Below are positions 1-64,000 of a stretch of 64,000 nt of DNA, piece after piece. The DNA is taken from assembly GCF_037975245.1 (NCBI RefSeq), contig NC_092571.1, positions 13,759,417-13,823,416 of the forward strand, given 5' to 3'. Both the position numbers and the translations under genes were made by a program. The notes under the pieces are model-generated. The model was given only the letters and a program-made list of their open reading frames with translations, did not search any database and was not told where the DNA came from. This DNA is from Apostichopus japonicus. Lineage: Eukaryota > Echinodermata > Holothuroidea > Aspidochirotida > Stichopodidae. Every line of letters starts with the position of its first letter. Within the stretch, counting starts at the first letter, position 1.

Positions 1-84
1 ACCTCGGTTGCTAGGTGGATTTGCATCTGGTTATCGGGTGAATTCTGGTCGGAGCGTACTATGTAACCACCATGTACCCAGGGA

Positions 85-620
85 CGTAGCTAAGGCCTGA
101 TGATTGGGGGGGGGGGGGTGTAGTGGCTGAAAATCGGTTTTGAAGCCAGAAAATTCCAACTGCTGCTTTGTACCCCCCACCCTCCCGCTACTCGTCAACG
201 ATACGGTCAGTGTCAGTCAGAAAACCCAATCTTTCGCGACTGCACTTCTGTTACGAACTTGTTGCGATACATTGGTACCCACTGGCACTCATTTCAAAAA
301 CTTATTAGCCCCCCCCACCCCAACCAAAAATTTTTGTGAAATTCGGGCAATATGCTGATAGCTTTTTTGATAATTTGCAATGTGTTTTTCAGTGGTTATA
401 CTGATATTATTATTACCCAACAATTATCACCAATACGGAAGGGTAATACTACGGAAAATGATTGTATGCTATTTGCATGCGATGTAAAAACCGATACATG
501 CCTGTAGGGTATGCACATGATCATGCGTGAAAAATTTTGGTTATATTTTTCGGGCAAGTCGTTACAACCCCCCCCCCCCCCCCACAAAACGAATTGGGCT
601 CCTACGCCTATGACGGTAGT
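85..620. repeat. Interspersed repeat with poly-G/poly-C tracts
   Basis: The stretch begins near 'gacgtagcta', carries a long G run near 106-119, a C run near 311-316 and a long C run near 569-583, and closes near 'cctacgccta'. The part around 540-610 ('cgggcaagtcgttacaac' followed by C's) recurs on the opposite strand at 49.37-49.56 kb, so it belongs to a dispersed family. No credible coding sequence is seen; open frames here are short and low in complexity. Class unknown; a non-autonomous element is possible. Confidence 0.5.
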
Positions 621-859
621 TCTATTAAGCATTTTTTTGTAGTATTCAAAATCATAAGAAGTTTTGTACGGTGGAGTATAAGAATCGCGAGAAACAATTT
701 CCCAAAGTGGCAAGGAAAACGTGGTATAAAAAACAGGTTAAAGGTCAATTTTGACCGAAATTTAAAAAAAAAAATTACATGAAAAGGCCTAGATAAACTA
801 GAGTGCGACTGTCGGAAATTCCGACTGTCGCACTCCAATTTTCCAACTAGCGTCAGTTT

Positions 860-1239
860 TACCATGGCTTGGGGGTGAGACACACCCACACCCCCTCTAA
901 CGACGTCCCTGCGCGGTGAATATGGAACACGATCACATGGTTCAGCCTCTGTTGAGTCATGGTGCTCCGTAGCCTTGTCTTCAAACGCCTCAAAGCACTA
1001 AAAGATCTCTCGGCTTCCGTCGAACTAGCGGAGGAGACGAGGAGCAACCGCAAGAGAGCTTCGACTTCACCAAACATAGCCCGTACCACTGGATTCATCA
1101 ACTTGAATATTTGTCTATACCCTTCAACTGACGACGAATGGAAATGGCCTCGAAATAAAGGCAGACTAAGCTTAAGATTGTTGGAATGCTCAGGGTACCA
1201 ACTCACGAGATCTGGGTGGAATTCTCCATTCAGCAACAT
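860..1239 (-). pseudogene. hAT-family transposase C-terminal fragment
   Basis: A minus-strand frame encodes about 125 residues with the hAT dimerisation motif: a run reading SSASSTEAERSFSALRRLK, then TRLRSTMTQQRLNHV. This pattern (S-x-E-R-x-F-S followed by K-x-x-L-R-x-x-M...RL) is typical of the C-terminal dimerisation region of hAT transposases and of domesticated relatives such as ZMYM1-type proteins. The upstream half (DDE catalytic core, zinc finger) is not visible before the frame begins, and poly-G sequence follows. I read it as a truncated DNA-transposon relic rather than a host gene. The family call is firm; autonomy is excluded by the missing catalytic part. Confidence 0.75.
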
Positions 1240-1865
1240 TGAGTGATATTCGAGGATATGAATCCTAAGTGTAAGCCGTAACCAAATAGAGCCACGACAC
1301 TACTTTTTTTTCCAAATGTGTGGGGGGGGACATTTGATATTGTTTCCCCCATCCATCGAAATGTGGGGGGGGGGGGACGTGTCCCCCCGTCCCCCCCCCC
1401 CCCCTGGATTGACGCCCATGCCCCTGGCTCATTCATTATGGACGCCGACAACGTAACATGAACCATTGAATAATGAAATGATGAACTGTTAATCTCATAA
1501 TCCGTTGAAATAAAACTCCACACGTTTCTAAAAAAACTTTACTTCACTCCCACACCCACACCCAGTCAAAAATATTAAATGGTAAGCCTCACACCACCTC
1601 ACATCAGATGTTACCCTGTGATACCCATCGCCCCCCCCTCCTCCGCCCCCACCCACAAAATGGAAACGTCGCATTTGATATTCCGTTTGCCCTTAGGTAC
1701 GTCGTTCAATGTGTGATCTATCGACTCTCTCCAGCAACTCTTGTAAACTAGAAAGCATTATTCCGCGAAAAATTACTTTTTTTTTATGATTATGCTGATT
1801 AGACCAGAGTGGGACTGGTCATGAGGCAGATGACTTCACCAATAAAAATGGGCGATTGACAGTGC
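1240..1865. other. Gene-free stretch with homopolymer tracts
   Basis: This stretch holds several runs of G and C (about 1321-1328, 1365-1376, 1388-1404 and 1630-1637) and a CACCC-rich patch near 1548-1562. I recognise no gene. The G/C runs are hot spots for length change and sequencing error. Confidence 0.5.
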
Positions 1866-3230
1866 TATTTGCCCAAGCAAGGTAGTTTGCTTGCTGTGTG
1901 GAAAGGAGGGTCATGTTTTTTTCGAGCCTGCCCCTTGTCATATAAAGCATGGCGAAAGCGCGAGGTGCAGCAGGCAACGGGACCTGTTCTGCTTCAATTT
2001 ACAAAGGTGGGGGACCAGGTGACCCCTGCGTGTTTGGTGCCGGTGCCGGTGGGTCCCATGCTGTTACTCGCCCTTCCACAGCCCTTGTGGAAATTCCTGT
2101 TGTCACTTACCCCTTCCCAAAAATTGCGGATCCCCATATGGAATGGATTGGTTTGATGAGGTCGGGAGGCTAGCCTGAAGGTCGGCATGAAATAAGGAAA
2201 CGAACCCACGTGAAACGATTGGAGTCATCGTCATAGTCAAATGTTAAATGTTTCAATATTGTAAGTGTATTGATGTCGACTACGTTTGCCTTCAGTAAAT
2301 TCGCATAACTGAAGAGAATGCCGATTATGTACCTACAGTTGGGGTGGTGGCCTTCATGCTTCCTTTGGTACGGTATCATTCTGTGGTGCGGTCGTCCTAA
2401 TTTCTCCACGTCTGAGTGGCCGTGCAATCAGGATTAAGACCGATCACGAAGGTCGCTTGGTATCCGTACTGTTAAAATACCCACAGGGAAACATTACCTT
2501 ATGTACCGTTTACCCGCCTTATCAATCTTCTTAAGGGGAAGACTTTGTGAGCCTCTGCCATCCATTTACCTAGCAGTGCACATTGTGCCGTGGCTTAATT
2601 ACTCGCAATTTTAAAGTTTGCTTACCTTTCATTGTCAGTTGGATAGTTTCATATCGTATCGTCGTTTGGTAGGTGTTTTGAGGTGTCTTAACCTTAGAGG
2701 TCATAAATTATCTTGGATAAGACTAAATGGGTCTGATGCTTACAGGGGTTTCTAATTGCGATATTATAAGTTGCCCGTATTCCGATAATGATGCTGTGGT
2801 AGCTAAGTTTATTCCCTGTGGGAAGGGGATTTTGAAAAGTTAATTGTCATATCTTAGGGGAAAGACAGTTTCTCCATGGATTATAATACAGGTACATTGA
2901 AGTACCTTGAAGCAGAAGTACCTTATAATAGTACCTTATAATACAGAAGTACCTTATAATACAGGTACATTGAAGTACCTTGAAGCAGACCTTCATGTCT
3001 TTAGCAGGCTGGTGGGAGGATGTTAAGTTTCGCATCATTCGATATGTTGTAGAGTACTGTGTAGCCAAAGCTCGTCGTCGAAGAGAAGATCTTTGAAACC
3101 TCTGCGCAAGTGTCAAAACTTGGGGTTCCCTCCACTGATGACGCTATATAAACGAAATACATTAATGCTAAAAGCCATGGAGCTCACATGAAAATGCGTG
3201 GAAGCGGAGGATCAACTATCATTTAGCTTT
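1866..3230 (+). pseudogene. Tx1/L1-like LINE relic: ORF1 zinc knuckle to endonuclease end
   Basis: Broken frames on the plus strand follow LINE order. Near 1870-1950 is a damaged CCHC zinc-knuckle segment (a CLLCGKEGHVF-like stretch); the same segment is better preserved at 53.15 kb (VCLQCGMEGYVFRACPSSY). Around 2700-2830 one frame gives an endonuclease-type ending with SDNDAVVAKF, where active LINE endonucleases usually have SDHxxV. Around 3000-3110 comes a post-endonuclease stretch beginning WWEDVKFRI and ending AKARRRREDL. Frameshifts and stops are frequent. The element resumes after an inserted SINE at about 3840 with the start of reverse transcriptase. Family known: Tx1/L1-type LINEs. 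Inferred: this is one old copy, interrupted twice. Confidence 0.65.
2887..2992 (+). repeat. Local tandem duplication inside the LINE relic
   Basis: Two copies of a 28-bp unit that starts 'acaggtacattgaagtacc' flank several 'gtaccttataat' units. The block interrupts the LINE frame between its endonuclease and the WWEDVKFRI stretch, so it arose after the element was inserted. Confidence 0.7.
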
Positions 3231-3815
3231 TACCGAACAGCCTTTTGGCTAAGATCATGTGTAGTATATGTGCTTTTTACGTGACCCGTCATACGGGATA
3301 CAAAACGTCACGGCCAAACGGCACTACCAAACCATCCCATTCCTACAAACGAACCTCAGGTCAAGCGAGCCAAAAAAAGTACATACGCTCACCGACCTGC
3401 AGAGACAAAACGCCCAACCCCCCACTGAAATATTAAAAAAAACTACAAAAGGACGACCAGCACGCAGCAAAACAAAACACCCTTCCCCAGCACACCACCG
3501 TCCAAAACAGGGCAGCCCTAGATAAACGGCGAAAATCGCCTTCAACCTGAAGGCGAATGTCAGACTTCACCGCCTCCAGGACTGCCTGCCAACTGGCAAA
3601 TTTCCCCCTAAAAACAACATCACATCTATTCCTCCAAATAAGTGTAGTATATGTTCCCTTTCGAGGGGAATGATGATGCCCACCCGACGACGATCACATT
3701 GTCTCGATGCAAGGAGACTGGGGTTGAGAGCGGAGTAGTCGTTCGTTAGTTTGTTTTTCGTGCCCAGGTTCTTTCCCGGGCGACTTTGTCTTAAAAATTA
3801 TCTATTGACAAACGT
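3231..3815 (+). mobile_element. U2-headed SINE copy, split by a LINE fragment
   Basis: The left part (about 3240-3271) reads 'ccttttggctaagatcatg' and 'gtgtagtatatgt', matching the 5' domain of U2 snRNA including the branch-site recognition GTAGTA. The extreme 5' end (atcgcttctcgg) is missing here. The right part (3642 to about 3815) continues with the family body: 'gatgcaagg', 'ggttgagagcgg', the hairpin 'cccaggttctttcccggg', and a degraded tail 'cttaaaaattat'. A LINE 3' fragment sits between the two parts and duplicates 13 bp of the SINE. The SINE itself interrupts an older LINE. Confidence 0.8.
3272..3641 (-). mobile_element. 5'-truncated LINE 3' fragment inserted in the U2-headed SINE
   Basis: On the minus strand this is the last ~370 bp of the resident Tx1/L1-like LINE, the same sequence as about 44,140-44,509: the end of ORF2, the 3' UTR, a small GC hairpin and the terminus 'acgtaaaaagca'. 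It is bounded by 'gtgtagtatatgt' at 3259-3271 and again at 3642-3654, a 13-bp target-site duplication that lies in the U2-like head. Truncation at the 5' end with an intact 3' end is the usual result of target-primed reverse transcription. Confidence 0.85.
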
Positions 3816-3839
3816 GTTCCGCTGTCGGTAATACAAATA

Positions 3840-4254
3840 GGAATACCTTTTGTGATCCGGTAAGCATTATCTCCGTATACAGAGATTTTTTAAAATAACC
3901 TCTTTTCACGAGATAATGTCAATGGTCAATTGGGTGCTAACTTTACTACAGCCGAACTTGAATTGCGTTGTCAAAAATGAAGAATGGCAAACCTCCCGGA
4001 TTGGATGGGCAACCTGGAGAATTTTACAGAACGTTTTGGTCGATCATCGGATCGAACATTTAGACCGTCTTTGCCAGCGCCTTCGAAATCCGAGTTCTCG
4101 AGTACTTCAGCCTCTGCTGGTCGGAGGGCGTACTTACTTTTTTAGGGGGGGGGGGGCTCGCTTGACTTGAGGTTTCTTTTTCTGGTTGGGCTGGTTTGGT
4201 AGTGCCGTTTGGCGTGTCGTTTATATTCCCGCAGGGCGGGTCACGTAAAAAGTA
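3840..4254 (+). pseudogene. LINE relic: start of reverse transcriptase joined to 3' end
   Basis: Around 3950-4090, shifting frames encode a KNGKPPGLDGQP-like motif followed by EFYRTFW, which is the conserved N-terminal reverse-transcriptase block of L1-type LINEs. After a G run near 4146-4155 the sequence jumps to a LINE 3' end with the hairpin 'cccgcagggcggg' and the terminus 'tcacgtaaaaagta'. The bulk of ORF2 is therefore deleted. It probably completes the relic that starts at 1866, with the U2-headed SINE inserted between the parts. Confidence 0.6.
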
Positions 4255-4931
4255 CTCGAGTTCTTACTCCAAATCATCGTACTTGGATTTCTATTTTATA
4301 CACCACAAGTTTAAGTTCTAATATTATCAAGCGAGCCAAAAAGTCAAAAACAACATTAAAAAACCCACAAAAGGACGACCAGCACACAGCGAAACTGTTA
4401 GATGTGCTGCAATGATAGTGCTTAAGATGACAGTGCCATGGATTTGGTTTCAAGCTTTTTGGAATATAAACATCCTACACAAATACTGACATTAAAAAAA
4501 ATGTTTTAATATACAGCTCACTTTAAGTCAATATTTGTGACAGAAGCACCAAATTTAGCCAATATTAAGATAAAACGTTACATATCTTCGATCCATTGGC
4601 ACAAATACACAGCCAATAATGGACAGCGAAAGTTTACTTTATGATGTTTTTATATTATTTCTTTACCTATATTTTAATTATTTTGGGAGTAGTAGATCCC
4701 TTTAAAGCTGTGGTGAATCTAATTCGCGTGGAACCATCTGTTAGGTTACCACGTTTTACATTTATGTATTTTAAAAGGTTATCAAGAGTATCTTCTATAT
4801 AGGCTCTTATTTTACTTCCAGCTGTGAATTCCGGGATGCCTTCTTTCATTACAATGTTAGCGTACGCAATGACATCATACTGACAAATAATGCCCTAGAT
4901 CATTCAAGTACAAATATGAGTAGCGACTTAC
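4255..4931. other. Unit-start intergenic DNA, copy 1
   Basis: From about 4400 the sequence is similar to 55.33-55.83 kb (both carry 'aaactgttagatgtgctgca' and 'gatgacagtgccatggatt'), so this is the left edge of a repeating unit. A 60-codon minus-strand frame (4667-4849) is not kept open in the 55.5-55.8 kb copy, so I do not call it a gene. Confidence 0.5.
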
Positions 4932-5420
4932 CTTGATCGGTTCTAGAGATGCTAAATTCACACCTGTCATCGTACTGTGATATAGTTTGGGACTCCAACG
5001 ATTCCTGAGTAGCGATGCATCCAATCGTTGAGTTCTGATCACAAGAAGTAATGTAGACTGAAAGCTCTTTAGTTCCGTTATTATCTGTGTAATATTTCTG
5101 ATAATCACAGCCCTCGGGTTTGATTACTTCCAGATTTATCGGTGATTACCCGTCTGTTATTGAACAAGATAGGACGACGTGGTATGATGCAGATGGAGAT
5201 GAGGAGGGGCCTTCACAAATAAGAGGTGTAGGAGGCTGCTAGACTGTAAAGAATTGATATATGTTCATGTAATCAGTGTGAAGAGTATACGGGATTTATC
5301 ATCAGTCAATGATAGACGATAAAGTACAAACCTCGTCTCGTTGAAGGTTGAAGATGAAGTAAGTGCAATCAGCATTTGTAACTCAAGGAAAGTACCACGA
5401 GTCATCTTCCTAAATATATA
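4932..5420 (-). pseudogene. Ig C-like domain relic of a type 1 receptor, copy 1
   Basis: On the minus strand this matches the second domain of the type 1 cassettes: a GCDYQKYYTDNNGTKELSV segment, then SCDQNS and GCIATQE, ending at a splice donor (aag|gtaag) at 4930-4931. It is dead. The codon that is TAT in the 56.2-kb copy has become TAA, and the TAC of the VYQPP motif has become TAG. Upstream, V-domain sequence continues to about 5420 only as eroded fragments. Equivalent relics are at 27.2 kb (frameshifted) and 56.0 kb (C domain intact). It marks the end of the unit in the direction of transcription. Confidence 0.8.
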
Positions 5421-6396
5421 TTCAACATTAACTTGAGTAAATATTTATTGACGTAGCAGCGAACATTTCCTTCTTTACTTTTATATAGTAAAATACACGG
5501 ACTTATTGTAAAGAATGAAAGAAAACTGCCGACGCTCTAACATGCAATATGAGACTTAAAATGACTCAGTGAGCATTCCTGAATCAGCTACGAATAATTG
5601 ACGAATGCTTCCACATTGTGACGTTACATTGTAGACATGCACATACACCTCGTCAAATGCATGACTAAGTTTAATACACTTTCATCTTAAACATTAAGCA
5701 AAAAGTATCCGGAAAAACCCTTCGAATCACTCCTATACACTCTATATAGAATTCCTGTTTACATATGAAATCAATATAATATTTATCGACTTTTTGAGAT
5801 GCCACACAACGAGATTGGAAACACAGATGCTATATTTATTAATTTTGCACAGACTGAGAGCGTATTACTGTACTTAAATAATTATCTTGTTAGGATTTCA
5901 CTGTTTATTCGAATACCGGATCTGATAATTGATTCAGTGTGGGATAAAAACATTGAAATACGACGTTGTTGTAAGGCATGACAAGATTGGTGTTAGAATA
6001 CATTACAATGTACAGACTGATAGTTACATCAAACCTCCTTGCTGTACTTGTATTGTAGACATGTTCATTGATGGCTATTACCATCGGTAAAAGTACATTC
6101 AAAATTGTAATTTGATCAAGGCGGTTCATCATTCATTTATATGATAAAGTTCTCCAGGACCAGCGCGCCACTTTAAAGTAGATCTGCTATGTAGGACTTT
6201 GTCTTGTCAACAATTAACCAAGTTAATTCAGTTTTAAACTAGAAACACTAGTAACCCTACAAAAAATGCATGAAAGTGTCACTCCAAGAAGGTGATACAA
6301 TTATCATATGTCACTAGTGTTACTAGTGTTATATTATTATATTAGATCAAAGAGCGGATGTCATCGGGCCGTGATTATAATCGCGATGAGACTGTA

Positions 6397-6399
<3 letters not shown>
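5421..6399. other. Duplicated intergenic DNA
   Basis: Sequence from 5500 to 6380 is repeated with indels at 56.5-57.4 kb; shared blocks include 'gagatgccac', 'gataaaaacattgaaatacg'-like text and 'gtcatcgggccgtgattata'. A shorter version is at 27.56-27.75 kb. No coding frame is conserved between the copies. Confidence 0.55.
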
Positions 6400-6433
<34 letters not shown>

Positions 6434-6451
6434 TGTATATATATATATATA

Positions 6452-6524
<73 letters not shown>

Positions 6525-6545
6525 ATATATACATATATATATGTA
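6400..6545. repeat. Long (TA)n microsatellite with TG interruptions
   Basis: Nearly pure TA dinucleotides interrupted by short TG runs. The 57.4-kb copy of the same region has only 'tatattcatatatatgata', so the expansion is specific to this unit. The open frames that run through it (Y-I-Y-I) are artefacts of the repeat. Confidence 0.95.
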
Positions 6546-6923
6546 TGGCACAGTATGGCAAATTAGACCATACTGTGAACTTTATGGACTGCTTTTCTGC
6601 AAGTTACGTTTTTTCTTCGTTAAAAGTGATAGCGTCTGTCAAGACTTTAAAACTTACCAGCCCTACCGATGGAGAAATTATTCAATACATCATATTAAAA
6701 TTATCACTTTTCCACGAAATATAACTGATGAGTAGCAAATGTATTTATTTTTTTATTTTCTTAATGATAAATAAATATCGTCTCACAAAGGAGATCGGCA
6801 GAGTACTAAGCGTTTTATGACTGCTAACTGTATTCTTTTGGTCCGTTCGGTTACAACATTTTACTGGGCTAATATTTCCCATTTCATCCCCAGCCCACTC
6901 CTCCCTGTTCATATAAAGCATGT
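6546..6923. other. Duplicated intergenic DNA downstream of the type 3 gene
   Basis: Recognisable copies are at 27.75-28.04 kb and 57.44-57.94 kb. The block 'ctgggctaatatttcc' followed by 'tccctgttcatataaagcatg' is shared by the first and third units. No gene is seen. On the minus strand it would lie in the intron or 3' flank of the type 3 gene. Confidence 0.5.
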
Positions 6924-7018
6924 TTATGTCACTAAAACCGTGAACGAGATATAAATGAAGGAAAACACCGTTGACCTAGAAAAGCTGGAAGTTGATATCA
7001 AATAATACAGTGTCCTAC

Positions 7019-7814
7019 CTGGATATGTCTTAGGAACTTCCCAAGAACAGCTATCAGAGAAACCTGTGATGGACATGAAGTCTAAGTTTCCCTGGGTGGC
7101 AAAACAGCCGACTGTTGAATTACCACTACACGAGGTAATATAAATCTTTAACACATTATCTTTACCTTCACGGGAATAATGCTTCTTAAAACTACAGTTA
7201 TTTGGTTCAATAAAGTGCAAGTCTACAACTGGATATGCGTCTGGAATGGAACATGCCAGTTCAAATTTAAAGTCATTATTTGGATGTAAAGTAAGATTTT
7301 TCCTTTCACAGAGGAGGGATAAAGGAGGATGATAAATGGTGAACAGACGGTAAGTATGTCGAACGAGAAGTACGTTATAGATATCATCGAACAATGACAC
7401 ATGATAGGTTCCAGCATCTTCTGGTTGGAGGTTTAGGATTGAAAAACCAAAATCATAAAAGTACGATGGATAATCTCGGTGTGAGTATTCTACTTGAAAT
7501 AAATAACGATTGACTGTATGATTATCATCCGACCAGAACAGCCCAGTGTGAGCAAAGGTACGGGTAGATGTATCTCCGGTGTGGGCCATCTCAGTGAAGT
7601 TCAACTCTACTCGAAGTACATATATATATTTATCATATTTATATGAATAGGAAATATCTGGAAAGGCAAAGTCACATCCTACAACCGAATAGCAGTCTGT
7701 CGATTTCCTAGCTGGTCCATCTTGACAATTAAAATCACAATCGGTACACTCGGAAAATGACGTTAACAGGAATACAACAAAGAAGAAAACAGAATTATGT
7801 AAAATCTCCATCAT
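7019..7814 (-). CDS. Type 3 Ig-like receptor, first exon (signal peptide, V-like and C-like domains)
   Basis: The exon encodes about 265 residues and ends in phase 1 at a donor reading cag|gtagg. Residues 1-23 form a hydrophobic signal peptide. The mature N-terminus has a cysteine cluster (C-D-F-N-C-Q-D-G, then D-C-Y and V-G-C-D-F). A V-like domain follows and ends with the F-strand hallmark ILNLQPEDAGTYHVSL, but the usual Y-x-C cysteine is replaced (Y-H-V). There is then a linker (TIYHPPLSLLC) and a second Ig-like domain with cysteines at ACSIP and VGCFAT. Several N-x-S/T sites fit a glycosylated surface or secreted protein. Without splicing, the frame runs on to a stop at 6924 with a hydrophobic tail, which could be an alternative anchored form. 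The ligand is unknown; an immune or allorecognition role is inference only. Confidence 0.78.
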
Positions 7815-7938
7815 TAAAGACTTCTTATCTTTACAACGTTTACGCTGTACGTTATAACTACCTTTGATTAGCTCTGCAGTTTCCTTTCGATAGAAACCAA
7901 TAGTAGACAGTAGATATTCTAGAAGAGATTAAGGTTCG

Positions 7939-7948
7939 TGCGCATGCT
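7939..7948. promoter_or_regulatory. TGCGCATGC palindrome upstream of type 3
   Basis: TGCGCATGCT lies 125 bp upstream of the ATG at 7814. The same core occurs at a similar distance before the other cassettes. It resembles the NRF-1 core (GCGCATGCGC). Function is inferred from recurrence and position only. Confidence 0.4.
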
Positions 7949-8601
7949 CGGAAGCGCTCAAAACATGTAATATCACTATAGCCACGCGTCTAAGATCGCC
8001 GATACTAAAAAGTGAAATAAATATCTTTAAAAGTCTTTTTCAATGAATTTATTTTGCAACGTATTCGACTGAGGCTCTTTCGTTAACCTGAAGGTTGCAT
8101 GATGTGAAGTGGTTGGTAGTTGTAGTTACTATGAAAGATTGAAACAAGGATGGCATCTTACTTACAAATATTTGACACAATTTCTTGAACATCCGGGTTC
8201 TTTTCATACATGACAGCAGTTATTTCCATGATAATTGACTTTTACACTGACGTGTAATTGTACAATCATTACGATATTATCAATTTCCATCAGCTCAAGA
8301 AACACTTCTATAAAAATGATGGTGTTTTACTCTGTTAAAGTTTGTAATGTCTACTACAAATGGCGAGAATATGAGTTAGGGGTGGGTGATACGATGCAAG
8401 AACAGAACGGTGAGCATAGTTAGCAGTAAAAGCACGTGTTTGGGAATAGGAGCGAACAATGTAATTCAACTAATCTTAATTGTTTTTTCAAAGCATTGTT
8501 AGTTTCCATCAACTCGATTACCCGTTTCTCACAGTCTTGTGATAGACTGTTAACACATATATTGGGGTCTTTGGAATTATGCTCGAGATTGCTCGTCTAT
8601 A

Positions 8602-8848
8602 TACATCGGCGAAACGGGGTGTATTATTGGAACGAGAATAAAAGAACATATACGTATGACTAAACAGACCATATACACTCATTTACAAACTCACAATATA
8701 AATCCGAAATCTGGAGAAAACATCAATTTGGCAAATCCTACATCGCAACTAATCCAATACCAGTAAAAGAAAAATAATCGAAGCCCTTACCATTAAAGCC
8801 AGTAATAACTTATTGAATGGCTCTGCTGGACGTCAATTGGATATTTAA
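8602..8848 (+). pseudogene. GIY-YIG endonuclease relic of a Penelope-like element
   Basis: The plus strand encodes YIGETGCIIGTRIKEHIR, the start of a GIY-YIG nuclease domain (YIG motif followed by the R-x-x-E-H helix). After two frame changes it encodes IEALTIKASNNLLNG followed by a stop at 8848. The EAL-I...N-LN pattern is the usual C-terminus of the endonuclease domain in Penelope-like retroelements. No reverse transcriptase is recognisable upstream (8.0-8.5 kb), so this is a 5'-truncated, frameshifted relic. A host GIY-YIG gene is unlikely because the frame is broken. Confidence 0.65.
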
Positions 8849-8984
8849 GCTTTTCGTCTCTTACCGGTCCGTCTGTACGCTCCGAATACAGTTTGTTCGC
8901 TGGTGCGTTTCAGCTCAGGGGAATTGGTTGTACAGTTTTTACTAATATACACGGAGTCGGTAGTTTGCATATAATTCCTTGCTA

Positions 8985-9053
8985 TTATGTTATATATATA
9001 TATGTTATATATATTATGTTATATATATATATATATATATATATATAACATAA
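8985..9053. repeat. (TA)n tract with palindromic ends
   Basis: 'gctattatgttatatatata' on the left is mirrored by 'tatataacataatatgttat' on the right, so the tract can fold into a long AT hairpin. The matching places near 30.02 and 60.36 kb lack this expansion. Confidence 0.85.
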
Positions 9054-9194
9054 TATGTTATAGCATATTATGTTCTAATGTAGCTTATATCCGTCACACT
9101 GCGTGCGGTTTTCCGTTCCTTAAAATTACATGTGAAGACTATGAATCAACACAGCAAGGCTTCACTTTATTGCTGTACTAAAGTACTCGTGTGT

Positions 9195-9320
9195 TTGTAC
9201 GTTAATGGAGCTTAAGGTCAGGAAAAAGAAGTCCCTTGACCACACCGACCAGCCCACTGACTTCGGAGCAACGCGTGCAAGGAAACACTTTGAAAAGCTA
9301 AAAGTCATATTGGGTTAACA
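9195..9320. other. Block conserved in all three units upstream of the type 1 donor's downstream side
   Basis: A ~100-bp block containing 'cagcccactgacttcggagc' is kept at about 30,230-30,325 and 60,540-60,640, closer than its flanks. On the minus strand, with an acceptor at 'ccgaag|tc', a phase-1 exon would read VSGLVG followed by variable residues. It could be a further exon of the type 1 gene or a conserved intronic element. Evidence is weak: no good downstream donor is obvious. Confidence 0.25.
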
Positions 9321-9537
9321 TTGTGTACTTTAACATTAACAGGGAACTAGCAGTTAGAAAGGTACATTGCTTGTGTCGGTGCGATTTAGTATTTGGAAAT
9401 TGTTCTTAGTCTGAAAATTTTTCTAAGGGGTTGGGGTATATTTATGTTAGGCGATGACTTTAAGAATGGTGAATAGACAATTTTCTCTTTCAAGCATTTG
9501 TGTACACGATTAATAAAATAAATGACAAAAGACTCAC

Positions 9538-10363
9538 CTGAATTACTTTTAGAGATGTTAAAATCACATCTGTCCGAATACTGCGGTGTAGAAAGGAACG
9601 CCAGCGTTTCCTGGGTAGCGATGCATCCAACAGCTGAGTTCTGATCACAAGACGTAACGTAAATAGAAAGCTCTTGAATACCGTTATCATCCGTGTAATG
9701 TTTCTGAAAATCACAGCCGTCGGGCTCAATCATTTCCAGATTTATCGGTGGAAACCCGTTTGTTATTGAACACGATATAGTTACGTGGTAGGAGCCAGAT
9801 GGGGACGAGGAGGGGCCTTGACAAACAAGAGGTGTAGGAGGCTGGTAGACTGTAAAGAGATTATAGGTGTGATGAGAGTAAAGTGTATACGGAGATTTAT
9901 CATCAGTCAATGACAGATGATAAGTACCAGCATCCTGTCGTTGAAGGTTCAAGATAGAGAAAGAGAAATCAACCTTAGTTATGTTACGGAAGTAGTGGGA
10001 TAGATCTTCCTCGATATATTCTACCTTTACTTGAAATGAATATCGATTGACTGTCTGATTCTGTCTGATTTGTATACCGTTGTAGGAGTAAGTTCCTGTA
10101 GAGGGAACTTCTCCATTAGTACGTCCGGTGAAGTTCATCGCTACTCGTAAACCATATATATGTTCATTTATAGATAATCTAATATAATCTTTATTAACAG
10201 CATTATCCGGGAACGAGAAGTCACAGCCTAGCATAGCATAGCATTCCTTTGAATTTACTGCTTGTCCTTCTGTGCAGTGATAATTACAACCGATTACGTT
10301 ACAAGTATATAATACCAAGAAGATGGCAAGATGAAAGAACTTTGAAACAATGAAACCATCCAT
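9538..10363 (-). CDS. Type 1 Ig-like receptor exon, unit 1
   Basis: I start at the ATG of MDGFIVSK because the same start and flank are kept in the other two units; the frame's longer N-terminal extension is not conserved. The exon gives about 275 residues and ends in phase 1 at a consensus donor (cag|gtgag). Layout: signal peptide (about 1-25); a four-cysteine N-terminus (CNYHC, ECY, GCDF); a V-like domain with DAGTYHLSL and no F-strand cysteine; linker TVYQPPTPLVC; a second domain of about 95 residues with cysteines at ISCSI, DGCDF, TSCDQ, VGCIA and RCDF. N-glycosylation sites include NFT, NQT, NIT and NIS. Unspliced, the frame runs on to 9386 with no clear membrane anchor. It is probably the first coding exon of a surface receptor. 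Confidence 0.8.
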
Positions 10364-10472
10364 GTTTAAATAATTAACGACTTTTAAAGTTGTCCAACGT
10401 CGCAGACGTGCATTTGTGCGCACATTTATTTCGAAAACTCTTATGAGAGATAGAAAGTGATCTTTGTTACAA

Positions 10473-10482
10473 TGCGCATGCG
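10473..10482. promoter_or_regulatory. TGCGCATGCG palindrome upstream of type 1, unit 1
   Basis: The motif lies 110 bp upstream of the ATG at 10,363, inside a ~180-bp flank conserved in all three type 1 copies. It is NRF-1-like and probably a promoter element. Confidence 0.45.
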
Positions 10483-11874
10483 TCAATTTGCTTTCAACTG
10501 TGCACGACTGGAAAATATATTTCCGACATGACAACATGCATCCACCAGTGTGCTTCGAATTTTAAACATCGCTTTGCTTTTTCTTAACTTGAGCAGTTAT
10601 ATTAGCTAAGAAGTAGGCTAATGGTTTTTATATAACATTGTTATTAAATGACAAACAAATTTGTTGAAGGCTGAGTGTGAGTGTATGAATCGTTTGCTGT
10701 CCTTTTGTGTTAAGTTAGATATTAATTTAATGCTTATACGTGGCTTTTGAAACAGTACCCTCCAGTAACATCAAATCAAGTTTAGTATGTAACGAATGCC
10801 ATTAATATACTTTCATACTGAGTTAAACCGAGAATGCAACGTGGAGCTTGAAATGAAGCACTGACAGAGCATAAGCATATAGACATTATCTTTATCATTT
10901 TAAAGTGATACATTCATCAAAAATGGAATGACTGTACCTGAATGTGATGCTCTCACGTGAAACGTTGAACAAAACTGAAATCGTGAGCAGCATTATACTT
11001 TAATCTGCTCTGGTGACCTGACATGTGAGTTCCAAATGCGATGCAACAGTGTAGATAACGACACATCATCAATTCGATGGCTAAAATTACATTTTACATA
11101 TGAGGTATTAACAAAAAATCCAGATTTACTATTCTGTTTTTCTTTTTTTGGCTTTATATTTCACATCCAGGAGAATTAATATATTCATGGTACTCGATCA
11201 TTTGCATCGAATTACTTTTAGTGTTACTTTATCACAGTTCAAATACAACAGGCTCGTGGACTCATATGACAGGAAGATTAGTAAAACGCACTTACAAATG
11301 GTGGGACGTTTATTTACCTTCCATTGTTTTCATGGTAGAATCCTTTACCCTTACATATAGAATAATTTATGGAATATAATTAATCACATTGTTCATTGTG
11401 CCGTTATCGGGTAACTTATATGTACTATGCACACCTCGATAACGAGAGCCCAAGCCGGCTTAGAACTCAATTTGTTTTCAAAGAATATGGCAAACTTTGT
11501 CAAAGAACTGAACATCAGTCTCCATTTCGAATGTCCTCTTACCCATGCACCTTAACTAATAACCATCAGTATATAATGGTAGTTCTATAATGTGGAAATA
11601 TATTCAAATTCACTACAGAAAACGAAAAGCAAATCATGTCATCCTTGTTAACGAATAAATAAGGTTTTTTTTATTAAACTTTTTATTATTTCGCGAACAG
11701 CTAATCACTTGGATATTTCAGTCCGTTTTGTTTCAATCAGAGTAACTTCTTACATCAATGCATGTAAAGAATTTTAAAATTTACAGTAACGTTTTGCCAG
11801 ATGTTTCAATGGTTTTGGTTACTCCGAACATATGTCTCTAACACTCAACGGCGTTTAGTCATACATAAATGGTA
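10483..11874. other. Noncoding DNA between type 1 and type 2, unit 1
   Basis: Repeated at 31.53-32.81 kb and, with more gaps, at 61.8-62.75 kb. The text 'tgaaacagtaccctccagta' recurs in all three with small changes. Frames at 11,148-11,360 and 11,396-11,590 are not kept open in full in the other copies, so no gene is called. Confidence 0.5.
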
Positions 11875-13072
11875 AATTAATCGTTTTGTTTCGCCCATCT
11901 TGTGGTACCCTGGCGCGGGGTATCCAATTCCGCGTCGCGTCCTGGTGCGGTTGGAGAGAGCGATATTTTCATTTATTTGGTCGGGTGGTACAGAGCTTGT
12001 CAAAAGGGCGGTAATGTACCAAAAACTGGAGAAGGGTGGGTTAGAGGTGGTTCATCTGGGAAGTAAATTGACCTTTTTGTTATTTAAGCAGTTGTTTGTA
12101 GCGGTAACTGACCCAGGGTTGCCTTGTTCATATTTTGTACGTTTTTGGGGCGGTTTGCACCTGCGTCGATGGGTCCCGGCGCTGTTTAGCAACAGAGAAC
12201 CGCATAGTAGTACTCCAAACAGGGTGGTGCGTGTCATCTGCTCCGCTCTGATTGAGTTGCCCCCTGTTGACCTGTCACAGCCGGCCCTCGTTCACAGTTC
12301 GTTGCGGAATAAGGCCTTGAATGCAACTTTTGTCCAGGGACGTCATTCTGCCGAAGTATGGCGTTCGGTGCATTCAAGGCTGAATGGTTGCAGGTTCCGT
12401 GATCTCGCATGGAGAGTTGCACACGGTGCCTTGGTGACCAACCTAAAAAGATATCATTGGCGATTGGGTGATGGACTGTGCCCTAGGACCGGCTGTGACA
12501 GCTTAGAGAGTACTGCTCATGTTTTTTTGGCATTGTTGCTTTGTAGTAAACTTATGGGAGTGGTTCCAGACCTGGACCGACCGTGTTACGGGAGACCGTT
12601 CATGGTCGGTTGGGCAGGGCTTTGTTTTATATGGGGTAGACCCTCCAGTTTGTTCGGTTGCTGTGTTGCACCGCATAATTTTTGTTTGCTCTATTGTAAA
12701 AAAAACATGTTTGGCGGAATAGATGTAATTTGGTTTTTAGGCGGAAATTTGCCAGTTGGCAGGCAGTCCTGGAGGCGGTGAAGTGTGACATTCGCCTTCA
12801 AATTGAAGGCGATTTTCGCCGTTTATCTGAGGCTGCCTTTTTTGGACGCTGGTGTGCTGGGGAGGGGTTTTTCGTTTCGCTGCGTGCGGGTCGTCCTTTT
12901 GTAGGTTTTTGAATGTTTGAGTGGGGGGTTGGGCGTTTTGTCTCTGCAGGTCGGCGGGCGTATGTTTTTTTGGCTCGCTAGACCTAAGTTTCGTTTGTCA
13001 GAATGGGATGGTTCGGTAGTACCGTTTGGCCGTGACGTCTTGTATCCCGCATGGCGGGTGACGTAAAAAGCA
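11875..13072 (+). mobile_element. 5'-truncated Tx1/L1-like LINE, end of ORF2
   Basis: This carries the C-terminal part of LINE ORF2 downstream of the reverse-transcriptase core (IFSFIWSGGTELVKR, LHLRRWVPALF) and the 3' UTR with terminus 'gacgtaaaaagca'. It is nearly the same as 43,311-44,509 but has one extra T in a poly-T near 12,530 that breaks the frame. Unit 2 keeps the empty site at 32,812-32,834 ('cataaatgggtatgag'). Here the flanks read 'aaatggta' and 'aaataggta', an imperfect target-site duplication. The insert lies about 40 bp past the donor of the type 2 exon, so it is antisense in its intron. Confidence 0.85.
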
Positions 13073-13113
13073 CAAAAATAGGTATGAGTAGATAAATGTT
13101 AGACAGAGCTTAC

Positions 13114-13582
13114 CAAATAGACGGTATGTGTGTTGCAATACAGTCGGGCCGGCAGTCCAGTCCCTGTTTGTAGACTTTATGTCAACTTGATAAGTTCCAG
13201 CATCGTCTAGTTGGATATTTAGGATTGAGAAATTAAAGTTACAAATGCAATCCCGATAGTCACAATAAAGGTATTCACATTGAAAAAGATAACGATCATA
13301 AGTATGATCCTCATAATCCCAGAACATTCCAGAGTAAAGAAAGGGAGCTCGAGGAACAGCATCATCGGTAGCTAGCTCGGTGAAGTTCAAATCTAATCTA
13401 AGTATATATATATATGAAAATGAAATATTTGGAAACGTTAAGTCACAGCCTACAACCACATAACAGTCTGTTGAATTTACTGTAGGGCCATCTTGACAGT
13501 GATAATCACAATCAATATCTTCGGAAAATGAATAATTGATCAGAAAAATGAAGAAACAATGTAAAACAGGTACAAATCCCAT
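13114..13582 (-). CDS. Type 2 Ig-like receptor exon (signal peptide plus one V-like domain), unit 1
   Basis: The exon encodes 156 residues from the ATG of MGFVPVLH and ends in phase 1 at a donor ttg|gtaag straight after the V-like domain (HTYRLFG). Residues 1-20 or so are a signal peptide. The N-terminal cysteines follow the family pattern (CDYHCQDG, DCY, GCDLTF). The domain ends with ILNIQLDDAGTYQVDI, again lacking the F-strand cysteine. This copy has extra cysteines before it (QCEYLYC, DCIC). Unlike types 1 and 3 there is no second domain in the exon, so one must come from a later exon or be absent. A young LINE sits just inside the following intron. Promoter flank and start are conserved in the other two units. 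Confidence 0.78.
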
Positions 13583-13718
13583 ATCGATAGATCGCGGTAT
13601 TCTGACAATTATTCACAGTAAATATGTTGAATTTATTGCAACACTTCGTGCATCTGTCTGTAAAGCTGGGAGCGCTGTTTATGAATCAAAACAAGGAGTT
13701 GTTCCTAAGAAAAACCCG

Positions 13719-13728
13719 TGCATGCGCA
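13719..13728. promoter_or_regulatory. TGCATGCGCA motif upstream of type 2, unit 1
   Basis: The motif lies 137 bp upstream of the ATG at 13,582, in a flank shared by all three type 2 copies. It is a variant of the palindrome seen before types 1 and 3. Confidence 0.4.
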
Positions 13729-14956
13729 CTTGTTTGTGTTTCATTTGAATAATATATGTGAAAATGACCAGGCTGACAATGATTTTTTTCTTTATGGCTA
13801 CGTGACAATAAAAAATCATTTAACTTGTAGTTTCGAGAGAAGGAGGTCTGCTGATGTCTGTAGTGTTTTCATAACCTTTTAACTTGTAATCTTAATGGAT
13901 TCAAAGCAGTTGAAATCGCTCGGATGATTTTATTTTATACATGAAAGTCAAACTGAGGTTTTAAATTCCCTGTGTCTGCATTTTCTGTAAGAAATTATAA
14001 TGCGTTAAGCTTTTAACGTATGCAATTGATTGTCGATGCTCGTGTTTTTTACATAGTTACTATCTAACTTAACCAGATTCACTACTGAATGAGTTGTTAT
14101 ACGTATCTATTAAAGACAGAAAACGTATCTTTAAGGCTAAAATGAGGAATCCTTTGAAGCAATTTTTTTATATTTCAACAACTTTATATCGTAACGATTA
14201 TTACTCAACATAAGATAATTGTAAGTAATGAAGGTGAGACACCTAATAGACTTTAGCAAACAATGTCCTTTTATTACAGTGACTCGTATATAGTAGGCAA
14301 CGCAGGTTATTGTAGCCATCCATTGTAATATTTTAAAGAGAATATTTCATATGTTTTTATTTTGGTTACCAATGTTTCCAAGATGGTTTAATAATATTAT
14401 CATGTATGTGAGACTTAAAACCGACTATTTGGTTGCCTAGCTTTTCTTCTACAATTCAATGCTCCGGCCGAATGATCCAACAACGATATGGATTGCATCC
14501 CGCGCTAGAGAAGTGAAGTGCGTGACGCTACTGCGGCCCCGTCCGGGGCGAATTATTTTTTCCAAAACAGGTTTGCAATAACGGAGTTTTCAGCCAATCA
14601 GATTGCTCGTTACGTCAGCATCAATAATGACCATCGCTCGGAGGTTCGAAGACATACACTGAGTTACACACTGACACGGGTTCGTGTTTACGTCATCCAA
14701 GATTCGTCAGCCGTTCTATTGAAATCGGAAATCGTTTCGTGGAATGGGTAGGCCTACACCAAAATCAACTTCACGACGCGAGTACAGTCTTGAATGAATA
14801 TACGCAAAACAGTATAGTGTACAGTATGATATATTTCCGTCACTGCACTGTGTACACAGTTATAATATATATAGGCCTACAGCGCATGTGTGATGCACCC
14901 TGTACGAAACTTTCACTGTGCGATGTTATCGATTAATGCCTTGACAGAAATCTTCG
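13729..14956. other. Duplicated noncoding DNA upstream of type 2, unit 1
   Basis: Copies are at 33.48-34.70 kb and, for the first ~700 bp, at 63.46-64.00 kb. A GC-richer patch near 14,500-14,560 ('gcgtgacgctactgcggccc') and TAGGCCTA-like text near 14,748 and 14,873 are present. No gene is recognised. Confidence 0.5.
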
Positions 14957-14976
14957 ATCAAAGTAGATCATACAAT

Positions 14977-16575
14977 GTGCTTTTTACGTGCAAAGAAACG
15001 GACACGGACCAAAGGTCAACAAACCAAAAACAATCCCAGTCTGTTTAACAACCACCAAAACGACCGTAACGACCACACAACCCCCCCCCCCCACGCCTAA
15101 CAACTAACTCACTCCAAAATTCATCCGGGGTACGCCGTCCCGATAGTAGACGACAGGCTTGCGCATTACCTGCGAAGTTTTCCCAATACGGGTCTCTTCA
15201 GGCCCCTAGCAGTGTTCCCCCTTTTCCTTCGAGCGAGCAGAGTTCTTAGCTCCCCGTCAACCTTGATCGAGTGGACCTCCCTGTCAGGAACAGGAGGTCC
15301 ACTAGCGACCATCGTGTCCGGTATAGCGGAAACGACTGCTGGCAGGGTGGAAGGGCCACTCGAGTCAATGAGATCAGTGGCCTGTTTCGTCTCATCAAAC
15401 CAATCGGAGGACTCCTTAGCCACAACTACTAAGGCTGTAGTGCAGTCCTCCATTGGCGAGTCAGAATCTGGGCCACTTAATGTCTCTTGGGCCAGTTGAC
15501 TCGGGGCTCGACTAATATCACCGATGGTGGGCGTAGCTACCGGTGAACCAGTACAAACGGCATCCTGCTCCGCATGCCACTCCGCTAGTACCATCTCCGC
15601 CGTTTTGTCCAGCTCCGCCTCAGTGGGCAGGCTGGCAGTCTCGGCAGACGAGGTGGGACACGAAAGGGGGAACAAATCCCCCACCGGGGCGCTAGTGTCG
15701 GACACTGGGGCGATCAACGGAGCATCAGGTGAAACGGTGTCAGAGGCCGGAACGGGGACCGCTTCAGCCACGCCCGTAGCCACTCTCGCGGCGTATGAGC
15801 GGTCTGGGCATAAACGGGCGAGATGGCCCGTTTTCCCACACGAGTTACACACGATATCCCTTTCCAGTCGGCCAGGGTATGCCCAACCTGTAAACAGCGG
15901 CGACACCGCTTGTTCGGGCACAACCTGGCCTCATGCCCTTCCAGACCCACACCTCCAACAAGTGCGAGGCTGGCCCGAGTATGCATTAGCCCACAAGGTA
16001 GAGGGGATATCGGACTTCAGTTCGATTCTAACTCCTCTAGTCCCGGTCTTGACACCCTTACATTCAAGGAATTCCGACTCCTCGTAGCCGGTCACTTTCC
16101 CAAAACGCCCCAGTGTCCGCAGAACAACCTGTTCAGACATGTCCAGAGGGAACTGGAGGACTGTCACCCACACCGAACTGTCATACGGTGTGACCTTCAG
16201 TCCCTCAACTCCCTCCAACACATGGACATCTCGGACGCGGGCAGCCTCCGAGGTGAACCGAACATCAAAAACATTCATACCCCGGAGAGGTTTACGCTGA
16301 AGCGCGTCAAAACTGAAAAAGAAACTTGTCCGGGGACGACCTTAGCCTCCCCCGAAAAACTCAACAGTACGATTTAACTGTCACGGCGAGCCGCCATGAC
16401 AGCTAGGGGTGTGGCAAGCCACGCACCTACGAAAAAATCACGAAACAAAGCCAAAACTACACTAAACAAACTACAAACTATTGAAAGGCCAACGTAAAAA
16501 AACACAAAGTGTGTGGTCAACGAAAAGTGGAGAGCAGCCGAAAACACGTCCGCACTCCACGAAAACCAACTACCA
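14977..16575 (-). mobile_element. Half-LINE (5' region, ORF1, 3' tail; no ORF2), copy A
   Basis: On the minus strand the element runs from a 5' untranslated region (from 16,575) through an ORF1-type gene and then straight to a LINE terminus 'cacgtaaaaagcac'; no endonuclease or reverse transcriptase is present. It is flanked by a perfect 20-bp target-site duplication (14,957-14,976 and 16,576-16,595, 'atcaaagtag' then 'atcatacaat'). The intact 5' end plus the duplication indicate that the deleted form itself was mobilised, as in mammalian HAL1 elements. The whole insert, with its duplication, is repeated in copy B, so it predates the segmental duplication. Confidence 0.85.
15166..16397 (-). 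pseudogene. Half-LINE ORF1 (three CCHC knuckles), copy A, broken
   Basis: The gene starts at the MAAR ATG (16,397) but meets a stop at codon 8. Further on, three overlapping frames carry the rest. An N-terminal RNA-binding-like region (VTVLQFPLDMSEQVVLRTLG) leads to a first knuckle (CWRCGSG...HEARLC), a second (CRRCLQVGHTLAD, where copy B retains the final C) and a third (CNSCGKTGHLARLC). A long Ala/Pro/Ser/Asp-rich tail follows to the stop at 15,166. This is the usual layout of Tx1-clade ORF1 proteins, which coat LINE RNA. At least two frameshifts make this copy non-functional. Confidence 0.8.
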
Positions 16576-16595
16576 ATCAAAGTAGATCATACAAT

Positions 16596-18062
16596 ACTAG
16601 TGTGCTCAATATGTCTAAACCAATTCCAAACACATCTACATATATTTACGAAAAGCTGCTGGTAATTTTGAACGGGTATCATCTTCGTTGCAACGAAAGG
16701 TTTCTATTGTTATGACGTAACTTTTCGGACCAATCCTGAGCGACTATTTACACACAATTGCAAACCTGTTTGGGAAAAAAATTCGCGTCCGGGGCGAGGG
16801 GTTGTCTCGCCCAGTCCCTGCCTCACGTCCCGCCAACCCAGAACACTTTTCAACTATTTAATAATAATAGCCGCAACAACCCTTTGAATATCACTTGGTT
16901 TGAAGTGGAAAATTTTGTTCATGACAATAGTCCATTAATAATCAATCACGACACGTCATTTCAGATGTTACAATTTAAAACAGTAAGCTTCTATATTATT
17001 TCTTGATTTGTGTTAAGGGCGTTTTAATTTGAAATCATATAAAACGATTAATCCAGAGTGTTAGTATCAATTGGTTAATATTCTATAACGATTACATGTT
17101 CAGGTCCTTTGACTTATTCAATTACCTTTCTTCATTAAAGTGTGTGACAGGGGACCTGTGCATGACTCATTGTATACAATGTCCCTGCCGCTTATCATGG
17201 CTATATCATGTAACACTGGTAAAGGTGGGTACCCAATAATATGTGTTATAATTTCTGCACATGTTGCATATGTTACATTCATGACCAGTTGCTACTGAGA
17301 AGGACTTACATACAGAAAATACTAAACAAACAATCCTATGCATATATGTATTGACTGGACTAACCACTCAGGTTTCGCCAATTATTTCGTCCATATCAAC
17401 GTGTGTTACGGTGTTATAACACACTTCAGTTATACTGACGGCTGTCTCTTATTCAGAGTACAAACTAATCAAGCCATGTATATTGGGTGGATTTGCCCAA
17501 ACCGACGCGTATTTTGTCCGCCTTAACGCTCCGAGAGCAACTGTTTCAATTGCACAGGTTTCGGTATATGGTTGTGACATAAAATTACATGACTGTGCTA
17601 CTGTCGTGTTAGGGGTGTTGGTCTTGTTACGAATAATGGAAAATATAACTACAATTAATGACATACTTTATTGTTATCAGATAGTGACAATCACTTTACG
17701 TAATCACATCTGACCTTTAAGGTAACATATTCAACTCAGGGTCGCTATCAATTCGCTCAATTACTCTCTTTTTTTTCTAATGACAAGTGCCAAAAGCAAC
17801 AACAAACCTTGTACATATGTTACTAAATAAGATTTGTATTTTTCTTTATGCTCATGTGTGTAGCTTGCAACTTAAGGAGCATGATTGGTGCCACGACTGA
17901 CTCAACTGAGGCTAATTTACACCACGTTACAATTTCAAAGAGAAGCGTAGACTATGTATTAACCTGCGAATAAAGAGGCTTGTCTACAAATGACAAAGTT
18001 GCGGCTTTCTTGGCTAAATTACTTCACGAATAGCTACGTTTTTAAGCTCTCAAATGAAGGAC
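16596..18062. other. Duplicated noncoding DNA
   Basis: The match is 36.33-37.81 kb, closely similar throughout. A 71-residue minus-strand frame (17,449-17,664) remains open in the other copy (37,194-37,409) with few changes. It overlaps an open plus-strand frame, has no recognised domain, and recent duplication alone explains its survival. Confidence 0.45.
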
Positions 18063-18240
18063 TGCTTTTTTTTACGTGACCCGCCCTGCGTGATCCAAAG
18101 CGTTACGGCCAAACGGCACTGCTCAACCATCCCATTCTGTCAAACAAAACTCAAAAGTCAAGCGAGCCAAAAAAGTAAATACACCCACCGACCGAGGCAA
18201 ACCCCCAACCACCCACTCAAACATTCAAAAAACCACTAAG
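18063..18240 (-). mobile_element. Old LINE 3'-end fragment
   Basis: On the minus strand this carries a LINE-type 3' UTR with the hairpin-plus-terminus 'cgtaaaaaaaag' and the 'gccgtaacg' segment. The same fragment is at about 37,810-37,990, so it was inserted before the duplication. It is more diverged than the young fragments. Confidence 0.65.
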
Positions 18241-20108
18241 GACGTTGCTTCATATGGGTGTAATTCAATTTTTCATAAAAAGCAGTATCATTCTACCAAA
18301 TCGTCTGACTGTTGGTCAGTCGAGGGCGCTGTAACAAATCTCTGTTGAAATTAAACACCTTTCCACTCTCGGCCTGTATTGGCATGGTGTACGCTATCGA
18401 TCGTTGAGGATCCAATATTAAATAAGGCGCGGATGTCCCTAGCCTCTATGGGCTTATGAGTGGGGTGTTGGGGTACAAGCTTCGTTTGGTTCGTCTTCAT
18501 CCTCTGGCACGGTCATCCTTCTGGCACCTTCTTCTGGCACCTTCAGGCGGGTTGTGCCACTAGGGTGGAGTCCGATTGGTTTGCATTATTTTCAAGTATA
18601 CACAGGGTAATATCTGCCTTTGTAATATGTAAACTCTCAATCGGTCTTCTGCTAGACGAGATGTTTATCGACACACTGCCTTCATTTGTGTCATGGTCGG
18701 AGACTTTCAAACTGTGTCCTAGACTCGGGTCTTGACAGACTCGGGGCTTCTGTGTCTGCTGGTCCTGCTGCTGGGATTGCAAAACTCGACAGATTTCCCT
18801 CGGAAAAACTTTTAGCCGATGTTTGGAGGCATATGAGCGCCCGGGATACATTCCACGAAGTCATCATTGCATACCGTTATTACTCGTAGTATTCAACATA
18901 TTAGATTTATGAGTAATATATTTTGTTAATTTATTGTTGACTCAAAGCACTTTTTGGTCTCTTTTATCCAGGATTGTGTCGTATGTATTTTATTCATTCT
19001 GACCAAAGTCATTCGTATAGAGTTAGTTAATTTAATATGTGAAAGAAAAAGGTAACATTTATTACATTATGATTTTTGCCCTCTTTGAATAAAAAATAAT
19101 AATAATAAAAAGCCATCTTGAAATAGTTTAGTGGTGATATTTGAGGTGTATTATCCAATACGTTCTGCAGGTTGTCCAAGTTTATTGAATCGATATGATC
19201 GAGGTATATGGAACAAAAGTTCGACCATGTTGGTTGCCTAGTGCTCTTTTCTAATAATTCAATAACAAAGTGGAATGATCCAACAACTCCGTGGAGTACA
19301 TGCCGTGCTAAACAATGGGGGCGAGAAGCAAACACCTGCCCCTTCACAATTTATAGAAGGAAATATATCTCTTCCTCCCATGCACCCCAACCCCTCCCAC
19401 CACACCCCGAAACGTTATTGCTTCTTTAAACGCCTGCTATGTCAATGGGATCCGATAAAATTCTGTGTATATTTTAAATAGCCTGAAGTCGAGGTTTCCT
19501 AAATGAAAAATAATTCATTACGAATCAGTAATGAATTTGTGACGCAGTTTAATACATGGCTGTGACAGGACACCATGTGATGACTGCAAAAAAGCATTAA
19601 GAGAACGTCAAAGTGCACAACGTAGTTGCAATAGCTGTCATTTATTTTTATCAATAAAATACAATTAATTAACAATTAAACTAGTAACCATGCTCATAAG
19701 CATTTAGTTTCAGATGGCGCTGTACCACTATATAACAAGAGGAAGTTATAGAATTCTAACTGCATATTTCATTAGGTGATAAGAGTAGATAGAGTATGTG
19801 TTATTAAATGTTCTTGTTCCTTTCAAGTAGGAGATCGATTGTTATGAGTATATATTACAGAGGACAATATCTCGGGTGGAATGTCTTTATCTGCCTCTCT
19901 TATATATATCATCCAGCAATTGGTATTGGAATGATCTTGAACACCTGATCACCTTTCATTGACAGTCATCTGTCGCAATATCCTGTAATTGCGAATCAAA
20001 CAACAATGAAAACCAATACTATAGTTACGGTGGTTCTGATGGAACAGACGAGTTGCAGACTTACTGCACAACAACTGATCACGTTGGGATTCTTCGTCAA
20101 AATGCCAA
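18241..20108. other. Duplicated noncoding DNA; empty site for a unit 2 insertion
   Basis: The match is about 37.99-40.42 kb. The single copy of 'ggatccaatat' at 18,408-18,418 is the empty site of the LINE fragment at 38,153. The place matching the SINE at 38,721 is near 18,690 and lacks it. A block at 18,841-18,985 ('cattattactcg' region) recurs at 39.08 and at 58.04 kb. No gene is seen. Confidence 0.5.
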
Positions 20109-20118
20109 TGCATAGAAT

Positions 20119-20318
20119 CGCTTCTCGGCCCTTTGGCTAAGATCATGTGTAGTATCTGTTCCCTTTCGAGGGGTATGGTGATACACACCCGACGATGATC
20201 ACACAGTCACAATCTCGATGCAAGGGGACTGGGGTTGGGAGCGGATCAGTCGTTCGGTAGTTCGGTAGTGTGGTTTTCGTGCCCACGTTCTTTCCTGGGT
20301 GACTTTTCTTAAAAAGTA
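20119..20318 (+). mobile_element. U2-headed SINE, full-length copy
   Basis: It begins 'cgcttctcggccctttggct' and continues with 'aagatcatgtgtagtatctg', a near match to U2 snRNA nucleotides 3-44, including the branch-site recognition GTAGTA. After that it leaves U2: the Sm site and stem-loops III and IV of U2 are absent. The body includes 'gatgatcacacagtcacaat', 'gatgcaaggggactgg' and a 3' hairpin, and it ends in 'cttaaaaagta'. The flanks 'tgcatagaat' at 20,109-20,118 and 20,319-20,328 form a 10-bp target-site duplication. The same insertion is present in copy B. Confidence 0.88.
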
Positions 20319-20519
20319 TGCATAGAATAGCTTGTCAACTAGGCAAACATATAATAATTTGTCGAGGTGTGTACAATTCGCCTGTATCGAGAAGAATATG
20401 GTTTGGTATCGATGATTGTTCAATTTAACAACTCATTGTAAGATTGCTTGGTGGTGAATGAAATGGCGTAGCCTGCAGTAAAATAACAACCAGTTATAAT
20501 CAGTTTGTCGGCTTGTCGA

Positions 20520-20780
20520 GACCTGTTTCCAAGGGCCGTTGTTATTCTGGTTTGGGGTAATAGAGGGCCTACGGACGGTCCGACCGTTTTTACTTTTGTA
20601 GATGATTCGTGTTCAGTTCGGTGAGTGTGTGCAAAGGGGGGGGGTCAGTTGGATGTTTGTAGTAATTGTTTGTTGCTGATAGTTTAGTTAAGGTACGGGT
20701 AGGGTTTGGTGTTGAACGCATTTAAGCCGTGACGTTTTGAATTCATCTGGGTGGATCACGTTAACAGCACAGTAAAGTTA
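20520..20780 (+). mobile_element. Old LINE 3'-end fragment
   Basis: This ends 'ggtggatcacgttaacagca', a diverged version of the LINE terminus, preceded by 'gccgtgacgttttgaattca'. The same text is at 41,985-42,245 and a relative at about 54.06-54.14 kb. Confidence 0.5.
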
Positions 20781-23700
20781 CAACCAATAACAATCGGTTC
20801 CGAACCACTGAGAGTAAATATTACGTAAATACCCCCTAAGTGAGAATATCAGCATATAGGCCGGGAAGCTTGGCCTCGTATGAGTTGTAATAATTCTGAC
20901 CAAAGTCGTTCATGAGGAATACATTTCTGATTTCTTACGATGTTTCTAAGTTCCTAATATCTGAAAACTATTAGTCTGGTTCCCTTAATTATGTACATAA
21001 GATAGTATATTATAGAAGTTTTTTTCTGGCGAGGTCATTTTTGCATTCAGAGAATTGTTATTTCTTCTTCATCTTTTTTGATTCTCATCTACATGTTTCC
21101 TTTAAACTTTCTCAGCAGCCCTAGTCACCTCAATCAATTAGCATATTTTTTGATACACCCTGCATAGTTTTATTCATTTCTATTTATCTATATTCATGTT
21201 ATCTCTCTGGAGTAAGTTTATGTCTTCGTCTTTATTGATTAAGTGAATGAAATAAAGATGAATTAGGTTAAAAACTTCAATTGTACTGAGTTATAACGGT
21301 CAATACCGCAGTGCAAATTGACCAAAACTAGCGACTATCTTTTGTTTGTGTAACTTAAGTGATACCGGGTTGGTTATCTGAATTAATCAGGTTGTTATTT
21401 CAAGTTACCGTCGATTCGTCCCTTCCACCCCTTTTCTACTTAGTTCCGACGGTGGCGAGGGAAAGGTTAACGCTGCATATCCAATGCTCTAATGCCGTAA
21501 TGGAATTTCCTTACTGTGTGTATGGAAATGATTTTCAGCAAACATGGATTACTTTAGTGAACAGCCCCCAGCATCAAAAGGTTTAAGGAAATAATTGCTA
21601 TATTTAGGAGACATATGGGTTGAATTCAGTGACTGGGGCTGCCATTTTGATGAGATATAGGAGTATCAGAGATGACAGTCATTGCGGTTGAAGGGGCGAA
21701 TATTCGCCGTCCAATTGGTTTTACTCTTTTAACAAACTATACTTTTCTATTTATTTTACGCAGCTAAGAACCTTGGCGGTTGATGGACTAGTGTATTCAG
21801 CCACCGTCCCAGACGATATGTCTGAGACTAGAAAAACACATTTCATACTTGTCTTACGTTTTCGGGACATTATCCCAGCACCAAGATGTTACCAGGCGAT
21901 GGAAGCATTGCCAAAGACCTTTATATTCGATTCTTATAGATAAAAAGCATTGCAAGGGCCGTGGCTTTTCTTATTGTTAACTTTTTAAAATAAGGTCTAT
22001 GAAACTGAAATGTCGCCCTCACATTCAAGAGAATGTTATCTCTTGTTTCTAAATGACAATCTGTGGTCTTTGAGCTCCTAAATGTGAAATGATGCTTGTA
22101 TTTTGACATTAAAGTAAGGTCCGTTGTGCTATTCTTTCAAAGTTAATTAAAGATAGTTTTCACGTACCCAAAACAAGTACCTAATATTTGTGAACGATAA
22201 GTAACACGCTCTCCTTACCATTGGCCAATCTTATTATAATATGTGTATTTAAAGACATTGATTATACACGTTGTTGATTTCTATTATTATTTTAACATGT
22301 CTTTTTAATACCTCACAGTTACTTATGGGATGAAGATGTAATGAACAAATTCAACGGCATGTTTCACAGTATCTATTAAATATCTTTGAATAAAAGGATC
22401 TATATTATTTCTTGCCTCATCGAGTTATACGACTTATTGTATGTTGTGTGAAACATGGAATGTTAACCCCCCTCCTACATTTACTACTTTAACCAACCTT
22501 CTATCTTCCATTTCGTTTATTTGATCGTTTTTTACCATCTTAAAAGAATATTAATTATGTCTTAACGTCGCTAACTTTTAAACATTATTGTTATTTAACA
22601 AAAAGTCACGTCTTCCAACATTCCTACTCTTTTACAACAATCATATTCTCAAAGTTGGTCAGCAAGTTGAATTGGCCCTCTCATGTATTATAATATCACT
22701 TTCTACCCCAACATCATCTCTCAGAATAGCTGCTACCTCACAAAGATGGTTTCATTTCATACGTTCCCGTGTTCCTCGTAAGCGATATCAAACTATTAAT
22801 TGGGGCGAATCCATGTTTTATTTTTAAGGAAATGGATTGCCCTTCGGTCGGTGCATCCTTATGGAAAATTGTACAATCTGAGGAATTTGTCAACTATAAA
22901 TTAGGTTTAATATTAAGTCTAAGCGCAACTGTGCTTCTTTTAAATATTGATGTTAGGTTAAAATGAGGAAAGTGGTGAACACCCCACTCGTGAATCAGCT
23001 GCTGTGATAACAATATCCACTGAGATCGACATAGAACTGAAACTAGAGCAAGTCTTCTACACTTCTTGACTCGTAAGTAAGCTCACCGCTGTCATATCGC
23101 TGATCCCGAAGAAAGATGATGAATGCTTCAACGAGAAAAAAGAGAGAAAGAAATATCACTAATAGTTCGATGAGCAGTAACGTGATTAAGTTAGATCGCT
23201 TATTTATCAGTACCAAGTACTTGTTCATCTCACCCGTTACATATCTTTGAAATCCAAAATATGTGACACTGTAACGCCAACATGAATACATAAAAGCCTG
23301 TTCATTACGCATGTTCATGGGGTGTTTGCGTGTGAGTTGCCCTCGCTCTCTACTTTGAATAAAATGATATTTATTTAATTGATTAGATTATTTATTATTA
23401 CGTATATTGTTTTATTATGTGGTAAATTTGTGAGACAAAATACAGTTAGTAGAACCTACGCGAACATTGTCAAGTGAATAATATGTATTCATTTCCAATG
23501 AATAGCGTGTAATTCTCTCAGTCCGCTGAATGTAAGCGTCATTAGACTTGGGAAAAGGGCAAACCACAAATCGTTTGAAGGTACAAAAGAAGCGCGCCAT
23601 TACATTGAGCATTGCAGTTAGCATTTACCTGCAGAGACATCGTTTGAAGCATATAATATCAGCGTAGCCAGGGGATGGCGTTTGGGCCGGAGGGGTTGGT

Positions 23701-25950
23701 GAACCTGTAGGCGAACTGGCCTTTGTTTTTAGAAAATTAGTTGATTGGATAGTGTGTGAACGTGGGAATGTATGTCGTCGTGGCTGTGCGTGTCATGTAA
23801 ACAAAAGAACATATAGTTCTCTAATTTGTATAACAACTGCTTCTCTTCATACACCCTCATATAGATTACAGTCATTATATTTATAACTCTCTTCTACTAC
23901 AGTTCAATGGACGGAATAAAGTGCGTAGAAGTTAACTTTTATTTAAAGTAGATTCTTAAAACCGTAGCTATTCCAGGTAACACGAGGCGTTTTGGTTAGC
24001 ACAGAGTGAAATGTTACGGTGGATAAGTGCTATACGGCGGATATCAGAGGACACTTTGCCAATGAGAAGATTTTCTTTATTATAAATTCAATAAAATGAG
24101 TGTTGAAGGTACAACGAGGTTAGTTCATGACAGGTCCGCGAAATGCCCGATTAGATAAGAACCTAGAGTCAAGGGAATCGGTGATACGGAGAGTACCAAA
24201 TTGAAACCTCAATAAGTACAATGTGAGCGCCAAATTGATATAAGATGAGTTCTACCGCGGGTAGTTGGGTCAGGCTTTTGAAAGTTGATCCTGCTTTCTA
24301 AAGCATATCTGTAAATAATGCGCCAACCGCATACTGATCAACTGTAAATGACAAACTAAATAGTAGTCCGTGACTGGAAAAATAATTAGACTTTTACACA
24401 GTGCGGTACATCAAGATTGGTGCAAAAATTGTGGAAAGATTAAGTATTCAAATTAATTGAACTAATTTAAACACAATTATGAACAAATGCATATAAATTG
24501 ACAAATTGATTAAAACAAAACCCAAATAACTAATTATGAACGCAACAGCGCTAAAACATAAAACAGTGAATTTTACTTGGAAACAGCGTAAACTAGTCCT
24601 CTAAAACACGACATCACATTATCCCAAACACCAATAGGAAAAGATCCAAAACCTCTTGGACACCTACAATATATCTTGAATCAATAAAAAAAAAACTAAT
24701 ATTACAAAATCAGACAGCACTCAAAAGGATATGTACAAAACCGAGGGAAAAACAAACGGCCCATCTGGAATCGTAAAGAATACTCATTCTGTCCTACGGA
24801 ATAATCAATTATTTGAAATCACTTTGACCTTAATGGCCAGACGATACCAAGAACGGTTTCTTAAAGAAAAATATGACCAGAAATGATGATGAAAGAAAAC
24901 ATTGAACACCAAACGATTGTCTATAGAGTCTAGCACAAACACTAAAGATATATTATATAATAAATGCTATCATTTTCTCTTCTCTGATTATCTTGTCATA
25001 TGATACACTTAATTTTGAAATGGTGGTTGCCATTCATTTTCATTTAACAATTTGAATATTTGTTCAGCATAGTTATAGTTTGTCTTTTATATTCGATTCA
25101 ATGATTAAAAAGTCGGTTGAATATTCATTGTTTCTTTTTCGAATATTGTTTGATCTTGTGTAGAATAAATGAAGGAAGTGATTTCATGTCTCGATGGAAA
25201 CAGTTTTGGGTAACTTGTTTTCGTAGGAAAGGTAATATAGACACCTATTCTGCTTCCTGGTTTTACTTTCATAATTCAGAGCATACTCAATTTAAATATA
25301 TTGAAAGTACTTTTTTCTCATAACTGGCATTGGAAATGTTCACAATTTAAGTTGTGTTTATTACACAAGCAAATCGAAAGTCCATTAAACATGGCACTAT
25401 TTCTTGTGAACTTCTGTTACATCAGAGAGGTGTCTACAATACACCCTTAGTTCAATTAAATCAGTAAAACAATATTTTGAAACTTCTTGACGCCTGTTTT
25501 CACTTTTAGCTAACGTAGCTGTTTGGGCTAACCAAAGGTTATAGCAAGATCCAAACATACACGTTTTATTTGATACCACTTTAATGATTTTATAATTAGT
25601 ATTAAGTATTATTATATGATTTTAAATCAGTTCGTGAACAATGTTCGGAGGTTTGATTGACGCCTGTTTCGCACTTTCAGCTTACTCAGCCGTTTGGGCT
25701 GATCAAAGGCATGACATACCAGTGGCGTAGCTGGGGGGAGGGGCAAGGGAGGATACGTTCCCCGGGTTAAGAGGGCGCTGTAATGGGAGAATGAGAGTAT
25801 AAAAAGTAGCACTTTTTAGAAAAACATGATGAATTGATGTTTGTCGTCAGGAATGAATATTTTCCAGCTACAGATTCTGAACTGAATGTAGTTGTTTTTA
25901 TTAAAAAATTTATAGATTGTGATTTCTCCAGTCCATTTCGACCGTTTTCT
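20781..25950. other. Long duplicated noncoding tail of unit 1
   Basis: Matches about 42.25-49.33 kb with indels. At 21,470-21,483 it holds the empty site ('acgctgcatatcca') of the LINE inserted at 42,809. A short repeat around 25,718-25,790 ('gtggcgtagctggggggagg') marks the end and recurs at 49.07 kb. Apart from the hydrophobic frame at 23,043-23,318, listed separately, I see no gene. Confidence 0.5.
23043..23318 (-). CDS. Candidate membrane-spanning exon or small ORF, copy A
   Basis: A 91-codon minus-strand frame has one strongly hydrophobic stretch (LITLLLIELLVIFLSLFFLV, then EAFIIFL) followed by a charged tail (RDQRYDSGELTYESRSVEDLL). In copy B (46,010-46,225) the hydrophobic pattern is kept through many base changes, with a 6-bp in-frame indel, suggesting some coding constraint. 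A possible acceptor (ttcaaag|a) would start it in phase 2, matching the phase-2 end of the transmembrane exon at 52.85 kb; a possible donor is g|gtgagc. It could be a stand-alone small membrane protein, a 3' exon of a receptor, or chance. No family recognised. Confidence 0.3.
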   Translation of the reverse strand: MNMRNEQAFMYSCWRYSVTYFGFQRYVTGEMNKYLVLINKRSNLITLLLIELLVIFLSLFFLVEAFIIFLRDQRYDSGELTYESRSVEDLL

Positions 25951-27182
25951 CTCTTTTTTTTTATAATTCTGTTCTGTATTCTGTAATGACTACATGACAC
26001 GGTACATAAACAAACTTTAAATTATAATTATAATTTTACTTATCCAACCCACTCAACCACACTGTTAATAGAATTTAAATAAATAATGGCATTGAAAAAA
26101 AATTAAATTTAACTTAAAGAGATGCTTTAAGCACAAGTATATATGTTAAAGCACTTATTTATTGGTTTCAAAAATAGTATTACTATCAAATAAATCATTA
26201 TTTTTTAAATGTGATGTAATAACAGCAACCGTTGTTCTTTTTTTGAAGTAGTTGATGACCTATCAAGAGAAGAAGTTATATTAAACAAATTACGAATTGG
26301 ATAAAGCATGTTTTCCTATATTTTGTTCATGAAAAAACACAATACTTTCGTCCCCCGCATAATGGTTTAAGTTTTTAAATGCACTTAACAGCCACTGAGA
26401 ACTCGCAATGGCATAAACTTACTTATTTTATTGTTACTCCTTTCGTAACTACCGAGCTGTCTGGAATGTGTTGAAAAGAATCCCTACAAAGAAAAATCTC
26501 TGTTTATCCGAGACAGTCGTTGATCACTTAACTTATTCATGAGAGTATCATAAAAATACAGTGTACTTTGTTTTGTTATTAAACATTGTTTGACATTGAA
26601 AGATTAAAAACAAATCAATTAAGGAAGTGATATGTTCACGAATCAAAGCAACTATTCAAATTGTTAGCCTGTATGTGGGAAAACAGAAGAGAAATTACAC
26701 TTCTATGTTTTACTTTCAAAATTGAAAGCATGGTCAGTTTAAAAAAGTGGCAATTACATTTTCTCACGAATGACCTTTATAACCATTCTTTACAATAACC
26801 TTTTATAGTTTATATTAACTTTATTAACTTTGAATTAAATTGTGTAGATTCTTTTCAAATGCTATAACAAATGAATACCTCTATCGATACACAACAATTT
26901 AACGCTCTCTTTGGATTCTGTTTTACCTTAAAGGGTTCAGGGTTATAGGGTTAACAACATTAATGTGATGATTGTATTCATTGATCGTTATAGCATTAAA
27001 CTTATATTCGTGACACAAAATACCAGTTATAATGTTAGTGTTAATATTACACTAATGAATGTTACAGCAATAAAATATGCAAATACTGAACTAGAAATTT
27101 TCATAAGGAATGTCGCTGTCTTGTTTTCTTTAAGATACATTTCCCCGTTCAAATAACGTAATGACTTAAAGTAATGACTAAC
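25951..27182. other. AT-rich DNA at the unit 1/unit 2 boundary
   Basis: From about 26,450 the sequence matches 54.22-54.77 kb ('gaaaaatctctgtttatccg' and following), so the second unit starts here. Between 25,950 and 26,450 there is only AT-rich text with no recognised feature. Confidence 0.5.
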
Positions 27183-27560
27183 CTTGATCGGTTCTAGAGA
27201 TGTTAAATTCACATATGTCATCGTACTGTGATGTAGAAAGGGACTCAAACTGTTCCTGGGTACAGATGCGTCCAATGGGTGAGTTCTGATCACAATAAGT
27301 AACGTAGACTAAAAGCTCTTTAGTCCGTTATTAATGTGTAATGTTTCCGATAATCACAGCCCTCGCATTGGATTACTTACAGATTTATCGGTGGAAACCC
27401 ATCTGTTATTGATCAAGATAGGGCAACGGGTTATATGATGGATATTAGGAGAGGCCTTGACAATAAGAGGTGTAGAAGGCTGGTATAATGTAAAGAGTTG
27501 TTAGATGTGATGAGAGTAAAGTGTATACGCGAGTTATCATCAGTCTATGATATATGATAA
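27183..27560 (-). pseudogene. Ig C-like domain relic of a type 1 receptor, copy 2
   Basis: This is homologous to the relics at 4.93 and 55.97 kb and ends at a donor aag|gttag. Single-base deletions (for instance in the segment that reads AACGGAACC in the 56.1-kb copy) and short gaps in the 'gggcaacgggttatatgatg' part break the frame, so it is not coding. Eroded V-domain sequence continues to about 27,560. Confidence 0.75.
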
Positions 27561-28044
27561 GTAGAAACACATGAGAGCGTTTTACTGTACTTTAATAATT
27601 ATCTTGTTAGGAATTCACTGTTTATGCGTACATCGATAGTAAACGTATTTGATACTTGAGTCTGTGAGGGATAAAAACACTGAAATACGAAAATGTTGTG
27701 AGGCAAGACAACCTTGACCTTAGAATACTTTTCATATATTTAATGAGACGGAATTGATCTTGTGCGTGATAGTAAGTTGTGGACTGCATGAAAAACGAAC
27801 AACAACATTACAAGACACCCATGTCTCTTTTGTAAGCCGACGAGGAGTGTGCATAAGTTTAAAACTTTATGCGGTACTATTACCAGCCCTATCGACGGAG
27901 AAATTATTCCAACCAGGATGCCAAAAGTATCACTCTCCCACGAAATATAATTTAAAGAGTGCCAAGCAATTTATGACTGCAACCCAATTTACTGGGCCAA
28001 TAATTTCGGGATTATCCCCAGCCCACTCCTGCCTGTTTATATAT
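27561..28044. other. Duplicated intergenic DNA, shortened copy
   Basis: A shortened version of 5.8-7.0 kb; the order of shared blocks is kept but about 700 bp, including the large TA repeat of unit 1, are missing. No gene is seen; the 103-codon plus-strand frame at 27,754 is not conserved in the other units. Confidence 0.5.
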
Positions 28045-28643
28045 ATGTCTTTGGAACTTCCCTAGCACAACTATTAGAGTAACTGGTGATGGACATGAAG
28101 TCCAAGTGTCCCTGAGTAGCGACAAAGCCAACTGTTGAATTACCACTACACGAGGTAATATAAGTTTTAAACACATTAAATGTTACCTTTAAGTGAATAA
28201 TAGTGTTTCTCAAATTTCCCTCATTTCAATAACAAGCAACTGGATATATTTGTCTGGTCTGGAACATGTCAGTTCAAAGTAAAAGTTATTATTCTGAAGT
28301 AAAGTAAGAGTTTTCATGTCACAGAGGAGAGGTGAAAGAGGATGATAAATTGTAAACATACGGTAAGTATGCTGTAGGAGAGTAGCATGTATAATATTAT
28401 GATCATAATCGACCAATGGCACTTGATACGTTCCAGCATCTTCTGGTTGGAAGTTTAGAACTGTAAAACTAAAATCATAAAAGCGCGATGAATAATTTTC
28501 AAGTGTGTAATTAAAACAAATATTGATTGACTTTATGCTCACCATTTGACCATAACAGCTCAGTTTCAGCAAAAGTACGGGTAGATGTCACTCCGATGTG
28601 GGCCATCTCAGTGAAGTTCAACTGAAATCGAAGTATATATATA

Positions 28644-28698
<55 letters not shown>

Positions 28699-28879
28699 AT
28701 TCATATTTATATGAAAAGGAAATATCTCAGAAGGCAAAGTCACATCCTACAACAGAATAAAAACCTGTCAATCTGATAGCTGGTCCATCTTGACAATTAA
28801 AATTACAATCGATACACTCAGACAATGACATTAACTGGGACATTACGACGAATAAAATGAAAAATTGTAAAATCTCCAT
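28045..28879 (-). pseudogene. Type 3 Ig-like receptor pseudogene, unit 2
   Basis: The order matches the intact gene at 7.0-7.8 kb. It has a start (MEILQFF) and signal peptide, the N-terminal CNFNCQDG motif, a V-like part ending VLNFQPEDAGTYQVPL, the linker TIYHPLSPLLC and part of the second domain. Lesions seen: the DCY cysteine has become F; CCA after DFAF has become TGA; a (TA)n expansion of about 65 bp sits inside the V domain; frames change in the second domain, where the open frame ends at 28,210. The palindromic promoter motif is still present upstream. Confidence 0.85.
28636..28700. repeat. (TA)n expansion inside the type 3 pseudogene
   Basis: The repeat lies exactly where intact members encode the Tyr/Ile-rich segment after GCDF-FP (for example YKYDKYIYVLRV at 7.6 kb). 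Its growth to more than 60 bp disrupts the domain. Confidence 0.9.
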
Positions 28880-30577
28880 TTGTAAAGATATCTGATCTTT
28901 AACAATGATTATCCTGTACGTTACCGCTGTCTAAATCTGCAGTGTCGTCTTTAACAATGTTTACGCTGTGCTTTAAAGCGACCGCCGACTAACTTTGCAG
29001 TGAAGTCTTCTTTCGATAGAAACCAATAGTAGACAGAAGGTATTCTAGAAGAGGTTAAGGATTGTGCGCATGCACGGAAGTGTTAACACAGGAAAATAAA
29101 ATACTTTGGTCACAGTATTCAGTGAAATAATATAAGTATTTCTCAATTCCTGTTAATCTGCCTTCGGAGTGTTGATTGTAGAAGGCAAAGAACCAATGAT
29201 TATTTTTCTCGCTTATCCTTTCAATGCTCAGCTTACCATTTGTTACTCTCAGAGAATGGATGATGATAAATCTCTTTCATAGTTTCCATTTGCAAACCAT
29301 ATGACTATATGACAGTAATGTGTTTATATACAGGTAAATATAAACTAAACGCTGGTTATGCGAAATAATCCTCTGACACTGTACAAAGCTTTTGCACCCG
29401 GTGCTTGGCTAAGTAACTTTTAAATGTTAAAGAATCGAAATCTCATTGATATTTCAATGAAATACTGCGTGAAATCTTAAAAAATGAAACGAAAATCGCC
29501 TTCAATCTGAAAAGCGAATGTCACACTGACAAGGTTGTGCAGAGATGTCGGTGGTTTTCTTAAAAAACAAACGGACGTGAACTGAATATGACAGAATGTT
29601 TCACATAGTGAACGTAGGGCAAGCAATGTCGCTTATTCCACTATTTAAATCTACCATGAGCCCACACTACATCTTCACCCATTCGGCATACACCAAAACG
29701 GTAACAACAGTCCACTTTTAATTACAAAAATATGCTGCCTCAACTAGGTCACCACACAAAGGTTATAAGTATTTCCTTATATTTGTCCTAATATCTGTCC
29801 TTATATTTGTCCTAATACTTGTCATTTAGCCTTTGAAGAAGATCCTGCTAGAATCGAATGTCAGGCCAACTTACTTTTACACCTTCTCCCACACAGGCTC
29901 TCTAGTGGATAAACAGTTTGCCAGCAGTTTTATTTTATTCTAATATTTAATTCATACTATTTTAGGCTCTAAGGTCAAAATCTTATGTCAATCATGCAAT
30001 TGTGCCGTCTTCCATGGTTATAACTATCATATATTCTAATGTAGCTATACCGCCCCTGCGTGCAGGTCTCCGTTTCTTAAAATTTAAGACTATTAAACAA
30101 CATAACAAGGCTTCTTTTTATCACTGTACTTATCAATAAATATCACTTGAAGAAAGTTCACAAGTTAGCGTTGAACGTTTCAAAGAAGAACCTGGCAATG
30201 ACAGGACAGGAATATCAGGAGGCGCCTGTAAAATGGAGCTTGGGATCAAAAACAAGAAGTCCCTTAACCATACCCACCAGCCCACCGACTTCGGAGCAAC
30301 GTGTGCAAGGAAACACTGAGCTTAAAGTCATTTTGGATTAAAATTGGATACTTCAACATTAACGGGGAATAAGCAGTTAGAAAGGTAAAAGCTTCTGTTG
30401 GTATGATTTAGTATTCAGAAATTGGTCTTGGATAGTTTGTTAAATTTGAACGATTCTTTTCTTCTTGGGGTGGGGATATATTTATATGTTAAGCGATGGC
30501 TATACAAATGAATAGACACTTTTTTCTTTCATATCATTTGCGCACACGGTTGATAATAAAAATGACAAGAAACTCAC
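28880..30577. other. Noncoding DNA between type 3 and type 1, unit 2
   Basis: The left part shares the type 3 upstream flank. A small LINE 3' scrap is visible at about 29,490-29,535 ('cgaaaatcgccttcaatctg'). The part from 29,600 to 30,420 matches 60.06-60.72 kb, and from 30,030 also 9.07-9.40 kb. No gene is called. Confidence 0.5.
29065..29074. promoter_or_regulatory. TGCGCATGCA motif upstream of the type 3 pseudogene
   Basis: Lies 186 bp upstream of the pseudogene start, in a flank similar to 7.87-7.96 kb ('aaaccaatagtagacag' and 'tattctagaagag'). A relic promoter is likely. Confidence 0.35.
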
Positions 30578-31412
30578 CTGGATTACTTTTAGAGATGTTA
30601 AACTCACATCGGCCAGAATACTGCGATGTAGAAAAGAACTCCAGCTGTTCCTGAGTAGCGATGCATCCAACGATTGAGTTCTGATCACAAGACATGACGT
30701 TAATAGAAAGCTCTTGAATACCGTTATCATCTGTGTAATGTTTCTGAAAATCACAGCCGTCGGGCTCAATCATTTCCAGATTTATCGGTGGAAACCCGTT
30801 TGATATTGAACAACATATAGTTACGTGGTAAGAGCCAGATGGGGATGAGGAGGGGCCTTGACAAACAAGAGGTGTAGGAGGTTGGTAGACTGTAAAGATA
30901 TGATAGGTGTAATGAGAGTAAAGAGTATACGGGGAGTAAGAATCAGCCAATGACAGATGATAAGTACCAGCATCCTCTCGTTGAAGGTTTAAGATGGAGA
31001 AAGAAAAATCAACCTTAGTAACTTCAGGTCGGTAGTGGGATAGATCTTCCTCGATATATTCTATTTTTACTTCAAATAAATATCGATTGACTGTCTGATT
31101 CTGTCTGATTTGTATGGCATTGAATGAGTAAGTTCCTTTAGAGGGAACGTCTCCATTAGTACGTCCGGTAAAGTTCATCGCTACTCGTAAACCATATATG
31201 TATACATCTATTTCATGTATAGATAATATAATATGATCTTTATTAACAGCAATATCCGAGAACGAGAGGTCACAGCCTAGCATAGCATAGCATTCCTTTG
31301 AATTTACTGTTCGTCCTTCTGTGCAGTGATAGTTACAACCGATAACATTACAAGTATATAATACCAGGAAAATGGCAAGATGAAACAACTTTGAACCAAT
31401 GTAACCATCCAT
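30578..31412 (-). CDS. Type 1 Ig-like receptor exon, unit 2
   Basis: Intact, 278 codons, from MDGYIGSKLFHL to a phase-1 donor (cag|gtgag). It has a signal peptide; N-terminal cysteines CNYHCTEG, ECY and GCDLSF; a V-like domain ending LQREDAGTYHLSL without the F-strand cysteine; linker TVYQPPTPLVC; and a second domain with ISNGFPPINLEMIEPDGCDF, SCDQNS and VGCIATQE. Compared with unit 1 it is three codons longer, in the Tyr/Ile-rich loop (EIDVYIYGLRV versus EHIYGLRV). Without splicing, translation would stop 14 codons later after a short hydrophobic run (FLVIFII), which could give a membrane-tethered form, though the donor is strong. Probably functional. Confidence 0.8.
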
Positions 31413-31521
31413 GTTTTAATAACTAACGACTTTTAAAGTTGTCCAACGTCGCAGACGTGCGTTTGTGCCTACATTTATTTTGAAAACTCTTATGAGAGAT
31501 AGAAAGTGATCTTTGTTACAG

Positions 31522-31531
31522 TGCGCATGCG
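31522..31531. promoter_or_regulatory. TGCGCATGCG palindrome upstream of type 1, unit 2
   Basis: The motif is 110 bp upstream of the ATG at 31,412, the same spacing as in units 1 and 3, within a conserved flank. Confidence 0.45.
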
Positions 31532-32857
31532 TTAATTTGCTTTCAACTGTGCATGACTGGAAAATATATTTCCGACATGACAACATGCATGTACGAGTGT
31601 GTTTCGAAATTTAAACCTCGCTTTGTTTTTCTATTTAATTTGATTAGTTATATTAGCTAAGAAGTAGGCTAATGATTTTAATATAACATTGTTATTTAAT
31701 GAAAAAATATATTTTTAAGGGTGTTCGTATGAATCGTTTGTTGTCCTTGTTTGTGTTCTTGCTATTTATTTAATGCTTAAATTCGGCTTTTGAAACAGTA
31801 CCCTCCGGTTACGTCAAAACAAGTTTTAGTATGTAAAGAATGTCATTACTATACTTTCATACTGAGTTAGACCGAGTAAAACAGAGAATACAACGTGGAG
31901 CTTGAAATGAAGCATTGACAGAACATAAGCATATATACATTATCTTCATCATTGTAAAGTGATACATTCTTCAAAAACGGAATGACTGTACCTGAAAGTG
32001 ATGACGCTCTCACGTGAAAATTTAACAAAACTGAATTCGTGAGCATTCTACTTTCAACTGCTCTGGTGACCTGACGAGTGAATTCAAAATGTGATGCAAC
32101 AGTGTAGATAAGAACTTATTAGCAATTGAAGGCTAAAATAACATCTTCCATATGAGGTATTGAGGTATATATGAGGTAACAAAAAAATCCGGATTTACTA
32201 TTCTGTTTTTTCTTTTGTTGGTTTTATATTTCACATCCAGGTAAATTAATATATTCATGGTACTCGATCATCCGCATCAAATTATTTTTAGTGTTACTTT
32301 ATCACAGTTTAAATACAACAGGCTCGTGGACTCATATGGTAGGAAGATTAGTAAAACGCACTTACAAATGGTGAGACCTTTATTTACCTTCCATTGCTTT
32401 TTTGGTAGAATCTTCGTTTTCAAAGAATATTTCAAAATTTGGCAAAGAACTGAATATCAGTCTCCATTTTGAATGTCCCCTTACCAACCTTACCTAATAA
32501 CCATCCGTTTATAATGGTAGTTCTATAATGTGGAAATATATTCAAATTCACTTCAGAAAACGAAAAGACACATGATGCCATCCTTGCTAACGAATAAAGT
32601 TTTCTTTTGTATTACTTTTTATTAAACTTTTTTATTATTTCTCGAACAGCTAATCACTTGGATATTTCAGTCCGTTTTTTTCTTGTTCAATCAAAATAAC
32701 TTTTTCATCAATGCATGTAAAGAATTTTTAAATTTACAGTAACGTTTTGCCAGATGTTTATATGGTTTTGGTTACTCTGAGCATATGTCTCTAACACTCG
32801 ACGGCTTTTAGTCATACATAAATGGGTATGAGTAGATAAATGTTAGACAGAGCTTAC
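31532..32857. other. Noncoding DNA between type 1 and type 2, unit 2
   Basis: Matches 10.48-11.87 kb. It contains the empty site (32,812-32,834) for the LINE present in unit 1. No gene is recognised. Confidence 0.5.
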
Positions 32858-33335
32858 CAAATAGACGGTATGTGTGTTGCAATACAGTCGGGCCGACAGT
32901 CCAGTCGCTGTTTGTAGACTTTATGTCAACTTGATAAGTTCCAGCATCGTCTAGTTGGATATTTAGGATTGAGAAATTAAAGGTAAAAAAGCAATCCTCA
33001 TGGTCACAATAAAGGTATTCAACTTGGAATAGAAAACGATCATAAGTATGATCCTCATAATACCGGAACATTCCAGAGTAAAGAAAGGGAGTTGGAAGAA
33101 CATCATCATCGGTAGCCAGTTCGGTGAAGTTCAAATCTAAATATATATATATAGATGAAAATGAATATGAAAATGAAATTTTTGGAAACTTTAAGTCACA
33201 GCCTACAACCACATAACAGTCTGTTGAATTTACTGTAGGTCCATCTTGACAGTGATAATCACAATCAATATCTTCGGAAAATGAAAAAGTGATCAGAAAA
33301 ATGAGAAAATAATGTATCACAGGTACAAATCCCAT
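32858..33335 (-). CDS. Type 2 Ig-like receptor exon, unit 2
   Basis: Intact, 159 codons, from MGFVPVIHYF to a phase-1 donor ttg|gtaag. It encodes a signal peptide, the family N-terminus (CDYHCQDG, DCY, GCDLKF) and one V-like domain ending LNIQLDDAGTYQVDI then HTYRLFG. Relative to unit 1 the loop after the B strand is longer and made of Ser/Tyr/Phe/Ile (SFSYSFSSIYIYLDL), encoded by repetitive 'atgaaaatgaatatgaaaat' and TA-rich text. It also lacks two of the extra cysteines of the unit 1 copy. No LINE follows the donor here. A second domain and membrane anchor must come from further exons. Confidence 0.78.
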
Positions 33336-33471
33336 ATCGATAGATCGCGATATTGTGACAATTGTTCACAGTAAATATGATAAATTTATTGCAATATTTC
33401 GCGCATCTGTCTGTAAAGCGAGGAGCGCTGTTTATGAATCAAAACAAGGAGTTGTTCCTCAGTAAAACCCG

Positions 33472-33481
33472 TGCATGCGCA
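33472..33481. promoter_or_regulatory. TGCATGCGCA motif upstream of type 2, unit 2
   Basis: The motif lies 137 bp upstream of the ATG at 33,335, the same spacing as in unit 1. Confidence 0.4.
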
Positions 33482-34705
33482 CTTGTTTGTGTTTCATTTG
33501 AATAATATATGTGCTGATTCAAAATGAAAATGACCAGGCTGACAATGATTTATTTTCTTTATGGCTACGTGACAATAACAAATAATTTAACTTGTAGTTT
33601 CGAGAGAAGGAAGTCTGCTGATGTCTGTAGTGTTTTCATAACCTTTTAACCTTAATGGATTCAAAGCAGTTGAAATCGCTCGGATGATTTTATTTTATAC
33701 ATGCAAGTCAAACTGAGGTTTCCCTGTGTCAGCATTTTCTGTAAGAAATTATAATGCGTTAAGCTTTTAAAGTATGCAATTGATTGTCGATGCTCGTGAA
33801 TTTTACATATTTAATATCTAACTTAACCAGATTCACTACTGAATGAGTTGTTATACGTATCTATTAAAGACAGAAAACATATCTTTAAGGCTAAAATGAG
33901 GAATCCTTTGACGCAAGTTTTTATATTTCAACAACTTTATATCGTACTGATTATTACTCAATATAAGATAATTGTAAGTAATCAAGGTGAGACAACCCTC
34001 ATAGACTTTAGCAAACATTGTCCTTTTATTACAGTCGTATTTCATATGTTTTTATTTTGGTTACCACTGTTTCCAAGTTGGTTTAATAATATTATCATGT
34101 ATGTGAGACTTAAAATCGACTATTTGGTTGCCTAGCTTTTCTTCTACAATTCAGTGCTCCGGCGGAATGATACAACAACGATATGGATTGCATCCCGCGC
34201 TAGAGAAGTGAAGTGCGTGACGCTACTGCGGCCCCGTCCGGGGGCGAATTATTTTTTCCAAAACAGGTTTGCAATAACGGAGTTTTCAGCCAATCAGATT
34301 GCTCGTTACGTCAGCATCAATAATGACCATCGCTCGTAGGTTCGAAGACATATACGGGGTTACACACTGACACGGGTTCGTGTTTACGTCATCCAAGATT
34401 CGTCAGCCGTTCTATTGAAATCGGAAATCGTTTCGTGGAATGGGTAGGCCTACACCAAAATCAACTTCACGACGGGAGTACAGTCTTGAATGAATATACG
34501 CAAAACAGTATAGTGTACAGTAGGATATATTTCCGTCACTGCACTGTGTACACAGTTGGAAGACTTCCTCCACTTTGTACTTTTGTGGCAAACAAATAAA
34601 TAAAAATAAATAAAAATATATAGGCCTACAGCACATGTGTGATGCACCCTGTACGAAACTTTCACTGTGCGATGTTATCGATTAATGCCTTGACAGAAAT
34701 CTTCG
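33482..34705. other. Duplicated noncoding DNA upstream of type 2, unit 2
   Basis: Matches 13.73-14.96 kb. An extra ~50 bp at about 34,560-34,610 ('caaataaataaaaataaata') is absent from copy A. No gene is seen. Confidence 0.5.
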
Positions 34706-34725
34706 ATCAAAGTAGATCATACAAT

Positions 34726-36308
34726 GTGCTTTTTACGTGCAAAGAAACGGACACAAAACCAAAAACAATCCCAGTCTGTTTAACAACCACCAAAACGACC
34801 GTAACGACCACACAACCCTCCCCCCCCCCGCCACACCTAACAACTAACTCACTCCAAAATTCATCCGGGGTACGCCGTCACGATAGTAGACGACAGGTTT
34901 GTGCATTACCTGCGAAGATTTCCCAATACGGGAGTGTTCCCCCTTTTCCTTCGAGCGAGCAGAGTTCTTAGCTCCCCGTCAACCTTGATCGAGTGGACCT
35001 CCCTGTCAGGAACAGGAGGTCCACTAGCGACCATCGTGTCCGGTATAGCAGAAGCGACTGCGGGCAGGGTGGAAGGGCCACTCGAGTCAATGAGATCAGT
35101 GGCCTGTTTCGTCTCATCAAACCAATCGGAGGACTCCTTAGCCACAACTACTAAGGCTGTAGTGCAGTCCTTCATTGGCGAGTCAGAATCTGGGCCACTT
35201 AATGTCTCTTGGGCCAGTTGACTCGGGGCCCGACTAATATCACCGATGGCGGGCGCAGCTACCGGTGAACCAGTACAAACGGCATCCTGCTCCGCGTGCC
35301 ACTCCGCTAGTACCATCTCCGCCGTTTTGTCCAGCTCCGCCTCAGTGGGCAGTCTCGGCAGACGAGATGGGACACGAAAGGGGGAACAAATCCTCCACCG
35401 GGGCGCTGTGTCGGACACATGGGCGATCAACGGAGCATCAGGTGATACAGTGTCAGAGGCCGGAACGGGGACCGCTTCAGCCACGCCCGTAGCCACTCTC
35501 TCGGCGTATGAGCGGTCTGGGCATAAACGGGCGAGATGGCCCGTTTTCCTACACGAGTTACACACGATATCCCTTTACAGTCGGCCAGGGTATGCCCAAC
35601 CTGTAAACAGCGGCGACACCGCTTGTTCGGGCACAACCTGGCCTCATGCCCTTCCAGACCCACACCTCCAACAAGTGCGAGGCTGGCCCGGGTATGCAAT
35701 GTGGGCCCTGTGCCCATTAGCCCACAAGGTAGAGGGGATATCGGACTTCAGTTCGATTCTAAATCGTCTAGTCCCGGTCTTGACACCCTTACATTCAAGG
35801 AATTCCGGCTCCTCGTAGTCGGTCACTTTCCCAAAACGCCCCAGTGTCCGCAGAACAACCTGTTCAGACATGTCCAGAGGGAACTGGAGGACTGTCACCC
35901 ACACCGAACTGTCATACGGTGTGACCTTCAGTCCCTCAACTCCCTCCAACACATGGACACCTCGGACTCGGGCAGCCTGCGAGGTGAACCGAACATCAAA
36001 AACATTCATACCCCGAAGAGGTTTACGCTGAAGCGCGTCAAAACTGAAAAAAAAAACTTGTCCGGGGACGACCTTAGCCTCGTCCGAAAAACTCAACAAT
36101 ACGATTTTGCTCTCACAGCGAGCCGCCATGACAGCTAGGGGTGTGGCAAGCCACGCACCTACGAAAAAAAATCACGAAACAAAGCCAAAACTACACTAAA
36201 CAAACTACAAACTATTGAAAGGCCAACGTAAAAAACACAAAGTGTGTGGTCAACGAAAAGTGAAGAGCAGCCGAAAACACGTCCGCACTCCACGAAAACC
36301 AACTACCA
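34726..36308 (-). mobile_element. Half-LINE, copy B
   Basis: Paralogue of 14,977-16,575, with the same structure and the same insertion site. The duplications are at 34,706-34,725 and 36,309-36,328, now with one mismatch ('catgcaat' against 'catacaat'). Since insertion site and flanks match copy A, it was duplicated with the segment rather than inserted twice. Confidence 0.85.
34906..36129 (-). pseudogene. Half-LINE ORF1, copy B, frameshifted
   Basis: Here the start (MAARCESKIVLLS) and the N-terminal domain are open from 36,129 to the first knuckle (CWRCGSG, frame ends at 35,644), so the codon-8 stop of copy A arose after duplication or was lost here. A frameshift leads to the second knuckle (CRRCLQVGHTLADC) in the frame ending at 35,427, and another to the third (CNSCRKTGHLARLC) in the frame ending at 34,906. 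The acidic Ala/Ser-rich tail is kept. Non-functional as it stands. Confidence 0.8.
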
Positions 36309-36328
36309 ATCAAAGTAGATCATGCAAT

Positions 36329-38152
36329 ACTAGTGTGCTCAATATGTCTAAACCAATTCCAAACACATCTACATATATTTACGAAAAGCTGCTGGTAATT
36401 TTGAACGGGTATATCTTCGTTGCAACGAATGGATAAGGTTTCTATCGTTATGACGTAACTTTTCCGAGCAATCCTGAGCGATTATTTACACACAATTGCA
36501 AACCTGTTTGGGAAAAAAATTCGCGTCCGGGGCGAGGGGTTGTCTCGCCCAGTCCCTGCCCCACGTCCCGCCAACCCAGAACACTTTTCAACTATTTAAT
36601 AATAATAGCCGCAACAACCCTATGAATATCACGTGGTTTGAAGTGGAAAATTTTGTTCATGACAATAGTCCATTAATAATCAATCACGACTTTGTTTCGT
36701 CATTTCAGATGTAACAATTTAAAACAGTAAGCTTCTATATTATTTCTTGATTTGTGTTAAATGCGTTTTAATTTGAAATCATATAAAACGATTAATCCAG
36801 AGTGCTAGTATCAATTGGTTAATATTCTATAACGATTACATGTTCAGATCCTTTGACTTATTCAATTACCTTTCTTCATTCAGGTGTGTGACAGGGGACT
36901 TGTGCATGACTCATTGTATACAATGTCCCTGCCGCTTATCATGGCTATATCATGTAACACGGGTAAAGGTGGGTACCCAATAATATGTGTTATAATTTCT
37001 GCACATGTTGCATATGTTAGATTCATGACCAGCTGCTACTGAGAAGGACTTACATACAGAAAATACTAAATACACAATCCTATGCATATATGTATTGACT
37101 GGACTAACCACTTAGGTTTCGCCAATTATTTCGTCCATATCAACGTGTGTTACGGTGTTATAACACACTTCAGTTTATAATGACGGCTGTCTCTTATTCA
37201 GAGTACAAACTGATCAAGCCATGTATATTAGGTGGATTTGCCCAAACCGACGCGTATTTTGTCCGCCTGAACGCTCCGAGAGCAACTGTTTCAATTGCAC
37301 AGGTTTCGGTATATGGTTGTGACATAAAATTACATGACTGTGCTACTGTCGTGTTAGGGGTCTTGGTCTTGTTACGAAGAATGGAAAATATAACTACAAT
37401 TAATGACATACTTTATTGTTATCAGATAGTGACAGTCACTTTACGTAATCATATCTGACCTTTAAGGTAACATATTCAACTCAGGGTCGCTATCAATTCG
37501 CTCGATTACTCTCTTTTTTTTCTAATGACAAGTGCCAAAAGCAACAACAATCCTTGTACATATGTTACTAAATAAGATTTGTATTTTTCTTTATGCTCAT
37601 GTGTGTAGCTTGCAACTTAAAGAGCATGATTGGTGCCACGACTGACTCAACTGAGGCTAATTTACACCACGTTACAATTTCAAAGAGAAGCGTAGAATAT
37701 TTATTAACCTGCGAGTAAAGAGGCTTGTCTACAAATGACGAAAAGTTGCGGCTTTCTTGGCTAAATTACTTCACGAATAGCTACGTTTTTAAGCTCTCAA
37801 ATGAAGGACTGCTTTTTTTTACGTGACCCGCCCTGCGTGATCCAAAGCGTTACGGCCAAACGGCACTACTCAACCATTCCATTCTGTCAAACAAAACTCA
37901 AAAATCAAGCGAGCCAAAAAAGTAAATACGCCCACCGATCGAGGCAAACCCCCAACCACCCACTCAAACATTGAAAAAACCACTAAGGACGTTGCTTCAT
38001 ATGGGTGCAATTAAAGCAGTATCATTCTACCAAATCGTCTGACTGTTAGTCAGTCGAGGGCGCTATAACAAATCTCTGTTGAAATTAAACACCTTTCCAC
38101 TCTCGGCCTGTATTGGCATGGTGTACGCTATCGATCGTTGAGGATCCAATAT
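36329..38152. other. Duplicated noncoding DNA
   Basis: Matches 16.60-18.42 kb, including the old LINE 3' fragment (here about 37,810-37,990, minus strand). It ends with 'ggatccaatat' at 38,142-38,152, the left target duplication of the next element. Confidence 0.5.
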
Positions 38153-38432
38153 GCTTTTTACGTGACCCGTCGAACGGGATACAAAACGTCACGGCCAAAC
38201 GGCACTACCAAACCACCCCATCCTTACAAACGAAACTCAGGTCAAGCGAGCCAAAAATAAAGTACATACGCCCACCGACCTGTAGAGACAAAACGCCCAA
38301 CCACCCACTGAAACATTCAAAAAACCACAAAAGGACGACCAGCACGCAGCGAAACAAAACAGCCTTCCCCAGCACACCACCGTCCAAAAAAGGCAGCCCC
38401 AGATAAACGGCGAAAATCGCCTTCAACTTGAA
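38153..38432 (-). mobile_element. Young LINE 3' fragment, specific to copy B
   Basis: On the minus strand it is the last 280 bp of the Tx1/L1-like LINE, ending 'cacgtaaaaagc'. Flanks 'ggatccaatat' (38,142-38,152) and 'ggatacaatat' (38,433-38,443) are an 11-bp duplication with one mismatch. The empty site in copy A is at 18,408-18,418. Confidence 0.88.
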
Positions 38433-38720
38433 GGATACAATATTAAATAAGGCGCGGATGTCCCTAGCCTCTATGGGCTTATGAGTGGGGTGTTGGGCTA
38501 CAAGCTTCGTTTGGTTCGTCTTCATCCTGTGGCACGGTCATCCTTCTGGCACCTTCTTCTGGCACCTTCAGGCGGGTTGTGCCCCTAGGGTGGAGTCCGA
38601 TTGGTTTGCATTATTTTCAAGTATACACAGGGTAATATCTGCCTTTGTAATATGTATACTCTCAATCGGTCTTCTGCTAGACGAGATGTTTATCGACACA
38701 CTGCCTTCATTTGTTCCTGG

Positions 38721-38908
38721 TACTTTTTAAGAAAAAGTCACCCAGGAAAGAACCTGGGCACGAAAACCAAACTACCAAACGACTGATTCGCTCTCTGCCC
38801 CAATCCCCTTGCATCGGGACTGTGACTGTGTGATCATCGTCAGGTGTGTATCACCATTCCCGAAGGGAACAGATACTACACATGATCTTAGCCAAAAGGC
38901 CGAGAAGC
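38721..38908 (-). mobile_element. U2-headed SINE, specific to copy B
   Basis: A full-length minus-strand copy: U2-like head at the right ('gccaaaaggccgagaagc' as read on the plus strand), hairpin and 'tactttttaag' terminus at the left. It is bounded by 'cctggta' (38,716-38,722 and 38,909-38,915). The matching place in copy A, near 18,690, has neither the SINE nor about 18 bp of flank. Confidence 0.85.
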
Positions 38909-38930
38909 CTGGTAGTGCACCATGTGTCAT

Positions 38931-40416
38931 GGTCAGAGACTTTCAAACTGTGTCCCAGACTCGGGTCTTGACAGACTCGGGGCTTCTGTGTCTGCTGGTC
39001 CTGATGCTGGGATTGCAAAACTCGACAGATTCCCCTCGGAAAAACTTTTAGCCGATGTTTGGAGGCATATGAGCGCCCGGAATACATTCCACGAAGTCAT
39101 CATTGCATACCGTTATTACTCGTAGTATTTAACATATTAGATTTATGAGTAATATATTTTGTTAATTTATTGTTGACTCAAAGCACTTTTTGGTCTCTTT
39201 TATCCAGGATTGTGTCGTATGTATTTTATTCATTCTGACCAAAGTCATTCGTATAGAGTTAGTTAATTAACTATGTGAAAGAAAAAGGTAACATTTATTA
39301 CATTATGATTTTTTCCCTCTTTGAATAAAAAAATAATAATAATAAAAAGCCATCTTGAAATAGTTTAGTGGTGATATTTGAGGTGTATTATCCAATACGT
39401 TCTGCAGGTTGCCCAAGTTTATTGAATTGATATGATCGAGGTATATGGAACAAAAGTTTGACCATGTTGGTTGCCTAGTGCTATTTTCTAATAATTCAAT
39501 AACAAAGTGGAATGATCCAACAACTCCGTGCCGTGCTAAACAACGGGGCAAGAAACATACTCCTGCCCCTTCACACACACCCTCTCCAACATATTTGCCA
39601 CTTTAAACGCCTGTTATGGCAATGTGATCCGAAAAATTATGTATATATTTTAAATGGCCTGAAGTCGAGGTTTCCTAAATGGCTAATAGTTCATTACGAA
39701 GCAGTAATGAATTTAATAAATGGCTGTGACAAGACACCATGTGATGACTGCCAAATAGCATCAAGAGAACGTTAAAGTGTACACTGTAGTCCCATTAAAG
39801 TGCAATAGCTGCCATTTATTCTTTGTATTTTATTTCTTCTTAAGTAAGTATGATGTTCCAGATCGAACGAAGGTTGGTTGTTTATTCTAATCGATAAAAT
39901 AAAATAAATTAAAAATTAAACCAGTCTAGTAACCATGCTCATAAGCATTTAGTTTCAGATGGCGCTGTACCACTACATAACAGAAAAAGTTTTAGAATTC
40001 TAACCGCATATTTCTTTAAGTGATAAGAGTAGATAGAGAATGTGTTATTAAATGTTCTTGTTCCTTTCAAGTAGGAGATCGATTGTTATGAGCATATATT
40101 ACAGAGGATAATATCTCGGGTGGAATGTCTTTATCTGTCTTTCTTATATACATCATCCAGCAATTGGTACTGGAATGGCCTTGAACACCTGACCACCTTT
40201 CATTGACAGTTATCTGTCGCAATATCTTGTAATTGCAAATCAAACAATAATGAAAACCAATAATAAAGTTACGGTGGTTCTGATGGAACAGACGAGTTGC
40301 AGACTAACTGCGTTAGTATAACCCGACAACTAGTGAAAAATACAATATTTGGCGTGTTGTCCAGCCACGTGCAGCACAACAACTGATCATGTTGGGATTC
40401 TTCGTAAAAATGCCAA
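38931..40416. other. Duplicated noncoding DNA
   Basis: Matches 18.69-20.11 kb with small indels. No gene is recognised. Confidence 0.5.
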
Positions 40417-40426
40417 TGCATATAAT

Positions 40427-41779
40427 CGCTTCTCGGCCTGTTGGCTAAGATCATGTGTAGTATATTTTCCCTTTCGATGGGAATGGTGATACACACCCGA
40501 CGATGATCACACAGTCACAATATCATATCATTTCATTTCATTTATTTCTTCACAACATTATTTACATATTTATATAACATATATACAAGAAAATAGCATT
40601 GGTACAGAAAATTTACAATCATATAAATATAAGGAAAAAATTAGAATGAATAATATTGTGAAAGGAAGTGTTGTACAAAAAATCTGGAGGGCTTAACAGG
40701 GTACAACACTCCCCGATACAAATAATGATATATAATTAATATATATACTCCTCTCCCTTATCCCACACTCTGCACCCCTTCCCCACCATCCTTACCCACA
40801 CCCCACCTTAATACAATTCTGATGCATTTTGTATTTACCGAGAAAGTACTTCTTAAGATGTTTCTTTAAGCTAGACAGGGTAAGAAAAGTTCTATCGTTT
40901 AAATGCAAAGAATTCCAAATATTAACTGATCGATTTCTTAAGCTCTTTTGGACATTGTTAGTATAGCAAGGAAAAGCGTGAAAGTCATTGCGTTGTCGGG
41001 TATTGTATTTGTGAATCTGACTGTTTTGTGTAAAAAAAAGGTATTAAATTTATTAGGCAAGTTACTGTTACTACATCTAAAATATACGAGACAATACTTA
41101 GGTTAATGAGGTCTGGTAATTTTAATAAAGTAAGCGATGCAAAGAGGGGACTAGTGTGGTAAAAATAAGCTCAAGTAGATAGAACGTAAAATATTTCTAG
41201 GCAAGAAGTGTTTGAGCTTAGATAAGATTCCAGCACACTTTGCAAGAGATGAAGAGATAGCATTAATGTGATCACGCCAGGATAATTTGGAGTCTATGAA
41301 GACTCCCCAAAAAACGTATTTTATCAGTACAAATGATAGGTTTATTGTTTAGGCAAATGCGAAAATTGAAATCATCTCTAGGTTTACCAAAAATCATGTA
41401 ATTCGTCTTGTCAATATTTAAGGATAATTTATTTGCATTAAACCAATTATTAAATTTATTAAGTTCCTCGCATATATTATATTATAACCTTTTCGGATCA
41501 TTATCAGAGAAAAAAATGTTTGTATCATCAGCAAATAAAACAAGGGAAGAATTAGTAGAAACCTTACTTATATCATTTATATACAAAATAAATAATAAAG
41601 GGCCAAGGATTGAATCTTGTGGTACTCCACACTTAATACATAACTGTGTTGAGCTTACACCGTTAATAAGTACTAAATATCGATGCAAGGGGACTGGGGT
41701 TGAGAGCGCATCAGTCGTTCGGTAGTTTGGTTTTCGTGCCCAGGTTCTTTCCTGGGTGACGACTGTTCTTAAAAAAGTA
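40427..41779 (+). mobile_element. U2-headed SINE, split by a second LINE family
   Basis: Paralogue of the 20,119 copy, at the same insertion site (flanks 'tgcatataat' at 40,417-40,426 and 'tgtatataat' at 41,780-41,789). The head and first body part run to about 40,524; the rest, starting 'cgatgcaaggggactggggt', resumes at 41,681. The text between is a CR1/L2/Jockey-like LINE fragment on the other strand. Confidence 0.85.
40525..41675 (-). mobile_element. CR1/L2/Jockey-like LINE fragment inside the SINE
   Basis: On the minus strand the first ~190 bp (41,482-41,675) encode reverse-transcriptase blocks: GVPQDSILGPLLF with YINDI, then LFADDTNIF, the FADD catalytic motif. The consensus GVPQG has D in place of G. 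The rest is eroded C-terminal ORF2 and a 3' end with the short-repeat tail 'gaaatgaaatgatatgatat', characteristic of CR1/L2/Jockey-group elements rather than L1. Flanking 'aatatc' (40,519-40,524 and 41,676-41,681) is a 6-bp duplication. Copy A (20.2 kb) has the uninterrupted SINE. Confidence 0.8.
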
Positions 41780-41984
41780 TGTATATAATAGCTTGTCAAC
41801 TAGGCAAGCATATAATAATTTGTCAAGGTGTGTACAATTTGCCTGTATCGAGAGGAAAATGGTTCGGTATCGATGATTGTTCAATTCAACAACTCATTGC
41901 AAGATTGCTTGGTGGTGAATGAGATGGCGTAGCCTGCAGTAAAATTACAACCAGCTATAATCAGTTTGTCGGCTTGTCGAGACC

Positions 41985-42245
41985 TGTTTCCAAGGCCGTT
42001 GTTACTCTGGTTTGGGGTAATAGAGGCCTACCGGTCGACGGTCCGACCGTTTTTACTTTTGTAGATGATTCGTGTTCAGTTCGGTGAGTGGGTGCAAAGG
42101 GGTGGGGGGGGGGGGGGTTGAGTTGGATGTGCATCGTAATTCTTTATTGCTGATGGTTTAGTTAAAGTACGGGTAGGGTTTGGTGTTGAAAGCATTTAAG
42201 CCGTGAAGTTTTGAATTCCTCCGGGCGGATCACGGTAACAGCACA
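41985..42245 (+). mobile_element. Old LINE 3'-end fragment, copy B
   Basis: Counterpart of 20,520-20,780, ending 'ggcggatcacggtaacagca'. A long G run lies near 42,104-42,117. Confidence 0.5.
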
Positions 42246-42808
42246 GTAAAGTTACAACCAATAACAATTGGTTCCGAACCACTTGGAGTACCATATTACG
42301 TAAATACCCCCTAAATGAGAATATCAGGATATAGGTCGGGAGGCTTGGCCTAATATGAGTTGAAATAATTCTGACAAGTCGTTCATGATGATTACATTTT
42401 TGATATCTTGCGATGTTTCTAATATCTGAAAGCTATTAGTCTGGTCCCCTTATTATGTACATAAGATGATATACTATAGTAGTTAATTTTTTTCTGGCTC
42501 GCTGTAGCGTGGTTTGTACTGCCGTAGGTGATATAGGTAGGGTGGACTCGGCGAGGTCATTTCTGCATTCAAAGAATAATCATTTCTTCTTATTTATTTT
42601 TTTATTCTCCTCTACATGTTTCCTTTCTCAGCAGCCCTAGTCACCTCAATCAATTTGCATATTATTTGATGTACCCAGCATAATTTTATTCATTTATTTG
42701 TATCAATATTCATGTTCTCTCTCTTGGGTAAGTTGTCTTCGTACCTTCCACCCCTTCTTCTACTCAGTTCCGACGCTGGCGAGGGGGGAGGTCAACGCTG
42801 CATATCCA

Positions 42809-44509
42809 GTTCTGTTATCGTAAATGGGTTTTGTTCGGAGGTTTTTAACGTAGAGAGGGGGGTGCGCCAGGGGTGCCCTCTGTCTCCATTACTTTATGTT
42901 TTGTTTAGCGAGTCCCTCTCTCGTCTTTTGGAAGGGACTCCAAACTTGTTCCATTCGTTGTGCCAGGGGGTGCCAAAGTGAAATGCGCTCAATATGCAGA
43001 TGACGTGACATGTATTGTTTCGAGTCTCGGCTCCTTTCGCGCACTCTCGCAGGATCTATCTATTTTTGAGAGAGCTACCGGGGCCAAGTTGAATCCAGAA
43101 AAGACAAAGGGCCTTCGTCTTGGTTGCTGGAGATACAGAGACTTACCATTCGGTGCGTCGTGGTCGGATCAGAATATCAAAATTAATGGTATATGGTTCG
43201 GCTACGATGCACCTTGTGATGTCACCTGGAACGAGAGGGCTGAGGTATTTCAGAGCAGACTCGAAACCTTTGGCACCCGCTGGCTTTCGATCTTGGGGAA
43301 AGTCACTGTTATTAATCGTTTCGTTTCGCCCATCTTGTGGTACCCGGGCGCGGTGTACCCTATTCCGCGTCGCGTCCTGGTACGGTTGGAGAGGGCGATT
43401 TTTTCATTCATATGGTCTGGTGGTACAGAGCTTGTCAAGAGGGCGGTATTGTACCAAAAACTAGAGAAGGGGGGACTAGGGGTGGTTCATCTGGGAAGTA
43501 AATTGACCTTTTTGTTATTTAAGCAGTTGTTTGTAGCGGTAACTGACCCAGGGTTGCCTTGTTCATATTTTGTACGTTTTTGGGGCGGTTTGCACCTGCG
43601 TCGATGGGTCCCGGCGCTGTTTAGCAACAGAGAACCGCATAGTAGTACTCCAAACAGGGTGGTGCGTGTCATCTGCTCCGCTCTGATTGAGTTGCCCCCT
43701 GTTGACCTGTCACAGCCGGCCCTCGTTCACAGTTCGTTGAGGAATAGGGCCTTGAATGCAATTTTTGTCCAGGGACGTCATTCTGCCGAAGTATGGCGTT
43801 CGGTGCATTCAAGGCTGAATGGTTGCAGGCTCCGTGATCTTGCATGGAGAGTTGCACACGGTGCCTTGGTGACCAACCTAAAAAGATATCATTGGCGATT
43901 GGGTGATGGACTGTGCCCTAGGACCGGCTGTGACAGCTTACAGAGTACTGCTCATGTTTTTTGGCATTGTTACTTTGTAGTCAACTTATGGGAGTGGTTC
44001 CAGACCTGGACCGACCGTGTTACGGGAGACCGTTCATGGTCGGTAGGGCAGGGCTTTATTTTATATGGGGTAGACCCTCCAGTTTGTTCGGTAGCTGTGT
44101 TGCACCGCATCATTTTTGTTTGCTCTATTGTAAAAAAACATGTTTGGCGGAATAGATGTAATTTGGTTTTTAGGGGGAAATTTGCCAGTTGGCAGGCAGT
44201 CCTGGAGGCGGTGAAGTCTGACATTCGCCTTCAGATTGAAGGCGATTTTCGCCGTTTATCTGGGGCTGCCTTTTTTGGACGCTGGTGTGCTGGGGAGGGG
44301 TTTTTCGTTTCGCTGCGTGCGGGTCGTCCTTCTGTACGTTTTTGAATGTTTGAGTGGGGGGGGGGGATGGGCGTTTTGTCTCTGCAGGTCGGCGGGCGTA
44401 TGTTTTTTTGGCTCGCTAGACCTTAGTTTCGTTTGTTAGAATGGGATGGTTCGGTAGTGTCGTTTGGCCGTGACGTTTTGTATTCCGCATGGCGGGTCAC
44501 GTAAAAAGC
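42809..44509 (+). mobile_element. Tx1/L1-like LINE, 5'-truncated in reverse transcriptase, with 14-bp TSD
   Basis: This is the longest LINE in the window (1.7 kb). It starts inside the reverse-transcriptase domain (VERGVRQGCPLSPLLYVLF). A frameshift near 42,970 leads into a long open frame to 44,345 with the catalytic YADDV motif, the thumb region and a C-terminal domain (FSFIWSGG, WRVAHGALVTNLKRYHWRLG, then a C-x-x-x-C...H-x-F-W-H-C zinc-knuckle-like ending near TAHVFWHC). The 3' UTR has a small hairpin and ends 'cacgtaaaaagc'. 'acgctgcatatcca' is present at 42,795-42,808 and 44,510-44,523, and once in copy A (21,470-21,483). It is a recent insertion, inactive because truncated. Confidence 0.92.
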
Positions 44510-44523
44510 ACGCTGCATATCCA

Positions 44524-47500
44524 ATGCTCTAATGCCGTAATGGTATTTCCATACTGTGCGTATGGAAATGATTTTCAGCTAGCATGGATTTCTTTAGTGA
44601 ACATTTTGATGAGATAAAGGAGTATAAGAGATGACAGTCATTGCGGATCATTTTTAGGGGCGAATATTCGCCGTCCAATTGTTTTTACTTTTTTTACCAC
44701 CTATACTTTTCTATTCATTTTACGCGACTAAGAACCTTGGCGGCTGAGGGACTAGTGTATTCAGCCACCGTCCCAGACGATATGTCTGAGACGAGAAAAA
44801 CACATTCCATACTTGTTTTACGTTTTCGGGAGATTACCCCAGCACCAAGATGTTACCATGCGATGGAAGCATTGCCAAAGACCTTTATATTCGATTCTTA
44901 TAGATTTATACATAAAAAGCATTGCAAGTGCCCTCGATTTTTACATTGTGAACTTTTTAAATAAGGTCTATGAAACTGAAATGTCGCCTCACTCACATTC
45001 AAGAGAAAGTTATCTCTTGTTTCTAAATGACAAGCTGTTGTCTTTGAGCTCCTGCATGTGAAATGATGCTTGTATTTTGACATTAAAATAACGTCCTTTG
45101 TGCTTTTCTTTCAAAGTTAATTAAAGATAGTTTCCACGTACCCAAAACAAGTACCTAATATTTGTGAACGATATGTAACACGCTCTCCTTACCATTGGAC
45201 AATCTTACTATAATATATTTTTAATACCCCACAGTTACTTATGGGATGAAGATGTAATGAACAAATTCGACGGCATGTTTCACAGTATCTATTAAATATC
45301 TTTGAATAAAAGGATCTATATTATTTCTTGCTTCATCGAGTTATACGACTTATTGTATCTTGTGTGAAACATGGAATGTTAACCCCTCCTATATTTCCTA
45401 CTTTAACCAACCTTCTATCTTCCATTTCGTTCATTTGATCGTTTTTACCATCTTAAAAGAATAATAATTATGTCTTAACGTCCCTAACTTTTAAACATTA
45501 TTGTTATTTAACAAAAGTCACGTCTTCCAACATTCCTACTCTTTTACAACAATCATATTCTCAAAGTTGGTCAGCCAGTTGAATTGGCCCTCTCATGTAT
45601 TAATAATATCACTTTCTACCCCAACATAATCTCTCAAGAAAAGCTGCTGCCTCACAAAGATGGTTTCATTGCATGTTCCCGTGTTCCTCGTAAGCGATAT
45701 CAAACTATTAATTGGGGCGAATTTTTTTTTAAGGAAATGGATTGCCCTTTGGTCGATGCCTCCCATGTAGGCTGTGGGTATGTTGGCAGCATCCTTATGG
45801 AAAATTGTGCAATCTGAGGAATTTGTAAACTATAAATTAGGTTTAATATTAAGTCTAAGCGCAACTGTGCTACTTTTAAATGTTGATGTTAGGTTAAAAT
45901 GAGGGAAGTGGTGAACACCCCCACTTATGAATCAGCTGCTGTGATAACAATATCCACTGAGATCGACATAGAACTTAAATTAGAGCAAGTCTTCTACAGT
46001 TCTTGACTCTTAAGTAAGCTCACCGATGTCATCTTGCCGATCCCGAAGAAAGATCATGAATGCTTCAACGAGGACAAAAAAAGAAAGAAATATAATTAAT
46101 AGATCGAGAAGCAGTAACATGATTAAAGTTCTTCGAGATCGCTTATCAATCAGTACGAAGTGCTTGTTTATCTCACCCGTTACATTTCTTTGAATACAAA
46201 ATATGTGACACTGTAACACCAACATGAATACATTTAAAGCCTATTCATTACGCCTTTATTGAACATGCTTTGATCATGTTCATGAGGTGTTTGCGTGTGA
46301 GTTGCCCTCGCTCTCTACTTTGAATAAATGATATATGTATTTAAATGATTAGACTTTATATTATTACCTATATTGTTACCTATATTGTTCTAATATGGTG
46401 TAAATATTGTGATACAAAAGACAGTTCGTAGAACCTAAGCCAACCATTTCAAGTGAATTAGATGTATTTCTTTCCAACTCTCTCAGTCCGCTGAATGTAT
46501 AAGCGTCATTAGGCTGGGAAATAGACAAACCACAAATCACAGAGACTGCTGTGTAATTTTAATAGAGACATACAAAATATTAAAGACCAGAAAAGTAAGA
46601 TAGAGATGAGTAGGATGTAACGGAGACTCACGTTTGAAGCATTTAATATTAGCGTAGCCAGGCGATGGCGTTTGGGCCGGAGGGGTTGGTGAGCCTGTAG
46701 GCGGACCGTATATTGTGTGTCAACGTGGGGATGTATGTCGTCGTGGCTGTGCGTGTCATGTAAAAAAAAGAGAACATAATATTATACATATTCTTCTGAT
46801 TACACATGTGTTGGTTGACTGTAGACTACCTAGATGTACACCCTCATATAGTATTACAGTCATTATATTTATTACTCTCTTTTTACTCTACTTCAGTGGA
46901 AGAAATAAAGTGCGTAGAATTGTGAAGAAACGTTCGTTCTTTTCTTTTCGCGATAAATTCACCAAAATTGCTGTGTATTTCAGTTCAATGAAATCATTAA
47001 TAACAAAACAAAAGCAAGTAGGATGCTTGATATTTGTGCTTTAATCTGTCACGGTTTTGTAGTCTGACTTTTTTCCTGAAGATCCTCTTACTGAGATTTG
47101 AAGTTTATCTTATCTGTCAACCACCGTAAGTTAACTGATATTTAAAGTAGATTCTTAAACCGTAGCTATTCCAGGTAAAACGACGCGTTTTGGTTAGCAA
47201 AGAGTGAAATGCTAGGGCGGATATCAGAGGACACTTACGGCGAGTAACCTGTACACCTTACCAATGAGAAGATTGTCTTTGTTATAACTTCAATAAAATG
47301 AGTGTTGAAGGTACCACGAGGTTAGTTCATGAGAGGTCCGCGAAGTGCCCGATGAAATATGAACCTAGAGTCAAGGGAATCGGTGATACGGAGAATTGAT
47401 ATAAGATGAGTTCTACCGCTGGTAGTTGGGTCATGCTTTTGAAAGTTGATCCTGCTTTCTATAGCATATCTGTAAATAATGCGCCTACCGCATAGTGATC

Positions 47501-49360
47501 ACCTGTATAATTCATTTAACTAATTTAAACACCATTATGAAACAATGCATATAGATTGACAAATACTAAGCAATCTATCCAGACCGCAATACGCTACATG
47601 AATTTCAATCACAAATAAAAAACAATATAATAAAAGCAAAACCCAAATAACTAATTATGAACGCAAACACCGATAAAACATAAAATAATGAATTTTACTT
47701 GGTTACAGCGTAAACTAGTTCTCTAAAACACGACATCACATTGCCCCAAACACCAGTAGGAAGAGATCCACAACCTCTTAAACACCTATAATATATCTTG
47801 AGTCAATAAAAAAAAACTAATATCACAAAATCAGAAAGCACTCAAAAGGATATGTACAAAACCGAGGAGAGAAGTAACGGCACATCTGGAATCGTAAAGA
47901 ATACTCATTCTGTCCTACGGAATAATCAATAATTTGACCTTAACGGCTAGCCAGACGATACCAAGAAAGGTCTCTTAAAGCAAAATATGATCAGAAATGA
48001 TGATAAAAGAAACACATTGAACACCAAACGATTGTCTATAGAGTCTAGCACAAATACTAAAAATGATATTTCCAGAACCACAGAGACGTTTACAAACCCT
48101 TAACTATAATATACATAACGACGGAAAATACTTGTAATTGTCAAATGTCAGTATTCTACCATAAGGATCGGTTTGTAAAGGTATATTATATAATAAATGT
48201 TATCATTTTCTCTTCTCTGATTATCTTGTCGTATGATACACTTAATTTTGAAATGGTGGTTGCCATTCATTTTCATTTAACAATTTAAATATTCGTTCAG
48301 CATAGTTATAGTTTTGTCTTTTATATTCGATTCAATGATTAAAAAGTCAGGTGAATATTCATTGTTTCTTATTCGAATAATGTTTGATCAAGTGTAGAAT
48401 AAATGAAGGAAGTGATTTCATTTCTTGATCGAAACAGTTTTGGGTAACTTATTTTCGTAGGAAAGGTAATATAGACACCTAATCTGCTTCCTGGTTTTAC
48501 TTTCATAATTCAGAGCATACTCATTTTAAATATATTGATTTTTTTTTTTTAACGAAGATGACACATAATCACATTTGGTGTCATTAATACTTTCACTTAA
48601 CCAGGAAATAATATACTAATAACTATAAAGCAGTTTAATTTTACTTTCCCATCCGTTGATGAATGATCAATATACTCTTGTTGTTTGTTAGAGTACATGA
48701 CGCTGACGTTCATTAACATGCTGTTACCTGATTTCTTCATCAAGCAAATCGAAAGTCCATTAAACATGACATTATTTCTTGTGAATCACTGTTACTTCAG
48801 AGAGGTGTCTACAATACACCCTTTGTTCAATTAAATCAGTAAAACAATATTTTGAAACTTCTTGACGCCTGTTTCTCACTTTCAGCTAACGCAGCTGTTT
48901 GGGCTAACCAAAGGTAATAACAAGATCCAAACATACACGTATTATTTGATACTACTTTACAGATTTTAAATCAGTATGTGAAGAATATTCGGTTTGATTG
49001 GTTTGATTGACGCCTGTTTCTCACTCTGAGCTTACGCAGCAGTTTGGGCTGATCAAAGGCACTACATACCTGTGGCGTAGCTAGGGGGTCAAGGGGGGCG
49101 CTGGAATGGGAGAATGAGAGTAAAAAAAGTAAAGCACTTTTAAGGAAAACATGATGTTTGTCGTCAGGCATGAATTTTTCCAGTTATAAAATCTGAACTG
49201 AATGTAGTTGTTTTTATTAGCAAATTTATAGATTGTGATTTCTTTTCAGTCCATTTCGACCGTTTTCTCTTCTTTTTTTTTTTAAATTGTATTCTGTAAT
49301 GACTACATGTCACGTAAATTTCGGGTATTCAGTATACAGTTCCAAGGCAGTAGATTTCGA
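44524..49360. other. Long duplicated noncoding tail of unit 2
   Basis: Matches 21.48-25.95 kb with many small indels. Extra text at about 46,790-47,130 and 48,060-48,180 is absent from copy A. Only the hydrophobic frame at 46,010-46,225 (listed separately) looks potentially coding. Confidence 0.5.
46010..46225 (-). CDS. Candidate membrane-spanning exon or small ORF, copy B
   Basis: Counterpart of 23,043-23,318. The core reads RRTLIMLLLLDLLIIFLSFF then a VEAFMIFLRDR tail, preserving hydrophobicity and the E-A-F-I-F-L-R-D end in spite of about a dozen changes. The tail is shorter, because TAC in copy A is TAA here, directly after the possible g|gtgagc donor; if that donor is used the stop would be intronic. 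The upstream acceptor candidate (ttgtattcaaag|a) has a better pyrimidine tract than in copy A. Low confidence. Confidence 0.3.
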   Translation of the reverse strand: MLVLQCHIFCIQRNVTGEINKHFVLIDKRSRRTLIMLLLLDLLIIFLSFFVLVEAFMIFLRDRQDDIGELT

Positions 49361-49369
49361 AAGGTGGAA

Positions 49370-49560
49370 ATATCATAGGCGTAGGAGCACAATTTGATTT
49401 AGGGGGGGGGGGGGCTGTAACGTCTTGCCCGAAATAAATAACCAACATTTTTTCGCGCGCTTTGCGCGACATTTTGTTTTCTTCCAGTATGTGGGGCGCA
49501 ATTTTCTACTGTTGTACTCGGGCGCCAAAACCTCTAGCTACGCCACTGCTATATACACGT
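49370..49560 (-). repeat. Poly-G interspersed repeat, second copy
   Basis: On the minus strand it contains 'cgggcaagacgttacagc' followed by a C run, as at 540-585. It is bounded by 'ataggcgtagg' and 'agctacgccactgc', which are loosely inverted. Confidence 0.55.
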
Positions 49561-50149
49561 ATCATTTCATACGGGTTCACTGTTGATACGTACAATCTAC
49601 CTTTTAGTAATGTTTCATCTGGTACAACAGTCTTCGAGGACCTTACATATAGAAATGCTGTAAGTCAAGACACGATTGTATGTTTTGAAAATCCTATTAC
49701 CAACGTTCACAAGGTGATAATCACATCCAAGCCCCTGATTTGAAATACGTTTATTCTAGATAGGCGTATTGATGACAGTTCCATGTGTACTCAATATTAT
49801 AAAATTCACTTAAATGATTGCTTATTAGTGGCCCCCAATAGATCCCGCAACAACATAGGACTCTTTCCATTATAGAACTTTTCCTTAACTTCATAAAATA
49901 AACGATATATATATATATATATTTCAGTTCAACATATATCCAACTGTTTTTAAGCTGTGCGTTAACGTTCCCACAGACATATTCTGCAATTTTTACAGTT
50001 AAGTGCTTCTGCAGATACGAAGGAAAAGCCCAAGTTTTATTACTCTGCTTGGTAGCACTAACTATTGAATCCATGATTCATCAGTAAATTTTCGGGCAGA
50101 TACGTCACCGATACGATATAATTCCGTATTGTCAGCTCAAATCGAAGTA
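49561..50149. other. Unit 2-specific DNA
   Basis: No counterpart elsewhere in the window. A short TA repeat is at 49,904-49,921. A 93-codon plus-strand frame (49,462-49,743) begins inside the preceding repeat and has no recognised domain, so it is not called. Confidence 0.4.
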
Positions 50150-51750
50150 CTTAATAATATTTAATATATGACAGTGAAATCAAATGGAAAGAGAAAGTCA
50201 CATCATCCCACAACCCGAAAACAATATTTTCATCTGATAGTTGCTTCATCTTGACAAGAAAAATCCATTTAGTGCCTTCGTGAAACGTTATCAGGAACAT
50301 TTGGAAAAATAAACCAGGAAGACGGGAAGACTCCATATTGGATTATTCCAGTTTACAAGAATCTTCAAATGGTTTTATACGTTGTGCGTTAACTACCATG
50401 CCTTTCATAGCTTAAAGAGCTTCCCATCGTACACAAAAGTACAGACAGATATTTCTCCAGTGTGCACACTTCGGTGACATTCCACTCAAATGTAAGTACA
50501 TCTTTATGATATTTATATGAAGAAGAAATATTAGAGAAGGCAATGAATAGGTTGACCTGATAGTTGATCTATCTTCACTATAAAAATAACAATAAGTTCC
50601 CTTTGGAAATGACGCTAGCCGGAAAAATACGAGGAATAATATAGAAAATGTTAAATCACTACGTTGCAAGATTGCGTCTCAATAAATATTCGACTGCATT
50701 TAGGCTGTGCGTTAACGATGTTGCCGCAATTTTTTTTTTTACAATGGCCCTTTCCGTCAAAACATTAGCATTGAACTACCTAAATTCGTTTAATTATATT
50801 TTACGTACTATATAATATTAATATGGAAAGAAAAACTCATATCCTACAACCAAAGAAGAAACTGTTGATCTGATGGTTGATCATCCTTGACAATAAAAAT
50901 ATAAACATTTATCTGGCTAATGTCGTTAGCAGTAACAAATCGAAGAATAAACCAGAAAAATGGAAAATTTGTAAATTATAAAATCTTAGTTTAATTAGGA
51001 TTGAAAACAAATCGTGAACTTACGATGGATAATCTCCACGTGAGTGTCTCTCAGTACCAAACGGCACTAGCCAACCAGCCCATTCTTATCAAACAAAAAA
51101 TCAAACTCCATGTGAGTATTCTACTTGGAATGCATAACGCTTGAATCTATGATTAACATCCCAAAACAGCTGATTGTACGCAACACTACGATTAAAGTTG
51201 TCTCCGGTGTAAGTCATTCCCATGAGTTTCAACACGAAAGGAACACTTAATTGTACACAAAAGAACGAACAGATATGTAGCCGCTCTGTGATATCTCGGT
51301 GATGTTCAACTCACAATCTAAGTACTATATAATATGTATTTATTAAATATGTAGAAAGACCAGGCCACACAACAGAAAGACATGCGAATAACAATATATT
51401 GATCTCATAGTTGATCCATCTTGACATTATTAAAAAAATACAATATTCTCGAGAAAAAAGTGCATTTTCCTTTTAAAATAGTTTAGAAGGTGTAGGTTTG
51501 AAAGAAACAAGAAAAAATGATCATAATCACTGTGTGAGTGTTCTTCCCCGAGCATATAATCTTTGAATCTAAGATATATCTCCGAAAAAACAGCCGATTG
51601 TACGCAACACTACGATCAGATTTGTCTCCGGTGTAAGTAATCCCCATGAGTTTCAACACTAATCTAAGTACTATATAATGTTTTTTATGAAAATGAAACA
51701 TTTGTAAAGGGGAAGTGATATCTACAGCCAAACAACGTATTATTGATTTT
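50150..51750 (-). pseudogene. Cluster of decayed Ig-like receptor first exons
   Basis: At least four minus-strand fragments resemble the start of types 2/3. At 50,150-50,336 a signal-peptide-like start (MESSRLPGLFFQMF) leads to eroded text around 'gtcaagatgaagcaactatc' where intact genes encode the CQDGP motif. At 50,412-50,669 there is another hydrophobic start followed by scraps of the N-terminal and NFTE-like segments. Near 50,800-50,960 and 51,360-51,460 there are further CQDG-like pieces ('gtcaagatggatcaact' type). Three copies of 'ctccggtgtaagt' or similar correspond to the HTGDTS segment of the type 3 gene. All are full of stops. A LINE 3' scrap lies near 51,055-51,110. Confidence 0.6.
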
Positions 51751-51877
51751 TAGTTGCGTTAATAACAGAGAATTAATTATGTTGTCCCGTTTTCTAGTTG
51801 CAGTATAGGATTTAAAAAAAAAAACAAATCATGGAAGTAAGATAATCTCCGCTTCAAATCGTATCAAACATCATCGC

Positions 51878-52148
51878 ATTGTACTTTTTACGTGACCCGT
51901 CCTGTGGGAACCAAAACATCACGGCCAAACGGCACTGAGAATCAAACCGCCTCTCATAAACAGAACTCACAGCCCAAACAAGCCAGAAACAAAAGGCTTA
52001 CCACCTCCCACCCGAACATTCAAAGTGCTACAAACGGACGACCTGCCCGCAACGAAACAAACTGCCCTCCCCCCCCCCCGCAGCATACCAGCGCCCGTAG
52101 AAGGCAACCCAGATAAACGGCGAAAATCACCTGCAACCTGATTATCTT
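51878..52148 (-). mobile_element. LINE 3' fragment next to the nested SINEs
   Basis: On the minus strand it covers the end of LINE ORF2 and the 3' UTR, terminus 'cacgtaaaaagta'. The terminal T makes it match the SINE end (taaaaagta) even better than the other LINE copies do (taaaaagca). Confidence 0.75.
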
Positions 52149-52159
52149 CCGCATAAGGG

Positions 52160-52532
52160 TACTTTTTAAGAAAAAGTCGCTCAGGAAAGAAAACCAAACT
52201 ACCGAACGACTGATCCGCTCTCAACCCCAATCCCCTCGCTTCTCGGCCTTTTGGCTAAGATCATGTGTAGTATCTGTTCTCTTAGGGAATGGTGATACAC
52301 ACCTGACGATGATCACACAGTCACAGTCCCGATGCAAGGGGACTGGGGCTGAAAGCGGATCAGTCGTTTGGTAGTTTGGTTTTCGTGCCCAGGTTCTTTC
52401 CTGGGTGACTTTTTCTTAAAAAGTATCCCCTTGCATCGGGACTGTGACTGTGTGATCATCGTCGGGTGTGCATCACCATTCCCCTCGAAAGGGAACCGAA
52501 ACCAAACTACACATGATCTTGGCCAAAAGGCC
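52160..52532 (-). mobile_element. U2-headed SINE, minus copy, interrupted by a plus copy
   Basis: The two ends of one minus-strand SINE lie at 52,160-52,236 (3' half) and 52,425-52,532 (5' half with the U2-like head 'cttggccaaaaggcc'). Together they give almost the whole element, flanked by 'ccgcataagggta' (52,149-52,161 and 52,531-52,543), a 13-bp target-site duplication. Confidence 0.82.
52237..52424 (+). mobile_element. U2-headed SINE, plus copy inserted in the minus copy
   Basis: A complete copy from 'cgcttctcggccttttggct' to 'ttcttaaaaagt', with the cleanest U2 head in the window. 'atcccct' at 52,230-52,236 and 52,425-52,431 is a 7-bp duplication of host-SINE sequence. The body lacks part of the 'cctttcgagggg' hairpin. 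Confidence 0.85.
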
Positions 52533-52853
52533 GCATAAGGGTATAACTTTTCTAAAGCATTTGGCAGCCAGTGTGAAACTCACAATGTCATAAACTTTAT
52601 GATAGACTGAAAATATATGCATTCACATGTTCGGAAAGATAATTCGTCAATCATAGCATAATCATGAAAATTATTCTGGATAATGAACGCCAAAATACAT
52701 AAAATAGTATTAATCATCTATTCCTGTTAATAAGTGATACATATACACAAGGCATACTTTGAATGAACTTATATGTAGTTATCATAGTGTCATAGTATCA
52801 ATCTTAGTGGAACTATTTTTTACTGTAGATGTATAACGTATAACTGTGCTTAC

Positions 52854-52938
52854 CTGTAGACATATACGATGGCTATCACAGAGAGGACGAGTATTACGGC
52901 AATTACGATCATCACCAACGTCATTATTTTCTTCGTGT
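52854..52938 (-). CDS. Transmembrane exon (85 nt) of an Ig-like receptor
   Basis: On the minus strand an acceptor (tttctgcag|acacg) and a consensus donor (ctacag|gtaagc) bound 85 nt. Entered in phase 1, the phase at which every receptor cassette here ends, it reads DTKK, then a hydrophobic helix of about 23 residues (IMTLVMIVIAVILVLSVIA with IVYVY), and leaves in phase 2. There are no stops in that frame. Placement, length, phase and lysines before the helix fit a type I membrane receptor. In transcription order it follows the type 2 and type 1 exons of unit 3 and the C-domain exon at 55.97 kb. I found no counterpart in the other units. Which gene uses it needs transcript data. Confidence 0.65.
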
Positions 52939-53129
52939 CTGCAGAAATGACAGTAAGATGCAGTTTATTAATATTAGCAACCAAACTACGTAAGTCGATT
53001 AACTTCACCGCACTTGGGTGAATGTTCTTGTGAGTTCAACATGATGTACTAACTTTGTAAAATGTTATACATTCGGAAATTTGGCTTAGATACAAGATTT
53101 CGTCGAATTGATTCTTTCTTTTTGCACCA

Positions 53130-54140
53130 ATTAAAAATTGCCCAAACGAGGTACGTTTGTTTGCAGTGTGGAATGGAGGGTTATGTTTTTCGCGCCTGCC
53201 CCTCGTCGTATGTAGCAAAGGCGAAACGCGAGGAGCAGCCGGCAATGGGATATGCTCTACTTCCAGTTACAAAGGGTTTTAGACAGGGTAAAAAGGTGGA
53301 GGTCCCGGTGCACACTGTGTATCCCTTGTTGATACTGAACCCTTACCGAACCCCGCAGATCACCCTGCTGTCACTTGCTTCCCGTAACCCCTCCGACAGA
53401 CGATTCCACCAGTCTGTCGAACAGTGACTCGGTCTCTTTGAAATCGTGTCCTGGTTTGATGAGGTCGGGAGCCCTCTCTGAAGAGGTCGACTTCATGTGA
53501 TTACGTTGAGGAATTATGTAACAGAACCCGCGTAAAATGGTTGGAGTCCTCTTTATTGTCAATTTTTTTACTTCATTTGGTCTGGTAAAACAGAACTTTT
53601 TAAAAGGGTGGTTTTATATCAGTTTTTCGTCACTGGGGATTCGGGTGTGGTTTATTTCCCAGCAAACTATCAACTAAGGCAACTGTTCGTAGCAGTAGAA
53701 AATGAAGGTTTGCCATGTTCGTATTTTTGCAGTTTTTGGGGTGGCTTGCATGTGCGTCGTTGGGTTCCAAATATGTTACGGAACTCGGAACCACAACGTA
53801 GTATGCCATCTGATGTTATTGTTAGCATTATTGAAACATTGCGTTACCAATAGCTTTCTGTGGATTTGTCTCGGCCTTCTAATATTCAGAAGATCATATT
53901 AGAACAAGCTGTTTGACCGAGCTGTCCGCACAGAATCGTCATCCGACCGATGTATGGCGATCTGTTCATTCTAGGTTACATAATACAAGGCTTCTTCGGA
54001 CATTATTACCGGTGACCGATCATGGTCAGTAAGGCAGAGGTTTGTATTTTACTGGATTGATCCGTTGCTGATAGTTTAGTTACTGTGTGTAGGGTTTGGT
54101 GACGTTTTGGATTCCGCTTAGCGCATTACTTAAAAGCATC
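53130..54140 (+). pseudogene. Internally deleted LINE relic
   Basis: In order on the plus strand: an ORF1 zinc knuckle (VCLQCGMEGYVF then RACPSSYVAKAKREEQP) at about 53,150-53,250; downstream ORF1 text; an abrupt junction near 53,565 into the C-terminal part of ORF2 (RQLFVAVENEGLPCSYF, WGGLHVRRWVPNML); and a 3' end with 'gtgacgttttggattccgct' and 'ttacttaaaagcatcgg'. This is an older relative of the young LINE (FKQLFVAVTDPGLPCSYFV at 43.5 kb), with endonuclease and reverse-transcriptase core deleted. Confidence 0.7.
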
Positions 54141-55971
54141 GGCAAACAACAAATAGATGAAAGCTACAACCGACGATGTCTGGTTAAAGAAAATAAAAGA
54201 CATAAAAATGATTGCATTTTGAGAACCCCTTCAAAGAAAAATCTCTGTTTGTCCGATACAATTGTCAATCACTAAATTGATCATAAAAGGAAGATAAAAA
54301 CATCGTGTTTTTGTTTCGTTGTTTAACATTGTTTGACCTTGTAGTAATAAGAAACAATCATTGAATGAAGTAATTTCCTCCTCGAATCAAAACAAACTAT
54401 TCAACTTGTTTGCCTGTATGTAGGAAAAACAGAGATATTAGAAAAGAGAATTACACTTCTGGGTTTTACTTTCACAATGGAAAGCATAACAAGCTCCAAG
54501 ACGTTGGAATTACATTTCTCACGAATGGCATTAATAAAGATTCTTTAAGAAAAGTAAAGTGGATTAACTTGTGTTTAAATGCTTTTAGAAGTTATGAAAA
54601 TGAATCCTTTCTAATCGATACACTACACTTTTGAAAACTTTCTTTGGATTTTTGTTGAACCTTACTGTGTTCAATAAGAATATTAATGTGGTGATTGTAA
54701 TTCATTGATCGATTAGCATTAAACTTACTTTCGTGAACAATTTTACTATTTGTAGGAAAACAGCTATAGCAATAATTTTACTTTATAGTTTTGTTACTAT
54801 AATATGGTAAAAATTGCTTACTTACTTCAAACGAATGAAAAATCAGCATATAAAACGTCCGCATACCGTCCGAAATAAGTGTTTTGAGTGAAAATGAGAT
54901 ACAACATCTTATTTCTTTTAAATAGTACTCGCACTTTTTCAAACAACTTAAGTATTGTTTACACCAAATCACTTTTCCTGAATTTCCCTTCGATTGGAAA
55001 GGTAGCTTGTGTGAGCTAGATAAAGGTTTCATTTGATTCTCGTTTTAAGCGGAACTAAACCAATATAACTAAATGAGGTTATTTCTGTTTGTAGAACATC
55101 AAAAATCATGGATCTCTCTGTCTAAATCACGTCAAAATAATATTTAAAAAAATATGACTTGTTAGGATAGATACAAATTAAACCCTGTCTGTTCTTTTTC
55201 TGATGATCCTATTGTTAGCTAGATTAACGAGATAGTAGACTAAAATTTTGATGATCTTCCATGCAAGATTAGAGCGTGTTGCATAGTTACATAATGATAA
55301 GGTCACATGAGATGTAGTTTCCTAATACTGCATTGCTAAAGAAACTGTTAGATGTGCTGCAGTGATAGTGCTTGAGATGACAGTGCCATGGATTCAGTTG
55401 TATGTATTTTGGATTATAAACTTCCAACACAAATACTGACATTAAACAAAACGTAATATACAGCTTCCTTTAGTCAATGGTTGTGACAAAAGCACCAAAC
55501 AGTTTAGTCTATGATGTTTCCATATTATTTGTTACCTATATTTTAATTATTTTGAGAGTAGTAGATCCCTTTAAAGCTGTGGTGAATCTTACTTGCATCT
55601 TCCCTCGTCCATCTCACAACAAACCCATGAGATCATTACGTATCCCCCCCCCCCCTCTCAGGAACTGTTAGGTCACAACCACGTTTTTCATTTCACGTCA
55701 TGAGAATTACCATCAAGCTTTAAGTATTCTAAAAGTTTGTCAAGAGTATCTTCTATGCAGGCTCATATTTTAAATCCAACTAAGAATCCTAGGATGCCGT
55801 CTTTCATTACAATTTTTGGGTACGCAATGACACCATACTGAAAAAATAATTCTCCAGATTATGCAATTTGTAACATGGGAATACCAATAATTTGCTTAGG
55901 TTTTGTTCCCCTAAACTTTCACAGTATGTAATACCTATACGTTGTACGTGTTTCTGTAAGTAATGACTAAC
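54141..55971. other. Noncoding DNA at the start of unit 3
   Basis: 54.22-54.77 kb matches 26.45-26.95 kb, and 55.33-55.83 kb matches 4.40-4.86 kb. Frames at 54,410-54,634 and 54,778-55,032 are not preserved in the other copies. A C run is at 55,646-55,656. Confidence 0.5.
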
Positions 55972-56283
55972 CTTGATCGGTTCTAGAGATGTTAAATTCA
56001 CATCTGTCAGTATACTGTGATGTAGAAAGGGACTCCAACGGTTCCTGAGTAGCGATGCATCCAATGGTTGAGTTCTGATCACAAGAAGTAACGTACACTG
56101 AAAGCTTTTTGGTTCCGTTATTATCCGTGTAACGTTTCTGATAATCACAGCCACCGGGTTTGATTACTTCCAGATTTATCGGTGGATACGCGTCTGTTAT
56201 TGAACATGATAGGACGACGTGGTATGATGCAGATGGAGATGAGGAGGGGCCTTCACAAACAAGAGGTGAAGGAGGCTGGTAGA
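55972..56283 (-). CDS. Stand-alone Ig C-like domain exon, unit 3
   Basis: On the minus strand the second domain of a type 1 receptor is open from VYQPPSPLVCEGP through ITDAYPPINLEVIKPGGCDY, TSCDQNSTIGCIATQE and YTDRCEFNISRTDQ. It ends at a phase-1 donor (caag|gttagt). At the 5' side, 'aaattctttacag|tc' gives a phase-1 acceptor exactly at the domain start, so the 312-nt segment can be a phase 1-1 exon. The V-domain text just upstream has a one-base deletion, so the segment cannot serve as the old combined V-C exon. It may be a surviving single-domain exon or simply the last open piece of a pseudogene; the counterparts at 4.9 and 27.2 kb are clearly dead. Confidence 0.5.
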
Positions 56284-58036
56284 CTGTAAAGAATTTATAT
56301 ATGTAATGAGTGTAAAGAGTATACGGGAGTTATCATCAGTCAATAATAGATAAAAAGTACAAAAGTACCACGAGTAATTCCCTCAATATATTGAATATTA
56401 ACTTAAGTAAATATTTATTGACTTTGCAGCAAATATATCCAAGAAGGGTCAGTGCCACTTAAAGATTGCCGACACAAATATGGTGCTAGAAACAAAATAG
56501 GGGTGCATTCGTATAATAAAATACACAGAATGAATGTAAAGAATGTAAAGAACTGGCGACGCCCTCACTTGCAATATCAGACTTAACATAACTCCGCGAG
56601 CATTGTACCTTAATTAGCTATGAATAATTGACGAATGCTTCCACAATGTGGCGTTACATTGTAGACACCTACACCTCGTAAAATGCATGACTAGGTTAAA
56701 TATATTTTCATCTTTAGCAGTAAACAAAATGTATCTCGAAAGAACTTTTTGAACCACTCCTATATACTCCATATAGAATTCCTGTTTACATAAGAAATCA
56801 ACATAATATTAACCGAGTTTTTGAGATGCCACCACAAAACGAGATTAGAAAACACAGATGCTATCTGTAATAATTTCGCACAGACTGAGCGTATTACTGT
56901 ACTGTAATAACTATCTTCTTACGAGTTCACTGTTTATGCGTATACCATATCTGATACTTAAGTCAGTGTGGGATACAAACATTGAAATACGACATTGTTG
57001 TAAGGCAAGACAAAATTGACTTAAGAATACATTAAAATGTACAGACTGATAGTTACATCCAACCTCCTTGCTGTACTTGTACTGTAGACATGCTCATTCA
57101 TGGCTATCACCATCGGTAAATCTATATTCAACATTGTGATTTAATCATTGATTTATATGATGTAGTTCTCGAAGAGCCGCACCAATTTAAAGTAGTTCTG
57201 CCATGTAGGACTTTGTCTTGTTGACAATTAACCATGTTAATTTAGTTTTAAACTAGTAACACTGCCAGAAATGCATGAAAGTGTTAGTCCAAGAACGTGA
57301 TACAATGATCATATATCACTAGTGTTACCTATATCATTTTATTAGATTAAAGAGCGGATGTCATCGGGCCGTGATTATAATCGCAATGAGACTGGTGTTA
57401 TATATTCATATATATGATACGACACGGAAGTGATCTTGAGCGTGACAGAAACGGCAAATTATACTTTATTGTGAACTTTATGGACTGCTTTTCTGCAAGT
57501 TGTTGTTGTTTTCTTCTTCGTTTAAAGTGATAGCGTCTATCAAGACGACGAGGTTGTGTTCATGAACTTAACACTTATTACTCCTACCGATGGAGAAATT
57601 ATTCAAAACATGATACCAAAATTATCACTATCCCTCGAAATATAATTTGAAGTGATGGGTAATAAATGTATTCGATTTCGATCCACAAGCATTCCACAAA
57701 TATTTCATTTCTTCGATTTTCTTCATTATATGAGAAACAACGGAAAATATCAATGACAATTTGGTACGATAAAACATCGTATAAGATATAAATAAATATC
57801 ATCACACAAAGCGTTTTATGATTGCTTAACTGTATTCTTTTGATCAGTTCGGTTAAAATATTTAACTGGGCTAATATTTCCGGTATTATCCCTAGCCGAT
57901 ATTCCCTGTTCATATAAAGCATGGTTTATCACTTAAATCATGAAAGAGATATAAATAAACCTAGTAACGCTGGAAGTTAGACAAGAAAAGAAACCGATGA
58001 TTCGATATCTTAGCGAAATCAGTTGTTGTGCTATCG
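56284..58036. other. Duplicated intergenic DNA of unit 3; type 3 gene missing
   Basis: 56.28-56.45 kb is eroded V-domain text. 56.5-57.95 kb follows 5.5-7.0 kb block by block, as far as 'gctggaagttag' near 57,980. Right where unit 1 has the type 3 gene, the similarity stops. Confidence 0.6.
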
Positions 58037-58175
58037 GAATACATTCCGAGAAGCCATCATTGTATATCGTTATTACTCGTAGTATTCAACATGTTAGATT
58101 TATGAGTAATATACTTGTTAATTTATTGTTGACTCAGCACTTTTCGTTCCCTGTTATCCAGGATTACGTTGTTTT
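58037..58175. repeat. Third copy of the 18.84-kb block
   Basis: 'acattcc', 'gttattactcgtagtattca' and 'atgagtaatata' match 18,847-18,985 and 39,082-39,220. In units 1 and 2 this block is about 9 kb upstream of the type 1 gene, so its position here, 3.5 kb downstream of type 1, is a rearrangement. Confidence 0.7.
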
Positions 58176-60869
58176 ACAAATTGCTCTTGTTTAATTATGC
58201 AAAAGTTGGGCAAAATTTCAGTTCAATAGAAAGAAACTCAGTATATCCACCGTCAATGAGATAACAGTTACTCATTACTTTACGAATTAAATTGGTTGCT
58301 TTAGATATGCAAAAGAGGCAAGGGGAAATGAAAATACAAGCTGAAAGAGATAGAAAGAAAAAAAAGAAAACTTGAAACTAATCCCAAAAGTCGACGCTCA
58401 TATAGAGACATGCTAGATAGAAACGAGAACATTTCTTTTACCTACTCGTCATGAACTGAACACGTTGAAAGAACCTTCAACGTAACAGATCTTATACTAA
58501 AACCAAAAGGAAGAAATATACTGCAGGGACCAAGTAAAGAGGCGTCTGAATGGAACCATATGTAGTATATATGAAATAGACGTAAACACGTATGAGAATA
58601 TATAGAAAGATGCTTCTAACTGGTATAAATTACAATGTTGTTTATATTCCACATCAAAACTCATATACACTCTCTGTCCTTCTTTATTTTACGTCTTCGT
58701 CGACTGCTTTCTACAAAGAATCCTGTCATATAACCAGAATACACTACCCATACACTGAACAATATAATAAGTTTTAATTTGCCTGAAGTTTGCTTTACAG
58801 AAAACAGATGTGGTGAATACTGATAACATTAATATTTCTATATTGAACTACTGACAAGGAACATAATTTAAAGGGTTCCCAGAACAAATTCCCCGGACGG
58901 TTACCCTGTCGACGATTGATTGACAGCCGATGTAGGCGGGGTTTATGCTATTAGTCCAGTAAAACCTAGAACTAAATGCAACAGAAGATTTCATTTTGTC
59001 ATATTTGTTGGTGTGTCCCCACTGAACCATTTAAAGAAATTGTTCGAAGCCCCGTCTACTCATGTGACCGTCTACTCACTATGGGTAACCTACCTACCAA
59101 GTATGAGACCGATCGGGTCTTGCATCATTCAGTGATCGTGATTACAAGCTGGCGTTACAGACACACAAACAGACACACGCACACATGCGTGACTACATAT
59201 ATTTATTTTGCATCTGGAAGTTCAAGGAATAAAAAAGGGTCAAAGAAAAGTCTACCCGGGAACAAATGCAGCAATAGTGCGCGAAAAGTGCGCAGAAAAT
59301 GTTAAGGTGATCTAGCTAACATGCATGTGAAAGGAGTCAATAATTTTCACAGTATCAATGCAGCTAGTGCGCGCGAAGCGACAAATCTATTTTTCACAAA
59401 ATTAATAAAGTGACGCCCAAAATATTATCATTGTATCAGTGAAGCTACGTTAATTTATATCTCTCTGTAAGTAGATCAAAGTCAACCAATATCTCACACC
59501 TTTATATATATTTCTAATGCACGAGAATCTCGCACAAAGATACTCGTTGTTCGTATCTTTAACTTCGCGCTTATTTTTCCGGGGGGGGGGATGAGCCTGT
59601 TGGTTATGCTAATATAACATAATATAGTACGCACGGTTTTTATTAGTAATTAGCGTTATAAAATCGTCCCAATTGGGTGCTCCCGATTGACAATAATCTG
59701 TGGGCCAATAGTGTCCGGGAGGGTAATTGTCCGATGGAGAGTCGACCGGGGTGGGAATTGTCCAGTGGGTAGTTTTCAAGTGTGGGAAGTGTCCAGGATG
59801 GGGATTATCTGGGTAGGGATTGTCCGGGGGTACTCGTCTAGGGGTTATTGTCTGGGGGTAACTATCCAGGGGGGGGGGGGGGGTCCGTTCACCATTTAAA
59901 GAGTGTGACGTCGTATAACACAGAATTCACTACCCACTTACTGAACAAGAATAGTGGATTTAAATTTGACTATCACACGTTGCCCTATAGAAATTGTACG
60001 TGGTTAAATTTAAAAGTTAATATTACTTGATAACTTACTAACTGACAATGTATTGCAGGTTCTTGTAATACATGGATGTGAACTGAAGATAGTATGCGTA
60101 GGAAAAAGATGTCACTCGTGCCAGTATTTAAATATGCCATGACCTACCCTATATCTTCACAGATTCGATACACACCAAAACCCACTGAAATAACAACAGT
60201 CCAAATTCCTTACAAGAACATGTTGGTTCTGCTCAGTCACTACACCGTTATTTAAAGACTATAGGTACTGGCCTCGTTTTATCAATACTTGCTAACTTTT
60301 CATTGGCTCTTATGTCAAAAGCTTATATGAATCCTGCAATGGTGCCGTCTTCCATGTAATATAGTAGCATATGTTCTAATGTAGTTATATTCACCACTAC
60401 ATGCAGTTCTCCGTTCCTTAAAATACATAACATTAATAAACACAGCAAGGCTTCACTGTACTAAAGTACTTGTGTGTTTGTACGATAGCGTTGAAAGTTC
60501 ACAAATATGAAAAAGGCAAAGGCAGGTATGGCAGGAGGTGCCTGCATGATGGAGCTCGGGTTCAGGAAGAAGAAATCCCTCGACCATACCCACCAGCCCA
60601 CTGACTTCGGAGCAACGAGTGAAAGGAAACACTTTGAAAGAGCTAAAACTCATATTGGATTAAAATTGTGTACTTTAACATTAAAAGTACGTTGCTTGTT
60701 TTGGTGCGATTTAGTATTCGGAAATTGCTCTTAATCAGAAACATTTTCTCAGGTGGTGGTTTATTTTTTTGTTTATGTTGGACGATGACTTTAAAAATGA
60801 TGAATAGACAGCCGGATTTTTCTTTCAAAGCATTTGCGTACACGGTTAGTAAAATGACAAAAAAAATAC
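58176..60869. other. Unit 3-specific DNA and duplicated flank
   Basis: 58.2-59.6 kb has no match in the window. Frames at 58,920-59,305 overlap each other and show no recognised domain. A G run is at 59,581-59,590. From about 60.06 kb the sequence matches 29.6-30.5 kb, and from 60.36 kb also 9.07-9.5 kb. Confidence 0.45.
59690..59882 (+). repeat. Degenerate G-rich minisatellite
   Basis: About nine imperfect units of roughly 18-22 bp based on 'gggaattgtccgggggt' (such as 'gggtaattgtccgatgg' and 'gggattgtccgggggt'), ending in a run of 15 or so G's. The open frames across it are repeat artefacts. Confidence 0.75.
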
Positions 60870-61695
60870 CTGGATTACTTTTAGAGATGTTAAATTCACA
60901 TCTGTCCGAATACTGCGGTGTAGAAATGGACGCCATCGTTTCCTGTATAGCGATGCATCCAACAGTTGATTTCTCATCACAAGACGTAATGCCAACAGAA
61001 AGCTCTTGAATACCGTTTTCATCCGTGTAATGTTTCTGAAAATCACAACCTTCGGGCTCAAGCATTTCCAGATTTATCGGTGGAAACGCGTTTGATATTG
61101 AACAGGATATAGTTACGTGGTAGGAGCCAGATGGGGATGAGGAGGGGCCTTGACAAACAAGAGGTGTAGAAGGCTGGTAGACTGTAAAGAGATGATAGGT
61201 GTGATGAGAGTAAAGAGTATACGGGGAGTCAGCATCAGTCAATGACAGATGATAAGTACCAGCGTCCTCTCGTTGAAGGTTTAAGATGGAGAACGAAAAA
61301 TCAACCTTAGTAATTTTCGGCCGGTAGTTGGACCGCTCTTCCTCGATATAGTCTACTTTTTCTTGAAATAAATATCGATTGACTGTCTGATTCGGTCTTA
61401 TTTGTATACCGTTGTAGGAGTAAGTCCCTTTAGAGGGAACGCCTTCATTAGTACGTCCGGTAAAGTTCATCACTACTCGTAAACCATATAAATTTACATA
61501 TATTTCATTTATATATAATTTTATATGATCTCTATTAACAGCAATATCCGGGAACGAGAAGTCACAGCCTAGCATAGCGTAGCATTCCTTTGAATTTACT
61601 GTTTTTCCTTCTGTGCAGCGATAGTTACAACCGATTACGTTACAAGCATATAATACCAGGAGATGCAAGAACTTTGAAACAATGAAACCATCCAT
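60870..61695 (-). CDS. Type 1 Ig-like receptor exon, unit 3
   Basis: Intact, 275 codons, from MDGFIVSKFLHLLVL, a signal peptide two residues shorter than in units 1 and 2. It has the N-terminal cysteines CNYRCTEG, ECY and GCDFSF; the variable loop EIYVNLYGLRV; a V-like domain ending LQREDAGTYHLSL without the F-strand cysteine; and a second domain with ISNAFPPINLEMLEPEGCDF, TSCDEKS, VGCIAIQE and RCEF. The phase-1 donor is gtattt here rather than gtgagt as in the other units, a weaker site, so intron retention may be more common. Read-through continues to 60,643 with a hydrophobic start (FFVILLTVY) and then polar text. Probably functional. Confidence 0.78.
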
Positions 61696-61803
61696 GTTTT
61701 AATAACTAAAGCCTTTTGAAGTTGTCCAACGTCGCAGACGTTCGTTTGTAGCTACATTCATTTGACAACCCATATAATAGATATGAAGTGATGTTTGTTT
61801 CAA

Positions 61804-61813
61804 TGCGCATGCG
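61804..61813. promoter_or_regulatory. TGCGCATGCG palindrome upstream of type 1, unit 3
   Basis: 109 bp upstream of the ATG at 61,695; same spacing and flank as in units 1 and 2. Confidence 0.45.
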
Positions 61814-62821
61814 TTAATTTGCCTTCAACTGAACTAAACTGGAACTATATTTCGGACATTAAAACATGCAAGAGTGTGTTTCAGTTTAAACATCATTGTA
61901 TTTTTTTATTTGAGCAGTTATATTAGCTATAAAGTAATGCTTTTAATATAACATTGTTATTTAATGAAATAAATATATGTGTGTTTGGGTGTGTCTGTGT
62001 GTGTGAAGGGTTCGTTGTCCTTGTTTCGTGTTATTGCTATCGATTTCATTCTTGTACGTGGCTTTTGAAACAGTACCCTCCAGTAACCTCAAATCGAGTT
62101 TTAGTATGTAACGAATGTCATTACAGAACTATACTCGTACTGAATGAGACAAAGAAAAACACATGACGGGAATACAACGTTGGACTTCAAATAAAGCACT
62201 GACAGAGCCAAGGCATATAGACATTATTTTCACAATTTTAATGTGACACAAAACAGACTGAATGTACCTGTACAGTTTAAATATAACAGGATCGTGGACT
62301 CATAAGACAGTAAGATAAGTAAAACGCACTCGCAAGTAGCAACTCCATGATTTACCGTCCGTTTTATTTTTTGGCAGAATCCCTATAGACGACCCTTACA
62401 TATTGATTAATTTATGGAATTTAATTAATCGCATTGTTCATTGTGCCGTTATCAAGTTATTTATATCAACTTTGCACACCTCGATAACGAGAGTCCATGC
62501 CGGCTTTGAACTCAGTTCGTTTTCAAAGAATATGGCAACGCTTTGTCAAGAACTGAATACCAGTCGCCGTTTGGAATGTCCTTTAACACACCTTGCTTAA
62601 TAACAATCCGTATAATTGTAGTTCTATAATGTGGAAATATATTCAAATTCACTTCAGAAAACGAAACGACACATGATAGGATCCCTGTGGACGAATAGTA
62701 AAGTGATTACATATTTAACTCTCTACAGTAACTTTTTGCTAGGTGTTTCAACGTCTAACACTAGATGGCTTTAAGTCAAACATAACAGGGTATGAGCAGA
62801 TAAATGTTAGGTAGAGCTTAC
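61814..62821. other. Noncoding DNA between type 1 and type 2, unit 3
   Basis: A shortened match to 10.5-11.9 and 31.5-32.8 kb. A (TG)n-like patch at 61,977-62,005 is unique to this unit. No gene is seen. Confidence 0.5.
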
Positions 62822-63302
62822 CAAATAGACGGTATGTGTGTTGCATTACATTCGGGCCGGCGGTTGAGTCGCTGTTTGTAGACTTAAGGTCAACTTGATA
62901 AGTTCCAGCATCGTCTAGTTGGATGTTTAGGATTGAGAAATAAAAGTTATAGCAGTAATGCCTATAGTTACAATAGAGGTTTTCTGCTTTGAATAGATAA
63001 CGATCATAATTATGATCTTCATAATACCAGAACATTCCAGAGTAAAGAAAGGGAGCTCGAGGAACAGCATCATCGGTAGCCAGCTCGGTGAAGTTCAAAT
63101 CTAATCTAAATATATATCTATATTCATATTCATATGATAAGGTAATACTTGGAAATGATAAGTCACAGCCAACAACCACGTAACAGTCTGTTGATTTTAC
63201 TGTTGGTCCATCTTGACAATGATAATCACAATCAATATCTTTGGAAAATGACAAAATTATTAAACAAATGAGAAAACAAGGTAAATCAGGTAAAAATCCC
63301 AT
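62822..63302 (-). CDS. Type 2 Ig-like receptor exon, unit 3
   Basis: Intact, 160 codons, from MGFLPDLPCFL to a phase-1 donor ttg|gtaag. It encodes a signal peptide, the N-terminus CDYHCQDGPTVKS with DCY and GCDLSF, and one V-like domain ending LNIQLDDAGTYQVDL and HTYRLFG. The variable loop reads SYEYEYRYIFRLDL, encoded by alternating 'atattcatattcatatga' units, and differs in sequence and length from the other two copies. It is the most upstream receptor exon in the window. In transcription order, type 1 of unit 3, the C-domain exon and the transmembrane exon follow, all compatible in phase. Confidence 0.78.
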
Positions 63303-63452
63303 ATCGATAGATTACAGTAATGTTACAATTATTCACAGTAGTTATTTTGAATGTTGTCACAGCAGTAAATGCAACACTTAACGCATTCTGTTTTTTAAGC
63401 GAGGAGCGCTGTTTATTAATCAAAACAAGGAGTCGTTCTTAAGAACCACCTG

Positions 63453-63462
63453 TACATGCGCA
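63453..63462. promoter_or_regulatory. TACATGCGCA, weakened palindrome upstream of type 2, unit 3
   Basis: Same position as the motif in units 1 and 2 (about 150 bp upstream of the ATG), with one base changed from TGCATGCGCA, which breaks the palindrome. Confidence 0.3.
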
Positions 63463-64000
63463 CATATGTTTTTTCATTTGAATAATATATGTGATGATTC
63501 AAAATGAAAGTGATCGTGATGACAAATTATTTTTTTTATAGTTATGTCACAATGGAATTCAATTGAACTTATACTTTCGAGAGAAGTAAGTCTGCTGATA
63601 TATGTAGTGATATCATAACCTCTAACTGGTTATCTTAATGGATATAAAGCCGTTCAAATCGCTCGGATGATTTTATTCTATACATGCAAGTCAAACATGT
63701 ATTGAAGTCCTGTGTCTGGATTTTCTGTGTGTAGTGCATTTTACATAATACTATCTAACTTGATGAGTTGTTACACCTATCTATTAAATACAGAAACATG
63801 TCTTTGGGGCTAAAATGGAGAATACTTCGAAGCAAGCTTTTTACATTTCAACAACTTTACTACTACCGATTAATACTCAAAATAAGATAATTGTAAGCAG
63901 TCAAACTGAGACAACCCTCATAGTTCCGCAAACAATGTCCTTTTTTTTATTACAATCGTACATAGTAGGCAATAAGTAGGCAACGCATGTGGTTTTAGCC
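63463..64000. other. Duplicated noncoding DNA at the window end
   Basis: Matches 13.75-14.31 and 33.5-34.05 kb, so unit 3 continues past the window. No gene is seen. Confidence 0.5.

Follow-up and report, generated by a model that had tools for sequence, protein, structure and literature searches.

The stretch of DNA analyzed here, referred to as the window, comprises 64 kb (C11:13759417-13823416) of a 671.6-Mb genome of 35 contigs (G000) and harbors six copies of a short retroposon that opens with the 5' part of U2 snRNA (Table 1). The first-pass annotation had listed at least six such copies at 3.2, 20.1, 38.7, 40.4 and, twice, 52.2 kb, and a BLAST search of the window with positions 20119-20318 as the query recovered every one of them. 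As separate insertions they are fewer, since the 20.1- and 40.4-kb copies share their flanks, which belong to a local duplication, and hence go back to one insertion event. Close relatives of the 20.1-kb copy, in the same context, occur across C11:13.27-14.6 Mb.

Three of the six copies reached the Rfam gathering score for U2, with matches covering U2 nt 1 to ~45. This agrees with the ~44-nt U2 head described initially, except that the start of the head is lost in the 3.2-kb copy and in the minus-strand 52.2-kb copy, the latter being interrupted by the plus-strand copy. In the 20.1-kb copy, U2 nt 1-45 correspond to 20117-20161, the AT at 20117-20118 being common to the target-site duplication (TSD) and the head. 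The head carries a host-specific U2 variant, ATCATGTG, which is also present in the U2 genes of the host; human U2 reads ATCAAGTG at this position. TSDs of 7-13 bp flank four window copies; none was visible by inspection at the 3.2-kb copy. The window is locally SINE-rich: twenty 5-kb samples, 100 kb in total, yielded 0 copies at E 1e-3 or better, and the genome average, derived from a body 21-mer count (see below), is ~1 per 300 kb. A duplicate at 18.69 kb was considered as the empty site of the 38.7-kb copy and dropped; it misses 17 further bases too.

Besides, the window contains a minus-strand cluster of tandemly duplicated secreted proteins, and copies of the SINE and of LINEs travel along in its ~20-kb repeat units. 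Scanning two of these proteins returned one sub-threshold match to the immunoglobulin V-set. As to the host, it had been supposed to be an invertebrate, and indeed COX1 of the 16-kb contig C35 makes sense under no other code than the echinoderm/flatworm mitochondrial one. A starfish was considered and dropped, as the mitochondrial gene order, ND1-tRNA-ND2-16S-COX1 on a single strand (ND1 and ND2 identified by eye), is compatible with a sea urchin or a sea cucumber. Another contig (C29, 31 kb) bears COX1 matches in fragments on its minus strand, perhaps reflecting a broken mitochondrial dimer or a nuclear insert.

Table 1. Features of the 64-kb window (window coordinates)
Feature	Position	Strand	Remarks
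hAT transposase C-terminal dimerisation fragment	859-1239	-	
SINE copy, head part (3.2 kb)	3240..3271	+	BLAST; start of head gone
5'-truncated LINE 3' fragment	3272-3641	- (antisense)	within the U2-derived head of the 3.2-kb SINE
TSD of this LINE fragment	3259-3271 / 3642-3654		GTGTAGTATATGT
SINE copy, body and 3' end (3.2 kb)	3642..3800	+	BLAST
Tandemly duplicated secreted proteins	6924-7814, 9386-10537, 12998-13582, 28210-28572, 30534-31412, 32808-33335, 60643-61695, 62748-63302	-	
Intact U2-headed SINE copy (20.1 kb)	20119..20317 (BLAST match 20119-20318)	+	3' end ...TTAAAAAGT
TSD of 20.1-kb copy	5' 20108-20118, 3' 20318-20328		ATGCATAGAAT
SINE copy, young short-hairpin type (38.7 kb)	38722..38908 (BLAST 38908-38721)	-	BLAST, TSD
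TSD of 38.7-kb copy	38716-38722 / 38908-38914		CCTGGTA (plus-strand letters)
SINE copy, 5' part (40.4 kb)	40427..40524	+	BLAST; flanks as 20.1-kb copy
Insertion splitting the 40.4-kb SINE	40525-41675		1,151 bp; opens with TCATTT repeats
SINE copy, 3' part (40.4 kb)	41676..41775	+	BLAST
LINE fragment (RT end and zf-RVT)	42802..44511	+	36% identity over 454 aa to U2-array LINE
Older SINE copy, 3' part (52.2 kb)	52161..52236 (BLAST 52242-52160)	-	
SINE copy, young type (52.2 kb)	52237..52424 (BLAST 52237-52425)	+	nested within the minus-strand copy
TSD of plus-strand 52.2-kb copy	52230-52236 / 52425-52431		ATCCCCT
Older SINE copy, 5' part (52.2 kb)	52425..52533 (BLAST 52533-52426)	-	head 5'-truncated
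Outer TSD of minus-strand 52.2-kb copy	52149-52161 / 52531-52543		

The family across the genome

A 21-mer from the SINE body matched at least 2,259 places in the genome at up to 2 mismatches (1,168 and 1,091 on the two strands), as opposed to 0 for the reversed 21-mer, so the family is more than a chance assembly of matches. We fetched 79 copies, namely the 20 best matches to the window copy and 59 exact matches of the body 21-mer on C1-C3, which together form a non-random sample. With L097 left out for want of a 3' end, TSDs were detected in 39 of 78 copies at a score reached by 0.13% of shuffled pairs. The 37 TSDs measured (L076, a simple repeat, and repeated flanks excluded) span 9-22 bp, with a mean of 13.8. 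Family-wide, too, is the fixed 3' terminus noticed in the window: copies end in ...TTAAAAAGT^A (also written ...CTTAAAAAGT; terminal sequence GACTTTTTCTTAAAAAGTA) and lack poly(A). At the 5' side, 23 of the 39 copies with TSDs start at U2 nt ~1-6 and 11 further in, while four have filler ahead of the head and one is headless. The head ends at U2 nt 45 in most copies and at nt 50 in L105 and L121. Thirty-nine full-length copies diverge by 1.6-7.3% from their consensus. A comparison of the head with the U2 genes of the host had been proposed at the outset; in the young consensus, U2 nt 1-45 proved identical to the host's own U2, host variant included.

Two peculiar sets of copies deserve mention. 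Six 5'-truncated SINEs (L088, L090, L128-L131) have host flanks and truncation point in common, and seem to have been amplified inside another repeat. In L037, L051 and L179, an additional U2 5' piece precedes the normal head; such double heads could stem from either a template jump or an insertion into an existing head.

Might the element be a functional U2-like snRNA variant, or a set of its pseudogenes? The Rfam alignment shows the head folded into U2 stem I, and the 192-nt consensus is more stable (-72.6 kcal/mol, z -3.1) than shuffled sequences, of which 2 of 200 are equally stable. However, the similarity to U2 stops at ~nt 45, short of the full-length U2 structure, no Sm-like site was found in the SINE, and diverged copies occupy 2,259 places, which together render this reading scarcely credible. 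It likewise disposes of the initial caveat that the element could be a genuine snRNA of few copies, Rfam matching the head only. Nor does another RNA fit the head better, as had also been considered: in a permissive Rfam scan of three genomic copies, U2 was the sole match above its family cut-off.

An ordinary Pol III SINE of the SINEU kind, with an internal promoter and a head taken from U2 by chance, would account for the high copy number, the TSDs and the 5' truncations, and the head contains TGGCTAAGATC, which is one mismatch away from an A box. Yet this box is at chance level, given that 362 of 500 shuffles reach 1 mismatch and 44 reach 0, and the best B box has 2 mismatches, with 255 of 500 shuffles doing better. 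In addition, Pol III should already terminate at a T5 run situated 11 nt ahead of the conserved 3' end. ARAGORN found no tRNA in three copies. We thus consider this explanation very unlikely. The label "SINE" given at first sight, which we retain for convenience, consequently applies only loosely, as A and B boxes no better than those of shuffles leave the element without a recognizable Pol III promoter; strictly speaking, it is perhaps not a SINE. Nor was a LINE source of the body found: when compared with the array-LINE pieces described below and with the window LINE, the body gave no match better than E 0.1, and contains no convincing LINE-derived part.

SINE and LINE insertions in the U2 gene array

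The genuine U2 genes of the host are arranged in tandem on C16, with a unit length of 645 bp, and four copies lie on C15. Exact U2 nt 39-64 are present in 87 copies; 60 of these are continuous with exact nt 29-38, and in the other 27, which are confined to C16, this part is cut or changed. Twenty-two of the 27 interrupted places were read, and contained a SINE in six and a LINE-type element in 16 cases. Besides, the pattern AAGTA (the element end) followed by U2 from nt 39 onward occurs at 21 places, all within the C16 array, of which six are SINE and 15 LINE-type 3' ends. A pattern for U2 genes split by an element with a terminal base other than A matched 0 places, which is explained, in hindsight, by these elements ending in A. 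At least about one in four U2 3' halves of the array hence stems from an interrupted gene, which may strain the supply of this splicing RNA.

The SINE junctions in the array are those of L017/L018 (one copy), L145, L146, L147, L136 and L137. In L018, L145 and L146, a full-length SINE sits precisely at U2 nt 38/39, with U2 resuming at nt 39. The U2 sequence upstream of these three is identical to the normal unit over the 300, 73 and 73 nt, respectively, that were available for comparison, and identity downstream of L018 was checked over 155 nt. As full-length SINEs reside inside U2 at nt 38/39 and the upstream part is unchanged, the head corresponds to the 5' part of the target gene. L147 and L136, on the other hand, are headless, 5'-truncated SINEs between duplicated U2 nt 39-53 and 39-50/53, respectively, implying that the body inserts without a head of its own. 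Judged by these junctions, then, the body inserts at U2 nt 38/39 through a process that leaves TSDs and keeps the upstream U2 intact. L137 contains a tandem pair of SINEs at a distance of 153 nt. The array copies, among which are the hairpin variants CCCTTAGGG and CCCCTCGGG, are 0.5-1.6% different from their closest dispersed relatives. The full-length array copies could share one insertion that was copied by unequal exchange.

LINEs predicted to encode suitable enzymes occupy the same U2 site. One of them (L133) was read through: it is ~5 kb long and bounded by U2 nt 30 and nt 38/39, with an ORF1 of 409 codons that contains CCHC knuckles and an ORF2 of 1,141 aa that combines an APE endonuclease (PF03372, 3.5e-20), an RT (PF00078, 9.7e-34) and a zf-RVT domain, and whose closest solved relatives are LINE-1 ORF2 chains. 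L133 may be described as an APE-type LINE with two ORFs that is Keno-like by insertion site and predicted endonuclease, and which we take to be Tx1-like. Coding relatives of its ORF2 were recognized in array pieces of type A (L012 and L019, 28%) and type B (L020, 25%), and L020 additionally holds a nearly identical, truncated copy of the L133 ORF2 (98%). Three type-C ends were termed LINE solely because of their common last 16 nt. The shared LINE end, ACTTGAAAGAAAAGTA, occurs at 17 places, 15 of them on C16:30.89-31.16 Mb, and LINE ends of types A-C therefore look strictly array-bound. Three LINE 5' junctions leave U2 at nt 50, 50 and 45 (L013 and two in L020), where the SINE head ends. A 3' tail common to the SINE and the U2 LINEs is unsupported, for they have only the last ~7 nt in common and score no better than shuffles.

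Origin of the head and candidate partners

Outside the U2 genes, the SINE retains part of this target preference. The pre-insertion sites of the 37 distinct insertions have A first in 33, T next in 21 and a pyrimidine next in 31 cases. In a larger set of 71 copies (seven with shared host flanks left out), the base after the SINE 3' end is A in 64; given this A, both the following T (40/64) and the following C (28/64) are well over background, T is found at the fourth place in 28/64 (p 0.035) and G at the fifth is depleted (3/64). The preference fits U2 nt 38-41 (ATCT), but not nt 42 (G), and past four bases no similarity to U2 was detected at the off-target sites of 67 copies (11 left out). 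Two pairs of copies, L047/L122 and L107/L116, occupy the same site of two host repeats, and as the two TSDs of any one copy have the same letters but those of different copies do not, they look like independent hits on one site. The U2 promoter (200 nt) had no match in the 5' flanks of 78 dispersed copies.

Which LINE spreads the SINE? Since the LINE ends of types A-C look bound to the array (15/17 on C16) but dispersed SINE copies number in the thousands, a second LINE may do so, and this counts against the U2-site explanation developed below. The LINE fragment in the window appears, from its translated sequence, to be a relative of the U2-array LINE and is a candidate partner. Its family has 529 dispersed 3' ends, and a division of labor, with a U2-specific LINE occasionally placing the SINE in U2 and a window-type LINE spreading it, can be envisaged. 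The SINE tail matches the window LINE tail better than 1000/1000 dinucleotide shuffles in three window sizes, and a target A is the starting point of both elements. Once the last 8 bases are fixed, however, 26-78 of 1000 shuffles match as well (922-974 beaten), and local alignment of the tails is unremarkable, with 193/2000 shuffles as good. Moreover, AC follows the window LINE in 19/20 places, whereas T comes next in 40 of the 64 SINE sites with an initial A. The window LINE, favored at first as SINE partner, is thus opposed by its AC target, and we hold a two-partner arrangement to be possible but rather doubtful; in any case, it alters the partner and not the origin of the head. No window-type LINE was seen in U2 among the matches listed (100 of the 529 places). 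Within these first 100, the 3' ends crowd at C11:13.1-14.2 Mb and C7:16.4-17.1 Mb.

Another route to the head would be a single template jump, in which an RT copying LINE or SINE RNA switched once onto U2 snRNA, with the insertions into U2 genes being secondary and guided by homology to the head. For R2, jumps of this kind onto U12 snRNA and tRNA have been reported (PMC3414825), and the double heads of L037, L051 and L179 as well as the filler between TSD and head in L101 and L102 are compatible with jumping. Still, the headless L147 and L136 lie at nt 38/39 with U2-site TSDs, and so the head is not what guides the body. Besides, a random jump does not predict that the head ends where the site LINEs leave U2 (nt 45-50). 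We regard this origin as unlikely.

Most likely, the SINE has a U2 head because its parent copies sit within U2 genes, behind the U2 promoter and at the site used by U2-targeting elements. Such a copy would be transcribed from U2 +1, giving an RNA whose 5' end is U2 nt 1 to ~45-50. Reverse transcription would be primed on the nicked target and begin at the fixed RNA 3' end (...UUAAAAAGU[A]), the protein presumably being supplied by a U2-specific APE LINE. Re-insertion into U2 would rebuild promoter, head and body, while off-target insertion, where only A-T-C/T pairs, would generate promoterless dispersed copies that retain the head. Transcription from the U2 promoter and the role of the array copies as sources are inferred. 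Taken as a whole, a SINE resident in U2 genes, with the 5' half of the target gene as its head and the machinery of U2-site LINEs behind it, strikes us as a probable explanation, and our verdict is that of a U2-gene-targeted, SINE-like element. The early reading as an snRNA-headed SINE family consequently stands insofar as we are dealing with a dispersed, TSD-flanked, U2-headed retroposon, yet its head is the 5' part of a target gene rather than a SINEU-style derivation.

The usual explanation for a SINE head is that 7SL, tRNA or 5S RNA brings along an internal Pol III promoter. The U2 promoter, however, is external, and this makes the U2 head of a SINE a puzzle. A stricter proposal, promoter capture, would confine active copies to the U2 array, where they use an snRNA promoter (Pol II), and turn their promoterless offspring into landing pads; we find ourselves evenly divided on it. 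If true, it would explain how an snRNA without an internal promoter can become a SINE head, SINEU included. Kojima reportedly described SINEU in 2015 as crocodilian SINEs with U1/U2 snRNA-derived heads, and the details are said to involve Tx1-Mar and a Mariner target. The present family resembles SINEU in being made up of dispersed short retroposons with TSDs and a U2-derived 5' head, but differs in its echinoderm host, presumably its body and the copies seen inside U2 genes behind the U2 promoter. SnRNA-headed SINEs such as those of crocodilians are an accepted class (PMC5753468, PMC8010984).

With regard to the insertion site, one report introduces Keno and Utopia as non-LTR retrotransposons that target U2 snRNA genes and have a 3' flank starting at nt 39, with an APE endonuclease in Keno, and states that weakly specific U2-targeting families also insert at short U2-like sites (PMC4640811). 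The insertion point of the SINE is that of these elements, and the array LINE L133 has APE and RT like the Keno of this source; in contrast, the SINE is non-coding, ~190 nt long and far from strictly U2-specific, with at least 2,259 places versus six read in the array. A further parallel is provided by the R2 and R2/R1 SIDEs, non-autonomous elements in Drosophila 28S genes that rely on co-transcription with the target gene and retain LINE ends on both sides, 5' and 3', along with a self-cleaving ribozyme by which the RNA of the target gene is removed (PMC3414825). By position, our SINE is alike in lying in the target gene, and transcription unit, of a site-specific LINE. Unlike the SIDEs as portrayed there, it keeps target-gene RNA as its head, has thousands of dispersed places and lacks LINE-derived ends; no Rfam family but U2, and hence no ribozyme, was found in L133, L145, L146, L147 and L179. 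A literature search, which covered mostly titles and had the original SINEU description outside its scope, retrieved neither a U2-gene-resident SINE nor this family. As one assembly displays the source gene, the insertion site, site-specific LINEs and dispersed offspring, the question of snRNA heads becomes testable. Should transcription be confirmed, the element would represent a third kind of small retroposon, neither a Pol III SINE nor a ribozyme-released SIDE, but a passenger of an snRNA gene that keeps part of this gene.

SINE heads as insertion sites

Each head includes the U2 site and could therefore serve as a landing pad for further SINEs. The SINE end followed by TCTGTTC occurs at 20 exact places, seven in the array and 13 outside, all of the latter having been read. 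Eight of these 13 are SINEs joined to a second SINE at U2 nt 39 (L095, L170, L171, L172, L175, L176, L177, L178), one is a SINE within a U2 copy on C20 (L179), three are SINEs before other DNA (L174 as well as L180 and L181, which are duplicates of one locus) and one is without a SINE (L173). Of six SINE-SINE joints compared, three have units with a similarity of 78-88% and three have units with one of 97-100%. Accordingly, some joints are young insertions into old heads, most clearly so in L175, and others may be retrocopies of tandem transcripts, because L095 and L182 are without the outer head that insertion into a standing copy would leave. At one mismatch, 13 further places were obtained, and the eight that were read comprise five SINEs before other U2-like DNA (L183, L184, L185, L186, L188), the SINE-SINE joint L182 and two places without a SINE (L187, L189). 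In four of these eight, TSDs could be discerned by eye, e.g. ATCTGTTTTTAG in L185.
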